Positions 1 to 38,184 of a DNA stretch of 38,184 nucleotides are shown here, in pieces. The stretch lies in IMG/VR virus record IMGVR_UViG_3300013117_000152, positions 1 through 38,184 of that record; one strand, 5' to 3'. Source of the DNA: a virus. Below the pieces are notes generated by a model. The model worked only from the letters and a program-made list of their open reading frames with translations. It was not told where the DNA came from and ran no database searches. Position numbers and translations under genes: made by a program. Positions within the stretch are counted from its first letter, which is position 1; every line of letters begins with the position of its first letter.

Positions 1-111
1 TGAAAAATTTTATATTTTTGATAGAATAATTATTTATATAACTGTGGGTTGTTTTTGGGGACATCTTTTTTTCCATCATATATTAAAAATTAACTAACTC
101 GGAGGGAGGGA

Positions 112-216
112 ATGATGGAGAAAGAATGTAAGCTTCAAAATTTAAGTGGAAATTTTGGTGCGGGGATAGGTATATTATTTATTCTTGTTGTAATTTTCTT
201 TGCAATTGTTATATAA
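112..216 (+). CDS. Small single-span membrane protein, 34 aa
   Basis: The ORF starts with tandem ATGs (112 and 115) behind a very strong purine-rich ribosome site (GGAGGGAGGG, 101-110). After about 14 polar residues it has one hydrophobic stretch (roughly residues 16-34) running to the C-terminus, so a single membrane segment is predicted. It is the first gene of the rightward early block. No family is recognised. The 13-base motif before it (92-104) recurs at 277-289 with one mismatch, next to the candidate RNA at 286-398. Confidence 0.55.
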   Translation: MMEKECKLQNLSGNFGAGIGILFILVVIFFAIVI

Positions 217-285
217 TCTACAATACAAGTAAAATATGGGTAGAAAAACTACCAAACGGATTTTATAGAAAAAAATAACCAACTC

Positions 286-398
286 GGAGCAGGGTGGCTT
301 TCACAGGAGAAGTCAGCGATAGGTAATAGGATAACAGATAATCGCCTTAGTGAAGTATCTGGCCGCAGGTAATACCCAAATCCTGCCCCTGCTCCACC
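286..398 (+). ncRNA. Candidate structured RNA, tRNA-like cloverleaf or riboswitch-like leader
   Basis: A perfect 9-bp closing helix (286-294 with 387-395) surrounds three further helices. They are 296-300/310-314 (one G-U), 316-320/341-345, and 365-369/382-386; the last directly abuts the closing helix, as a T-arm abuts an acceptor stem. This is the order of a tRNA cloverleaf, but the anticodon-like loop (20 nt) and T-like loop (12 nt) are far too long, and the 3' tail is ACCG rather than ACCA. CTCC at 392-395, part of the closing helix, could instead pair with GGAG of the ribosome site at 403-406 of the next gene, so a switch is possible. Competing helices exist (335-340 with 356-361). No known family was recognised. 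Confidence 0.45.
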
Positions 399-411
399 GA
401 AAGGAGAGAAG

Positions 412-645
412 ATGAAAAACTGGAAACAAGATTGTCCTAATTTCTCTTTCGAAGAATTAGTAGCAATGTATATTAATGATTGTATGCAATATCTTAAAGC
501 AAAACTTCAATTTAAAGAACCAGATTTAACAAAAGATGAATTTGAACAAACACAAAATCAAGAATTAATTTATTATGGTTTACGAGAACTTAAAGATTTG
601 TGTATGAGAATATCGGGGAAAGAACCTTTAAATTGGAAGGATTAA
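412..645 (+). CDS. Hypothetical early protein, 77 aa
   Basis: The start is well supported by AAAGGAGAG at 400-408. The product is charged, mostly helical, without motifs, signal peptide or membrane segment. It is the first gene after the structured RNA at 286-398, whose 3' strand lies only about 8 bases before the ribosome site, so its translation may depend on that RNA fold. No family recognised. Confidence 0.75.
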   Translation: MKNWKQDCPNFSFEELVAMYINDCMQYLKAKLQFKEPDLTKDEFEQTQNQELIYYGLRELKDLCMRISGKEPLNWKD

Positions 646-658
646 AGAAAGGACAATA

Positions 659-1033
659 ATGCAAGGGAAGAGGGAGATTGAGGAAATAGCAATTCAGTTA
701 CATACTTGGTATCTCATAGCAACAAGGGAACTTAATCCAGAAAATTATAATCCCAAAGCACAAAAACCATATTCCGAACTTAATGATGAACAAAAACAAA
801 TTGATAGATTAATTGCTAAGTGTGTTCTCTCCTGGCACAAGGCTGAGGTTAAGAGGGTGTTGGAGGAATTGAAGTTGAAGGAGTTAGTAAACCATAAGCC
901 GAAAGATAAAAATTGCAAAGTTTATTATATTACTTTTCGAGCATCGATGGAGCTACCAGAAGGGATTGCGAATATATGTAACCAGCGCATTGAAAATAAA
1001 ATAAAGGAGATAGCGAGGGAGGGAGAAAAATGA
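659..1033 (+). CDS. Hypothetical phage protein with RyR-like N-terminal motif, 124 aa
   Basis: The N-terminal 60 residues carry a Trp followed by a PYSELNDEQKQIDR segment. It resembles the closing motif of RyR-type domains, which are common in small phage proteins (usual form PY-x-x-L-x-x-x-x-K-x-x-D-R). This is a motif resemblance only, and the function is unknown. A ribosome site (AAAGGA) precedes ATG 659. The end overlaps the next gene by 4 bases, suggesting translational coupling. Confidence 0.7.
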   Translation: MQGKREIEEIAIQLHTWYLIATRELNPENYNPKAQKPYSELNDEQKQIDRLIAKCVLSWHKAEVKRVLEELKLKELVNHKPKDKNCKVYYITFRASMELPEGIANICNQRIENKIKEIAREGEK

Positions 1034-1323
1034 GTTATTTGCATTGTCATAGTTGCAACTGGTCGCAAGACGATTTTTGGAGTAAAGATGGTTATAATCC
1101 TTTTAGGCAAGATTTTATAGATTGGTATAAAGAATTATTATTTAAGAATACCACAAAAACAGATAGTGGAACTCTAGACACAAGAGAATTTATTGCTTGT
1201 GAATTAGAAAAAAAAGCAAAATTAATTAGAGATATGAATATTAAAACTTACAAAGAATGGGAATCTATAAAAGGAGATTGGATTTGTCCAAAATGTGCAA
1301 GTAAGAATTGGGATATAGATTAA
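1030..1323 (+). CDS. Small zinc-ribbon-like protein, 97 aa
   Basis: Two Cys pairs, CHSC near the N-terminus (residues 6-9) and CPKC near the C-terminus (about residues 87-90), fit one zinc-binding site. The middle is charged and helical. It overlaps the previous gene by ATGA and has a GAGGGAG ribosome site. No specific family is recognised; a nucleic-acid or protein adaptor role would be a guess. Confidence 0.7.
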   Translation: MSYLHCHSCNWSQDDFWSKDGYNPFRQDFIDWYKELLFKNTTKTDSGTLDTREFIACELEKKAKLIRDMNIKTYKEWESIKGDWICPKCASKNWDID

Positions 1324-1341
1324 ATTTCCTAGAGGGGTAAA

Positions 1342-1455
1342 ATGAAAAAGAATAAAATTAAACGATTGCAACATTTTTATACTGCTTTATCTCAACAATA
1401 TGCAGAAGCAGAATTAAAAGCTATGAAAAAAATAGAACTAAAGAAGATGAATTAA
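1342..1455 (+). CDS. Very small basic helical protein, 37 aa
   Basis: The ORF starts at ATG 1342 behind GAGGGG (1332-1337). The product is lysine-rich, strongly basic and probably a single amphipathic helix. It fills the gap between its neighbours on the same strand. No homolog is recognised. Confidence 0.5.
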   Translation: MKKNKIKRLQHFYTALSQQYAEAELKAMKKIELKKMN

Positions 1456-1478
1456 ATTTTATGTATGAGAGGGGAATG

Positions 1479-1820
1479 ATGAAAGATAAGCTAATAGAGG
1501 TTATATGGCAGTATGATGAATTTAATATGAATGAAAAAACAGTTGGACATCTTGCTGACAAAATCCTTGAGGTTGTGGAGAAGGAAGGATGGTCTAAAAT
1601 CACAAAACTAGAAATTGGGGATGATAGGTTTTATTTCACAACAGATGCCATCTATAAAAACGACAAAGAATATATACCAGATGGCTACATCAAAGCAGAT
1701 AGTATCAAGATATGTCCAGAGTGTAATGGTAACTCAAGTTGTTATCTTTGTAAGGTAAATGGAATTTGTCCTACTTGCAAAGGGAAAGGATGGGTAATAA
1801 ATGAAGGGATTATTTGGTAA
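1479..1820 (+). CDS. Protein with DnaJ-like zinc-finger CxxC repeats, 113 aa
   Basis: An N-terminal helical half is followed by four CxxC pairs in CPECNGN, CYLC and CPTCKGKGW contexts (last 40 residues). These match the CxxCxGxG knuckle style of the DnaJ central zinc domain, so zinc binding is likely. An ATG at 1461 would add six residues, but GAGAGGGG at 1467-1474 is better placed for the tandem ATGs at 1476 and 1479. The 3' end overlaps the next gene by 20 bases. Confidence 0.7.
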   Translation: MKDKLIEVIWQYDEFNMNEKTVGHLADKILEVVEKEGWSKITKLEIGDDRFYFTTDAIYKNDKEYIPDGYIKADSIKICPECNGNSSCYLCKVNGICPTCKGKGWVINEGIIW

Positions 1821-2055
1821 TGAAATCTCTGAAACAATACCAAGAAAACTCTCTGGTAAATATGAGATATGGAGAGCCAAGAACCAATATAAAAAGCAAG
1901 ACAAAAATAAATGTGCTACTTGTAAACATCACTTAAAAATGGAACACCATTGTAAAATATACCACAAATGCAGATTGCAAGGTTGTAGTAGGTCAGAAGC
2001 AAGTGATATACGAGTAAGTTATGGTTGTCTAAAGTGGGAAAGGATGGGTAAGTAA
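1801..2055 (+). CDS. Cys/His-rich small protein, 84 aa
   Basis: After a basic N-terminus there is CATC, a His cluster, three further Cys residues and a final YGCLKW motif. Seven or more Cys/His ligands suggest one or two zinc sites. The start lies within the previous gene, behind GGGAAAGGA. The stop is immediately followed by the next ATG. Family unknown. Confidence 0.7.
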   Translation: MKGLFGNEISETIPRKLSGKYEIWRAKNQYKKQDKNKCATCKHHLKMEHHCKIYHKCRLQGCSRSEASDIRVSYGCLKWERMGK

Positions 2056-2217
2056 ATGATAACAACATACGTTAGATGTAGAAGTCATTTGAAAGAGATA
2101 ACTGAACAACTCTACTTTGATGAAAGAAGATTGGGTATAAACCATAGTTCTATGATTCTTGAATGGTTATTAGAACAGTTTGGAACATATAAACCTGAAA
2201 CTTTAATATTAATCTAA
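2056..2217 (+). CDS. Hypothetical protein, 53 aa
   Basis: ATG 2056 directly follows the stop of the upstream gene and AGGATGGG lies within that gene's end, so coupled translation is plausible. The product is mixed charge, with an HSSMILEWLLEQFG helix in the C-terminal half. No family recognised. Confidence 0.55.
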   Translation: MITTYVRCRSHLKEITEQLYFDERRLGINHSSMILEWLLEQFGTYKPETLILI

Positions 2218-2265
2218 TTATCCTAAATACAAGGAGCGTAAAAAAGAAAGGGGCGATTAGGATTT

Positions 2266-2349
2266 ATGGTTTTAAAACTTATTTATATTATAATTTTAGT
2301 CTGTTTATATCTTATGTTCACTTGTTTATTAACAAATTCTGTTAATTAA
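2266..2349 (+). CDS. Possible membrane micropeptide, 27 aa
   Basis: A tiny ORF whose product is almost entirely one hydrophobic segment (residues 2-23). A purine-rich GAAAGGGG lies about 13 bases before the ATG, rather far for a ribosome site. Context (same strand, between coding ORFs) is the main support. Confidence 0.35.
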   Translation: MVLKLIYIIILVCLYLMFTCLLTNSVN

Positions 2350-2355
2350 GTAATG

Positions 2356-2484
2356 ATGGTTAAACGAAAGAATCTTTGTAAAACCTGTGTAGAAAGTTGC
2401 TATATGGATAAACCTATCAAAAAATGCAAGGATTATTGGGAACGTGGAAAAAGACGAAAAGGAAAAAAGATACGAGATACTTGA
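2356..2484 (+). CDS. Cys-rich basic micropeptide, 42 aa
   Basis: The product has CKTC, a further Cys in ESC and one in KKCKDYW, then a lysine/arginine-rich tail. This pattern recurs among the small zinc-knuckle proteins of this window. A second ATG lies directly upstream at 2353. No clear ribosome site is visible. Its 3' end overlaps the next ORF by 41 bases in another frame. Confidence 0.5.
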   Translation: MVKRKNLCKTCVESCYMDKPIKKCKDYWERGKRRKGKKIRDT

Positions 2485-2590
2485 TAAGCTCATAGATATA
2501 TTATCACACGGACAGGCAACAATAAAATGGGCAGATAGGATTATTGTTGAAATTGAGGAGATAGAAACAAAATCGAAGATAACTAAATAA
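2444..2590 (+). CDS. Hypothetical helical protein, GTG start, 48 aa
   Basis: The reading frame opens with GTG 2444 inside the previous ORF and yields an acidic, amphipathic helix-rich peptide with normal composition. The GTG start has only a weak GGGA element upstream, so initiation may be coupled to the overlapping ORF. Family unknown. Confidence 0.45.
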   Translation: MEKDEKEKRYEILDKLIDILSHGQATIKWADRIIVEIEEIETKSKITK

Positions 2591-2645
2591 CGCTGACTTA
2601 ATGAGGCATAGCTTATAAGGGGCTATCGCTGACAAAGAGAGGCAT
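2591..2645 (+). repeat. Two direct repeats flanking a small hairpin
   Basis: A 19-base unit of the form CGCTGAC-N5-GAGGCAT occurs at 2591-2609 and 2627-2645. Between them ATAGC and GCTAT (about 2608-2625) can form a 5-bp hairpin. The unit sits in the leader of the gene at 2668. CTATCGCTGAC at 2623-2633 is exactly complementary to 312-322 in the candidate RNA at 286-398. Confidence 0.4.
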
Positions 2646-2667
2646 TTTCAAACTGAAAGGGGAGAGG

Positions 2668-2931
2668 ATGTCTCTTACTATTTGTGAAAGGTGTAGGAAA
2701 AAAGAGTGTTTAGATATACAAAGACCCTGTAAAAGATTAGAGGAGTTATTAAGAAGGCGAGGGATATATTCAGCTAATTATATTAGACCAAAGAGATCAA
2801 CACAACAAGCAAGAGAGGATAATTTAGGTCAATGGAGAGAGATAAACGTAAAGAACATTGATGAGGTGGCTGTTAACAGGGCTTATGAGCTTAAATATGG
2901 AAAGCTGAAAAAGAAGGGGCGAGAGGATTAG
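2668..2931 (+). CDS. Hypothetical Cys-containing basic protein, 87 aa
   Basis: The N-terminus has CERC, KEC and a later Cys within the first 21 residues, a possible zinc site, followed by a basic KRLEELLRRRGIYSANYIRP segment. The rest is charged. A strong AAAGGGGAGAGG ribosome site precedes ATG 2668. It is the last gene of the early rightward block and meets the leftward nuclease gene tail to tail (4-base overlap). A regulator or nucleic-acid binder is possible but unproven. Confidence 0.7.
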   Translation: MSLTICERCRKKECLDIQRPCKRLEELLRRRGIYSANYIRPKRSTQQAREDNLGQWREINVKNIDEVAVNRAYELKYGKLKKKGRED

Positions 2932-3254
2932 TAGGGTTGGCAGTTACATTCATCAATAAGGAGTTTATTGACTAATTTATTGTCAATCCACACATACGCC
3001 AAAGTCCTGCCATATTTACCATAGCGATATTTACCATAAGTTAGTTTTATTCGTTTGCCTTTAAGTAATTTAGTTGTGTAGTTTTTGGCAATTAGCCCTT
3101 CTTTTGAGGGCAATTCAGGACAATTCACTTCAAGCAGTCTTATTCTTTCGTTATTATGCAGAATGAGAGTATCTCCGTCAATTACTCTTTTAACTTTATA
3201 GGTAGAGGAACATCCTATAAACAGGATAGTTAAGAGGATCAGAATTTTACGCAT
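2928..3254 (-). CDS. Thermonuclease-family (SNase-like) lipoprotein, 108 aa
   Basis: Residues 1-15 form a lipoprotein signal peptide with lipobox F-I-G-C15, so an exported, lipid-anchored protein is predicted. The rest matches the staphylococcal nuclease fold: DGDT (26-29), IRLLEVNCPE with Arg39 and Glu47 in the positions of catalytic Arg35/Glu43, and YGRTLAY with Arg83 for Arg87. The position of the calcium ligand Asp40 is Asn44 here. At 108 aa it lacks most of the C-terminal helix region of the usual ~150-aa enzyme. It is the last gene of the leftward operon. An envelope-located nuclease that degrades incoming or free DNA is a reasonable inference. Confidence 0.85.
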   Translation of the reverse strand: MRKILILLTILFIGCSSTYKVKRVIDGDTLILHNNERIRLLEVNCPELPSKEGLIAKNYTTKLLKGKRIKLTYGKYRYGKYGRTLAYVWIDNKLVNKLLIDECNCQPY

Positions 3255-3271
3255 AGGTCAATTATATCCCT

Positions 3272-3421
3272 TTAGCTTAAAATAGCAAGTAATATCACTA
3301 TTAAGCAAAATACACCGCACCAAAGGATGATAAAGGCAGATTGCCTCTGTTGGCGGAATAAGTGTTTTTCATAGTGATACCCTGTTTTTAATAGTAGTTT
3401 ATAGTCTTGATTTAGTTTCAT
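3272..3421 (-). CDS. Small protein with C-terminal membrane segment, 49 aa
   Basis: About 28 polar, basic residues are followed by a hydrophobic span (residues 29-48) ending at the C-terminus, which predicts a tail-anchored or single-span membrane protein. Its ATG overlaps the stop of the upstream gene by one base (TAATG), typical of translational coupling. No family recognised. Confidence 0.6.
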   Translation of the reverse strand: MKLNQDYKLLLKTGYHYEKHLFRQQRQSAFIILWCGVFCLIVILLAILS

Positions 3422-3576
3422 TATTCTATCCTGTGATCGTTTAATTCCCTTGTTAAATTTCTTTCTACTTTTTCAAGCTCTCTTTCTGTTTCTTCTCTGT
3501 ATTCTCCAAAATCTGTCCTATTCCATTCTTGAATTAGGTGATTGCGTTGGTCGATTAAGTCGGTTAGGCTGCACAT
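3421..3576 (-). CDS. Small charged coiled-coil-like protein, 51 aa
   Basis: Start ATG 3576 has a near-perfect ribosome site (AAGGAGGT) and directly abuts the stop of the DUF2958 gene. The product is highly charged (Glu/Arg) and predicted to be one long helix, possibly a coiled coil. Middle gene of the leftward operon. Function unknown. Confidence 0.65.
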   Translation of the reverse strand: MCSLTDLIDQRNHLIQEWNRTDFGEYREETERELEKVERNLTRELNDHRIE

Positions 3577-4083
3577 TTAGCACCTCCTTTCCGCTACCTT
3601 GATTTTGTCAACCTCAGAAGCTTTGCAGGGAGTAAAATGCAAATCCCTGTCAACCTCAAGAAACCTTACCTTAAGCTCATCCAATTCCTTAAGACTGAAG
3701 TATCCCCATTCTGCCATATCGTAATCGTTGTTAAGTATTGCAAATCCAAAAAACAACTGCTGTTCCGGATCATACTCCGTTGCATACCAGTCACAACCAC
3801 CAATAAAGAAGTGTATATGAATTATCTTATTCTCCAAAGGCACTTCTTCTGTTGAATAGAAGGCCGGTAGCTTTGCCAGCTCTTCATTGCTTGGTTTATT
3901 CCACATTATTACCATCTCCTTTCTCATTTTATGTATCTCACCTAAAATAAACTTTTCATGCTCATCCATTAACTCCTGCAATTCTTTAACAGTCATGTCC
4001 TCATCTAAAGGCTCAAAGAAATAAACCCTCTCCCCTTCGGTCTCAAAATACTTTTTGGTCACCTTTGTAATTTTCATTTTCAT
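3577..4083 (-). CDS. DUF2958-domain protein, 168 aa
   Basis: The C-terminal half carries the DUF2958 signature: DWYATEYDPE, LFFGFA, E-x-GYFSL-x-EL, then DRDLHFTP. The N-terminal ~80 residues are charged and helical. DUF2958 proteins occur in phages and mobile elements and their biochemical role is not settled. It starts at ATG 4083 behind AGGAAGGAAG. The 154 bases between it and the upstream RHH gene hold no ORF I can support and probably act as an untranslated spacer within the operon. Confidence 0.75.
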   Translation of the reverse strand: MKMKITKVTKKYFETEGERVYFFEPLDEDMTVKELQELMDEHEKFILGEIHKMRKEMVIMWNKPSNEELAKLPAFYSTEEVPLENKIIHIHFFIGGCDWYATEYDPEQQLFFGFAILNNDYDMAEWGYFSLKELDELKVRFLEVDRDLHFTPCKASEVDKIKVAERRC

Positions 4084-4237
4084 ATTCTTCCTTCCTGCAT
4101 AACCGCATTTAAACCTTTGGCTTTTTAACGAGTTTTCTCAATCCGTCTAACTCTTGGATTCTCGGTTTCTGGTCTTATCAAAGAGCTATTAAATTTTTAA
4201 TCTATTCCGTTTTTCCGTCAACATAGTTAAAAAAAAT

Positions 4238-4381
4238 CTAATCATCTTTTTTTTCATTCTGTAAACCTTTTAAAATATACTTTTCTGCAAGATCACCAAA
4301 GCTAATATCTTTTTTGATAGCCATAATTTTAAGCTCTTTGGCAATTTTCTCATCAATATATATTGTTTGTTTAATCTTCAT
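4238..4381 (-). CDS. Ribbon-helix-helix (CopG/Arc-type) regulator, 47 aa
   Basis: The short protein has the RHH layout: an N-terminal beta strand KIKQTIYID, helix 1 (EKIAKELKIMAIKK), a turn (DISF) and helix 2 (GDLAEKYILKGL). RHH proteins bind DNA operators as dimers through the strand and often autorepress. It is the first gene of the leftward operon. A consensus promoter lies directly upstream with a near-palindrome between its -35 and -10 boxes, a natural operator. The predicted transcription start coincides with the start codon. Confidence 0.75.
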   Translation of the reverse strand: MKIKQTIYIDEKIAKELKIMAIKKDISFGDLAEKYILKGLQNEKKDD

Positions 4382-4387
4382 AATTCA

Positions 4388-4416
4388 AGATTAACATAAT
4401 TAAGTTATTCTGTCAA
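4388..4416 (-). promoter_or_regulatory. Leftward sigma70-type promoter with operator-like palindrome
   Basis: On the minus strand TTGACA (4411-4416) and TAATCT (4388-4393) are spaced by 17 bases. The spacer holds TAACTTAATTATGTTA, an inverted repeat with only the two inner A/T positions mismatched, suitable for the RHH protein encoded just downstream. Only six bases separate the -10 box from ATG 4381, so the mRNA should be leaderless. Confidence 0.65.
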
Positions 4417-4699
4417 GTGTTTTTAATAAAAAATCTTATCTTTGTAAAAACATCTAAAATCAGCAAAAACTCTCCTCGCTGACAATGTTCTAAAAATTCC
4501 CATTAATTAAAAATATTTTTTTTAATCAATTTTTAAAACCTATCAACAACAATAAAATCAACATTTTGCGTATATAAATGAGGGGTATAAATTCCCAAAG
4601 CATACGTTATTGGTATAGATCGAGCTTCAATCCGCAAAACCTCTATTAATGTTAACACCGCCATTATAAAGGTAATTATAAATATAATCATAATTATAA
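4417..4699. other. AT-rich intergenic region between divergent genes
   Basis: This region separates the leftward RHH operon from the rightward packaging genes. It contains long A and T runs and, near its right end, the first copy of a 17-base repeat. I find no convincing rightward promoter or tRNA. A leftward 60-aa ORF (4533-4715) is the only coding candidate. It could hold a replication or packaging recognition site, but the sequence alone does not show that. Confidence 0.4.
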
Positions 4700-4715
4700 A
4701 TGAAATTAAAATCAA
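4533..4715 (-). CDS. Possible small membrane protein, 60 aa (weak)
   Basis: The ORF has a hydrophobic N-terminal half (about residues 1-26) and a polar C-terminal half of normal composition. It has no visible ribosome site, and its start overlaps the 53-aa ORF on the other strand by 16 bases. The AT-rich hydrophobic part could be fortuitous. Included because the C-terminal half looks protein-like. Confidence 0.25.
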   Translation of the reverse strand: MILISFIIMIIFIITFIMAVLTLIEVLRIEARSIPITYALGIYTPHLYTQNVDFIVVDRF

Positions 4716-4873
4716 TTATAAAAAGAATTAATATTAAAAATAATGATACAGATAGTTATTTAACAATATTATTTGAGATAGATTTAAATAATATTGATTT
4801 AAATACCATATTTAATCTTAAACATAAATCTATATTAATGGAATTAAAAGAAGATATATAAAGGTAATTATAA
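4665..4873 (+). repeat. 17-base direct repeat pair in leaders of two successive genes
   Basis: TATAAAGGTAATTATAA occurs exactly at 4665-4681 and 4857-4873, 192 bases apart. Each copy lies shortly before a start codon (ATG 4700 and ATG 4886), and the second overlaps the stop of the first gene. AAGG in the repeat is too far from the ATGs for a normal ribosome site, so it may be a protein-binding site or a relic of leader duplication. Confidence 0.5.
4700..4861 (+). CDS. Hypothetical protein, 53 aa, in AT-rich island
   Basis: The ORF encodes a basic N-terminus and a C-terminal half with alternating hydrophobic residues (YLTILFEIDL ... SILMELKEDI) that looks like beta hairpins. It precedes the terminase small-subunit gene and shares its leader repeat. 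Codons are almost exclusively AT-ending. No ribosome site at normal spacing and no family recognised. Confidence 0.5.
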   Translation: MKLKSIIKRINIKNNDTDSYLTILFEIDLNNIDLNTIFNLKHKSILMELKEDI

Positions 4874-4885
4874 TTATAAATATAT

Positions 4886-5503
4886 ATGAATAATAAATTA
4901 AATACAAATAAAGATAATAATATAAATATAGATAGTAATAATAGTATTACTAATAAATCTAATAATAATACTAATAATAATATTAATAAAGATAATAAAT
5001 CTATTAATAATACTAATAAAAATATTAATAGAGATAATAAATTAACTAATAATACTAATACTATATTAGATTTTAAATTAAATAAAAAACAATTATCATT
5101 ACTAAATGTATTAAGTGATCCTGAATATGTGAATAAGATTAATAAGGAGAAAGCGAAATTAGCGGGAATCTCGGAGAAAACTTTTTACTCTTACTTACGT
5201 AATCCGAATTTTGTTAAGGCGTTACACATACGGGGACTTAGTGAAAGCTTGGCTTGTAGTTTGCCTGTAATTAAGCGTATGAGGAGAGATGCTTTATCGG
5301 GGAAATTTATGCAACAAAAGACAATGCTCGAAATGTCAGGGCATTACACTCAACAACCTCTCATCCAACAAGTTATACAAATAAATCAAGACCAACAACC
5401 AAGTGAAGAAGTGGATCAACAAATAATGAAAAAGATAATTGACATTGTTCCGACAGAGGATTTATCCACAGAGTTATCCCCAGAAAATAGTAAAGAGAAG
5501 TAA
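4886..5503 (+). CDS. terS: Terminase small subunit-like protein with poly-Asn N-terminal tail, 205 aa
   Basis: Residues ~63-110 hold a helix-turn-helix of the small-terminase type: LNKKQLSLLNVLSDPEY, KAKLAGISEKTFYSYLRNPNFVKAL. This DNA-recognition fold starts packaging of phage genomes with the large subunit. The first ~58 residues are low-complexity Asn/Lys/Ile/Thr, with no alternative start inside them, so the tail seems genuine and disordered. The C-terminus is Gln-rich, then acidic. The large-subunit gene is about 0.9 kb downstream, after several small ORFs. The coding DNA of the tail is about 9% G+C (22 of 240 bases, 4861-5100, hand count). Confidence 0.75.
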   Translation: MNNKLNTNKDNNINIDSNNSITNKSNNNTNNNINKDNKSINNTNKNINRDNKLTNNTNTILDFKLNKKQLSLLNVLSDPEYVNKINKEKAKLAGISEKTFYSYLRNPNFVKALHIRGLSESLACSLPVIKRMRRDALSGKFMQQKTMLEMSGHYTQQPLIQQVIQINQDQQPSEEVDQQIMKKIIDIVPTEDLSTELSPENSKEK

Positions 5504-5556
5504 ATAGAAGTAAACGTAAGGAAGTCATAGTTAACATAATATCAATTATATGACCT

Positions 5557-5673
5557 ATGAGTAAGCTATGGATCGCAATAAAGATTGAGTTTAAATTACT
5601 TTTTTTAGCTTGGAAAAAGTATTTTGTTGATATTTTGAGGGGCTGGGGATGGGGGCAGAGGCGTGATACATAA
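5557..5673 (+). CDS. Possible small basic Trp-rich peptide, 38 aa
   Basis: An ATG-initiated ORF with a hydrophobic/aromatic core (WIAIKIEFKLLFLAWKKYF) and a basic end. There is no ribosome site and no recognised family, so it is listed mainly because the interval has no better gene. Confidence 0.25.
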   Translation: MSKLWIAIKIEFKLLFLAWKKYFVDILRGWGWGQRRDT

Positions 5674-5726
5674 TATAATAATACTTATGCTCAAACAATA
5701 ATTGTATTTGGCAGGAGAAAAAAACA

Positions 5727-5897
5727 ATGCAAATCGACTTCTGTAAATACTGTAATAAAAATAGGGTTGGTTGTGAACTAACCAGATTGATGTATGGGTC
5801 TTATATGATTTGTCTGTCCTGCAAAAAAGAATTAGCTTGGACTACCGCTTGTTTAAAAGCTGGCACAAACAAACTAGTCGCAGACACCCCCATTTAA
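5727..5897 (+). CDS. Small zinc-finger-like protein, 56 aa
   Basis: Two CxxC knuckles, CKYC (residues 6-9) and CLSC (29-32), with a further Cys at 16, fit a single zinc ribbon. GCAGGAG (5711-5717) provides a ribosome site 9 bases before the ATG. After it, 5898-6088 holds nothing I can call beyond a 25-codon ORF without a ribosome site. Confidence 0.6.
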   Translation: MQIDFCKYCNKNRVGCELTRLMYGSYMICLSCKKELAWTTACLKAGTNKLVADTPI

Positions 5898-6088
5898 TAC
5901 ACAAAAGTCTCAAAAATCTCAGTCAAGGTAATTTCTTGATACCAAAACGAAAAAAATGGCACTACAATACCCTTTAATCGCACAGAATGGGGTCATATTT
6001 CAAAGATGCTATAAAAAACAAGCAAGGATATGATTATGGGATGCTGAACTAAAAATCGTGTCTTAGAATCGAAATATGGGGCAAAAGT

Positions 6089-6265
6089 ATGAAAAACAAA
6101 ATCAACAAAATGAAGTATCTATCAGAACTAATCAAGGGCGTAATCCCCAGGGATATGTATGTTGATTATTACCACGAATCAGGAGGACTTGAATTTGTAA
6201 AGGTTGGTTGGAAGAAACAGATAGGGAGTATGCACCCTGACGATTTTATAGGAGGTAATGAGTAA
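6089..6265 (+). CDS. Hypothetical protein, 58 aa
   Basis: A short mixed protein with a central DYYHESGGLEFVKVGWKK segment that looks like two beta strands. The 3' end contains the GGAGG ribosome site of the next gene, and its last base is the first base of that gene's ATG. Family unknown. Confidence 0.55.
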   Translation: MKNKINKMKYLSELIKGVIPRDMYVDYYHESGGLEFVKVGWKKQIGSMHPDDFIGGNE

Positions 6266-6417
6266 TGGCAAAGGATAAGGGTAAGAATAGAACAAGAAAC
6301 AACAAACTCTGGAAAATTGGAGAAACATTCGGAAAGAGACCACCCACGTTTTTTAAAAAGATGTCTGAATTAGAACGTGGCAAGGGGACATTTGGTGGAG
6401 GAATGTCCAGACCGTAA
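6265..6417 (+). CDS. Small basic protein upstream of terminase, 50 aa
   Basis: Start ATG 6265 follows GGAGG (6251-6255). The product is strongly basic, rich in Lys/Arg/Gly and probably disordered except for a central helix, consistent with nucleic-acid contact. It lies just before the large terminase gene. Confidence 0.6.
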   Translation: MAKDKGKNRTRNNKLWKIGETFGKRPPTFFKKMSELERGKGTFGGGMSRP

Positions 6418-6442
6418 GGTTAACACACGTTAACTATATACT

Positions 6443-7837
6443 ATGGAGTTAACAAAACAAATACACGATTGGCTTGATAATTTACCAGAAGATAGCAAGA
6501 GAGAATATCTCGATAGATTAGAACGCAATCCATTTCTGCTGTATATTCCCCATTCTGTTCAGCGTAAGTTTCACCAATCCGATGCTAGGATTAGAGCTTT
6601 CTTCGGAGGTAATAGGTCGGGCAAGACTAGAGCTTTGTTACAGGAGGTTCTTTGGTATGCTACGGGGTTACATCCTTACAAAACAATAAAAGTTCCCGTA
6701 GATATATGGGTGGTTAGTTTGGATTTTCCTTCTTCCCGTGATGTTGTTCAACCCATGATTAGAAAGTTATTAGGTTCTGGCTATCTTAAAAGTTGGAGAG
6801 AGACAGATAGGATAGTTGAATTAACTAATGGTTCTACTATAGGTTTTAAATCCGTTGATTCTGGGTGGGAGAAGTTTCAGGGCACTGCAAAGCACGTAAT
6901 TGCATTTGATGAAGAACCCAAATGGAATGTCTATCAGGAATGCATAATGAGGATAGTTTCCACCAAGGGAGATATTATTATTGCTATGACACCCCTGCAC
7001 GGAATGACCTGGGTTTATGATGAAGTATATGAACCCTGGCTTGATGGAAGCAATGAGGATATTGAATGTTTTGTAGCTAAGACGAAAGATAATCCATATA
7101 TTGATAGTCAAGAAGTAGGCAGGATTGAAAAATCCTTTTACGATGAGGAAAAAACAGCCAGGTTAGAGGGTCGTTTTGTTGAGTTTGCTGGTTTAGTTTA
7201 TAAGGAATTTGATAAGAATATCCATTTGGTTAAAAGATTTACCATACCGCATCATTGGGTAAAGATACGGGGACTTGATCCTGGTTTGAATAATCCCACT
7301 GCTTGTATATGGTGGGCTATATCTCCAGAAGACGAACATTTTATTTATGATGAATACTACGAGATGGATAAGACTATCAAAGATTTTGCTCTAGATATAA
7401 AAGCCAAGACAGGTTTACAGAATATTTCCTACACGGTTATCGATCCTTCATCAGCCAATAGAAATCCCGCTCATCCAGAACTTAAATCCGTAAAGGAAGA
7501 ATACGCTAAGAATGGAATTTGGACACAGCCAGGCAATAAAGATGTGCTTTATGGTATAAACGCTGTTAAACAACTTTTACATCTAAACCCAAAGACGGGC
7601 AGGGCAAAATTATTCATTTTTGATGATTTGGAATTTATCAAGAAAGAGATTGTTCGTTATCGTTGGGATACATTCAGGCATCATTCCGAAGAACAAAATT
7701 TGAAAGAGAAACCCAAGAAAGTCTTGGACCACGCTATGGATGCTATGAGATATACCGCAGCTAGCGACCCTAGATATGTTTCTATGACTGAGAGTGAAGT
7801 TATAAGTAAGATGAGTTTCAAACCAACCAGGAGTTAG
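6443..7837 (+). CDS. terL: Terminase large subunit (ATPase and nuclease), 464 aa
   Basis: Two-domain packaging motor. The ATPase domain has Walker A GGNRSGKT (residues 55-62) and Walker B VIAFDEE (152-158). The C-terminal RNase H-fold nuclease shows IRGLDPGLNNPT, a VIDPSS strand and the final DHAMDAMRY acidic motif. Length and motif order match phage large terminases. It translocates DNA into the prohead through the portal and cuts it. No ribosome site is evident before ATG 6443, while three GTTAAC words (6419, 6429, 6448) surround the start. Confidence 0.95.
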   Translation: MELTKQIHDWLDNLPEDSKREYLDRLERNPFLLYIPHSVQRKFHQSDARIRAFFGGNRSGKTRALLQEVLWYATGLHPYKTIKVPVDIWVVSLDFPSSRDVVQPMIRKLLGSGYLKSWRETDRIVELTNGSTIGFKSVDSGWEKFQGTAKHVIAFDEEPKWNVYQECIMRIVSTKGDIIIAMTPLHGMTWVYDEVYEPWLDGSNEDIECFVAKTKDNPYIDSQEVGRIEKSFYDEEKTARLEGRFVEFAGLVYKEFDKNIHLVKRFTIPHHWVKIRGLDPGLNNPTACIWWAISPEDEHFIYDEYYEMDKTIKDFALDIKAKTGLQNISYTVIDPSSANRNPAHPELKSVKEEYAKNGIWTQPGNKDVLYGINAVKQLLHLNPKTGRAKLFIFDDLEFIKKEIVRYRWDTFRHHSEEQNLKEKPKKVLDHAMDAMRYTAASDPRYVSMTESEVISKMSFKPTRS

Positions 7838-7839
7838 TT

Positions 7840-8010
7840 ATGCCAAAAGGAACGAAGGTTCATAGATTATATGAGAGATTAAAAAGAAAGGGATATTCCA
7901 CTACTTCAGCAGTTAAGATTGCACAGCATCAGACTGGATTAAGTCTTAAAACGGGAAAACCCCCAAAGAGTAAACCTAATAGAAAACGTAGAAGAAGGCG
8001 TAGAAGATGA
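7840..8010 (+). CDS. Arg-rich small DNA-binding-like protein, 56 aa
   Basis: A helical N-terminus (HRLYERLKRKG ... AVKIAQHQTG) is followed by SLKTGKPPKSKPN and a terminal run of seven Arg. Small proteins of this PKGTKV...SLKTGK type are familiar near phage terminase genes; their role is not established. The basic tail suggests DNA binding or neutralisation. It follows terL by two bases and overlaps the next gene by ATGA. Confidence 0.7.
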   Translation: MPKGTKVHRLYERLKRKGYSTTSAVKIAQHQTGLSLKTGKPPKSKPNRKRRRRRRR

Positions 8011-8246
8011 GTGAAATACACGCCAGGGCACAAAAAGTTTTTACTATCGCTGGTAACTATCAGACACGTATAGATTATGAGGCGGGGGATGACCCCATTT
8101 ATGTTGGGATAGCCTTACGAGGAATAGCCACAACTGACGAAAAATGGTTTATTCAAAAACTTACTTGGAGTAGTAGTAAACCCACCCTTATACAATCGGC
8201 TATAGATGTTGATTGGGATAATCGCACTACTCATACTTATAGTTAA
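8007..8246 (+). CDS. Conserved-type phage protein, 79 aa
   Basis: A beta-rich protein with YVGIALRGIATTDEKW, a long central strand region and a C-terminal DWDNRTTHTYS motif, a pattern I associate with small phage structural or appendage proteins of unknown role. It begins within ATGA overlapping the previous gene and is followed by the transglycosylase. Function not assigned. Confidence 0.7.
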   Translation: MSEIHARAQKVFTIAGNYQTRIDYEAGDDPIYVGIALRGIATTDEKWFIQKLTWSSSKPTLIQSAIDVDWDNRTTHTYS

Positions 8247-8259
8247 TCAAGGAGTTAAT

Positions 8260-8682
8260 ATGGAGAATTTTGACCACGAATTTATGAGTGCATTAATTGA
8301 TATTGAAAGTTCTAATAATCCTAAAGCATTTAATCCCGAAACAAATGCTAGGGGTCTTACGCAGATTACACCTATCGCTTGGCAGGATTTAACTGTGCGT
8401 TATCCAGAAAGATATTCAAAATTAAAATTTGAGAGAGATATGTTTAAACCAGATGTGGCATTGCAGGCAGGTAAGGATTATTTGGAAATTTTAAAAGGTT
8501 ATTTAAAGCATTATGGTATTCCCATCACGATGGATAATTTAATTGCTGGGTATAATTGGGGAATTGGCAATCTAAAGGAATTTGGATTAGAAAATGCACC
8601 AGCAGAAACAAAAAAATATATTGGAAAAATGAGGCATCTATTACAGCCACAATCGGAACAACTAGATGCCGATTATAAATAG
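8260..8682 (+). CDS. Lytic transglycosylase (SLT, lysozyme-like), 140 aa
   Basis: SLT-domain motifs are all present: IESSNNPKAFN with catalytic Glu, GLTQI, and YNWGIGNL, then a closing ETKKYIGKM helix. The enzyme cleaves the peptidoglycan glycan strand. Placed between terminase and portal, it is probably virion-associated and helps DNA entry, rather than the main endolysin. I chose ATG 8260, with AAGGAG at 8249-8254, over an upstream ATG at 8206 that lies inside the previous gene. Confidence 0.88.
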   Translation: MENFDHEFMSALIDIESSNNPKAFNPETNARGLTQITPIAWQDLTVRYPERYSKLKFERDMFKPDVALQAGKDYLEILKGYLKHYGIPITMDNLIAGYNWGIGNLKEFGLENAPAETKKYIGKMRHLLQPQSEQLDADYK

Positions 8683-8693
8683 GGAAGGTTACA

Positions 8694-10631
8694 ATGGCAA
8701 GAAAGAAGAAAGATACTCCCGTATTGAAAAGCGACCCCGTAGCTGATTGGGTAGTAGCTCGATACAATGAATCAAAAAATTATTATAATCCATTATATTT
8801 GAAATTTGAAGATTGGGATGACCAATATTTTTCTATACCTTCATCAAGAAGATATGATTGGCAATCCAATGTTTTTGTTCCAGCTACCTATAAGGCAATA
8901 AAAACATTATTGGCTAGAATTGTTGCTGCTTTATTTTCAACTAATCCACCCTTCGATGCTGTGGGTGTTGAGGAAAAGGATAAGCCTGGTGAAATTCCTA
9001 AAAAGAGATTGGTTGCGTATCAATTTGAAAAGACCAGGGTGTTTGAAAAATTTATAACTTTTGTTCTACAGGCATTGATAAGAGGAACTTCTATAGGTAA
9101 GGTTTATTGGAAAAAGGAGAATACTTTTGTGCCTCGTATTGTTAATTACGAAGAAGAGGTCTTAGTAAGTGTTGATGAGAAGGGTAAGCCTTTAAAGGGT
9201 AAAAAGAAACGCAAGATTATTGAGAAGAAACAAAAAAAAGTATATGACGAAAAGATACTTTACGAAGGACCAGAGTTTGATGTTTTAGATATTTATGGTG
9301 GGGTATTTCCTGATCCTTATGTTACCAAACTAAATGATGGATATTTAATTCATCGTTTGGTAAGAACAGAAGATTATCTTAGAAAAAATGCTAATAAATA
9401 TGAGAATATCTCTCTTGCACTCAATACGGAATACCCAGGAGAGGAACATTGGCAACACTCAAGGTTAGAGAATATTGGATTATCAGAACCCCAATATACT
9501 ATAAAGACAGCAGATAATCAGGCAGTAGAACAAAAAGGATTAAACAAATATGAATTATTAGAGTGCCATTGTAAATATGACATAAACAATGATGGATTTT
9601 TGGAAGATAGTATTATCACAGTTTGCAATAGAACAGTTGTAATTAAAAAAGCTCTCAATCCTTATCCAGAGGGTTGTTTTGTGAAGATTGGTTTTATGCC
9701 CATATTAAATGAATTTTTCTGGCAAGGTGTTTGTGAGTTGGTAGAGCCATTACAGGAAGAATTAAATGATAAAAGAAATCAACGTCTTGATAATGTTAAT
9801 TTGGTATTACAAAAAATATTGACCTATGTAGAGGGGGCGGTTGATACTAGAATTTTAAAGAACTTCGTATTTGCTCCTGGTGCGAGATTACCAGTTAAAG
9901 ATATTAATGCTCTTAAATGGGAATCCCCCGATGATGTAACCGCATCGAGCTACAACGAAGAACAAATTTTAGCAGGCGATATACAAGAAACATCTGGAGC
10001 TGTTAATGTGTTGATGCCGAGTGCCAAATCCTCCGATATACACAGAACTGCATCTGGATTATTTATGTTAAAGGGAGAGGCAGAGACCTCGATAAAGCTT
10101 ATTGTTCAATTAATGGAAACCACAGGTTTGGCAGAAATAGCCAAGAAATATGACATATTAAATGATAGTTTTATGACCAGACCCTTAACCGTGAGAATAC
10201 TCGGAAAGCAAGGATATGAATATCCGATGATTTCTCCTGAAGATGTCAGATATTATAATTGTGATTTTATATTCAAGGGTGCATCTGCGTATGTAAATAG
10301 AGAAATCCGTTTAGCACAATTAGCAAAATTGATGGATGTGTTTTCTAAGATGCCTGGGCTAGCTCAAAGACTAGACCCCGATAAATTGGTTAAGATGGTG
10401 GCTAATACCCTAGGTTTTGATGAGAATGAATTAATGCTAAAACAGATTAATCCATTATTGCAACAGGCAGGATTAAATCCACAATTAAACAATCAGGGAT
10501 TAGGTGGTCAACCTGCTAATGTGGGTTATACGCCTGAAGGAAATGATGCTTTGCAGAATATGGTGAATCAAGGATTACCGTTAGAAAATATAGAAGGAGT
10601 AATGGAAGGACTGCGAGGACAGACACAATGA
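8694..10631 (+). CDS. Portal protein, 645 aa
   Basis: Size, position between terminase and scaffold/capsid genes, and sequence (DWVVARYNESKNYY ... DWDDQYFSI ... WQSNVFVPATYKAIKTLLARI) fit the large portals of podovirus-like phages with N4-gp56 capsids. The protein forms the dodecameric DNA channel at one capsid vertex. A lysine-rich loop (GKKKRKIIEKKQKK) near residue 165-178 is probably exposed. The C-terminus is Asn/Gln/Gly-rich and likely disordered. Its stop overlaps the next ATG by 4 bases. Confidence 0.88.
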   Translation: MARKKKDTPVLKSDPVADWVVARYNESKNYYNPLYLKFEDWDDQYFSIPSSRRYDWQSNVFVPATYKAIKTLLARIVAALFSTNPPFDAVGVEEKDKPGEIPKKRLVAYQFEKTRVFEKFITFVLQALIRGTSIGKVYWKKENTFVPRIVNYEEEVLVSVDEKGKPLKGKKKRKIIEKKQKKVYDEKILYEGPEFDVLDIYGGVFPDPYVTKLNDGYLIHRLVRTEDYLRKNANKYENISLALNTEYPGEEHWQHSRLENIGLSEPQYTIKTADNQAVEQKGLNKYELLECHCKYDINNDGFLEDSIITVCNRTVVIKKALNPYPEGCFVKIGFMPILNEFFWQGVCELVEPLQEELNDKRNQRLDNVNLVLQKILTYVEGAVDTRILKNFVFAPGARLPVKDINALKWESPDDVTASSYNEEQILAGDIQETSGAVNVLMPSAKSSDIHRTASGLFMLKGEAETSIKLIVQLMETTGLAEIAKKYDILNDSFMTRPLTVRILGKQGYEYPMISPEDVRYYNCDFIFKGASAYVNREIRLAQLAKLMDVFSKMPGLAQRLDPDKLVKMVANTLGFDENELMLKQINPLLQQAGLNPQLNNQGLGGQPANVGYTPEGNDALQNMVNQGLPLENIEGVMEGLRGQTQ

Positions 10632-10846
10632 GCTTGAAATCAGATGCTAACGAAATAGGTCTTTTAGTATCATACGAAGGTTGGAGAATATACGAAAAAG
10701 AATTGCAGGACGCATTTGATAAGGAATATGAAAAATTAAGGAAATGTCCAAGAGATTCTGCTTTCTATAAAACGCAAGGTTTTTTGGATGGACTGGAATA
10801 TGCCTTGAAAATTCCAGATATTTTGAAATCCCGTGGGGAACTATAA
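10628..10846 (+). CDS. Hypothetical protein, 72 aa
   Basis: A mostly helical protein (WRIYEKELQDAFDKEYEKL, then a short second helix) starting within the portal stop (ATGA). Position between portal and scaffold suggests a head-assembly accessory, but no family is recognised. Confidence 0.7.
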   Translation: MSLKSDANEIGLLVSYEGWRIYEKELQDAFDKEYEKLRKCPRDSAFYKTQGFLDGLEYALKIPDILKSRGEL

Positions 10847-10872
10847 GATAGTCCACAAAAAAGGAGGAAAAA

Positions 10873-11859
10873 GTGGGTAAAAAGAAAAGCGATAACCCGA
10901 AGAAAGAGGAGAAGAAACCAGAAAATATGAACGCATCCGAATTGGAAGATTATATTTCTACTCAATCCAAGGTCGTGGAATTAAACCCAGATGGCACAAG
11001 GGTAGAAAAAGAACCTAAAGAGCCAGAAAAAAAAGAAGAAGCATCAAAAGAAAAACAAGAGGTAATTTCTCCTGTTGAAGAGGAAGTTTGGTATAAAGAT
11101 TTTTCTCCCGAATTCCAAGAATTAGCGAAGAAAAAGGGTTGGAAATCTATGGAGGATTCCATAAAATCCTACCAAGAAGCCGAAAAGAAGATTTCTTTAC
11201 AAGGTGAGGAATCTTCCAAGTCTAAAAAACAGGTAGAAGCCTATAAACAAACTCTTTCCCAAATTTATGATCTTGATGAAGCAGGTAATATTGTAGGGAT
11301 TAAACAGTCTGTGCAACAACCCCAACAAACCCCTGATCAGCAAGACCAACTTGCAGGGATAAGACCTTATTTTCCAGATTGGACTGACGAGCAAATTATG
11401 GCGAATATCGGTTTAATCGGTCTGATGGTTAATTCTGCATTAAAGAATTACGATTCAGGTTTGGAAAAGAAACTCGAACCCTTGCATGAGATAAAATTTG
11501 AGAGAGAAGTCGAAAAACAAAAGAAATTAGTAAGAGACAAATATGAAGATGATTACAAGACATTTGAAGGTGAAATTAATGATAAACTTTCAAAGCTTCC
11601 TCCTCAACTGAGGGCAAAGGAAGGCAGCGTAGAAACCATACTTCTTACTATTAGAGGTGAACATACGCCTGAGTTACTCCAGCAGGCTACAAAAAATGCT
11701 CAGACAGAAGTGAAAAATATAGAAGCAAAAAAGGGAGATACCTTTGTTGAGGGCACGGGTAAATCTTCTGTTCCGACACCCCCACCAGATATTGGGAAAA
11801 TGTCATCTGCTGAATTAGAGGAGTATATCAAAAAACACCCAAATTATGGGAAAAAGTGA
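10873..11859 (+). CDS. Putative head scaffolding protein, 328 aa, GTG start
   Basis: A very charged, Lys/Glu-rich, helical protein immediately before the major capsid gene, where scaffolding proteins are encoded. Scaffolds guide coat assembly and then leave the prohead. GTG 10873 is preceded by AAGGAGG (10861-10867). A ten-residue motif MNASELEDYI at residues 19-28 recurs as MSSAELEEYI at 310-319, so both termini carry nearly the same short helix. The middle has a folded-looking segment (IRPYFPDWTDEQIMANIGLIG). Confidence 0.8.
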   Translation: MGKKKSDNPKKEEKKPENMNASELEDYISTQSKVVELNPDGTRVEKEPKEPEKKEEASKEKQEVISPVEEEVWYKDFSPEFQELAKKKGWKSMEDSIKSYQEAEKKISLQGEESSKSKKQVEAYKQTLSQIYDLDEAGNIVGIKQSVQQPQQTPDQQDQLAGIRPYFPDWTDEQIMANIGLIGLMVNSALKNYDSGLEKKLEPLHEIKFEREVEKQKKLVRDKYEDDYKTFEGEINDKLSKLPPQLRAKEGSVETILLTIRGEHTPELLQQATKNAQTEVKNIEAKKGDTFVEGTGKSSVPTPPPDIGKMSSAELEEYIKKHPNYGKK

Positions 11860-11874
11860 GGTGTAGTAATATAA

Positions 11875-12927
11875 ATGGCTGATATTCTTAGTAACACTAC
11901 CAACCTTAGTAATTTAGTTCCTACTCTGTATAGCAAGAGATTGCTGGAAAGATTAGAACCGAATTGTAGGGCTTATCAATTAGCGGAAAAACGAACCATT
12001 CCTGCTAATTCAGGTAAAACTATACTTTGGAATAGATATGTGCAGTTGGATGAGGGTATGTCATTGACTGAGGGAACAGTTCCTGGACCTTCAGCTTTGT
12101 CAACCGTCACCGTATCTGCAACTCTAGTCCAATATGGCAACCTAGTTAAGATAACCGATTTGGTGGAAGAGGCTGCTATTTCTAACGTGGTCAAAGACGC
12201 AGTTGATGTCTTAGGTGATAATGCTGCAAAGACCATCGATAAATACATTCTCAACCAAATTGGTTGGTATGGTTCTGCTATAGGAGCTTTATCAGCTTGT
12301 TCTGCGACATTTACAAGTTACCAGTTTGGAACTCTCTATAGTAAAACATCGGGTAGTTTGGATGGTGAATTTTGGGGTGACCCTTCAACATTCGTTAATG
12401 CATCAGATATGGTCAGTTTACCGATTTCGGTATCTGCTATCAGGAAAACTGTTACTCATTTAAGGGAATTAAATGTTTCCCCCCTTGATGATGGTTTCTA
12501 TCATTCGATGATTCACCCTACAGCTATCGATGCACTTAGAGGGCATACGGACTGGATAACATGGAATCAATATACTCGACCAGAGAAAATGGAAAGAGGT
12601 CTTATGGGTGAAGTTGAAGGAGTAAAATTCTATGATGATCCCAATATGTCAACTTCCAATTTCTCAGGTATGCAGGTATCAACTTGTATCGGTTCTTCAT
12701 TTGGAACAGTATATGGCACTATAATCTTCGGAAGAGGTGCTTACGCTGTTACCGAATTAGAAGGTGCTGGCACAGGTGATAATGCAACAAAGGTTTATGT
12801 TGTTCCAAGGTCCAGACCTGATAAAGCTGACCCACTACAGCAGTTTAGTTATGTGGGTTATAAGGCGACATTAGCAGCAAAAATTCTTAACCCAAGTTGT
12901 GGTGTTGTTTTAATCACAAATATATAG
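11875..12927 (+). CDS. Major capsid protein, N4-gp56 family, 350 aa
   Basis: The N-terminal half has the family hallmark: ELVPTLYSKRLLERL-like start, GKTILWNRY, LTEGTVPGPSALSTVTVSA, QYGNLVKITDLVE and DNAAKTIDKYI. The C-terminal part with GRGAYAVTEL and PLQQFSYVGYKA closes the fold. It forms the icosahedral shell (HK97 fold). Usual family length is about 300-400 aa. It follows the scaffold by 15 bases and is followed by a strong hairpin at 12945-12972. Confidence 0.92.
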   Translation: MADILSNTTNLSNLVPTLYSKRLLERLEPNCRAYQLAEKRTIPANSGKTILWNRYVQLDEGMSLTEGTVPGPSALSTVTVSATLVQYGNLVKITDLVEEAAISNVVKDAVDVLGDNAAKTIDKYILNQIGWYGSAIGALSACSATFTSYQFGTLYSKTSGSLDGEFWGDPSTFVNASDMVSLPISVSAIRKTVTHLRELNVSPLDDGFYHSMIHPTAIDALRGHTDWITWNQYTRPEKMERGLMGEVEGVKFYDDPNMSTSNFSGMQVSTCIGSSFGTVYGTIIFGRGAYAVTELEGAGTGDNATKVYVVPRSRPDKADPLQQFSYVGYKATLAAKILNPSCGVVLITNI

Positions 12928-12944
12928 AGGTTAATTAAGATAAA

Positions 12945-12972
12945 GGGGCTATTACTCCTCAACGATAGCCCC
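12945..12972 (+). terminator. Strong hairpin after major capsid gene (no U-tract)
   Basis: GGGGCTAT (12945-12952) and ATAGCCCC (12965-12972) form a perfect 8-bp stem with a 12-base loop, 17 bases after the capsid stop. No T-run follows, so it may be a partial terminator, an mRNA 3' stabiliser or a processing site that sets capsid mRNA above the downstream sugar genes. Confidence 0.55.
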
Positions 12973-12984
12973 CTGCTCAAAAAT

Positions 12985-13602
12985 ATGAAGGAAAGAAGAA
13001 TATTAGGTATAGCATCCCATCCCGACGATTTAGAATTTGGTTGTTTTGGGACTTTTAAGAGATACCAGCAACAAGGTTATAAATTATATTATCTTATCCT
13101 TACTAATGGTGGTGATTCTGGAAATGGCGACATAAGAAAAGAAGAACAAAGCGAGGCAGCAGATTTATTAAAGGCAGAAGTTAAATTCCAAAATTTGCCT
13201 TCTGCATATTTGAATAATGATTCTGGCAGGGAAACCATTAAGGCAATAGAAAATTCAATAAATTTAGTGAAGCCACAAGTAATATTTACTCATTCTGATA
13301 ACGACAGACATCAAGATCATAGATTGGTTAATAAAGCAACGACATCGGCTTGTAGATTTTTTCAAGGTCAATTATATTTTTATGAAGGACATAGTTCTTT
13401 GAAATATTTTAAACCTAATCTTGTATATAGAATTGATGCTTTCTTTGAAGATAAACTAAGAACAATGAATCTGTTTATAAGCCAAGCGACAAAGTTCTAT
13501 ATGAATCCAAAGGTAATTCGAGCCATAGCAACATTTCGTGCTGCTCAATTTGGTTTTTTGGGTAAGGCGGAAGCCTTTGAAGTAGGAGGAATAGTTAGAT
13601 GA
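12985..13602 (+). CDS. PIG-L family sugar N-deacetylase, 205 aa
   Basis: The zinc-binding SHPDD motif (residues 11-15) and the second ligand cluster DNDRHQDH (His109, His112) define a PIG-L/LmbE metalloamidase, which removes N-acyl groups, typically acetyl from GlcNAc-type sugars. Length is normal for the family. No ribosome site precedes ATG 12985; the capsid hairpin lies just before it. First gene of the sugar cassette, overlapping the next by 4 bases. The substrate is probably a nucleotide sugar or sugar lipid made by the neighbouring enzymes. Confidence 0.9.
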   Translation: MKERRILGIASHPDDLEFGCFGTFKRYQQQGYKLYYLILTNGGDSGNGDIRKEEQSEAADLLKAEVKFQNLPSAYLNNDSGRETIKAIENSINLVKPQVIFTHSDNDRHQDHRLVNKATTSACRFFQGQLYFYEGHSSLKYFKPNLVYRIDAFFEDKLRTMNLFISQATKFYMNPKVIRAIATFRAAQFGFLGKAEAFEVGGIVR

Positions 13603-14315
13603 AGCATTTGGTTGTCGGATTTGGAGATGTTGGTAGGGGGCTTTATGAAATATTGCAAGAAAATAAAAAAGAGGTTGTAACTATTGATAAAGATAACAAC
13701 TTAGAGGGGAAATTTGATGTTCTGCATATTTGTTTTCCTTATTCAGCTCAATTTATAGATTATATTCACGATTACATAGCAAAATATAATCCATCTTTAG
13801 TTATTATTCATTCTACTGTAGCACCTGGCACGACAGAAAACATTAGGTTTATTAAAACAGTTCATTCTCCCGTAAGGGGAAGATACCCCCGAATGGCAGG
13901 AGATATAAAATCTTATATTAAATATTTCGGAGGGAAACATTCCGAAGAGGCTTCAAATATTTTTCAAGAAATGGGCTTGAGGACAAAGTGTTTTAAATCT
14001 GCTAAAGTTACTGAATTAGGAAAATTATTGTCTAATATTCGCTGGGGATTGAATATTGCTTTCGCACAGGAACAAAAAAGAATGTGTGAATATTATGGCA
14101 TAAGCTATGAAGAAGTTGTAAATGAATTTGAACATTCACGTAATGAAGGATTAAAAAAGATTAACCGTCAGAATGTTGTTATGCCAATATTATTTCCTGG
14201 ATATATTGGTGGGCATTGTGTAATGCCTAACGTAAATATCCTTATGCAGGAATATCCCTCAATGTTTTTAAGAGTGATAGTTGATAGCAACGAAAGATAT
14301 GGACAAAAAATATAA
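13599..14315 (+). CDS. UDP-sugar dehydrogenase-like protein lacking C-terminal domain, 238 aa
   Basis: The N-terminus is a Rossmann nucleotide-binding fold (VVGFGDVG). Later segments follow UDP-glucose/ManNAc dehydrogenases: [11 protein letters not shown], a central helix with ELGKLLSN, and GGHC with Cys207 in the place of the catalytic thiol. The usual ~130-aa C-terminal UDP-binding domain is absent and the normal PxDP after the Cys is MPN. It may be a reduced oxidoreductase, act with a partner, or be inactive. Beside a 2-epimerase, oxidation of UDP-ManNAc is the obvious but unproven reading. Confidence 0.7.
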
Positions 14316-14712
14316 ATCCTACGAACCTGTAAATATTTATCCTACCGCAGAAATTGGAGAAGGCGCTCATATTGGTATGTTTGCCGAGATAGGCGACTGT
14401 GTAAAAGTTGGTAAATATTGCAAGATTGGCGCAGGAGCATTTATTCCCAAAGGTGTAACGATTGAAGATGAGGTTTTTATTGGTCCTAATGTTGTTTTTT
14501 GCAACGACAAGCATCCAAGGGCAATAGGTGGTTGGGTAGTAACTCCCATATTGGTTGAAAAGGGGGCGTCTATTGGGGCTAATGCGACTATTCTTCCAGG
14601 TGTGAGAATTGGAAGAAACGCAAGAATAGGTGCTGGTTCAGTAGTAACCAAAAGTATTCCACAAGATGAATCTTGGGCGGGAAATCCTGCAATAAAAATA
14701 AATAAAATATGA
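14299..14712 (+). CDS. Hexapeptide-repeat acyltransferase (WbpD/WlbB-like), 137 aa
   Basis: Repeated [IV]G-x-x-x-x turns ([42 protein letters not shown]) build a left-handed beta helix. [15 protein letters not shown] and the terminal AGNPAIKI are typical of the O-antigen N-acetyltransferases that acylate amino-sugar nucleotides with acetyl-CoA; the His in NDKHP is the likely base region. Trimeric in the family. ATG 14299 is preferred over a TTG at 14281. It overlaps the genes on both sides. Confidence 0.88.
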
Positions 14713-15626
14713 GATATTTGACTATATGTGGCACTCGCCCAGAAATAATTAAACTTTGTGATTGGGAAGATGAGATTATTTTTACGGGACAGCATTTTAG
14801 CTATGATATGGGGGAGAAATTTTTATTAAACAAGAAATCAACCAGGGTTCACTTTTTACCTACAGATATAGACCATTCAAATATTGGTGTTCTTACCCAA
14901 CAGCTTGAAGAGAAATTAGTTTTGTTAGGTAGTGATATAATTATAGTTCACGGGGATACCCGTTCAACATTAGCAGGTGCCAGGGCAGCGCATAAATTAA
15001 AGATGTGTCTTGCCCATATTGAATCAGGAGTTAGGTGTTTTCGTGATACTGTTGAAGAGACATATAGAAAAGAAATAGACCAACTAGCGAACTACAATTT
15101 TTGTCCTGTGCCGAATGCAGTTGAACATCTTAAAAAGGAAGGCATAACCGAAGGCGTATATTTCACGGGAGATATTCTCTACGATAGATTTTTAGAAAAC
15201 AGGGAATGTTGGGATTTTGTATTTGTTACTATTCATAGGCAAGAAAATATAGAAAATAAGGATAAATTGAAACAGCTCATTGACAGTTTGAAAGATTATG
15301 GTTATATAATTTTTCCGCTTCATCCCCATACAAGGGAGTGCCTTGAGAAATTTAAAATAGACCTGCCACGCAATGTGGTTGAGATGCCCCCCCTGGGTTA
15401 CGAAGAAACCCTCCGTTACATCAAAGACGCAAAATTGATATTAACGGATTCTGGTGGTATCCAAAGAGAAGCCTACTGGTCGGGCACTCCCTGTAAAGTA
15501 GCACGTGAATCTACTGAGTGGGGTTATTATACGGGTGCTTTTGGCAATGGAAAAGCAGGAGATAAAATAAAAGAAATTTTAGATAACAGGAAACCATATA
15601 GAAAGGTGGAAGGTGGTTATGCCTAA
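14709..15626 (+). CDS. UDP-N-acetylglucosamine 2-epimerase (WecB-like), 305 aa
   Basis: Family motifs in order: [44 protein letters not shown], and [17 protein letters not shown]. WecB-type enzymes interconvert UDP-GlcNAc and UDP-ManNAc. At 305 aa it is shorter than the usual ~370, mainly by trimmed loops between the two GT-B-like lobes, while the active-site motifs are kept. It overlaps the preceding gene by 4 bases and the next by 8. Confidence 0.9.
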
Positions 15627-17196
15627 GATTTCGTTGGTAATGCCGATTTATCGCACAGAACGATTTTTAGAAAAAGCTATTGAAAGTATATTAGACCAAG
15701 ATTATAAAGATTGGGAATTAATTTGCGTATCAGATGGTTATTCACGTAAAGCCTCATTGATAATTAAAACCTTTAACGATCCACGTATTAAGCATATTAA
15801 TATTTCTCACGGAGGGGCGTGTAAGGCAAGAAACGAAGGGGCAAAAGTAGCTGCGGGTAAATATATATCTTTTTTTTCTTCTGATTTTAGAGCAATTCCT
15901 GGAATGTTGAGAAAATGGGTTGATACTTTTCAGGAACATCCAGAAGCAGATTTTATTTATGGCGGATATATGTTTCCTAATAGGCAGATATATCCTTCAG
16001 AAGAGTTTGATCCAAGACAATTAGAAGTTTATAACTATATAGATGGTGGGTTTCCATTAAAAAAAGAAATTTGGGAAAAATACCCTTGGGATGAAAAGAT
16101 AAAATCTCTCAACGATTGGGATTTTTGGTTGAGAATTGTTAAAGTGGGATATAGGGGATATTATCTTGGTAATTATTATTCATATATTGCAGAACCGCCC
16201 AGAACAGGCGGATTATCACACGACAGTTCACAGAATTGGATAGAAAGGGTAAAGCAAATAAGAGAGAATAATAATATTCCACAGAGGTCGATTGTAGTTG
16301 CTTCATTGGGAGCTCCGTTCTTTGGGAAGAACTTGGCAAAGTTTTTAGATGCAGATTTTATGCCCATGCCTTCGTTTAAACCTCACACATACAAGATGGT
16401 TTACTTATTGGGTTTTTATCCTAATTCAGCAGATAAACACGCAAGGGTATTTCTTAACTGCCAGAAAGACTGCAAGAAGGTTATCCATTGGTTAGGTTCT
16501 GATATTGCAGGACTAAAGAAATTATCTTGGGAAAGTTTGAATGCTTTAGGAAACACATTAAACCAAACTATGTCTATTATGTTTGCCGAATCAAAAGTTC
16601 AGCAGAGAGAATTGATTAAGATGGGAATAAAAACAGAAGTCCTGCCTCTATTAAGAGATATTAGTTCTTTTACAAGAAAACCAATGCCCAAGGATTTTGC
16701 TGTAGCTGTTTATTTACCTGGAGTAAATACGGATAACTACCATCCCATTCTTATTGAAAATATTACTAAGAATATGCCTGATGTTCAATTTTATCTTTAC
16801 GGAGATAGGGGAGTAAAGGAACAACAGGATTTTAAGAATGTTCATATTGTGGGTTGGAAAGATATAAATGAAATAATCGACAAAACCTCAATACTCCTGC
16901 GATATACGGTTCACGATGGATTGCCTACAGCACCTATGGAATTTTTGATGTCGGGAAGATATGTAGTCAGTAATGTTGATATGCCTTACATAGAAAAGAT
17001 AGATAGCAAAAAAGACGAAGAAGGCGTAAGGAAAATTATTATTGAGAAGATAAGACAGATAAAGAAGAAGATAAGAAAAAAACAATATCCTACAGATGAG
17101 GCAGTTCAGTATTATAAAGACTATCTCAATCCTAATAAAATCAAAAAAAGACTTCATTCAATAATCAATGGTGTTTATAGAAATAAATCCATTTGA
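15619..17196 (+). CDS. Two-domain glycosyltransferase (GT2 plus GT-B-like), 525 aa
   Basis: Residues ~3-215 form a family-2 glycosyltransferase (SLVMPIYRTERFLEKAIESI, later NDWDFWLRIV). Residues ~225-480 resemble a GT-B enzyme of the GT4 type, with a KVIHWLGSDI strand, an LPGVNTDNYHPILI segment, VQFYLYGDRG and HDGLPTAPMEFLMSGR, the usual nucleotide-sugar-binding end. The GT2 part has SSDF where a DxD metal motif is expected, so it may be weak or altered. The tail is Lys-rich. ATG 15619 has AAGGTGG just upstream. Confidence 0.82.
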   Translation: MPKISLVMPIYRTERFLEKAIESILDQDYKDWELICVSDGYSRKASLIIKTFNDPRIKHINISHGGACKARNEGAKVAAGKYISFFSSDFRAIPGMLRKWVDTFQEHPEADFIYGGYMFPNRQIYPSEEFDPRQLEVYNYIDGGFPLKKEIWEKYPWDEKIKSLNDWDFWLRIVKVGYRGYYLGNYYSYIAEPPRTGGLSHDSSQNWIERVKQIRENNNIPQRSIVVASLGAPFFGKNLAKFLDADFMPMPSFKPHTYKMVYLLGFYPNSADKHARVFLNCQKDCKKVIHWLGSDIAGLKKLSWESLNALGNTLNQTMSIMFAESKVQQRELIKMGIKTEVLPLLRDISSFTRKPMPKDFAVAVYLPGVNTDNYHPILIENITKNMPDVQFYLYGDRGVKEQQDFKNVHIVGWKDINEIIDKTSILLRYTVHDGLPTAPMEFLMSGRYVVSNVDMPYIEKIDSKKDEEGVRKIIIEKIRQIKKKIRKKQYPTDEAVQYYKDYLNPNKIKKRLHSIINGVYRNKSI

Positions 17197-17368
17197 TATA
17201 CATTTTGGCGATCCCCAATATGAAACTAATTGGAAATCTATTATTGAATTAGATTTTCCCTAGCAAATAAAGATATTCTTTCACGAAGGATTAAGGCGAT
17301 GGGATATTATGGGCATACAGGAAAGATATAATTATTATGGCATCCCAGAACATCTTATTAAATTGTGA
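17168..17368 (+). pseudogene. 66-codon ORF interrupted by one in-frame TAG
   Basis: From ATG 17168 (inside the previous gene) an open frame runs 31 codons to TAG at 17261-17263, then continues open for 34 codons to TGA at 17366-17368. That TGA overlaps the GTG start of the radical SAM gene by 4 bases (GTGA). Both halves have normal composition (GDPQYETNW... and FHEGLRRWDIMG...), which suggests one protein. It could be a recently inactivated gene, readthrough of an amber (the next codon is CAA), or two micropeptides. No family recognised. Confidence 0.45.
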
Positions 17369-18654
17369 AGATTTTATTCGTTTATCCCAATATAACCAGG
17401 CAAACAACTCCGCAAGTGGGGATAGCTTCATTAATTTCCGTTATTTTAAAAAAACACGATGTAAGACTTTTTGATTTAACTATTATAAAATCAGGTGGGG
17501 AAAAATCCGCCTTTTTAGAGAATCTTGAAACATTCCTTCCTGATTTAGTATTGGTTTCCTGCCGAAGCAACGAATGGGGATATGTAAAAAAAATCGTTGA
17601 ATGGTCTTATCCTATACCCGTAATTCTTGGAGGAATACACCCCACTATAAACACAGAAGAAGTTTTAGAACACGCTAAGATGGTAATAAGGGGTGAAAGT
17701 GAAGAAGCTCTTGAGGAATTGCTTGACAGGTTGGAAAGAGGAAGAGATATAGGCAGGATAAGAAATCTTTGGTTTAAAAGAAGGGGTAGGATTGTCAGGA
17801 ATGATGTAAGACCTCTTATACAGAATTTAGACGAGCTTCCTTTTCCTGAATGGAAAGCTTTTCCCAAAGACCATTTTTATAATTCCTACATTAAGTCGTT
17901 ATTTAAAGATATTAGATGCGTAGGGACATTTGAAACGACTAGGGGATGCCCTTATTTATGCTCATATTGTTGTAATGAATATTTACAAAAGATTTACAAG
18001 GGAAAAGGAACATATCACCGTAAAAAATCTCCTCAACGGGTTGTTAGTGAAATTAGGAGCTTTCGTAGCCTGTATCCTGATTGCAACTTTTTATATTTTG
18101 TTGATGATACTTTTATGGTTGAGGGAAATTGGCTCGAAGAGTTTAAGGATATTCACGACAAAACGCCATTTGTTTTTATGACACGACCAGAAATGGTTAC
18201 AAGAGAAAAAATGAGACTGGTTGCCGAGGCGGGTGGTAAGGCAGTTAGCATTGGGGTGGAAAGTGGAAATGAAAAATTCAGAAAAGAAATTCTTAACAGA
18301 AAGATGTCTCAGGAACAGATTATTGAAGCGTTTAAAATCGCAAAAGATTTTGGTCTTATGGTGTATTCATTCAACATGGTGGGTTTGCCCTATGAAACCA
18401 GAGAAGATATACTCGCTACAATAGAATTAAATAAAAAACTTAAACCAGATATAGCACAGTTTACCATATTTTTTCCTTTTAAGGGAACAAAGCTCTTTGA
18501 TATATGCACGAAAGAGGGTTATCTTGCTAGAGAATATCCTGAACTTTTTAACTATTACAATAAGTCCTTTTTAAATCATCCGAATTTTAAAGAAGGGGAA
18601 CTTGAAAAATGGGCAGAAAAAGCCGAAAGAATATTCAAAAAGAAAAAGAAATAA
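17365..18654 (+). CDS. B12-binding-domain radical SAM protein, 429 aa
   Basis: Residues ~1-140 form a cobalamin-binding-type Rossmann domain (ILFVYPNI ... VILGGIHPT). A radical SAM barrel follows with the 4Fe-4S motif C195-PYL-C199-SY-C202 and downstream FVDDTF and SIGVESGN segments. Such enzymes perform radical methylations or other modifications, often on sugars, lipids or peptides. In this cassette a sugar modification is likely but not shown. It starts with GTG 17365 overlapping the amber-interrupted ORF, and its end overlaps the next gene by 46 bases. Confidence 0.88.
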   Translation: MKILFVYPNITRQTTPQVGIASLISVILKKHDVRLFDLTIIKSGGEKSAFLENLETFLPDLVLVSCRSNEWGYVKKIVEWSYPIPVILGGIHPTINTEEVLEHAKMVIRGESEEALEELLDRLERGRDIGRIRNLWFKRRGRIVRNDVRPLIQNLDELPFPEWKAFPKDHFYNSYIKSLFKDIRCVGTFETTRGCPYLCSYCCNEYLQKIYKGKGTYHRKKSPQRVVSEIRSFRSLYPDCNFLYFVDDTFMVEGNWLEEFKDIHDKTPFVFMTRPEMVTREKMRLVAEAGGKAVSIGVESGNEKFRKEILNRKMSQEQIIEAFKIAKDFGLMVYSFNMVGLPYETREDILATIELNKKLKPDIAQFTIFFPFKGTKLFDICTKEGYLAREYPELFNYYNKSFLNHPNFKEGELEKWAEKAERIFKKKKK

Positions 18655-19322
18655 AAATCAGTTATGTTTTACCTACGTATAACAGAGTGGAATATTTGGG
18701 TGAATGTATTGCAACTTTATTAGAGCAGGATTTTAATTCCGAAGAATTTGAAATAATCATAGTCGATGATGGTTCTACTGACACTACAGAAGAATTGATG
18801 TGTTGGTTGTGTAGTCAACATAAAAATCTACACTATTACAAAAAGAAACACGCAGGAGTGGAAAGTGCTAGAAATTTTGGCAATAAGCTAGCTAGAGCAG
18901 AGATTATAGGTGTTTGTGATTCTGATGATTTATACCACCAAGACAGAACAAAAATAACATACAATTATTTTAAACAATATCCCAATGTAGATATTTTGAC
19001 TGGTTCATACATAGAGATAAATCATAGGGGATTACCTCTAAAAGTATATAAGGCAGAACCAATAAAGAAAAGAATGTTTTTTAAGGGTAGAATGACTTTT
19101 TTCTGCCACGATAATTGTGCTTATAAGAAAGAAAAGATTTTAAAGACGCCATACCGTAAAAATGGCAATCAGACAGATGATTGGAAGTTAATTCATGATT
19201 GGCTTAAAGCTAATTATAAGTTTGGCTACACAAAAAAAGAACTTTGTAAAGTCAGAACCCTGCGTAATGGCATAATGGGTGCAAGACGGGAAAGGATGGG
19301 AATAAGGCTTTCTTATGTCTAA
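18609..19322 (+). CDS. Family-2 glycosyltransferase, 237 aa
   Basis: A GT-A fold enzyme with SYVLPTYNRVEYL, IIIVDDGSTD and an intact metal-binding motif CDSDDLYH, followed by an FFCHDNCAYKK acceptor region and DDWKLIHDWL. It transfers a sugar from a nucleotide donor to a glycan, lipid or protein. AAGGGG about 11 bases before ATG 18609 supports a start inside the radical SAM gene. No membrane segment, so it acts in the cytoplasm. Overlaps the next gene by 8 bases. Confidence 0.88.
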   Translation: MGRKSRKNIQKEKEIKISYVLPTYNRVEYLGECIATLLEQDFNSEEFEIIIVDDGSTDTTEELMCWLCSQHKNLHYYKKKHAGVESARNFGNKLARAEIIGVCDSDDLYHQDRTKITYNYFKQYPNVDILTGSYIEINHRGLPLKVYKAEPIKKRMFFKGRMTFFCHDNCAYKKEKILKTPYRKNGNQTDDWKLIHDWLKANYKFGYTKKELCKVRTLRNGIMGARRERMGIRLSYV

Positions 19323-20409
19323 TCAATTTAAGATTCTTTTTATGCCTACAGCTAATGCGGGGGTAACCTGGCAGAGAATGTTTTTATTCTTTCAGCAATT
19401 TAAGAAAGATAAAACTCTTTCGCCTGCAATGGATAGCTTTGATCCTAACAGAAGTATGCCTTACGAGTGGCAATTTGATAAATTCAGAAGCACAATGCTT
19501 GAACTTCAGATAGAAAAGCTTGTGGGTATGGCTGATGTGGTAGTTATTGGGTATGTAATTTGCGATTATGGCATTGCTCTTATTAAAGGATTGAAAATGC
19601 TCTTTCCTAAAAAACCTATTCTTATGGAGATAGATGACTACTGTTTTCAATTAAATGATTATTCTCCAGCTTTTAATGTTTATAGAGCAGGTAAAGAAGC
19701 CTGTGATGGACTGGAAGAACAATTAAAAATTTCAGATGGTGTGATAGTTTCAACTCCATATTTGAAAGATTTATACGCTGACCACAACAAAAATATTAAA
19801 GTTATGAGGAATGGAGTTGATTTTAATATTTGGAATTTCCCCATAAAAGAAAAAAAGGGGAAGAAAATAAAAATAGGTTGGGCTGGTGCATATACACATT
19901 CTGAAGATGTAAGATATATTGAAAAAATTGTTTACAGGATACTTGACAAATATAAAAATGTGGAATTTTACTTTATGGGAGGAGCACCTGATTTTTTTAT
20001 TAAAAAACATCCCCAAATAAAATGTCATAATGCCTGGTCTAACCCCTACAATTACCCAGAGGCTTTATACAAAAAGAATTTTGACATAGGATTAGCCCCC
20101 TTGCTTGACAATAATTTTAATAGGGCAAAGAGCAATTTAAGATGGCTTGAATATTCGGCTTTAAAAATACCTACAATAGCAAGTAATGTGGAGGATTTTA
20201 AGAGGACTATTGAAGAAGATGATACTGGTTATTTATGTTCAGAACCAGAAGAATGGTTTTATAAATTATGTATGCTTATTGAAAACGGTGAAAAAAGGAA
20301 ACAAATAGGTGAAAATGCCTATAGAGAGGTAAAGAAAAATTTTAATATGGAAATTTTAGCAAAAGAATATAGCGATTATCTCAAGGGAGTTTACGATGAC
20401 TTTAAGTGA
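19315..20409 (+). CDS. GT-B glycosyltransferase (GT4-like), 364 aa
   Basis: The C-terminal lobe shows the GT4-type signatures IGWAGAYTHSEDV, VEFYFMGG, IGLAPLLDNNFNRAKSNLRWLEYSA and ASNVEDF, with the usual acidic donor-binding region replaced by the N-R-x-K-S-N segment common in surface-glycan transferases. Last gene of the cassette. Its end overlaps the tail-adaptor gene by 14 bases, so the sugar genes and the virion genes are in one translational chain. Confidence 0.88.
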   Translation: MSNQFKILFMPTANAGVTWQRMFLFFQQFKKDKTLSPAMDSFDPNRSMPYEWQFDKFRSTMLELQIEKLVGMADVVVIGYVICDYGIALIKGLKMLFPKKPILMEIDDYCFQLNDYSPAFNVYRAGKEACDGLEEQLKISDGVIVSTPYLKDLYADHNKNIKVMRNGVDFNIWNFPIKEKKGKKIKIGWAGAYTHSEDVRYIEKIVYRILDKYKNVEFYFMGGAPDFFIKKHPQIKCHNAWSNPYNYPEALYKKNFDIGLAPLLDNNFNRAKSNLRWLEYSALKIPTIASNVEDFKRTIEEDDTGYLCSEPEEWFYKLCMLIENGEKRKQIGENAYREVKKNFNMEILAKEYSDYLKGVYDDFK

Positions 20410-21085
20410 AATTAGAACAAGAATTAGACTGATGATGCCAGAGGCAGATACCACGGTTATAAATAATCAGGATTTAGATATTTTGATTAACGATGCTGTA
20501 ATGGATATAACTTCAAAGACGGAGTGTATCCAAAATTATGCAGACCAAACTGTAACTGCTGATACTCAGGAATATTCTAAGCCAACAGACGCTATTAGCA
20601 TTACTGCTGTTTATTATGGAGGCTCTGGCAACTGGGAGAAACTACCCAGGGTTACTATGGATTTTCTTTCTAATGAGGTAGATGAAGATTGGTTTGATGA
20701 TACTGGAACAATCTATGCTTATTTTATCAGAAGGGATAAAATAGGTCTTTATCAAATACCCACATCTAGCGAAGCGGGAACTGATTATTTAAGGGTGTAT
20801 TATGTGGAACAACCTGATACTTTATCTGACAATGGAGATGTTCCATTTAATAGTTTGAATCATTTAAAATCTTATCACGAATTGATTATTCTCTATGTGA
20901 TTTATCATCTTAAGCAAATAGTTGGTAAATGGCAACAATCGGATTATATAGAGAAAAATTACCTCGCCAAGACAGTTAATATGAAGGTTGAACTTAACAG
21001 GATGGAAGATTTTCAACAAGTTATCCGACCCTACCATAAGGGAGCCGGAGGAAGTTCACTCAAGCAGAATCCCTTAGACCAATAA
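20396..21085 (+). CDS. Head-to-tail adaptor (tail tubular protein A-like), 229 aa
   Basis: An N-terminal helix bundle (SEIRTRIRLMMPEADTT, LINDAVMDITSKT) followed by beta segments and a helical RLYHLKQIVGKW-type end matches phage neck or connector proteins that bind beneath the portal. Position before the nozzle gene is as in T7-like and N4-gp56-type podoviruses. AAGGGAG lies upstream of ATG 20396, inside the last glycosyltransferase gene. Confidence 0.78.
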   Translation: MTLSEIRTRIRLMMPEADTTVINNQDLDILINDAVMDITSKTECIQNYADQTVTADTQEYSKPTDAISITAVYYGGSGNWEKLPRVTMDFLSNEVDEDWFDDTGTIYAYFIRRDKIGLYQIPTSSEAGTDYLRVYYVEQPDTLSDNGDVPFNSLNHLKSYHELIILYVIYHLKQIVGKWQQSDYIEKNYLAKTVNMKVELNRMEDFQQVIRPYHKGAGGSSLKQNPLDQ

Positions 21086-21109
21086 GTAAATCAATAAGGA
21101 AAAATTAAA

Positions 21110-24070
21110 ATGTATGATACTTTTCAAGAAGAAGATGTTGCTTTAGCTATAGATGTATTTAAAGGACTAGATAAAAAAACACCTTCAGAGAATCTACCTA
21201 TAGGCGTATCTGATATATGCCAGAATTGGCGATTTGATGAAAAGGGTAATTTATCTCGTAGACCTGTCTATGCAAAATATAATGCAACGTCGTTAGGTGC
21301 TAATCCTATTAAATATTTAGATAGGATTTACATAGGAACAAATAAATATCTTTTAGCTGTCTATGATACCAATTTAAAAGTGGGGAATGATGCAGCGGGA
21401 ACATTCTCAAATCTAAAAACAGATTTAACTGCTGACCTCGATTATACAGGAGTAACTTTTAAAGATTTTCATTATCTGGCAAATGGAACTGACAATATTA
21501 TCAGGACAGATGGTGTTGATATAAAAGATGCGGGTTGTGAAGCCCCCGATACAGCTCCTTCCGCAGCCGAAGGTGTAGCAGGCACTATGGCAGCAGGCAC
21601 ATATAAATACAAAGTTACCTATGAATTTGATGGTTACCAAGAAGGAAATAGCCAATCAGGGGATTGTTCTGTAACAATAGGTGCAAGCAAAACCGTAGAT
21701 TTAACTGATATTCCTGTTGCTAATTTTGATTCTTATACGAAATTATTACTTCCACTTGAAGGGGCTGATGCAGCTACTACCACTACTGATGTTGGAGAAT
21801 TTCACGCTGCGACATTCAATGGCACAGCACAGATAGATACAGCACAGAAGAAATTTGGTTCTTCTTCGCTATTACTTGATGGAAATAGTGATTATTTGAC
21901 TTTTCCTGACCATGCTGATTGGAGTTTTGGAACAGGTGATTTCACCATAGATTTTTGGGCAAGATTTAATGATTTGACCAATAGACAGGCATTTGTTTGT
22001 CAAGACGATACTACAAATTATTGGCTTTTAGAGAAATATACCAGTGCCAATGGTAACAAATTAAGAATGATTTTTATTAATGAAAGCGGGGTTACTAAGG
22101 GCGATTATGTAATGACAAATAATTGGTCTGTTTCTGCGGATACCTGGTATCATCTTGCTTTTGTAAGAAATGGCTCAAATGCTTATATACTTATTGATGG
22201 CACGCCCCAAACCCTTACTGAAACTACTGCCTTTGGTTCTAATGATGTAGGAAATATAGCCGCTTCTTTATATGTCGGTTACTCTCCTGGATTAACGACA
22301 TATCTTAATGGATGGTTAGACGAAGTGAGGATTTCTAGAGATACAGCTCGTTGGACTGCCAATTTTACTGCGCCTACCACGCCCCATGCAGATGCTTTTG
22401 ATATAACAGGAAGAAAGATTTATAGAACAGAAGCGGATGGCACTACCTATTACTATTTAACTGAGTTGGCAGACAACACCACAACTGTATATAACGACGA
22501 TGACGTAGATGCCAATTTAGATACTACTATAACCGTTCCTACTGATAATGGGGCTCCTCCTGTTACAAAATATCTCAGGTTACATAAAGATAGGGTATTT
22601 TCGGCAGGGAATAGCACCAATAAATCAAGGGTATATTATTCCAAAATTTCAGGTATTATTGCTTATCCCGAAATATACCCAGCCAATAATTACATTCCTG
22701 TTTCACCAGATGATGGCGACGAAATAACTGGAATAGCTGTTGACCCTACAGGATATTTGTGTGTATTCAAAAAGAATACCATAAGGAAAATATTTACTGA
22801 TGGAGACCCTGATATATGGTCAGTATCCGAACCATTCAGTAAATATGGTTGTGTATCTCCTTATTCAATTAAAGAAACACCTGCTGGAATATTATATCTT
22901 GCTATTGATGGTTGGCGACTTTTTGACGGACAAAATTCAAGACTATTATCAAATAGCGATAGAGTAAACAAAATTACCACAGATGAAATAATGCTTTCTA
23001 GGCATGATAAATGCAAGGGACATTATCACGACCACATCTGTTATCTTGCATATACAGATAGAGCTTCCAATGTTACTTATAACAATCGGGTTCTTTTGTA
23101 TGACACCCTGACAGACAATTTTTCAATCGAACATAAAAAGATAGATTCATTTTGCACCCTTTCTGGTTCTGATGATTGGGGGGAGATTTATTATGGAGAT
23201 AGCCAGAATGGATTTGTTTATAAAGAAGAAACTACTATAAGTGGTGAAGTATTCAGTAAATTATCCGAATTTAGACCAAGTGGAACACTCTCTAATTTGT
23301 TTGTTTTTGGAACTGAAGAAAGCCCTACTTTAGAATTGGGTGGTCGTTATACGCTAGACCGTATGACAGGAAGTTCTTTAGATGATTGGACTGGTTCTGC
23401 TTTGGATGATTTTCCTTCTGCCTATGCTCCTTCTGGAACTTATATATCACCAGTATTACAACTTAATGCGAGTAATCTTTACTATATGTATTGGAATGAA
23501 ACATTGGGTGATTATGGAGATGCAACTGTAGCTCTAAGGACATCTACTACTTCGGCAGGTTTATCTGGAACTTGGTCATCTGAATATAGTAATGCTTTAG
23601 GTTCAGATATTACAGGTGAAACAGCCCAAGATTGGCTTCAATTTAGAATTACCCTATCTTCATTTGATCCAAATAAAGATAGCACTCCGCAACTTTATGT
23701 AAAAAATGATTACTTATTCAAGTTAACTTATGGAGTAACGGGCACGGAAGTAGAAACAGCGATAGATTGCGATTGGAGAAGTGGCTACCTGCAATTTACT
23801 CCACAGGCAACGCCTGTTAGGTTGCGTAGATTTGAAATAGACCACGATGGTTCGGATGGATTATTAAGCTGTATTTGGGAATTGGATAATGAAAGTGTTT
23901 CAGGAATATTTACTGTGAATTTAGCTAATGACACCAAAACTTATAAATCACCCTTTCCTACAACTGCTTTTGGTAAAAGGGGAAGATTTAGACTTAAATA
24001 TAATGATATAGAAGATTTAACAATTAAAGCTGTGAATTTGCTATTAAGCCCACAGCCAGAAAGATATTAA
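21110..24070 (+). CDS. Tail nozzle (tail tubular protein B-like) with inserted LamG lectin domain, 986 aa
   Basis: The N- and C-terminal parts are beta-rich repeats like the beta-propeller tail nozzle of short-tailed phages (FKGLDKKTPSENLP start, GEIYYGDSQNGFVYKE blades). Residues ~205-427 form a LamG/concanavalin-like jelly roll: YTKLLLPLEG, GSSSLLLDGNSDYLTF, FTIDFWARF, WYHLAFVRNGSNAYILIDG, GWLDEVRISR. It splits a module that normally reads ...LTDIP-V... to ...TGRKIYRT. The nozzle conducts DNA, while the inserted domain probably binds host-surface or virion glycans. Confidence 0.82.
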   Translation: MYDTFQEEDVALAIDVFKGLDKKTPSENLPIGVSDICQNWRFDEKGNLSRRPVYAKYNATSLGANPIKYLDRIYIGTNKYLLAVYDTNLKVGNDAAGTFSNLKTDLTADLDYTGVTFKDFHYLANGTDNIIRTDGVDIKDAGCEAPDTAPSAAEGVAGTMAAGTYKYKVTYEFDGYQEGNSQSGDCSVTIGASKTVDLTDIPVANFDSYTKLLLPLEGADAATTTTDVGEFHAATFNGTAQIDTAQKKFGSSSLLLDGNSDYLTFPDHADWSFGTGDFTIDFWARFNDLTNRQAFVCQDDTTNYWLLEKYTSANGNKLRMIFINESGVTKGDYVMTNNWSVSADTWYHLAFVRNGSNAYILIDGTPQTLTETTAFGSNDVGNIAASLYVGYSPGLTTYLNGWLDEVRISRDTARWTANFTAPTTPHADAFDITGRKIYRTEADGTTYYYLTELADNTTTVYNDDDVDANLDTTITVPTDNGAPPVTKYLRLHKDRVFSAGNSTNKSRVYYSKISGIIAYPEIYPANNYIPVSPDDGDEITGIAVDPTGYLCVFKKNTIRKIFTDGDPDIWSVSEPFSKYGCVSPYSIKETPAGILYLAIDGWRLFDGQNSRLLSNSDRVNKITTDEIMLSRHDKCKGHYHDHICYLAYTDRASNVTYNNRVLLYDTLTDNFSIEHKKIDSFCTLSGSDDWGEIYYGDSQNGFVYKEETTISGEVFSKLSEFRPSGTLSNLFVFGTEESPTLELGGRYTLDRMTGSSLDDWTGSALDDFPSAYAPSGTYISPVLQLNASNLYYMYWNETLGDYGDATVALRTSTTSAGLSGTWSSEYSNALGSDITGETAQDWLQFRITLSSFDPNKDSTPQLYVKNDYLFKLTYGVTGTEVETAIDCDWRSGYLQFTPQATPVRLRRFEIDHDGSDGLLSCIWELDNESVSGIFTVNLANDTKTYKSPFPTTAFGKRGRFRLKYNDIEDLTIKAVNLLLSPQPERY

Positions 24071-24082
24071 AGGAGGAAACAA

Positions 24083-24577
24083 ATGTCATTTGATAAAACC
24101 TTACCTGCTAATGGTAGAGATTGTGCGTCAGTAGATAACGATATAAGGGATAACTTTGAAGGAATACAAAAAGGAGACCATTGGACTGCGGACACAGAGC
24201 CATCTTATAAAGAGGAGGGTTGTCCCTGGTATGATTCTACCAACGACATAATGAAGTTCTATGATGGCACGACTTGGCAACATTGGAGATTTGGAACTTG
24301 GACTTCTAAAACAATAGGAACAACTTATCAAGCAGATACAGATGGTTTTGTAACAGCGTGGTCTGTTTCATCGAGAGGAGATATTGATATACAAGGCATT
24401 ACAGATTCAAATGCTACACCCACGACTGTAAGAATAAGACATTATGCAAATTATGAAGGCAGTGGCACAGGACACGCTTGTATTATGTTTCCTGTGAAAA
24501 AAGACGACTATTATAAAGCGACTGTTAGTGGAGATGTATCCACTGGAACTATGTTCTGGCTTCCATTAGGAGCATAA
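24083..24577 (+). CDS. Putative tail appendage protein, 164 aa
   Basis: The N-terminus has a phage-type SVDNDIRDNFEGIQKGDHW segment, as in small proteins attaching to the tail. The C-terminal ~90 residues are beta-rich and end in MFWLPLGA, resembling a trimeric fibre-tip fold. A strong AAAGGAGG precedes ATG 24083. Receptor contact or tail-tip capping is likely, by position and composition only. Confidence 0.65.
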   Translation: MSFDKTLPANGRDCASVDNDIRDNFEGIQKGDHWTADTEPSYKEEGCPWYDSTNDIMKFYDGTTWQHWRFGTWTSKTIGTTYQADTDGFVTAWSVSSRGDIDIQGITDSNATPTTVRIRHYANYEGSGTGHACIMFPVKKDDYYKATVSGDVSTGTMFWLPLGA

Positions 24578-24799
24578 ATGGGTAGAAAGCAATTCCAGAG
24601 ATTACCAAATATTTCAGAACAGCATAATGAGGTTCATAGAAAAACCTATGATTTACCTTATTTGTTAAGGAAGGTTTCTACCTATCCTACGGATGATGAA
24701 ATGGATATGGATGAGATGTTGTTATGTATGAATAGCAGCACTTCGGCAATTTGTATAAAAGTAAATGATTCTGCAATATTGAGTGCGGGATTGACATAG
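24578..24799 (+). CDS. Hypothetical small tail-region protein, 73 aa
   Basis: ATG 24578 follows the previous stop without a gap and the stop is directly followed by the next ATG, so it is a tightly coupled gene. The N-terminal half is polar with a central acidic stretch (DDEMDMDEM). No family recognised. Confidence 0.65.
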   Translation: MGRKQFQRLPNISEQHNEVHRKTYDLPYLLRKVSTYPTDDEMDMDEMLLCMNSSTSAICIKVNDSAILSAGLT

Positions 24800-25009
24800 A
24801 TGCAAGAAGATAAATGTTTAAAATGTGGAAGATGTTGTTATATGGGATTCTATGATAGAAGGGGATTTAAAACAAAAACAACTATAAAATGTCCATATTT
24901 GACAGAGGATAATTTATGTAACGTTTATAATAATCGCCCTAAATGGTGTATAACAGCAGAAGAAATGAAAAAGAAGAGTTTGTTACTCGATGGATGCGGG
25001 TATAAATAA
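24800..25009 (+). CDS. YkgJ-type Cys-cluster (metal-chelating) protein, 69 aa
   Basis: CLKCGRCCYMG at the start and CPYL...CNVYNNRPKWC, with a last Cys near the end, follow the YkgJ/UPF0153 cysteine-cluster pattern (proposed Fe or Zn ligand). It is much shorter than cellular members. Its place inside the tail module is unusual: it may mature a metal-containing virion part or be a moron. Coupled to the genes on both sides. Confidence 0.75.
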   Translation: MQEDKCLKCGRCCYMGFYDRRGFKTKTTIKCPYLTEDNLCNVYNNRPKWCITAEEMKKKSLLLDGCGYK

Positions 25010-25021
25010 GGAGGTTTTACT

Positions 25022-25756
25022 ATGGGTTTATGGGGAGCATTGGGAGCTATTGGTTCGTTAGCTACTGGAGCAGGAAGTTTAATGGGTGCTTTTAGTGGCG
25101 GTGGTAGCGGAGGCTTAGAAGATGCTGACAGAGATTTATTAAGGGCTATGTGGGGTGAACAACTAGCCCAACAGAGAATGGGAACTGAGTGGATGCAATA
25201 TGTTTCTCCTTACCTACAGGAAACATTGGGACAACTTCAGCCATTAATAGCACAGAGACTTGAACAACCAGGATTACCACCTGAATTAGAAAATCAAGTA
25301 TGGCAGTTAGCTAGACAGAGATTAGCTAGAGGCTATGGTGATTTAGAAAATCAACTAGGAACTTTAGCAGCAAGTAGGGGCATGCTTACTTCTGGACCTG
25401 TTGGACAGAGTTGGCTTCAAAATGTAGGTTTAGCCAAGGCACAAGGTGAAACAGGTTTAGCAACAGAACGATCCCTAGCCAATTACAATGCTATGCAACA
25501 GGCAATAGGTGAAGCACAAAGTTTATTGGGTGTAATGCCTACTTCGGGAGGAGCTATGCCGAGTATGGGCTTAATGTATAATCAACCTTCCCAACCAATG
25601 GATTTAGCTGGCTTTGGAAGTTTATTTGCAAGAGGGTTAGGAGCTTGGGGAACACAACCTGGTATGGGTGGTGGTGGTTTTAGCCAATATGGTAATTATT
25701 ATGGTAGTAATACTCCCCAGGGAGTTCAAGATATGGGAACATGGAGCCAATTTTAG
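25022..25756 (+). CDS. Putative internal or ejection virion protein, 244 aa
   Basis: The N-terminus is Gly/Ala/Leu-rich (WGALGAIGSLATGAG) followed by a Gly/Ser linker, then a long helical region with Gln/Leu repeats and a Gly/Met/Gln-rich C-terminus. This hydrophobic-then-helical design is typical of phage ejection proteins that cross the envelope. Strong AAGGAGG precedes ATG 25022. Family not identified by name. Confidence 0.6.
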   Translation: MGLWGALGAIGSLATGAGSLMGAFSGGGSGGLEDADRDLLRAMWGEQLAQQRMGTEWMQYVSPYLQETLGQLQPLIAQRLEQPGLPPELENQVWQLARQRLARGYGDLENQLGTLAASRGMLTSGPVGQSWLQNVGLAKAQGETGLATERSLANYNAMQQAIGEAQSLLGVMPTSGGAMPSMGLMYNQPSQPMDLAGFGSLFARGLGAWGTQPGMGGGGFSQYGNYYGSNTPQGVQDMGTWSQF

Positions 25757-25765
25757 GAGGTAAGA

Positions 25766-26434
25766 ATGGGAAATTTTGACTGGAATGCAGCTTCAACCTT
25801 TCTTAAAGGTTTTCTTCAAGAACAAGATAGATTGAAAGCGGAGAAAAAGGTTAATGCTGCTTTAAAAGATAAAAATGTTGTAGTTAGTTCAACTGTTAAT
25901 CCTGTTACGGGTCAGGTGCAATATTCTATTAAACCGAAACCAACAATGACACCTTATCAACAAGCACAAATTGGTTTAGCAAGACAAAAGTTGGGTCAAC
26001 AACAATTACAACCAGTTCAGAAATTCCAGAATTTAGCAGCAGGACAAGGTTGGAATTTGAATGTTGCTTCTAATTTACCACCTAGTAAACAAGTTGAAAC
26101 AGCAAGACAGTTATATGCTGCAAAAAAAAGTAGGGAGGTAAGACAACCTTCGTGGGCTCAGCAACAAGAAGTTGCAGCTTTAAAATCGGGAATTGCTAGG
26201 GGACACGTAGTAATTGGAAGATTTGGAGGAGAACCAGAGGAATTTGATGTTAAAAATCGAGTAGATGCTTTAAGAGCAATCGAATTAGCTGGATTTAATC
26301 CTGTGGATTTTCAAGATGTCTTAGCACAATATCCTGAAATCAAAATTGATGACATAATTAAAAAAGGTGGAAAAAGTTACAGGGTAGTTGGAATTGATAA
26401 AGATGGAGTTCCATTAGTGGAATTAATAAAGTAG
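25766..26434 (+). CDS. Hypothetical virion protein, 222 aa
   Basis: A charged helical start (FLKGFLQEQDRLKAEKKV), a Gln/Lys-rich middle with predicted coiled-coil character, and a small C-terminal folded part (KSYRVVGIDKDGVPLVELIK). It follows the ejection-type protein with AGGAGG before ATG 25766, so it probably belongs to the internal core or tail complex. Function unassigned. Confidence 0.6.
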   Translation: MGNFDWNAASTFLKGFLQEQDRLKAEKKVNAALKDKNVVVSSTVNPVTGQVQYSIKPKPTMTPYQQAQIGLARQKLGQQQLQPVQKFQNLAAGQGWNLNVASNLPPSKQVETARQLYAAKKSREVRQPSWAQQQEVAALKSGIARGHVVIGRFGGEPEEFDVKNRVDALRAIELAGFNPVDFQDVLAQYPEIKIDDIIKKGGKSYRVVGIDKDGVPLVELIK

Positions 26435-26525
26435 GAAGAGTGTTTTATGCTTTTGACTCTCATAACCTCAAAAAATAGTAATACAATTAAAAAGAGGGCT
26501 ACGTCCTTTGACGACTTTCTGACGA

Positions 26526-26681
26526 CCCAAACTTGGGAAGCAAGATATTCCAATATATCTTTTTAATCAATTAAAGCTTGCTATTATTTTTATTATTAGC
26601 TCTTGGGACTTTCGGAGAGACTTCCCAAGAAAGAAAAGAAAGTCGGTTTCTCCGAAAGAAAAGAAAGAAGGGTTTCAACCC
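26526..26681 (+). promoter_or_regulatory. Structured intergenic leader with mutually exclusive hairpins
   Basis: The gap before the 895-aa gene holds several complementary words. TCTTGGGA (26601-26608) pairs with TCCCAAGA (26623-26630); CTTTCGGAGA (26609-26618), inside that loop, pairs exactly with TCTCCGAAAG (26649-26658). CTTGGGAAG (26532-26540) pairs with CTTCCCAAG (26621-26629). Small hairpins occur at 26526-26537 and 26670-26681. No T-run follows, so it is not a plain terminator. The overlap of partners suggests a pseudoknot or alternating fold that controls the downstream gene. Confidence 0.5.
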
Positions 26682-26706
26682 ACTTAATATAAATTAAAAG
26701 GATAAA

Positions 26707-29394
26707 ATGCCAATTCGTTTAACGGATATAAAAGAAGAAGGAATAAGATTAACCAATATTCCAGAAAAATCGCAAGGAATTAGATTAACGGATATACCAG
26801 AAATAACTTCCAAAGGAATTAGATTGACTGACATAATAACTAAAGAGGATACTCCTTTTTCTAAAATGTCTAAATTTGGTAAGGTTTTAGATATAATTGG
26901 TCGTCCTGTGTATGGTTTAAAAGCTATGGTGGCACAAGCCCAAAGAGAAAATTTGGAGGCTATGAAAGGTATTCCAGAGACAGATTTAATTGCCCGTTCT
27001 AAAGTTCTTCTCGATAAAAAACCCCAAATCAAAAAAAGATTTGAAGCATTTTGGAGGGGACTTAGTGGTCAAGAACGACATACAATTAATGAATTGGCAG
27101 AAAATGTGGGCATAAGAAATATTCCCTTTATGGGTTTTGCTGCCGAGGTTACTCTCGACCCGTTAATGTATGGTGGTTATCAAGCGGTTACAAAAGGAAT
27201 TGGTAAAGCAGTGGGTCTGACAACCAAGGGGATAAAAAAAATACCTGGAGTTGTTAAAGTGGGAACTTTTATTGCAGAAAAAGTTCAACCAGTTACTTCC
27301 ACTTTAAAAACAATGTTTATTACCAAAACTGGTATAGGTAATCTTGGAGAATTAATTGATAAATATTTATCTAAAAGAGAGTGGTTAAAATATAAAGAAT
27401 TAAAATTTGGAATAAAAGCAAGAAATGTAATTCAGAATATCTCTAAAAAAACAGGTCATTCTATTGATGATGTGGAAAAACAAATAGTTAATTTGATTGA
27501 ACAACCTCAAATAATTCCTCGAAATGTTCCCCAAGAATCTATAGCATTAGCCAATATTTTTAAATCCCATTTAACTAATATATTAACTACGGAATTACAT
27601 GCAGGAGTTCCGATTACTTCTTTAGCTGGTGGAGTAAGAAATATAATGTATTTCCCTCGTATTACTACTAAAGAAGCAATGCGTCTTTTAAATCAAGCAA
27701 AACAAACTAATTTTGGTGGAAATGCAAAAATATGGTATCCCAAACTAAAAAATGCCATTCGACGCAAAACAAGAGATTTTACTCTTGGAGAATGGAATGA
27801 TCTTTGTGCTCAATATGGAGTTTCATCTTTAGGTGGTAAAACCGTTGAAAATTTCTTTTTGCAGAAACCCTCTATTGCTGTAGCAATAAGGGGTATTCGT
27901 TCAGCTAAAGCAGTTACTTCGGCTCAATTTTTGGATGATGTAGGTAAAACATTTGGATTAAAAACAGCACCTTCTTTTTGGGAAGAATTACCTGGCACTA
28001 TTACAAAATTAAATCCTTCTTTAAAAAATTTAAGGTTTGACCCAGAGATTGCAAGTGAAATTACAAGAATTACTCCAAAATATTTTAATCCCAATGAAAC
28101 AGGAATATTTCTAAAAGGATGGAGTGTTGTTCAAAATTTATGGAAGAAATGGACACTTGCACCATTCGCTAAATACCATTTAAGAAATATGGTGGGCAAT
28201 TTATGGAATGTTCATTTAGAGGGAAGTGCTAGACCTCGTCATTTTGCTATGATGCAAACCCTACAAACTTATAGAAAATATAAAGGGACTGGTGGAATAC
28301 AAGAAAGATTTGCTTTAGCAGAATTAAGAAAATTTAAAATTCTTCCACAACAAGCAGATGATCTTATCTTAAGAATGGAACAAACTCAAACATTAGGACA
28401 CGGTTGGTATGCTGCTGATATTGAAACAAGCATAGTAGAACAATTTGAAAGAGGATTTTTAAGGCTTCCTTTAAAGAAAAAGATAGCAAAAGTTGCAACG
28501 GGAAGAATAGTAACAGAGAAGGGTATGGCATTAGGAACCACGATTGAGAATAATGCAAGGGGAGCATTGTTTTTAGCCAGGTTAGAAAAGGGGGATGATG
28601 CTTTACGGGCATCTTTGGTAGTCAAGAAATATTTATTTGATTACCAAAATTTAACTGCTTTTGAAAAACAAGTAATGAAACGTGCATTTCCTTTTTATAC
28701 TTGGACAAGAAAAAATATTCCTCTTCAACTAGAAAATATATGGAAACAACCACAAAAGTTTGCTCGTTTAGCCCCAGTATTAAGGGAAAGAAGCCCTCAA
28801 GATTTGTTAAGACTTAAATATGCTATGCCACAATTATATGAAAGATTACCTATTGAATTGAAAAGAACCGTAGATACGGTTACCTATGTTCCGTTAGAAG
28901 GATTATTACCTGCTGGAGATTTAGCAAAAATTGTAAGACCACAAGAAATATTCCAAGAATTACTTTCACCCTTTGTAAGAGCACCATTAGAATTGGCATT
29001 TAATAAAAGTTTGTATTTTGAAAGCGAAATACAAAGATACGACAAGCAAACTCAAGAGTTGTTAAAAAAGGATATACCCATTAGATGGAAATATCTCTTA
29101 ACCACGATTTTGCCTCAAGCAAGACTGGTTAATGAAATAAATAAACTTATTAAAAAGCAAATAAGAAAAGAAAAATTAACTCCGGATGAACAATTATTTC
29201 ATCATACTTTATCTACGGTATATAAGATTAATTTAAAAGATTTAAGAAGAAGAGCATTACAGGTAATAGAAAGAAAAATGCAGGATTTAGAAAAGGGTGG
29301 CTTTTGGGCTAAGAAGTATGAAAGATTAAGGGAACTTGAAAGAGTTAAACAAACAATTCAGGAATACAGGCAATTAAGAAAAACATTGAGATAA
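26707..29394 (+). CDS. Large internal virion/ejection-type protein, 895 aa
   Basis: A long, basic, mainly helical protein in the position of the large internal virion protein of podoviruses. The first 43 residues contain four copies of I-R-L-T-[DN]-I (3-8, 13-18, 25-30, 38-43). Later are a hydrophobic stretch (IRNIPFMGFAAEVTLDPLMYG), KYHLRNMVGNLWNVHLEG and FPFYTWTRKNIPLQLENIW, motifs I associate with large phage internal proteins. The C-terminal 100 residues are strongly basic coiled helix. AAAAGGA precedes ATG 26707. Confidence 0.65.
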   Translation: MPIRLTDIKEEGIRLTNIPEKSQGIRLTDIPEITSKGIRLTDIITKEDTPFSKMSKFGKVLDIIGRPVYGLKAMVAQAQRENLEAMKGIPETDLIARSKVLLDKKPQIKKRFEAFWRGLSGQERHTINELAENVGIRNIPFMGFAAEVTLDPLMYGGYQAVTKGIGKAVGLTTKGIKKIPGVVKVGTFIAEKVQPVTSTLKTMFITKTGIGNLGELIDKYLSKREWLKYKELKFGIKARNVIQNISKKTGHSIDDVEKQIVNLIEQPQIIPRNVPQESIALANIFKSHLTNILTTELHAGVPITSLAGGVRNIMYFPRITTKEAMRLLNQAKQTNFGGNAKIWYPKLKNAIRRKTRDFTLGEWNDLCAQYGVSSLGGKTVENFFLQKPSIAVAIRGIRSAKAVTSAQFLDDVGKTFGLKTAPSFWEELPGTITKLNPSLKNLRFDPEIASEITRITPKYFNPNETGIFLKGWSVVQNLWKKWTLAPFAKYHLRNMVGNLWNVHLEGSARPRHFAMMQTLQTYRKYKGTGGIQERFALAELRKFKILPQQADDLILRMEQTQTLGHGWYAADIETSIVEQFERGFLRLPLKKKIAKVATGRIVTEKGMALGTTIENNARGALFLARLEKGDDALRASLVVKKYLFDYQNLTAFEKQVMKRAFPFYTWTRKNIPLQLENIWKQPQKFARLAPVLRERSPQDLLRLKYAMPQLYERLPIELKRTVDTVTYVPLEGLLPAGDLAKIVRPQEIFQELLSPFVRAPLELAFNKSLYFESEIQRYDKQTQELLKKDIPIRWKYLLTTILPQARLVNEINKLIKKQIRKEKLTPDEQLFHHTLSTVYKINLKDLRRRALQVIERKMQDLEKGGFWAKKYERLRELERVKQTIQEYRQLRKTLR

Positions 29395-29538
29395 TTAATC
29401 TGGAGAAGGAATTTGTGGATCAACAAAAATAATGTTCGCAATATCTGGATAGTGTAAAAAAAGTTGGTATATTCCAAAAAAAAATAAACTAATAATTAAC
29501 CAAAAGCCGAGTGTATATAAATTTATCTTTTTCATCAT
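29395..29538 (-). CDS. Leftward small membrane protein within the late block, 47 aa
   Basis: From tandem ATGs (29538, 29535) the product has a short basic N-terminus, one clear membrane span (about residues 7-29) and an acidic, Pro-ended tail. A near-consensus extended -10 promoter lies immediately upstream. An in-frame ATG at 29601 would extend into the next rightward gene and ignores the promoter. It ends against the stop of the 895-aa gene. An immunity or superinfection-exclusion moron is a possible role; no family recognised. Confidence 0.6.
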   Translation of the reverse strand: MMKKINLYTLGFWLIISLFFFGIYQLFLHYPDIANIIFVDPQIPSPD

Positions 29539-29542
29539 CTCA

Positions 29543-29570
29543 ATTATATCATAAATCCAATCAAAGTCAA
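29543..29570 (-). promoter_or_regulatory. Leftward extended -10 promoter, predicted leaderless mRNA
   Basis: On the minus strand TTGACT (29565-29570), a 16-base spacer and TGA-TATAAT (-10 at 29543-29548, extended TGn) form a strong sigma70-like promoter. Seven bases after the -10 box lies ATG 29535, so transcription would start at the start codon. Confidence 0.7.
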
Positions 29571-29579
29571 GAGGAATAA

Positions 29580-31169
29580 ATGAGCTGGTATTACAATCCA
29601 TTTACAGGAAACTTAGATTACTATAAAGACTATACAGAAGTATTAGCACACGCCGACCTATCTGATATGCCTGATACTGGCGGGACTGTCTCTGACCATG
29701 ATGCAAGGTATTATAAATCAGGCGATAGTCCTTCTTTTGGTTCTATTACTCTAACTGATGATACTTCCGTTATTTCTTCGGCTAATGCAATAGACATCAG
29801 ACCAAGTGGTGACACCGACGATTATTTACAATTCCTTACCTCAGGTAATACTCCTTATATCAGAAGAGTAGGTGGCGGTGAAGTTATACTTTCTACAGAT
29901 GGTTCTTTTATTCAACTAACCTTATATGAAAGTACTACCTCAGAATCCTATCTACAGCATACCAACTCTACTGATGATTTAATAATCCAAGCTCAAGATA
30001 AGATAAATCTTCGTGCTAATGAAGAGATAGACCTTAGACCAAGTGGAGATTCAGATGACTATATCGCCCTACAAACAGTAGGTGGTGTTCCAGAGATAAC
30101 GACAGTAGGTGCTTGTGATTTAAAGATTACATCAAGTAGCGGTGAAATAGATTTTGATAACGAAAATTTGACTACCGCAGGGAATCTTACTTTATCAAAA
30201 GTCTTAATAGATATTACTGATGCAGAGGCATTATTAGTCCGCAAGAATGGAGATACGGGAGATATATTAACGGTAGATACTACCAATTCTGTCGTAGAAA
30301 TAGGCGGTTCTGGTCGTTCTATATTCAACGAAGGTGCTGTAATAAATGAGGGTGCTAATGATAGCGACTTCAGAGTAGAAAGTCAAAGCAATATTGAAAT
30401 GCTTTGGGTAGATGCAAGCACAAATAGAGTAGGTGTCGGCACTGGAGCTTTAGATAGGACACTCCATATACAAGAGAGTAATACTTCTAATGCTAGTTGT
30501 GGTTTTAAAATAGAAAATACCAGCACCAATGTAGGAGCTGATGCTGTTTGTCAATTCAGGGTAGTAAGTCAAGATTTTATTATGGGAATTGATAGCACAG
30601 ATGATGATTTTAAAATTGGCGAAGCAACCACATTGGGCACATCTGTAAGACTTACCATAGCAGATGGAACAGGTGATATTACTATTGCTCAGGATTTAAC
30701 GGTATCTGGGGATTTGACTGTTGGCAAGATAACTTCGACTGCAAGTGGATATTTATCTATAACCACAACTGCTTCTTCTACTGCTACAGCTCTTGAATTT
30801 GATGTATTTGATGAGGATAACTATGCTACATATACTTTTGATAGTAATGTAACTGCCGATGGAATAACTTATACTCAAGCAAATGGCAGATTTACTGCTA
30901 ATTCAGACGGGATATATCTTATTACTGTAACATTCATTCTTAATATATCATCTTCAGGTCTTGTTGTATTAGCAGTTAAAGATAACGGTGCAGCTTTCTA
31001 TTCACACGATTTTTATATTCATAGTGCAGTTGATCCTGTGATCAGGTCAATATCAGTAATAAGAGGTTTAAGCAATAATGATTATATAAATGTAACTTTA
31101 GATAGTTCGGGAGCAGGAACATTAAGTGCTTATGATGGAACTACAATGACAATAAGTAAGATGAAATAA
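29580..31169 (+). CDS. Tail fibre-like protein with C1q-type C-terminal domain, 529 aa
   Basis: The N-terminus (YYNPFTGNLDYY, HADLSDMPDTGG, HDARYYK) is typical of phage fibre attachment regions. The middle has repeated beta units containing RPSGDTDDY/RPSGDSDDY (about residues 75 and 153). The last ~145 residues form a C1q/TNF-like jelly roll (ALEFDVFDEDNYATYTF ... GIYLITVTF ... VVLAVKDNG ... YINVTLDSSG), often the receptor-binding head of trimeric fibres. AGAGGAA lies 6 bases before the ATG. Confidence 0.8.
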   Translation: MSWYYNPFTGNLDYYKDYTEVLAHADLSDMPDTGGTVSDHDARYYKSGDSPSFGSITLTDDTSVISSANAIDIRPSGDTDDYLQFLTSGNTPYIRRVGGGEVILSTDGSFIQLTLYESTTSESYLQHTNSTDDLIIQAQDKINLRANEEIDLRPSGDSDDYIALQTVGGVPEITTVGACDLKITSSSGEIDFDNENLTTAGNLTLSKVLIDITDAEALLVRKNGDTGDILTVDTTNSVVEIGGSGRSIFNEGAVINEGANDSDFRVESQSNIEMLWVDASTNRVGVGTGALDRTLHIQESNTSNASCGFKIENTSTNVGADAVCQFRVVSQDFIMGIDSTDDDFKIGEATTLGTSVRLTIADGTGDITIAQDLTVSGDLTVGKITSTASGYLSITTTASSTATALEFDVFDEDNYATYTFDSNVTADGITYTQANGRFTANSDGIYLITVTFILNISSSGLVVLAVKDNGAAFYSHDFYIHSAVDPVIRSISVIRGLSNNDYINVTLDSSGAGTLSAYDGTTMTISKMK

Positions 31170-31176
31170 GGAAGCT

Positions 31177-31791
31177 ATGATAGAAGTTCAATTACAAGAT
31201 AACGAACAACCACACCCAGCGATAGGGCATATCATCTGGTGGGGTAGGCGTGCAAAGTTTTGGGATATGGATTTTATTGAGGATGCTACTGATTTACAAT
31301 TAGATACCCTTAAGCAGGCATTAGATGAGTTCGTAAATATAATGGATGACCATTTTACGGATATGGGAGTTAGAGATTTAATTAAGGATTATGAAATATG
31401 TGGTTCTTTCGCATACGGTAACCAAAGGATATGGAGTGATTTTGATATACAACTTACTACTGAAGATAGAGATAAACAGGAACAATTAAGAACAATTTTT
31501 CTTGAAGATTTATCTTTCTTTATGGAACAAGTATATAAGATGCAGCACAGATTAAAAGTCAGTATAGAGGTTCGTTTTGGTGAATGGAAAAACAAACAAT
31601 ACAGCGAGGTTTATTCATTGAGAGAAAGAAAATTATATAATAGAGAACCTCATACAAGACGACCTGATACATTTAAAAGGAGATACAATCGAGATACCCG
31701 AAGATATGAGGAAGTAGAAATGTTGGTAGCACCTACTTGGGATACTATTTATTGGACACAAGATGGAGAGAGGACAGATGCCCCAGCTTAG
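31177..31791 (+). CDS. Nucleotidyltransferase-domain (pol-beta superfamily) protein, 204 aa
   Basis: The pattern CGSFAYGNQRIWSDFDI (GS at 76-77, D88 and D90) plus a third acidic residue near Glu131 (KVSIEVRF) is the minimal active site of the MNT/pol-beta nucleotidyltransferase family, which transfers NMP groups to proteins, tRNA or small molecules. The C-terminal 60 residues are Arg/Tyr-rich. It is wedged between two tail appendage genes and overlaps the next by 14 bases. A role in modifying tail or host proteins is speculative. Confidence 0.75.
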   Translation: MIEVQLQDNEQPHPAIGHIIWWGRRAKFWDMDFIEDATDLQLDTLKQALDEFVNIMDDHFTDMGVRDLIKDYEICGSFAYGNQRIWSDFDIQLTTEDRDKQEQLRTIFLEDLSFFMEQVYKMQHRLKVSIEVRFGEWKNKQYSEVYSLRERKLYNREPHTRRPDTFKRRYNRDTRRYEEVEMLVAPTWDTIYWTQDGERTDAPA

Positions 31792-32377
31792 CACTTACGG
31801 TTCGACAGAAGATGGATATATTACCACACTTGCTATTAACAAGACAGCCACTACCTTGATAGTTGGTGCTCCTTCTTCATTCGCACAAGACCAAGATACT
31901 TATGAGTGGCACGGTTTTTTCTTCTTTGATACATCAAGTATTGGTGCAGGAGCTATAGTATCAAAAGTTGTATTAAGATATGTAGTTACTGCTGTAGTTG
32001 GCGGACTTGATATGAGGGCATTAAGGTTAAAATTTTATATGGGGGATGATGCAGGAACTACTCTTGAAACTACTGATTATAAGGATGTTGTGATTGGAGG
32101 AACCTTGGGTTATACCGAGGTAAAGCAACCCGTGGTTCAAACATACACACGAACTTTCTTAGTTGCTTCCTATCCTGAAGTAAATCTAACAGGCACAACC
32201 AATATTGAGATAGATGCCCATTGGGCAGGTGCTATAACAACTGATACACACGCAGTAATAGGAACACAGGAAAATGCAACAGAAGCAAACAGACCTTTAC
32301 TTACAGTTGATTATGATTATGCAGGTATATCCAATGCTGATTTAAAGAATGCTGAATTAAGAAACGCTAAGCCATAG
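31778..32377 (+). CDS. DNRLRE-like beta-sandwich appendage protein, 199 aa
   Basis: The sequence has the layout of DNRLRE/CBM-type surface modules: a start with DGYI, FFFFDTSSIGAGAIVSKVVL (usual form FDTS-I-P-xGA-I-xSA-L), and a final ANRPLLTVDY strand, then NADLKNAELRNA. It probably binds carbohydrate at the tail. ATG 31778 has GGAGAGAGG just upstream; an ATG at 31763 would add five residues without a better ribosome site. Confidence 0.7.
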   Translation: MPQLSTYGSTEDGYITTLAINKTATTLIVGAPSSFAQDQDTYEWHGFFFFDTSSIGAGAIVSKVVLRYVVTAVVGGLDMRALRLKFYMGDDAGTTLETTDYKDVVIGGTLGYTEVKQPVVQTYTRTFLVASYPEVNLTGTTNIEIDAHWAGAITTDTHAVIGTQENATEANRPLLTVDYDYAGISNADLKNAELRNAKP

Positions 32378-32385
32378 GAGGAATT

Positions 32386-32577
32386 ATGCCAAAGTTTGAT
32401 TTCAGTAATGAAGAAGTTAAGATGTTAAAAGGATTTCTTGATGTAGCAGTAAAGGCATTGGGGATACAAGTTGCTAGTAATGCTTTAATGCTTTTGAAAA
32501 AACTCAATAATCCCTCACTTAGGGAAAAACAAAAGGAGAAAGATGGTGAGGAAGAAAAGAAACCTGACGATAAATGA
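32386..32577 (+). CDS. Hypothetical helical protein, 63 aa
   Basis: A single predicted amphipathic helix (VKMLKGFLDVAVKALGIQVASNALMLL) followed by a highly charged Lys/Glu tail. AGGAGG precedes ATG 32386. Together with the next small membrane genes it begins a lysis-like cluster. Its end overlaps the next gene by 35 bases. Confidence 0.65.
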   Translation: MPKFDFSNEEVKMLKGFLDVAVKALGIQVASNALMLLKKLNNPSLREKQKEKDGEEEKKPDDK

Positions 32578-32707
32578 ACGATTAATTGTAATAGAAACTC
32601 TATTAAGCAACCATCTTAAGCATCATGAATGGGTAACCCTTGCGATTCTTTGTCCGATCTTAGTGATGGTTGTGGGAACATTTATTAAGATACTTTTTAC
32701 TAAATGA
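32543..32707 (+). CDS. Small membrane protein, holin-like, 54 aa
   Basis: A basic N-terminus, an amphipathic helix, then one hydrophobic span (about residues 31-50) and a short basic end. AAAAGGAG precedes ATG 32543 inside the previous gene. Size and topology fit a small holin or antiholin, but no family motif confirms this. Confidence 0.55.
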   Translation: MVRKKRNLTINERLIVIETLLSNHLKHHEWVTLAILCPILVMVVGTFIKILFTK

Positions 32708-32844
32708 AAAAGAAAAAGAAACGATATAGAAAACATCTTACAAAATTTGGAGATATATTAACTGCTCCTGTATTAGCATTGGGATTACAAGAATGGATAA
32801 AGAAAAATCAAAAGGTTGGCACAAGCTCGACTGTCCAAAGATAA
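32704..32844 (+). CDS. Small basic protein, 46 aa
   Basis: ATGA overlaps the previous stop. The product starts with a poly-Lys stretch, then a hydrophobic segment (ILTAPVLALGLQEW) that could be a short membrane helix. It overlaps the next gene by 52 bases in another frame, which lowers confidence for one of the two. Confidence 0.4.
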   Translation: MKKKKKRYRKHLTKFGDILTAPVLALGLQEWIKKNQKVGTSSTVQR

Positions 32845-33071
32845 GTTACACGCAATTAGGGAAAATATTACACAGTATATCTAATGTTACGACTGAAATA
32901 ACAGGAGTAGAATTAAAGCTTAAAGATAGAAAAGAACCAGAATTAAAAAAATTGGGAAAAAAACTCTCACATATACGAAGAGGGATAGGTAAGGAAATAA
33001 GGAATATATATAGTGTTATTAATGATGAACAAAATCGCATAGTAAAAATGTCGGAGGAAAAGAATGATTGA
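32793..33071 (+). CDS. Coiled-coil-like charged protein, 92 aa
   Basis: A Lys/Glu-rich helical protein with heptad-like hydrophobics through the middle (LGKKLSHIRRGIGKEIRNIYSVI). The ATG at 32793 has no clear ribosome site, and the gene overlaps neighbours on both sides. It may belong to the lysis cluster or the virion. Function unknown. Confidence 0.55.
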   Translation: MDKEKSKGWHKLDCPKISYTQLGKILHSISNVTTEITGVELKLKDRKEPELKKLGKKLSHIRRGIGKEIRNIYSVINDEQNRIVKMSEEKND

Positions 33072-33534
33072 GGTTATCTATATTTTGATGATGACGTTTG
33101 CTGGTGGATTATGGGCTTTTGGTGGTTGGGGCATAGAGCCTCCTGTATGGTGGCAGGGAAAATATTGGAGAAGATTTGCTTTACCTACGATATTACTTGG
33201 ATTATTATTTTGGCTTCAAAATTATTTACCAATACACGGTTGGCAAATAATTTGTGCGTGGCTAAACCTTATTGCAATAGCTCATTTGGGGTATGGGGAA
33301 AGTAGTTCTTGGAAAAAGAAAACCCTAACAGCAATATCCTATGTAACCCCCGCCTTGTGGTTTGGTTGGACTTGGTGGATGTTATTAACGCCCCTAATAT
33401 TTTTATGCACATTTGCTTTATCTAATTGGAATAAGACCTCTAAAGATTTTGTTTGGAAAATTGCCGAGTATATCACAGGTAGCACAATAGCAATGACAAT
33501 TATAGGGGCATTGCAAAGGAGATGGTTAGGATGA
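33064..33534 (+). CDS. Multi-span membrane protein, 156 aa
   Basis: About four to five hydrophobic, Trp-rich segments (near residues 3-24, 40-52, 62-75, 86-117, 136-150) separated by short basic loops predict an inner-membrane protein. A GGAGG ribosome site precedes ATG 33064 within the previous gene. Lysis (holin) or membrane takeover roles are possible. No family named. Confidence 0.65.
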   Translation: MIEVIYILMMTFAGGLWAFGGWGIEPPVWWQGKYWRRFALPTILLGLLFWLQNYLPIHGWQIICAWLNLIAIAHLGYGESSSWKKKTLTAISYVTPALWFGWTWWMLLTPLIFLCTFALSNWNKTSKDFVWKIAEYITGSTIAMTIIGALQRRWLG

Positions 33535-33656
33535 GCCTTGCTAGTTTAGTATTGGTAGAATACTTAGCTACTCTTATTTTAAATGCCTCACTTAAAGTTG
33601 TGATGATATGGGCAATTATAAAATATATAAACAAAAGAATATTAAAGAGGAGGTGA
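33531..33656 (+). CDS. Small membrane protein, 41 aa
   Basis: ATGA overlaps the previous stop and AAGGAGATGGTTAGG lies just upstream. The product has one long hydrophobic span (residues 2-31) and a basic C-terminus, consistent with a micro-holin or regulatory micropeptide. Its 3' end contains AGGAGGTGA, the ribosome site for the next gene. Confidence 0.55.
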   Translation: MSLASLVLVEYLATLILNASLKVVMIWAIIKYINKRILKRR

Positions 33657-33660
33657 ATCA

Positions 33661-33891
33661 ATGATAAAGAGTTTATTAAGAAAGCTTATTCCTAAAAACT
33701 TGGCGGGTATTGTAGGGTTGATACAATCAGCTTTACCGCTTATAAGGGAGTTTCTTATGGTAATAACTCGTATTTGTGCTGTATTGATTCCTGGAAACAA
33801 AGATGATTTATTAGTAGAAAAGATAGGAGACTTCTTTGATGGATTTGAGGAAATATTTGAGAAAATCAAGGATTTCTTCTTAGAGATATAG
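33661..33891 (+). CDS. Small amphipathic/membrane protein, 76 aa
   Basis: A basic N-terminus and a hydrophobic stretch (LAGIVGLIQSALPLIREFLMVITRICAVLI kind of region, residues 14-43) are followed by an acidic/aromatic amphipathic tail rich in Phe. AGGAGGTGA lies ideally before ATG 33661. It may act at the membrane during lysis. No family recognised. Confidence 0.6.
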   Translation: MIKSLLRKLIPKNLAGIVGLIQSALPLIREFLMVITRICAVLIPGNKDDLLVEKIGDFFDGFEEIFEKIKDFFLEI

Positions 33892-33898
33892 GTGAATA

Positions 33899-34123
33899 AT
33901 GATAGGAGAGATAGCAGGTGTTATAAATAAGGTTCTTGGTTTCTTTTCGGTTAAAGAAAGAAAGCGTAGATTAAAAGGTAAATTGCGTGGTTTAAAGAAA
34001 AAAAGAAATAAAACCTGGAAAGCAATTAAGAAAAAACACGCAGAAGATAAAGAATTTTTGCTTGTTGATAATCTTAATAGACGAATTTCCGATTTAGAGG
34101 ATAAATTGTGGGATTATGATTAG
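33899..34123 (+). CDS. Small highly basic helical protein, 74 aa
   Basis: A short hydrophobic N-terminal segment (residues 2-17) is followed by a strongly basic helix (KERKRRLKGKLRGLKKKRNK) and an acidic helical end. A membrane-anchored spanin-like or nucleic-acid-binding protein are both possible. The next gene follows after eight bases with AGGAGG. Confidence 0.55.
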   Translation: MIGEIAGVINKVLGFFSVKERKRRLKGKLRGLKKKRNKTWKAIKKKHAEDKEFLLVDNLNRRISDLEDKLWDYD

Positions 34124-34131
34124 GAGGCAAT

Positions 34132-34815
34132 ATGCCTATTGCTCCTGTTAAACAACTCACCAAAGCTGAGATAGTTTGGTTAGGCACTCACCGATGTAAA
34201 TGCGAACACACCTATCTTGAGCATTATAATTGTTACGTAAAAGAGAATCCACAGCATCAATCAGTCGGCTTCCTTGATATAGAGGCGTCAAACTTAAAAG
34301 CCCCATTTGGCATTGTTTATACTTATTGTATAAAAGAGCTGGATGGGGTTCTTTTAAAGAGGGCGGTTACTCTTAAAGAACTTTATGAGGAAAAATATGA
34401 TAAAGAACTTTTAAAACAATTTATCAAGGATACCGAACGGTTTGGTAGATTAGTGGTTCACTATGGAACAGATTACAAGTTTGATTTGCCTTTTTTAAGA
34501 ACGAGGGCGGTTAAATGGAATTTGCCTTTTCCTGAGTATAAATTTACCTATGCCTCAGATACGTGGTCTATCGCAAAAAGCAAATTTTGCTTTCATTCTA
34601 ATAGACTAGAGACGATTTGCCAGTTTTTTGGAATTTCCTGCAAGAAACATAAACTCAATCCCAATGTATGGATTAAGATGTTTACGGGAAATCCTAAGCT
34701 TATGCAACAAGCCCTTAATTACATAATGAAACATAATATAGAAGATGTAATGAGCTTAGAAGCATTGTGGAAAAAGATTAATAAATACGCAAATATTTCA
34801 AAAACAAGTATCTAA
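34132..34815 (+). CDS. RNase H-fold DEDD-type exonuclease, 227 aa
   Basis: GFLDIEASN gives Asp49 and Glu51; HYGTDYKFDLPFL gives the second acidic site (Asp114/Asp118); KHNIEDVMSLEALW near the end gives the last Asp205. This order is that of YprB/DEDD-family 3'-5' exonucleases. N-terminal Cys/His residues (CKCEHTYLEH) may bind zinc. A DNA repair or degradation role during infection is likely. AGGAGG precedes ATG 34132. Confidence 0.8.
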   Translation: MPIAPVKQLTKAEIVWLGTHRCKCEHTYLEHYNCYVKENPQHQSVGFLDIEASNLKAPFGIVYTYCIKELDGVLLKRAVTLKELYEEKYDKELLKQFIKDTERFGRLVVHYGTDYKFDLPFLRTRAVKWNLPFPEYKFTYASDTWSIAKSKFCFHSNRLETICQFFGISCKKHKLNPNVWIKMFTGNPKLMQQALNYIMKHNIEDVMSLEALWKKINKYANISKTSI

Positions 34816-34816
34816 A

Positions 34817-35197
34817 ATGAAAAGAATAACGCCTATAAGATTTATAAAAGAGGGTGCAAAGGGAAGATACTACGAGGCAAAGATAAACTGCGCCAAGATG
34901 AAAATTATCATTGCCGATGGCGAGGATGACTACCCTGTGCGTGTTACCTGTCAATATACTGGTGATGGAGGCTGTGATGCTAATTTGGGAGCTATCCAAA
35001 GGTTAGTTACCTCAATGTTGGAGTGCAACGTTAGGGCGGAGATAATCATTAATGACTTAAATAAAATTACCTGTGATGCCTGTAAACGAAAACTCTATAA
35101 AGATAAGGATAAAACAATCGCATTAAGTTGTGCCAGGGCAATAGCGGGTGCTTTAAATAAACATATAACCAAGGAAAATGGAGAGAAAAAGGAATAG
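34817..35197 (+). CDS. Hypothetical protein with Cys pair, 126 aa
   Basis: A mixed alpha/beta protein with three beta strands in the first half (YYEAKINCAKMKIIIADG, PVRVTCQY), a helix, and CDAC near residue 87. It follows the exonuclease after one base and may act with it. Family not recognised. Confidence 0.65.
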   Translation: MKRITPIRFIKEGAKGRYYEAKINCAKMKIIIADGEDDYPVRVTCQYTGDGGCDANLGAIQRLVTSMLECNVRAEIIINDLNKITCDACKRKLYKDKDKTIALSCARAIAGALNKHITKENGEKKE

Positions 35198-35209
35198 GGA
35201 GTAGGTGTT

Positions 35210-35389
35210 ATGATACGGACATTCTACGAACATAAAATAATTTGCCCTAAATGCAAAAAGGACTTGGGGATAATTTGCCACGAATTTAATAATCATCAAT
35301 GTCCATATTGTGGACACGAAGAAGATAGAGAAAAATTCAAAAAGACAATAAGATTTGTGTATAAAGGTAAATTTTTAGATGAAGTGTAA
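35210..35389 (+). CDS. Zinc-ribbon protein, 59 aa
   Basis: Two knuckles, CPKC (12-15) and CPYCGHEE (31-34), with an intervening Cys/His stretch, form a typical zinc ribbon, and a basic C-terminal strand follows. Small zinc ribbons of this kind often bind nucleic acid or RNA polymerase. The GGGAGTAGG ribosome site is moderate. It overlaps the next gene by 11 bases. Confidence 0.65.
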   Translation: MIRTFYEHKIICPKCKKDLGIICHEFNNHQCPYCGHEEDREKFKKTIRFVYKGKFLDEV

Positions 35390-35528
35390 GGATTGTCCTA
35401 ATTTTGATAAGACGCAACAAATGTGTTTAGCCGATACAACCGAATTAGAAGATAATACTTGTTTATTAAGGTTAATCTATTGGACACTTAATGACGAAGA
35501 AGGAGATGAATGGAAGTATCAACATTAA
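35379..35528 (+). CDS. Cys-rich small acidic protein, 49 aa
   Basis: CKDC, then Cys16 and Cys28 make four possible ligands in a short acidic protein. It starts within the previous gene and its end overlaps the next by 19 bases. Another member of this window's zinc-binding-like microproteins. Confidence 0.55.
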   Translation: MKCKDCPNFDKTQQMCLADTTELEDNTCLLRLIYWTLNDEEGDEWKYQH

Positions 35529-35611
35529 TTTCTTTATTTAATTTCTTTCTGTTAATAGGGCTTTATTGGTGGATGTGGAAGTTGGGACACCACTATTATA
35601 AAGATGATTAA
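35510..35611 (+). CDS. Membrane micropeptide, 33 aa
   Basis: AGGAGAT precedes ATG 35510. One hydrophobic, Trp/Phe-rich span (residues 4-23) is followed by a short His/Asp-rich tail. It overlaps its two neighbours, and the overlap with the next is ATGATTAA. A single-span membrane role is likely. Confidence 0.5.
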   Translation: MEVSTLISLFNFFLLIGLYWWMWKLGHHYYKDD

Positions 35612-35783
35612 ACAAAATCACCATATCAGCTATGACCCAGAGATTATAGTTCCTATTTTTAAAGGAGAACATTGGATTCTAACACAACTTCATCGCAGAA
35701 AGCATATTTCTAAAGGTTTTTGTAAGGCTCTTAAGACCTGGCTTGCTTTGAACGAAGATAAGGCGCAGGTTTTAGACCTTTGA
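35604..35783 (+). CDS. Hypothetical protein, 59 aa, overlapping a leftward gene
   Basis: The product reads as a compact, mixed protein (YDPEIIVPIFKGEHWILTQL then a basic helix KGFCKALKTWLALNED), a pattern familiar from small phage proteins of unknown role. Its last 53 bases overlap the 3' end of the leftward RHH gene (35731-36033) on the other strand, so both are read across the same DNA in opposite directions. Confidence 0.55.
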   Translation: MIKQNHHISYDPEIIVPIFKGEHWILTQLHRRKHISKGFCKALKTWLALNEDKAQVLDL

Positions 35784-36033
35784 GTTTCTTCAAATCCACA
35801 TACTCATCATATAGGTTTTTTGTAGAATCTTTCTCTGCCTTATTTAACGAAATCCTACCAGCTTGCACTTCCAAAATGTCCATATAGAAATAATCTATAC
35901 AGTCAGAAAAGAAGCGTTGATAGGTGACCCCAAACAGCTCGCAGATGTGCTGTAGTTTGGCTTCCTGAAATCGAGTAAGGCGAATCGCAGTTTTCTTACG
36001 TTGTGTGCCTATGTTGTCATAAATACCCATCAT
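35731..36033 (-). CDS. Ribbon-helix-helix-like regulator, 100 aa
   Basis: Residues ~12-52 resemble an RHH unit: basic strand RKKTAIRLTRFQEAKLQHI, turn GVTYQRFF, then a second helix. The C-terminal half is charged and probably carries dimer or partner contacts. Start ATG 36033 (a second ATG is at 36030) has GGTGGTG upstream and a consensus promoter. It is transcribed away from a second RHH gene at 36131, forming a divergent pair. Confidence 0.65.
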   Translation of the reverse strand: MMGIYDNIGTQRKKTAIRLTRFQEAKLQHICELFGVTYQRFFSDCIDYFYMDILEVQAGRISLNKAEKDSTKNLYDEYVDLKKLKGLKPAPYLRSKQARS

Positions 36034-36046
36034 TTATCACCACCCT

Positions 36047-36074
36047 ATTTTAGCCTTTTGATTCGTTCTGTCAA
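36047..36074 (-). promoter_or_regulatory. Leftward sigma70-type promoter for the RHH gene
   Basis: On the minus strand TTGACA (36069-36074), a 16-base spacer and TAAAAT (36047-36052). The predicted start is about 7 bases after the -10 box, giving only a ~6-base leader before ATG 36033. It lies next to the rightward promoter at 36093-36121. Confidence 0.65.
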
Positions 36075-36092
36075 TGATATATCTCATAAATC

Positions 36093-36121
36093 TTGTAAAT
36101 AAGCTGATTTTATGGTATATT
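36093..36121 (+). promoter_or_regulatory. Rightward extended -10 promoter for the second RHH gene
   Basis: TTGTAA (36093-36098), a 17-base spacer and TGG-TATATT (-10 at 36116-36121, extended TGn). Only nine bases separate the -10 box from ATG 36131, so the leader is about 2-3 bases. The two -35 boxes of the divergent pair are 18 bases apart, and that gap contains ATGA-N6-TCAT, a possible operator. Confidence 0.55.
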
Positions 36122-36130
36122 TATATTAGG

Positions 36131-36316
36131 ATGAGCAAAAGCGATGCTTACATCACATTTAGGCTACCTAAAGAGACAAAAGAGACTTTTCTTAGATACA
36201 TTCCTCATTATGTAACGGTTAGTCGCTTTCTTTATATGATGACCAAGCATTGGATTCAATGTCCAAAATTTCCTAAAAAGTGTTGTGCTTACCAAAAAAT
36301 CTTTCTTAAAGACTAA
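36131..36316 (+). CDS. Ribbon-helix-helix regulator, 61 aa
   Basis: The strand SDAYITFRLPKETKETFLRYI followed by a VSRFLYMMTKHWI second helix is the classic RHH core. A short Cys/Lys-rich tail ends the protein. ATG 36131 fits the promoter immediately upstream; a further upstream ATG at 36074 would lie before the promoter. It likely binds the shared intergenic region and regulates itself and the leftward RHH gene. Confidence 0.7.
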   Translation: MSKSDAYITFRLPKETKETFLRYIPHYVTVSRFLYMMTKHWIQCPKFPKKCCAYQKIFLKD

Positions 36317-36324
36317 AAAAATGC

Positions 36325-36352
36325 TTGACAAAGAACAGGATTATGATACAAT
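36325..36352 (+). promoter_or_regulatory. Rightward extended -10 promoter for a short RNA
   Basis: TTGACA (36325-36330), a 16-base spacer and TGA-TACAAT (-10 at 36347-36352, extended TGn). Seven bases after the -10 box gives a start near 36359, which is also the A of an ATG. A strong terminator follows about 70 bases later. Confidence 0.7.
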
Positions 36353-36358
36353 TAGATT

Positions 36359-36481
36359 ATGATTGAACTTCCTATAATATATGTTAGCCTTGCTGATTTA
36401 AACTTCTCGTCGAATAATCATCAAATTGCCGACACTTTGTCCCCACATTGGGACACGGTTGTCGGCTTTTTGTCTATCTAT
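36359..36481 (+). ncRNA. Candidate ~120-nt small RNA or attenuated leader
   Basis: The segment from the predicted start to the terminator's T-run is a self-contained transcript of about 120 bases. A 56-codon ORF from 36359 crosses the terminator stem and is therefore doubtful as a gene; a six-codon Leu-containing micro-ORF lies near 36380. It could be a trans-acting small RNA, or a leader whose terminator limits transcription into the nuclease operon. Confidence 0.5.
36428..36481 (+). terminator. Strong intrinsic terminator
   Basis: GCCGACA (36428-36434) pairs with TGTCGGC (36470-36476), with an inner stem TGTCCC/GGGACA (36438-36443 with 36450-36455), followed by TTTTT at 36477-36481. It ends transcripts from 36359 and probably the RHH gene at 36131. 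Confidence 0.8.
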
Positions 36482-36514
36482 AAGTATAACACAATCCCTA
36501 AAAAAAGTCAAGGA

Positions 36515-36543
36515 TTGATGCAATGTTGATATGAAAATAAAAT
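36515..36543 (+). promoter_or_regulatory. Possible rightward promoter before nuclease operon
   Basis: TTGATG (36515-36520), 17 bases, TAAAAT (36538-36543). The -35 box is weaker than in the other promoters. It lies after the terminator and before the three-way-junction RNA and the gene at 36655, so it is well placed to restart transcription. Confidence 0.45.
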
Positions 36544-36575
36544 CTCTTGATAATCTAATTATTACTTTAAAACCG

Positions 36576-36634
36576 AACCGAGAATTTGGTGTCGCAAGGC
36601 ATCAAAACCTGAGAAGGTTAAGAGATTCTCGGTT
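36576..36634 (+). ncRNA. Candidate three-way-junction RNA with two GNRA-loop hairpins
   Basis: A perfect 10-bp closing stem (36576-36585 with 36625-36634) encloses two hairpins: 36588-36593/36598-36603 with loop GCAA, and 36606-36610/36615-36619 with loop GAGA. Both loops fit the GNRA rule. Single-stranded joins are short (TT, AA, AAGAG). CTCTTTTT follows, so it can also act as a terminator, and AAGGAG for ATG 36655 lies just beyond. It resembles a riboswitch or attenuator leader, but no known class is recognised. Confidence 0.6.
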
Positions 36635-36654
36635 CTCTTTTTAAGGAGAATAAA

Positions 36655-36837
36655 ATGAAAATACTTGATTTAAAAGAAGAACTTTATAGAGAAAAAGTAG
36701 CTTCAAAATGTGAATCATTAGATTGGATTATTACTGCATTGGGTATCAGAACGGAAACATTGTCTTTAAAACAAGTCCAAAGAATGGAAGAAATTGCAGA
36801 TAGGAGAATAGAAAGAAATGCCAGAGAAATTAAATAA
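36655..36837 (+). CDS. Hypothetical small helical protein, 60 aa
   Basis: AAGGAG (36643-36648) precedes ATG 36655. The product is charged and predicted as two to three helices. First gene after the three-way-junction RNA, overlapping the nuclease gene by 20 bases, so both are probably co-regulated by that leader. Family unknown. Confidence 0.6.
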   Translation: MKILDLKEELYREKVASKCESLDWIITALGIRTETLSLKQVQRMEEIADRRIERNAREIK

Positions 36838-37525
36838 ACGAGAATATAATCTAAAATATCCACGCAGAAACGGTTGGTATTATTCTAACGGTGAAGATTT
36901 TGTTTTTGGAGAACGCAAAGCGAGTGTAACTAATGTGTTGGATGTTCTTAATAAAGGTGGACTTATGTATTGGGGTATGCAACAAACAGCACGTCTTTTA
37001 ATGGATCAACCTATATTACTAAACGAAACAGAAAGGGAGGTGATAGGAAGGGTTTACAAAATGGTGGGGCGTAAGGCTGAGGTGGGAACTACTGTTCATA
37101 GTCTAGCCAATAAATATTCACAGGGGATGAAGATTAAAATTGATAAAATCGCTGGAGAACTTCAACCTTATGTCCTCGCTTTTATGAAATTTTTAGAAGA
37201 AACCAAACCTACGGTTTTATTGACAGAAAAGATTGTTTATTGTAAGGCGGGATGGGCTGGCAGGATTGACCTTTTATTAGAACATCAAGATAAAAGCATT
37301 GGTTTGTATGATATTAAAACAGGAAATGTTTATCCTAACCACGGACTACAGCTATCAGCTTATGAAGCCTGTTTACTAGAAATGAGTTTGGTTAAGGCGA
37401 TTGACGTTACCGCTTGTTTACAGTTAAAAGATGATGGTAACTACAATCTCATTACTTTAAACGAACCGCTAGAAGTATTCAAAGCGTGTTTAGAAATATT
37501 TAGATGGAAGAAAGGAGATACATAA
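36818..37525 (+). CDS. PD-(D/E)XK nuclease (Cas4/RecB-like), 235 aa
   Basis: Motifs of the RecB-type nuclease fold: GTTVHSLA (His94), AGRIDLLLE (Asp151), GLYDIKTGN with the D165-I-K167 catalytic pair, and HGLQLSAYEACLLE (Gln178, Tyr182). It probably degrades or processes DNA ends in recombination, and with the neighbouring OB-like protein forms a recombination pair. It lacks the four Cys of Cas4, so an iron-sulfur cluster is not expected. Confidence 0.85.
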   Translation: MPEKLNKREYNLKYPRRNGWYYSNGEDFVFGERKASVTNVLDVLNKGGLMYWGMQQTARLLMDQPILLNETEREVIGRVYKMVGRKAEVGTTVHSLANKYSQGMKIKIDKIAGELQPYVLAFMKFLEETKPTVLLTEKIVYCKAGWAGRIDLLLEHQDKSIGLYDIKTGNVYPNHGLQLSAYEACLLEMSLVKAIDVTACLQLKDDGNYNLITLNEPLEVFKACLEIFRWKKGDT

Positions 37526-37866
37526 TGCCAGATTTAGGAGAATTAAGAATGAACTTTAAGAATGAAGATGTTAAGGAGGGTGATGTTGTTACTTTTATGA
37601 ATAAAGGGAAGATTGAAGAGGTTGATTTTTCCAAAGCTCAGGATAGAACAGCTTTAAAAACAGTTTTTCAAATCGATATTCAATTACCTAATGGGGGAGT
37701 AAAAACCTTAACACCTAATTCCAGCACCAGAAAAAGCCTATCTAAAGTATATACTACAAATTCTGATAACTGGGAAGGTAAAAAAGCAAAAGTAACCTTT
37801 GTAAAGCAGGCTGTATTTGGAGAAATAAAGGATGTATTAGTTCTTGAGCCGATAGATGAAAAATAA
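37525..37866 (+). CDS. Putative OB-fold single-strand-binding-like protein, 113 aa
   Basis: A beta-rich protein: DVVTFMNKGKIEEVDF, VFQIDIQLP, KTLTPNSSTRKSLSKVY, KKAKVTFVKQ, KDVLVLEPI. Five strands and a helix in this order suit an OB fold, and DNA binding fits its place beside the nuclease. ATG 37525 has AAGGAG at 37511-37516 and overlaps the nuclease stop by one base; the upstream ATG at 37504 is less well placed. Function inferred. Confidence 0.6.
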   Translation: MPDLGELRMNFKNEDVKEGDVVTFMNKGKIEEVDFSKAQDRTALKTVFQIDIQLPNGGVKTLTPNSSTRKSLSKVYTTNSDNWEGKKAKVTFVKQAVFGEIKDVLVLEPIDEK

Positions 37867-37959
37867 AATTAATTTTATATCACCCATTTCAATCAACCAA
37901 TGTTTTGAATTAGTTTATGAATATCATTATTCAAAAATAAAGCCAAAATTAACAAAATT

Positions 37960-38079
37960 ATGCTTGGGGGGCCGGTGAAAGGTAAGCTTGCCTGCGGAGA
38001 TGTGGGGGAGGGTTGTCTCGCTCCTGTTGAGACTATTGTGGCTGCAGTTAAGAAGATTATCACAACAGGCAGAAAATAA
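37960..38079 (+). other. GC-rich island: possible structured RNA or 39-codon ORF
   Basis: About 62 of the 120 bases at 37961-38080 are G or C (hand count), much higher than the surroundings. It holds competing inverted repeats: TGCCTG (37989-37994) with CAGGCA (38066-38071), CCTGTTG (38023-38029) with CAACAGG (38063-38069), and GTCTC with GAGAC (38015-38033). An ORF from ATG 37960 to TAA 38079 has no ribosome site. It lies between the OB-like gene and the tRNA and may come from another source. Confidence 0.4.
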
Positions 38080-38113
38080 GGCTCTTTGATTTTGAAAACT
38101 AACTAAGGCTTTC

Positions 38114-38184
38114 GGCGTGGTAGCCAAGTGGTAAGGCAGTGGTCTGCAAAACCATTATTCACCGGTTCGAATCCGGTCCACGCC
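38114..38184 (+). tRNA. tRNA-Cys (GCA anticodon)
   Basis: A complete cloverleaf: 7-bp acceptor GGCGTGG/CCACGCC, D-arm with GTGGTAAGG, anticodon stem GTGGT/ACCAT (one G-U) with loop CTGCAAA, anticodon GCA at 38146-38148, and T-arm ACCGG-TTCGAAT-CCGGT. The window ends at acceptor position 72, so the discriminator base and CCA are outside. The first base of the window is T, the discriminator expected for tRNA-Cys, which fits a circular map. It probably supplies Cys-tRNA for the phage's Cys-rich small proteins. Confidence 0.95.

Follow-up and report, generated by a model that had tools for sequence, protein, structure and literature searches.

Our results point to a structured 5' leader RNA in a phage mRNA, a domain that by prediction is a real and stably folded element and that is most likely a constitutive 5' structure, a reading to which we give about an even chance. 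It lies in the linear IMG/VR virus record IMGVR_UViG_3300013117_000152 (38,184 nt, 35% GC), the whole of which was analyzed and is called the window here. Specifically, the domain is stable and forms a GC island, its closing helix P1 pairs with near-certainty in the predicted ensemble, and masking of the downstream Shine-Dalgarno (SD) sequence costs no less than it does in shuffled interiors. Further, the leader is on the same strand as the SD and the ORF at 412, directly upstream of both, and the opposite strand folds worse (-34.4 vs. -40 kcal/mol). The coordinates are collected in Table 1.

Table 1. Features of the leader and its surroundings, in window coordinates.
Feature	Position	Strand	Detail or basis
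20-nt motif, second copy	270..289	+	18/20 identical to 85-104; runs into P1 5' strand
Structured 5' leader RNA domain (predicted), P1-closed, three inner arms	286..395	+	MFE, z, GC island
P1 5' strand GGAGCAGGG, acceptor-like	286..294	+	partner 387-395; pairing probability 1.0
P2, D-like hairpin	295..315	+	5-7 bp, 7-9 nt loop, GG at 306-307; in MFE fold
S1, anticodon-like stem 316-320/341-345	316..345	+	sequence; coexists with S2 only as pseudoknot
S2 335-340/356-361, inner stem 342-345/350-353	335..361	+	favored third arm; probability 0.91-0.99
P5, T-like hairpin	365..386	+	5 bp, 12-nt loop, abuts P1; probability 0.98
P1 3' strand CCCTGCTCC	387..395	+	pairing probability 1.0
ACCG after P1	396..399	+	resembles tRNA R73-C74-C75, then G not A
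SD, AGGAGAG region	402..408	+	sequence
Downstream ORF	412..645	+	77 aa; helical prediction, low confidence

The window encodes a portal of the SU10 type together with a large terminase, and its source is best read as an uncultured phage of the SU10-portal type. Elsewhere in it we observed a Staphylococcal-nuclease-like ORF carrying a lipoprotein-type signal (2928-3254, minus strand) and a small-terminase-like ORF at 4886 with tandem 12/30-nt, Asn-rich coding repeats at 4953-5060. The ORF at 412 had no family match and no recognizable relatives in protein searches, and a single-sequence AlphaFold2 model of its product was helical (pLDDT 64).

Predicted fold and the third arm

P1 comprises nine Watson-Crick pairs, seven of them GC, and in the AT-rich window no other perfect 9-bp long-range stem is GC-rich, P1 being by far the richest in GC of such helices. 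Inside it, the D-like stem (296-300/310-314, extendable to 295-301/309-315) forms with per-pair probabilities of 0.27-0.98, and the T-like stem (365-369/382-386) stacks directly on P1. These helices and their stacking, which an earlier note had read from the letters of the sequence, are present and strongly predicted, and the 12-base T-like loop and missing CCA that it reported are confirmed, P1 being followed by A396 C397 C398 G399.

The same note had placed all of the helices in a cloverleaf with a 20-base anticodon-like loop. This tRNA-like outline is right, and each helix exists as complementary segments, but the anticodon arm is wrong for the favored fold; the nested ensemble gives S1 a probability of 0.00, and at -34.4 kcal/mol the cloverleaf fold lies 5.6 kcal/mol above the MFE of -40 kcal/mol. 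Because bases 335-340 of the putative 20-base loop pair with 356-361 in the favored fold, S1 and S2 could coexist only as a pseudoknot, which would be of the H-type with zero bases between the stems. When the interior was shuffled and P1 held constant, a pseudoknot of similar size arose 0.9% of the time, and the window holds 46 comparable ones, AT-rich for the most part; hence, the leader pseudoknot is put forward as a proposal. Separately, a strong H-type candidate lies at 26601-26658, upstream of an 895-aa gene at 26707, with an 8-bp stem (26601-26608/26623-26630), a 10-bp stem (26609-26618/26649-26658), and an A-rich third loop.

Resemblance to tRNA

The leader is not a tRNA. Neither ARAGORN nor the Rfam tRNA model recognized it, the only tRNA that they detected in the record being a tRNA-Cys at 38114. 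With tRNA (RF00005, including degenerate phage tRNA genes) it shares the helix order, the stacking of acceptor-like on T-like stem, a 5-bp T stem, a U after the acceptor 5' strand, GG in the D-like loop, RCC after the acceptor, and a putative similarity in T-arm sequence. Unlike tRNA, it has an acceptor-like stem of 9 rather than 7 bp, an anticodon-like loop of 20 rather than 7 nt, and a T-like loop of 12 rather than 7 nt, together with no CCA, no score to the tRNA model, and an unfavored anticodon stem.

Ancestry is a different question, and here a tRNA origin is possible on sequence grounds. The leader could be a former tRNA gene that lost its function when insertions entered both its anticodon loop and its T loop, with three paired G-C added in the acceptor, an account that we regard as conceivable, if on the unlikely side. 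In local alignments of the leader with about 100-190 tRNAs taken from fetched loci, the closest tRNA in the pool was tRNA-Pro(UGG), whose GCAGGT-TCAAATCCTG-CTGCTCCGACC aligned with GCAGGT[AATAC]CCAAATCCTG[CCC]CTGCTCC-ACC in the leader. When 399 genomes were screened for tRNA genes whose acceptor reads exactly GGAGCAG/CTGCTCC, six matches came back, of which none was evidently a tRNA. The piece at 361-401 (the T-like arm and acceptor-like 3' strand) scored 38, a score reached by none of 300 dinucleotide shuffles, by 3/2000 and 11/4000 random hairpins of the same architecture (p about 0.002-0.003, so that it beats about 99.7% of such matched hairpins), and by about 17 of 10,898 other window pieces, all of these values being optimistic in that the piece was picked after an alignment was seen. 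Further, U8, G18G19, and the RCC-like positions fit, 12 of 17 tRNA-conserved loop positions do so overall (p about 0.03), the same record carries a tRNA-Cys, and the GGAG...CTCC-A ends of the leader also recall those of tRNA-Tyr/Ser.

Several results weigh on the other side of a tRNA origin. For the whole leader, 21 of 300 shuffles scored as well (0.07), which is not significant, the two tRNA finders are silent, and the anticodon-like arm is missing from the favored fold. These results weaken the decayed tRNA suggested by the earlier note, an idea to which the 3' piece and the conserved positions lend modest support. Moreover, the CGGAG that resembles a tRNA start also ends a local repeat that is common to a non-tRNA site. 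Specifically, the 20-nt motif AAAAAWTAACYAACTCGGAG occurs in two copies, at 85-104 and 270-289, where 0.02 would be expected by chance; the former leads into the SD of a 34-aa membrane ORF and the latter into P1, the CGGAG at the leader 5' end being the end of the motif. The motif is possibly a promoter or a duplicated ribosome site. A sigma-70 scan gave promoter-like sites only at chance level, which counts against the constitutive leader that we favor.

As for the tRNA-Cys (38114-38184), the contig stops one base before the end of the gene, and the break may fall within a cluster of tRNAs or coincide with an attachment site.

Stability, chance, and relatives

A second alternative is that the fold arose by chance and has no role, being one strong helix in a GC-rich local patch; we consider this improbable. 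The 113-nt element has an MFE of -40 kcal/mol, vs. -29 for shuffles (z about -3.1), its stability being equaled by 0/200 shuffles in a first set and 9/2000 in a larger one, and its energy ranks second-lowest among about 4000 113-nt windows. At 51% GC (rank 39 of 38,075), it is a noncoding GC island within a 35% GC genome. A 9-bp closing helix at the spacing of P1 appeared in only 8 of 10,000 GC-matched shuffles (0.08%), and the cloverleaf order of helices, given P1, in 12 of 10,000 (0.12%); therefore, P1 and the order of the arms are beyond chance. In favor of a chance fold, however, the element was selected from 38 kb and, as also counts against the constitutive reading, the interior is ordinary in stability once P1 is held fixed, with 25% of shuffled interiors matching the rest of the fold.

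The search for relatives bears on both of these readings. No homologue was found for the leader DNA among phage and plasmid records, for the leader locus in downstream-protein searches of phage and plasmid records and IMG/VR, or for the leader in the sampled Bacillota genomes, and the hits to exact loop and stem patterns in IMG/VR lay in unrelated contexts, as chance could produce. On TerL relatives (L002-L007), Clostridia loci, and 300 genomes, a covariance model built from the one sequence likewise returned no homologue, its best genome match being antisense within a tsaD-like gene. Among the TerL relatives, L002 is the same virus, and the sole same-virus contig, beginning at window position 3988, while L004, a 62% relative, lacks the leader. 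As judged from the sequences searched, the leader is an orphan, a single example. The failure to find a homologue, and hence any covariation, counts against the constitutive reading, and the lack of homologues is also in line with a chance fold.

The ribosome site and proposed role

The weakest of the alternatives, and one that we think very improbable, is a ligand- or protein-controlled, riboswitch-like element in which CUCC at 392-395 swaps between P1 and GGAG at 403-406 in the SD. The CUCC is able to pair with GGAG, the P1 5' strand likewise begins with GGAG, and GCAGG and CCTGC are each present twice, making register shifts possible. However, CUCC-SD pairing is negligible in the favored fold, where the SD is touched only by a two-pair GAAA mini-hairpin (GG 403-404 with CC 397-398, about 0.84), and forcing the masking CUCC-GGAG state costs 8.5 kcal/mol. 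This penalty was 7.2 +/- 1.8 in interiors shuffled with P1 fixed, about 95% of which equal or beat the leader, and the comparison revealed no bistable design. The on/off logic envisaged in the earlier note, in which P1 pairing would alternate with pairing to the ribosome site, was rejected on energy, and the riboswitch idea finds neither a second comparably stable, SD-masking fold nor an Rfam riboswitch match. A switching step in the leader is not supported by these predictions.

Among known RNAs, phage mRNAs carry stable 5' UTR stem-loops, such as the T7 RNase III sites. The leader resembles these in placing a GC-rich structure directly upstream of an SD and differs in its multi-arm fold, which has no long continuous duplex. 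Searches for a known element of different structure, with tRNA and Rfam models, identified nothing, the leader matching no known Rfam family. The manA RNA model (RF01745) gave 7.3 bits on a fragment (E 4.1, chance level; gathering threshold 55.2 bits), and the whole model did not match. A cyanophage and marine cis-regulatory candidate (PMC2864571, PMC9964418), manA RNA is like the leader in its phage 5' UTR location and in a final hairpin that abuts the closing stem (5 bp with an 11-nt loop), whereas it spans 192 positions vs. about 110. AbiF and type III antitoxin RNAs, which were leads from the literature, were dropped for want of an Rfam match and of a family match for the downstream protein.

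Other structured elements were seen toward the far end of the window. A three-way-junction leader at 36566-36646, before an ORF at 36655, has a long closing helix and two GNRA-loop hairpins (GCAA and GAGA), followed by TTTTT and then AAGGAG, and 36428-36471 holds a strong, terminator-like hairpin, GCCGACAC...GGTTGTCGGC, with TTTTT after it.

For the constitutive leader that we favor, we propose that the transcript folds such that P1 closes the D-like hairpin, the third arm at 335-361, and the T-like hairpin stacked on P1, with the third arm possibly pseudoknotted with 316-320/341-345. The end of P1 would sit 7 bases before the SD, and P1 would occupy the CUCC, which is otherwise able to mask the SD, and so leave the site largely open by default. 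The leader would thereby keep the ribosome site accessible, and it may also protect the end of the mRNA or flag a site of processing. A more specific proposal, which seems to us distinctly unlikely, is that a tRNA-derived, pseudoknot-containing leader has been kept as a cis-acting element, as a ribosome-site guard or processing signal, and is the first of an undescribed family. At present, the leader stands as an orphan structured leader, one more example of the structured RNAs that environmental phages carry and that are poorly catalogued; should it prove both to descend from a tRNA and to be functional, it would show clearly that a phage has turned a tRNA gene into an mRNA leader.

Follow-up and report, generated by a model that had tools for sequence, protein, structure and literature searches.

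We analysed a 38,184-nt stretch of viral DNA (the window) in which eight co-directional genes for making and attaching sugars lie between the genes for the major capsid protein (MCP) and an SU10-type adaptor. On balance, this cassette probably serves cytoplasmic glycosylation of a virion protein; we infer the acceptor, the sugar, the order of transfer and the benefit. The cassette would be a virion-protein glycosylation module within the late operon of a podovirus-like phage lineage. Its constant core would comprise three soluble glycosyltransferases (a GT-A/GT-B fusion, GT2 and GT1) co-translated with the adaptor, and its variable genes would make and edit the donor sugar (WbpA-like, WbpD-like, WbpI-like, PIG-L and B12 radical SAM enzymes in the window). 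No lipid carrier would be involved: the nucleotide-linked sugar may be transferred straight onto a capsid or tail protein in the cytoplasm while particles assemble, with GT1 the likeliest of the enzymes to contact the protein. A previous sequence-only reading had offered two outcomes, glycans placed on the virion or host glycans altered late in infection. The first is favoured by co-inheritance with the capsid, overlap with the adaptor gene, the lack of lipid-linked or flippase genes in the 23 contigs searched and flagellin-linked relatives, while a glycan on the virion and its carrier protein went unsupported.

Organization of the Cassette

All eight genes recognized in the sequence-only reading lie between capsid and tail adaptor on one strand, and their Pfam classes were confirmed (Table 1). 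Successive intergenic distances are -4, -35, -4, -14, +168, -46 and -8 bases, followed by -14 into the adaptor gene, in agreement with the short overlaps reported earlier. The count of three glycosyltransferase proteins likewise held by Pfam, PHROGs and predicted folds, one of them being a GT-A and GT-B fusion. This fusion (527 aa) was modelled by AlphaFold with a mean pLDDT of 92.1, and its GT-A fold matches WrtF and SpsA. GT1 (pLDDT 93.8, from an alignment that left out one row, a database record) has a fold matching BshA, PglA and SdgB.

Table 1. Features of the window from the capsid gene to the adaptor gene.
Feature	Position	Strand	Supporting evidence
Major capsid protein (MCP), possible glycan acceptor	11875..12927	+	phrog_1357 major head protein, E=2.8e-48; Phage_capsid_4
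Predicted PIG-L/LmbE-type N-deacetylase	12985..13602	+	PF02585, 2e-24; HPDD and HQDH metal motifs
Short two-domain nucleotide-sugar 6-dehydrogenase (WbpA/WecC-like)	13599..14315	+	PF00984, 8e-8 (UDPG/MGDP dehydrogenase central domain)
Hexapeptide-repeat sugar N-acyltransferase (WbpD/WlbB-like)	14281..14712	+	PF00132, 1e-24
Non-hydrolysing UDP-sugar 2-epimerase (WecB/WbpI family)	14709..15626	+	PF02350, 5e-53
Core glycosyltransferase 1, fusion of GT2 (GT-A) and GT-B-like domains	15613..17196	+	PF00535, 1e-21; weak PF13692
Putative amber-interrupted reading frame	17168..17368	+	TAG at 17261-17263; overlaps both neighbouring genes
B12-binding radical SAM enzyme, variable part	17365..18654	+	PF04055, 2e-26; PF02310, 2e-10; CPYLCSYC cluster motif
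Core glycosyltransferase 2 (GT2)	18609..19322	+	PF00535, 3e-28; DSD motif
Core glycosyltransferase 3 (GT1), GT-B, GT4 type	19315..20409	+	GT-B/group 1 Pfam, 2e-7; phrog_7162, 1e-42
SU10-type adaptor, first gene 3' of the cassette	20396..21085	+	PF24175, E=2.5e-18

Promoter- and terminator-like sites were fewer than expected from shuffles and do not set the cassette apart as a transcription unit of its own. A hairpin between the MCP and PIG-L genes was no stronger than in shuffled sequence (z -0.93). Read-through of the TAG stop of the MCP gene into the PIG-L gene was also considered. The frame is shared and open, but over 57 bases two genes would share a frame by chance one time in three, which is weak evidence, and we set this candidate aside.

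The +168 gap had been assigned to an amber-interrupted ORF. Such a frame is present and is identical, TAG included, in a second contig (L005), while its status as a gene is unproven, with zero relatives in any fetched locus.

Conservation With the Capsid

The same gene order had been proposed as a thing to look for in related phages, and it recurs in about 50 other uncultivated podovirus-like contigs as MCP, variable sugar enzymes, GT2/GT-B fusion, GT2, GT1 and adaptor. Homologues of the fusion, GT2 and GT1 were found in 47, 45 and 51 cassette loci, respectively, counts that hold within this clade, locus sampling having begun from GT1 and from cassette-bearing MCPs. Dozens of diverged contigs share this order, which makes a chance arrangement an unrealistic alternative. 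Single-protein scans of viral contigs returned near-identical contigs and one relative, further relatives being reached by alignments, and the adaptor protein had zero matches in annotated phages.

Median MCP identity across the cassette loci is 27%, and the three glycosyltransferases are constant throughout. Their distances correlate with those of the MCP at 0.84 (GT1), 0.87 (fusion) and 0.89 (GT2), values matched in 0 of 2000 permutations; the benchmark correlations are 0.93 for MCP and portal and 0.91 for MCP and adaptor. This agreement shows that the core has been passed down together with the virion genes. GT1 comes last in the cassette and is an invariant part of it; in 27 of 40 loci its gene runs into that of the adaptor, with an overlap of exactly 4 bases in 11. 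By their conserved slot and their co-inheritance with the MCP, the genes for the glycosyltransferases are part of the virion module.

An independent scan by capsid gave a consistent picture, with glycosyltransferase genes downstream in all informative loci at MCP identities of at least 33%. The only capsid relatives without the cassette are distant ones, at 26-30% identity (25% in Bacillus phage Pony), and its absence there looks like ancient gain or loss, not recent insertion. The sequence-only reading had named a counter-case, related phages that share the structural genes but have no cassette, together with a scar of recent insertion. A search for it turned up only these distant relatives.

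It is distinctly improbable that the cassette is a passing cargo island of no virion role, retained by chance at a permissive site. Such an island would fit the turnover of sugar-making genes from relative to relative, and locus L123, which has dehydrogenase and aminotransferase genes upstream of its terminase gene; it fits poorly with a glycosyltransferase core that stays constant and tracks the capsid at the divergence given above.

A comparable slot occurs in Podoviridae sp. ctQWt234 from Manatee Spring (MW202801), which reads MCP, radical SAM, glycosyltransferase, PhyH, methyltransferase, NodB-like, glycosyltransferase and adaptor. It differs from the window in its other decorating enzymes, in having no fusion glycosyltransferase and in an MCP only 24.5% identical. 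Two further candidates were rejected. In Aphanizomenon phage Yong-DA, a circular record, the 2-epimerase gene sits among Wzy/Wzc-type exopolysaccharide genes and ParA/ParB, and in Streptomyces phage Zuko a GT1 relative lies with a nucleotide-sugar enzyme in a different slot, just before the terminase gene.

Export, Lipid-Carrier and DNA-Modification Genes

Phage glycosyltransferases are usually read as altering host surface polysaccharide, and Wbp-type sugar enzymes serve O-antigen in bacteria. On that reading, the cassette might act late in infection on O-antigen or capsule, so that superinfection, or the re-adsorption of released phage to debris, is blocked. The match of core GT2 to GtrB-like PHROGs (2e-17) agrees with such a role, as do the pelagimyophage glycosyltransferases interpreted as O-chain modification (PMC7029224) and the integrases found in 6 of 23 related contigs. 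We nevertheless consider this explanation unlikely. Searches of 23 whole contigs, which may be fragments, found no GtrA-type flippase (PF04138; controls detected), no Wzx-type flippase (PF13440), no priming phosphoglycosyltransferase (PF02397, PF00953) and no polymerase-like polytopic protein, and hydropathy identified zero polytopic membrane proteins among 388 cassette ORFs. The sole hydropathy-flagged segment of the window, in GT1, falls inside a confidently modelled soluble GT-B fold. By hydropathy and the predicted GT1 fold, then, the cassette does not have the membrane-anchored glycosyltransferases of Gtr-type serotype conversion. In addition, the core is inherited along with the capsid and linked to the adaptor gene, and purely host-directed genes would have no clear reason to keep the capsid-adaptor slot through such divergence.

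Two points here weigh against glycosylation of the virion. A flippase or primer that a possibly fragmentary contig does not show could come from the host, and the integrases make lysogenic host conversion possible for some of these phages.

We give almost no credence to action of the glycosyltransferases on phage DNA. Elsewhere, glycosyltransferases encoded by viruses do attach a variety of glycans to DNA (Pyle et al., 2024, as cited in PMC12619734), but a thymidylate-synthase-type pyrimidine hydroxymethylase (PF00303) was found in 0 of 23 contigs (the window and 22 related ones; controls detected), and the cassette genes lie in the late structural operon, not among replication genes.

The Probable Sugar Pathway

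The variable genes of the window are best compared by their solved relatives. For the PIG-L protein these are the bacillithiol-type deacetylases 6p2t and 2ixd; among fetched loci, its gene was confined to the window and contigs near-identical to it. The hexapeptide N-acyltransferase (listed start TTG, with an alternative ATG/GTG at 14299) is closest to the sugar N-acetyltransferases 7s3u, 4mzu and 3mqg. The 2-epimerase has the family motifs TRPE, HGDT, HRQEN and DSGG and is closest to UDP-2,3-diacetamido-2,3-dideoxyglucuronic acid 2-epimerase (8sxv, 1e-41). It scores under the wecB equivalog cut-off, and its substrate is therefore not fixed by family assignment. The B12 radical SAM enzyme is probably sugar-modifying.

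The second gene had been called dehydrogenase-like. Its 238-aa product is a dehydrogenase family member, not a generic look-alike, with an NAD domain, a central domain and a catalytic-cysteine motif (GxGxxG, ELGKLLSN, GGHC), and its best solved relative is UDP-ManNAcA dehydrogenase (4r16). It is not full length. The TIGR03026 match (5e-16, below that profile's cut-off) stops at profile position 298 of 413, and by motif and profile the UDP-binding C-terminal third domain is absent. Eight relatives are equally short (237-263 aa) and also have no third domain; seven of them keep the catalytic-cysteine motif, which is missing in L020.

With the Wbp/Wlb (UDP-ManNAc3NAcA) pathway of Pseudomonas and Bordetella the window shares WbpA-, WbpD- and WbpI-like enzymes, three of the five classes. 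WbpB- and WbpE-like genes (3-oxidase and aminotransferase) are absent from the window, which has PIG-L and radical SAM genes in their place as well as a dehydrogenase that is short. All five classes (6-dehydrogenase, 3-oxidase, aminotransferase, N-acetyltransferase and 2-epimerase) are present in the related loci L051, L053 and L058, and WbpB is the best solved relative of the oxidoreductase in L058. The enzyme set of the window suggests an amino-uronic acid, N-acylated and of the ManNAcA/ManNAc3NAcA type. The earlier suggestion of a sugar built at infection is unsupported as regards synthesis by the phage alone, since the window does not have two of the enzyme classes that the likely route would need. 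These missing genes, and the dehydrogenase's missing UDP-binding domain, speak against glycosylation of the virion.

Implications

Phage virion glycosylation is already known, having been shown in a few mycobacteriophages; we found no published account of podovirus glycosyltransferases adjoining capsid genes. If the cassette does glycosylate particles, virion glycosylation would be common and ancient in environmental podovirus-like phages, with the sugar specified by the phage. Particle surface chemistry, and with it receptor binding, stability and recognition by hosts or grazers, would become readable from genomes, and the cassettes would offer candidate enzymes for the direct attachment of unusual amino-uronic acids to proteins. 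The signature of MCP, glycosyltransferases and adaptor makes glycosylated particles a testable prediction for any isolate bearing it. More tentatively, it is possible that glycosylation has become fixed in virion assembly across a widespread podovirus lineage, with glycosyltransferases inherited like structural genes and sugar genes turning over, such that each phage has its own sugar coat, and with a core that may share ancestry with bacterial flagellin glycosylation.

Comparison With Known Glycosylation Systems

Of the GT1 matches in genome contigs, 15 of 21 had a flagellin gene within the fetched stretch, 12 of those together with FlaG, FliD and FliS. Several of these loci also carry B12 radical SAM genes, relatives of the one in the cassette, which lie upstream of the flagellin-linked glycosyltransferases in L094, L102, L105 and L107; we found no published account of flagellin glycosylation with radical SAM enzymes. 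In Azonexus, Dechloromonas and relatives (L094, L107, L111 and others), a GT1 homologue, GT2 domains and B12 and SPASM radical SAM genes adjoin a self-assembling structural protein, as in the cassette. These loci differ in being cellular, in the large multi-domain architecture of the two glycosyltransferase proteins read in detail (1234-1333 aa) and in a flagellin acceptor proposed from position only. The likeness raises the prospect that the cassette glycosylates a host appendage protein (flagellin or pilin) and so changes receptor use. We consider this improbable: a late, capsid-linked position would be odd for such a function, the window encodes no flagellin-like acceptor, and the cellular GT1 relatives are mostly 25-30% identical. 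Their distance equally tempers the flagellin parallel for a virion acceptor.

Closer in kind are the mycobacteriophages Che8, Corndog and Myrna, whose capsid and tail-tube proteins are reported to carry glycans (Freeman et al., 2023, as cited in PMC12619734 and PMC12363180). Phage-encoded glycosyltransferases are common to both systems; the podovirus-like window differs in a slot between capsid and adaptor that holds three glycosyltransferases together with sugar-making enzymes. The chlorovirus PBCV-1 similarly encodes sugar-making enzymes and several glycosyltransferases, including the multi-domain fusion A064R, and its MCP is glycosylated without host ER enzymes (PMC7019647). It is a virus of eukaryotic algae whose jelly-roll capsid is unrelated and whose glycans are N-linked, and it offers an analogy to the cassette, not a homology.

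Organisation of the cassette

In the podovirus-like phage represented by this 38,184-base IMG/VR virus record, eight same-strand genes separate the major capsid protein (MCP) gene from the SU10-type adaptor gene. They encode, in order, a PIG-L deacetylase, a nucleotide-sugar dehydrogenase, a hexapeptide acyltransferase, a UDP-sugar 2-epimerase, a GT2/GT-B fusion, a B12 radical SAM protein, a GT2 glycosyltransferase and a final GT-B glycosyltransferase, GT1. The catalytic motifs that we checked are intact, and intergenic spacings from PIG-L to the adaptor are -4, -35, -4, -14, +168, -46, -8 and -14. The sequence-only reading had bridged the 168-base gap with an amber-interrupted ORF; a 66-codon frame with one TAG is indeed present, but it has no relative among the fetched loci, apart from the same sequence in the near-identical contig L005, and was therefore left out of the gene count. 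Read-through of the MCP stop codon would yield a 575-aa MCP/PIG-L fusion.

L005 (IMGVR 3300009431_000722) differs from the window by 13 mismatches across 17,944 bases, none in the cassette. It confirms the window assembly, while giving little information on conservation and no independent evidence. All 13 mismatches cluster in a stretch of about 200 bp inside a LamG-domain gene, a possible sign that a binding domain varies locally or has recombined.

Coordinates of features in the window and in one further contig
Feature	Positions	Sequence	Remark
TerL	6443-7837	window	
Lytic transglycosylase-like gene	8206-8682	window	terminase-portal interval
Portal	8694-10631	window	
MCP	11875-12927	window	
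MCP stop and gap	12925-12984	window	stop is TAG; 57-base gap open in frame into PIG-L
SU10-type adaptor	20396-21085	window	
LamG-domain gene	21110-24070	window	
Mismatch cluster	22153-22351	window	versus L005
Small cysteine-rich protein	24800-25009	window	within structural operon; CLKCGRCC and further Cys
Protein with nucleotidyltransferase-like stretch	31177-31791	window	GSFAYGN...DFD; downstream of fibre-like gene; no Pfam match
tRNA-Cys	38114-38184	window	far right contig end; call extends one base beyond it
GT1 fragment	3574-3918	L093	60% identical to window GT1; end of short contig

Conservation and co-inheritance with the capsid

A search that aligned GT1 with its 42% identical relative in L006, followed by a seven-sequence alignment, recovered 80 loci. 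Profile searches of their ORFs revealed a common order of MCP, variable genes, fusion, GT2, GT1 and adaptor in 52 loci (window counted), single loci lacking one element or ending at a contig edge. The same slot in the annotated record MW202801 holds a radical SAM protein, a glycosyltransferase, PhyH, a methyltransferase, a NodB-like protein and another glycosyltransferase. Of 40 loci, 27 have overlapping GT1 and adaptor genes, and in 11 the overlap is precisely four bases; start codons were picked mechanically, and long overlaps are upper limits. The L093 contig is binned as Candidatus Altiarchaeota, for which misbinning and an archaeal link are both possible.

Pairwise distances between loci for MCP correlated with those for GT1 (r=0.84, 42 loci), the fusion (r=0.87, 39 loci) and GT2 (r=0.89, 36 loci), as compared to yardsticks of 0.93 for MCP-portal and 0.91 for MCP-adaptor; none of 2000 permutations matched any observed correlation. 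Median MCP identity across loci is only 27%, and the glycosyltransferase-capsid association is therefore old.

Sampling by capsid, with six MCP queries and no glycosyltransferase queries, returned 23 loci; the queries came from cassette-bearing phages, so prevalence figures cover one clade. Among loci with enough downstream sequence, 16 carried cassette glycosyltransferases (about 14 once near duplicates were merged, several known from the first scan). Four loci with 26-30% MCP identity (L130, L132, L133 and L134) had none downstream. In Bacillus phage Pony, whose MCP is 25% identical, the interval from MCP to the tail genes holds just three small hypothetical genes.

Predicted sugar and acceptor

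Judged by Pfam matches, the variable part of the cassette is made up of predicted sugar-making genes. Among 149 cassette ORFs without other label, we found NAD-dependent epimerase/dehydratases (20), methyltransferases (20), DegT aminotransferases (18) and GFO/IDH/MocA oxidoreductases (11), along with additional glycosyltransferases and carbamoyltransferases. The nearest solved structures are UDP-2,3-diacetamido-glucuronic acid 2-epimerase for the window epimerase (1e-41) and sugar N-acetyltransferases for the hexapeptide enzyme (1.6e-28), while the best match of the dehydrogenase, a weak one, is UDP-ManNAcA dehydrogenase (8e-5). In L058, the MocA protein is nearest to WbpB (3e-30) and the DegT protein has WbpE among its solved-structure matches. 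All five WbpA/B/E/D/I classes of the UDP-ManNAc3NAcA route occur in L051, L053 and L058, four in seven more loci and three in the window, which may draw on host enzymes for the remainder or may exchange an N-acyl group by means of PIG-L and the acyltransferase. In L123 the genes for a dehydrogenase and an aminotransferase are found before that for the terminase, outside the MCP-adaptor slot.

AlphaFold models of the fusion and GT1 are confident (mean pLDDT 92.1 and 93.8). The fusion N-domain has its structural matches among GT-A enzymes, WrtF and SpsA for example. GT1 matches GT4-type GT-B enzymes, namely BshA, PglA, TarM and SdgB, the last a protein glycosyltransferase of staphylococci; this predicted fold points to no single acceptor. 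Because GT1 persists in a few loci where the fusion is missing (L040, L059, L066), it may itself act directly on an acceptor protein. A GT1 scan of genome contigs gave 21 loci, 15 with a flagellin gene within the fetched stretch and 12 of these also with FlaG, FliD and FliS; B12 radical SAM genes lie upstream of GT1 in L094, L102, L105 and L107. These cellular relatives suggest protein acceptors, although identities are mostly 25-30%, so that the flagellin linkage hints at the kind of acceptor but does not prove it. In one sub-clade (L028, L035, L037 and others), the genes directly after MCP include some for small proteins that have fibre-like repeats and signal-like N-termini (clusters c5 and c6), and these are possible virion surface proteins and glycan acceptors.

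The main rival reading, that the cassette modifies the host surface, is the customary one for phage glycosyltransferases. None of 388 cassette ORFs looked polytopic, and neither GtrA, a Wzx-type flippase, a lipid-priming enzyme nor a thymidylate-synthase-family hydroxymethylase was detected in 23 whole contigs, with control genomes positive; these contigs are possibly fragments, so the absences are not final. Six of the 23 carry an integrase. On the simplest account, our candidate reading, a virion protein would be glycosylated directly with an amino-uronic-type sugar that the phage itself specifies. Such a cassette would work similarly to capsid and tail glycosylation in mycobacteriophage, and would be analogous to capsid glycosylation in chlorovirus.
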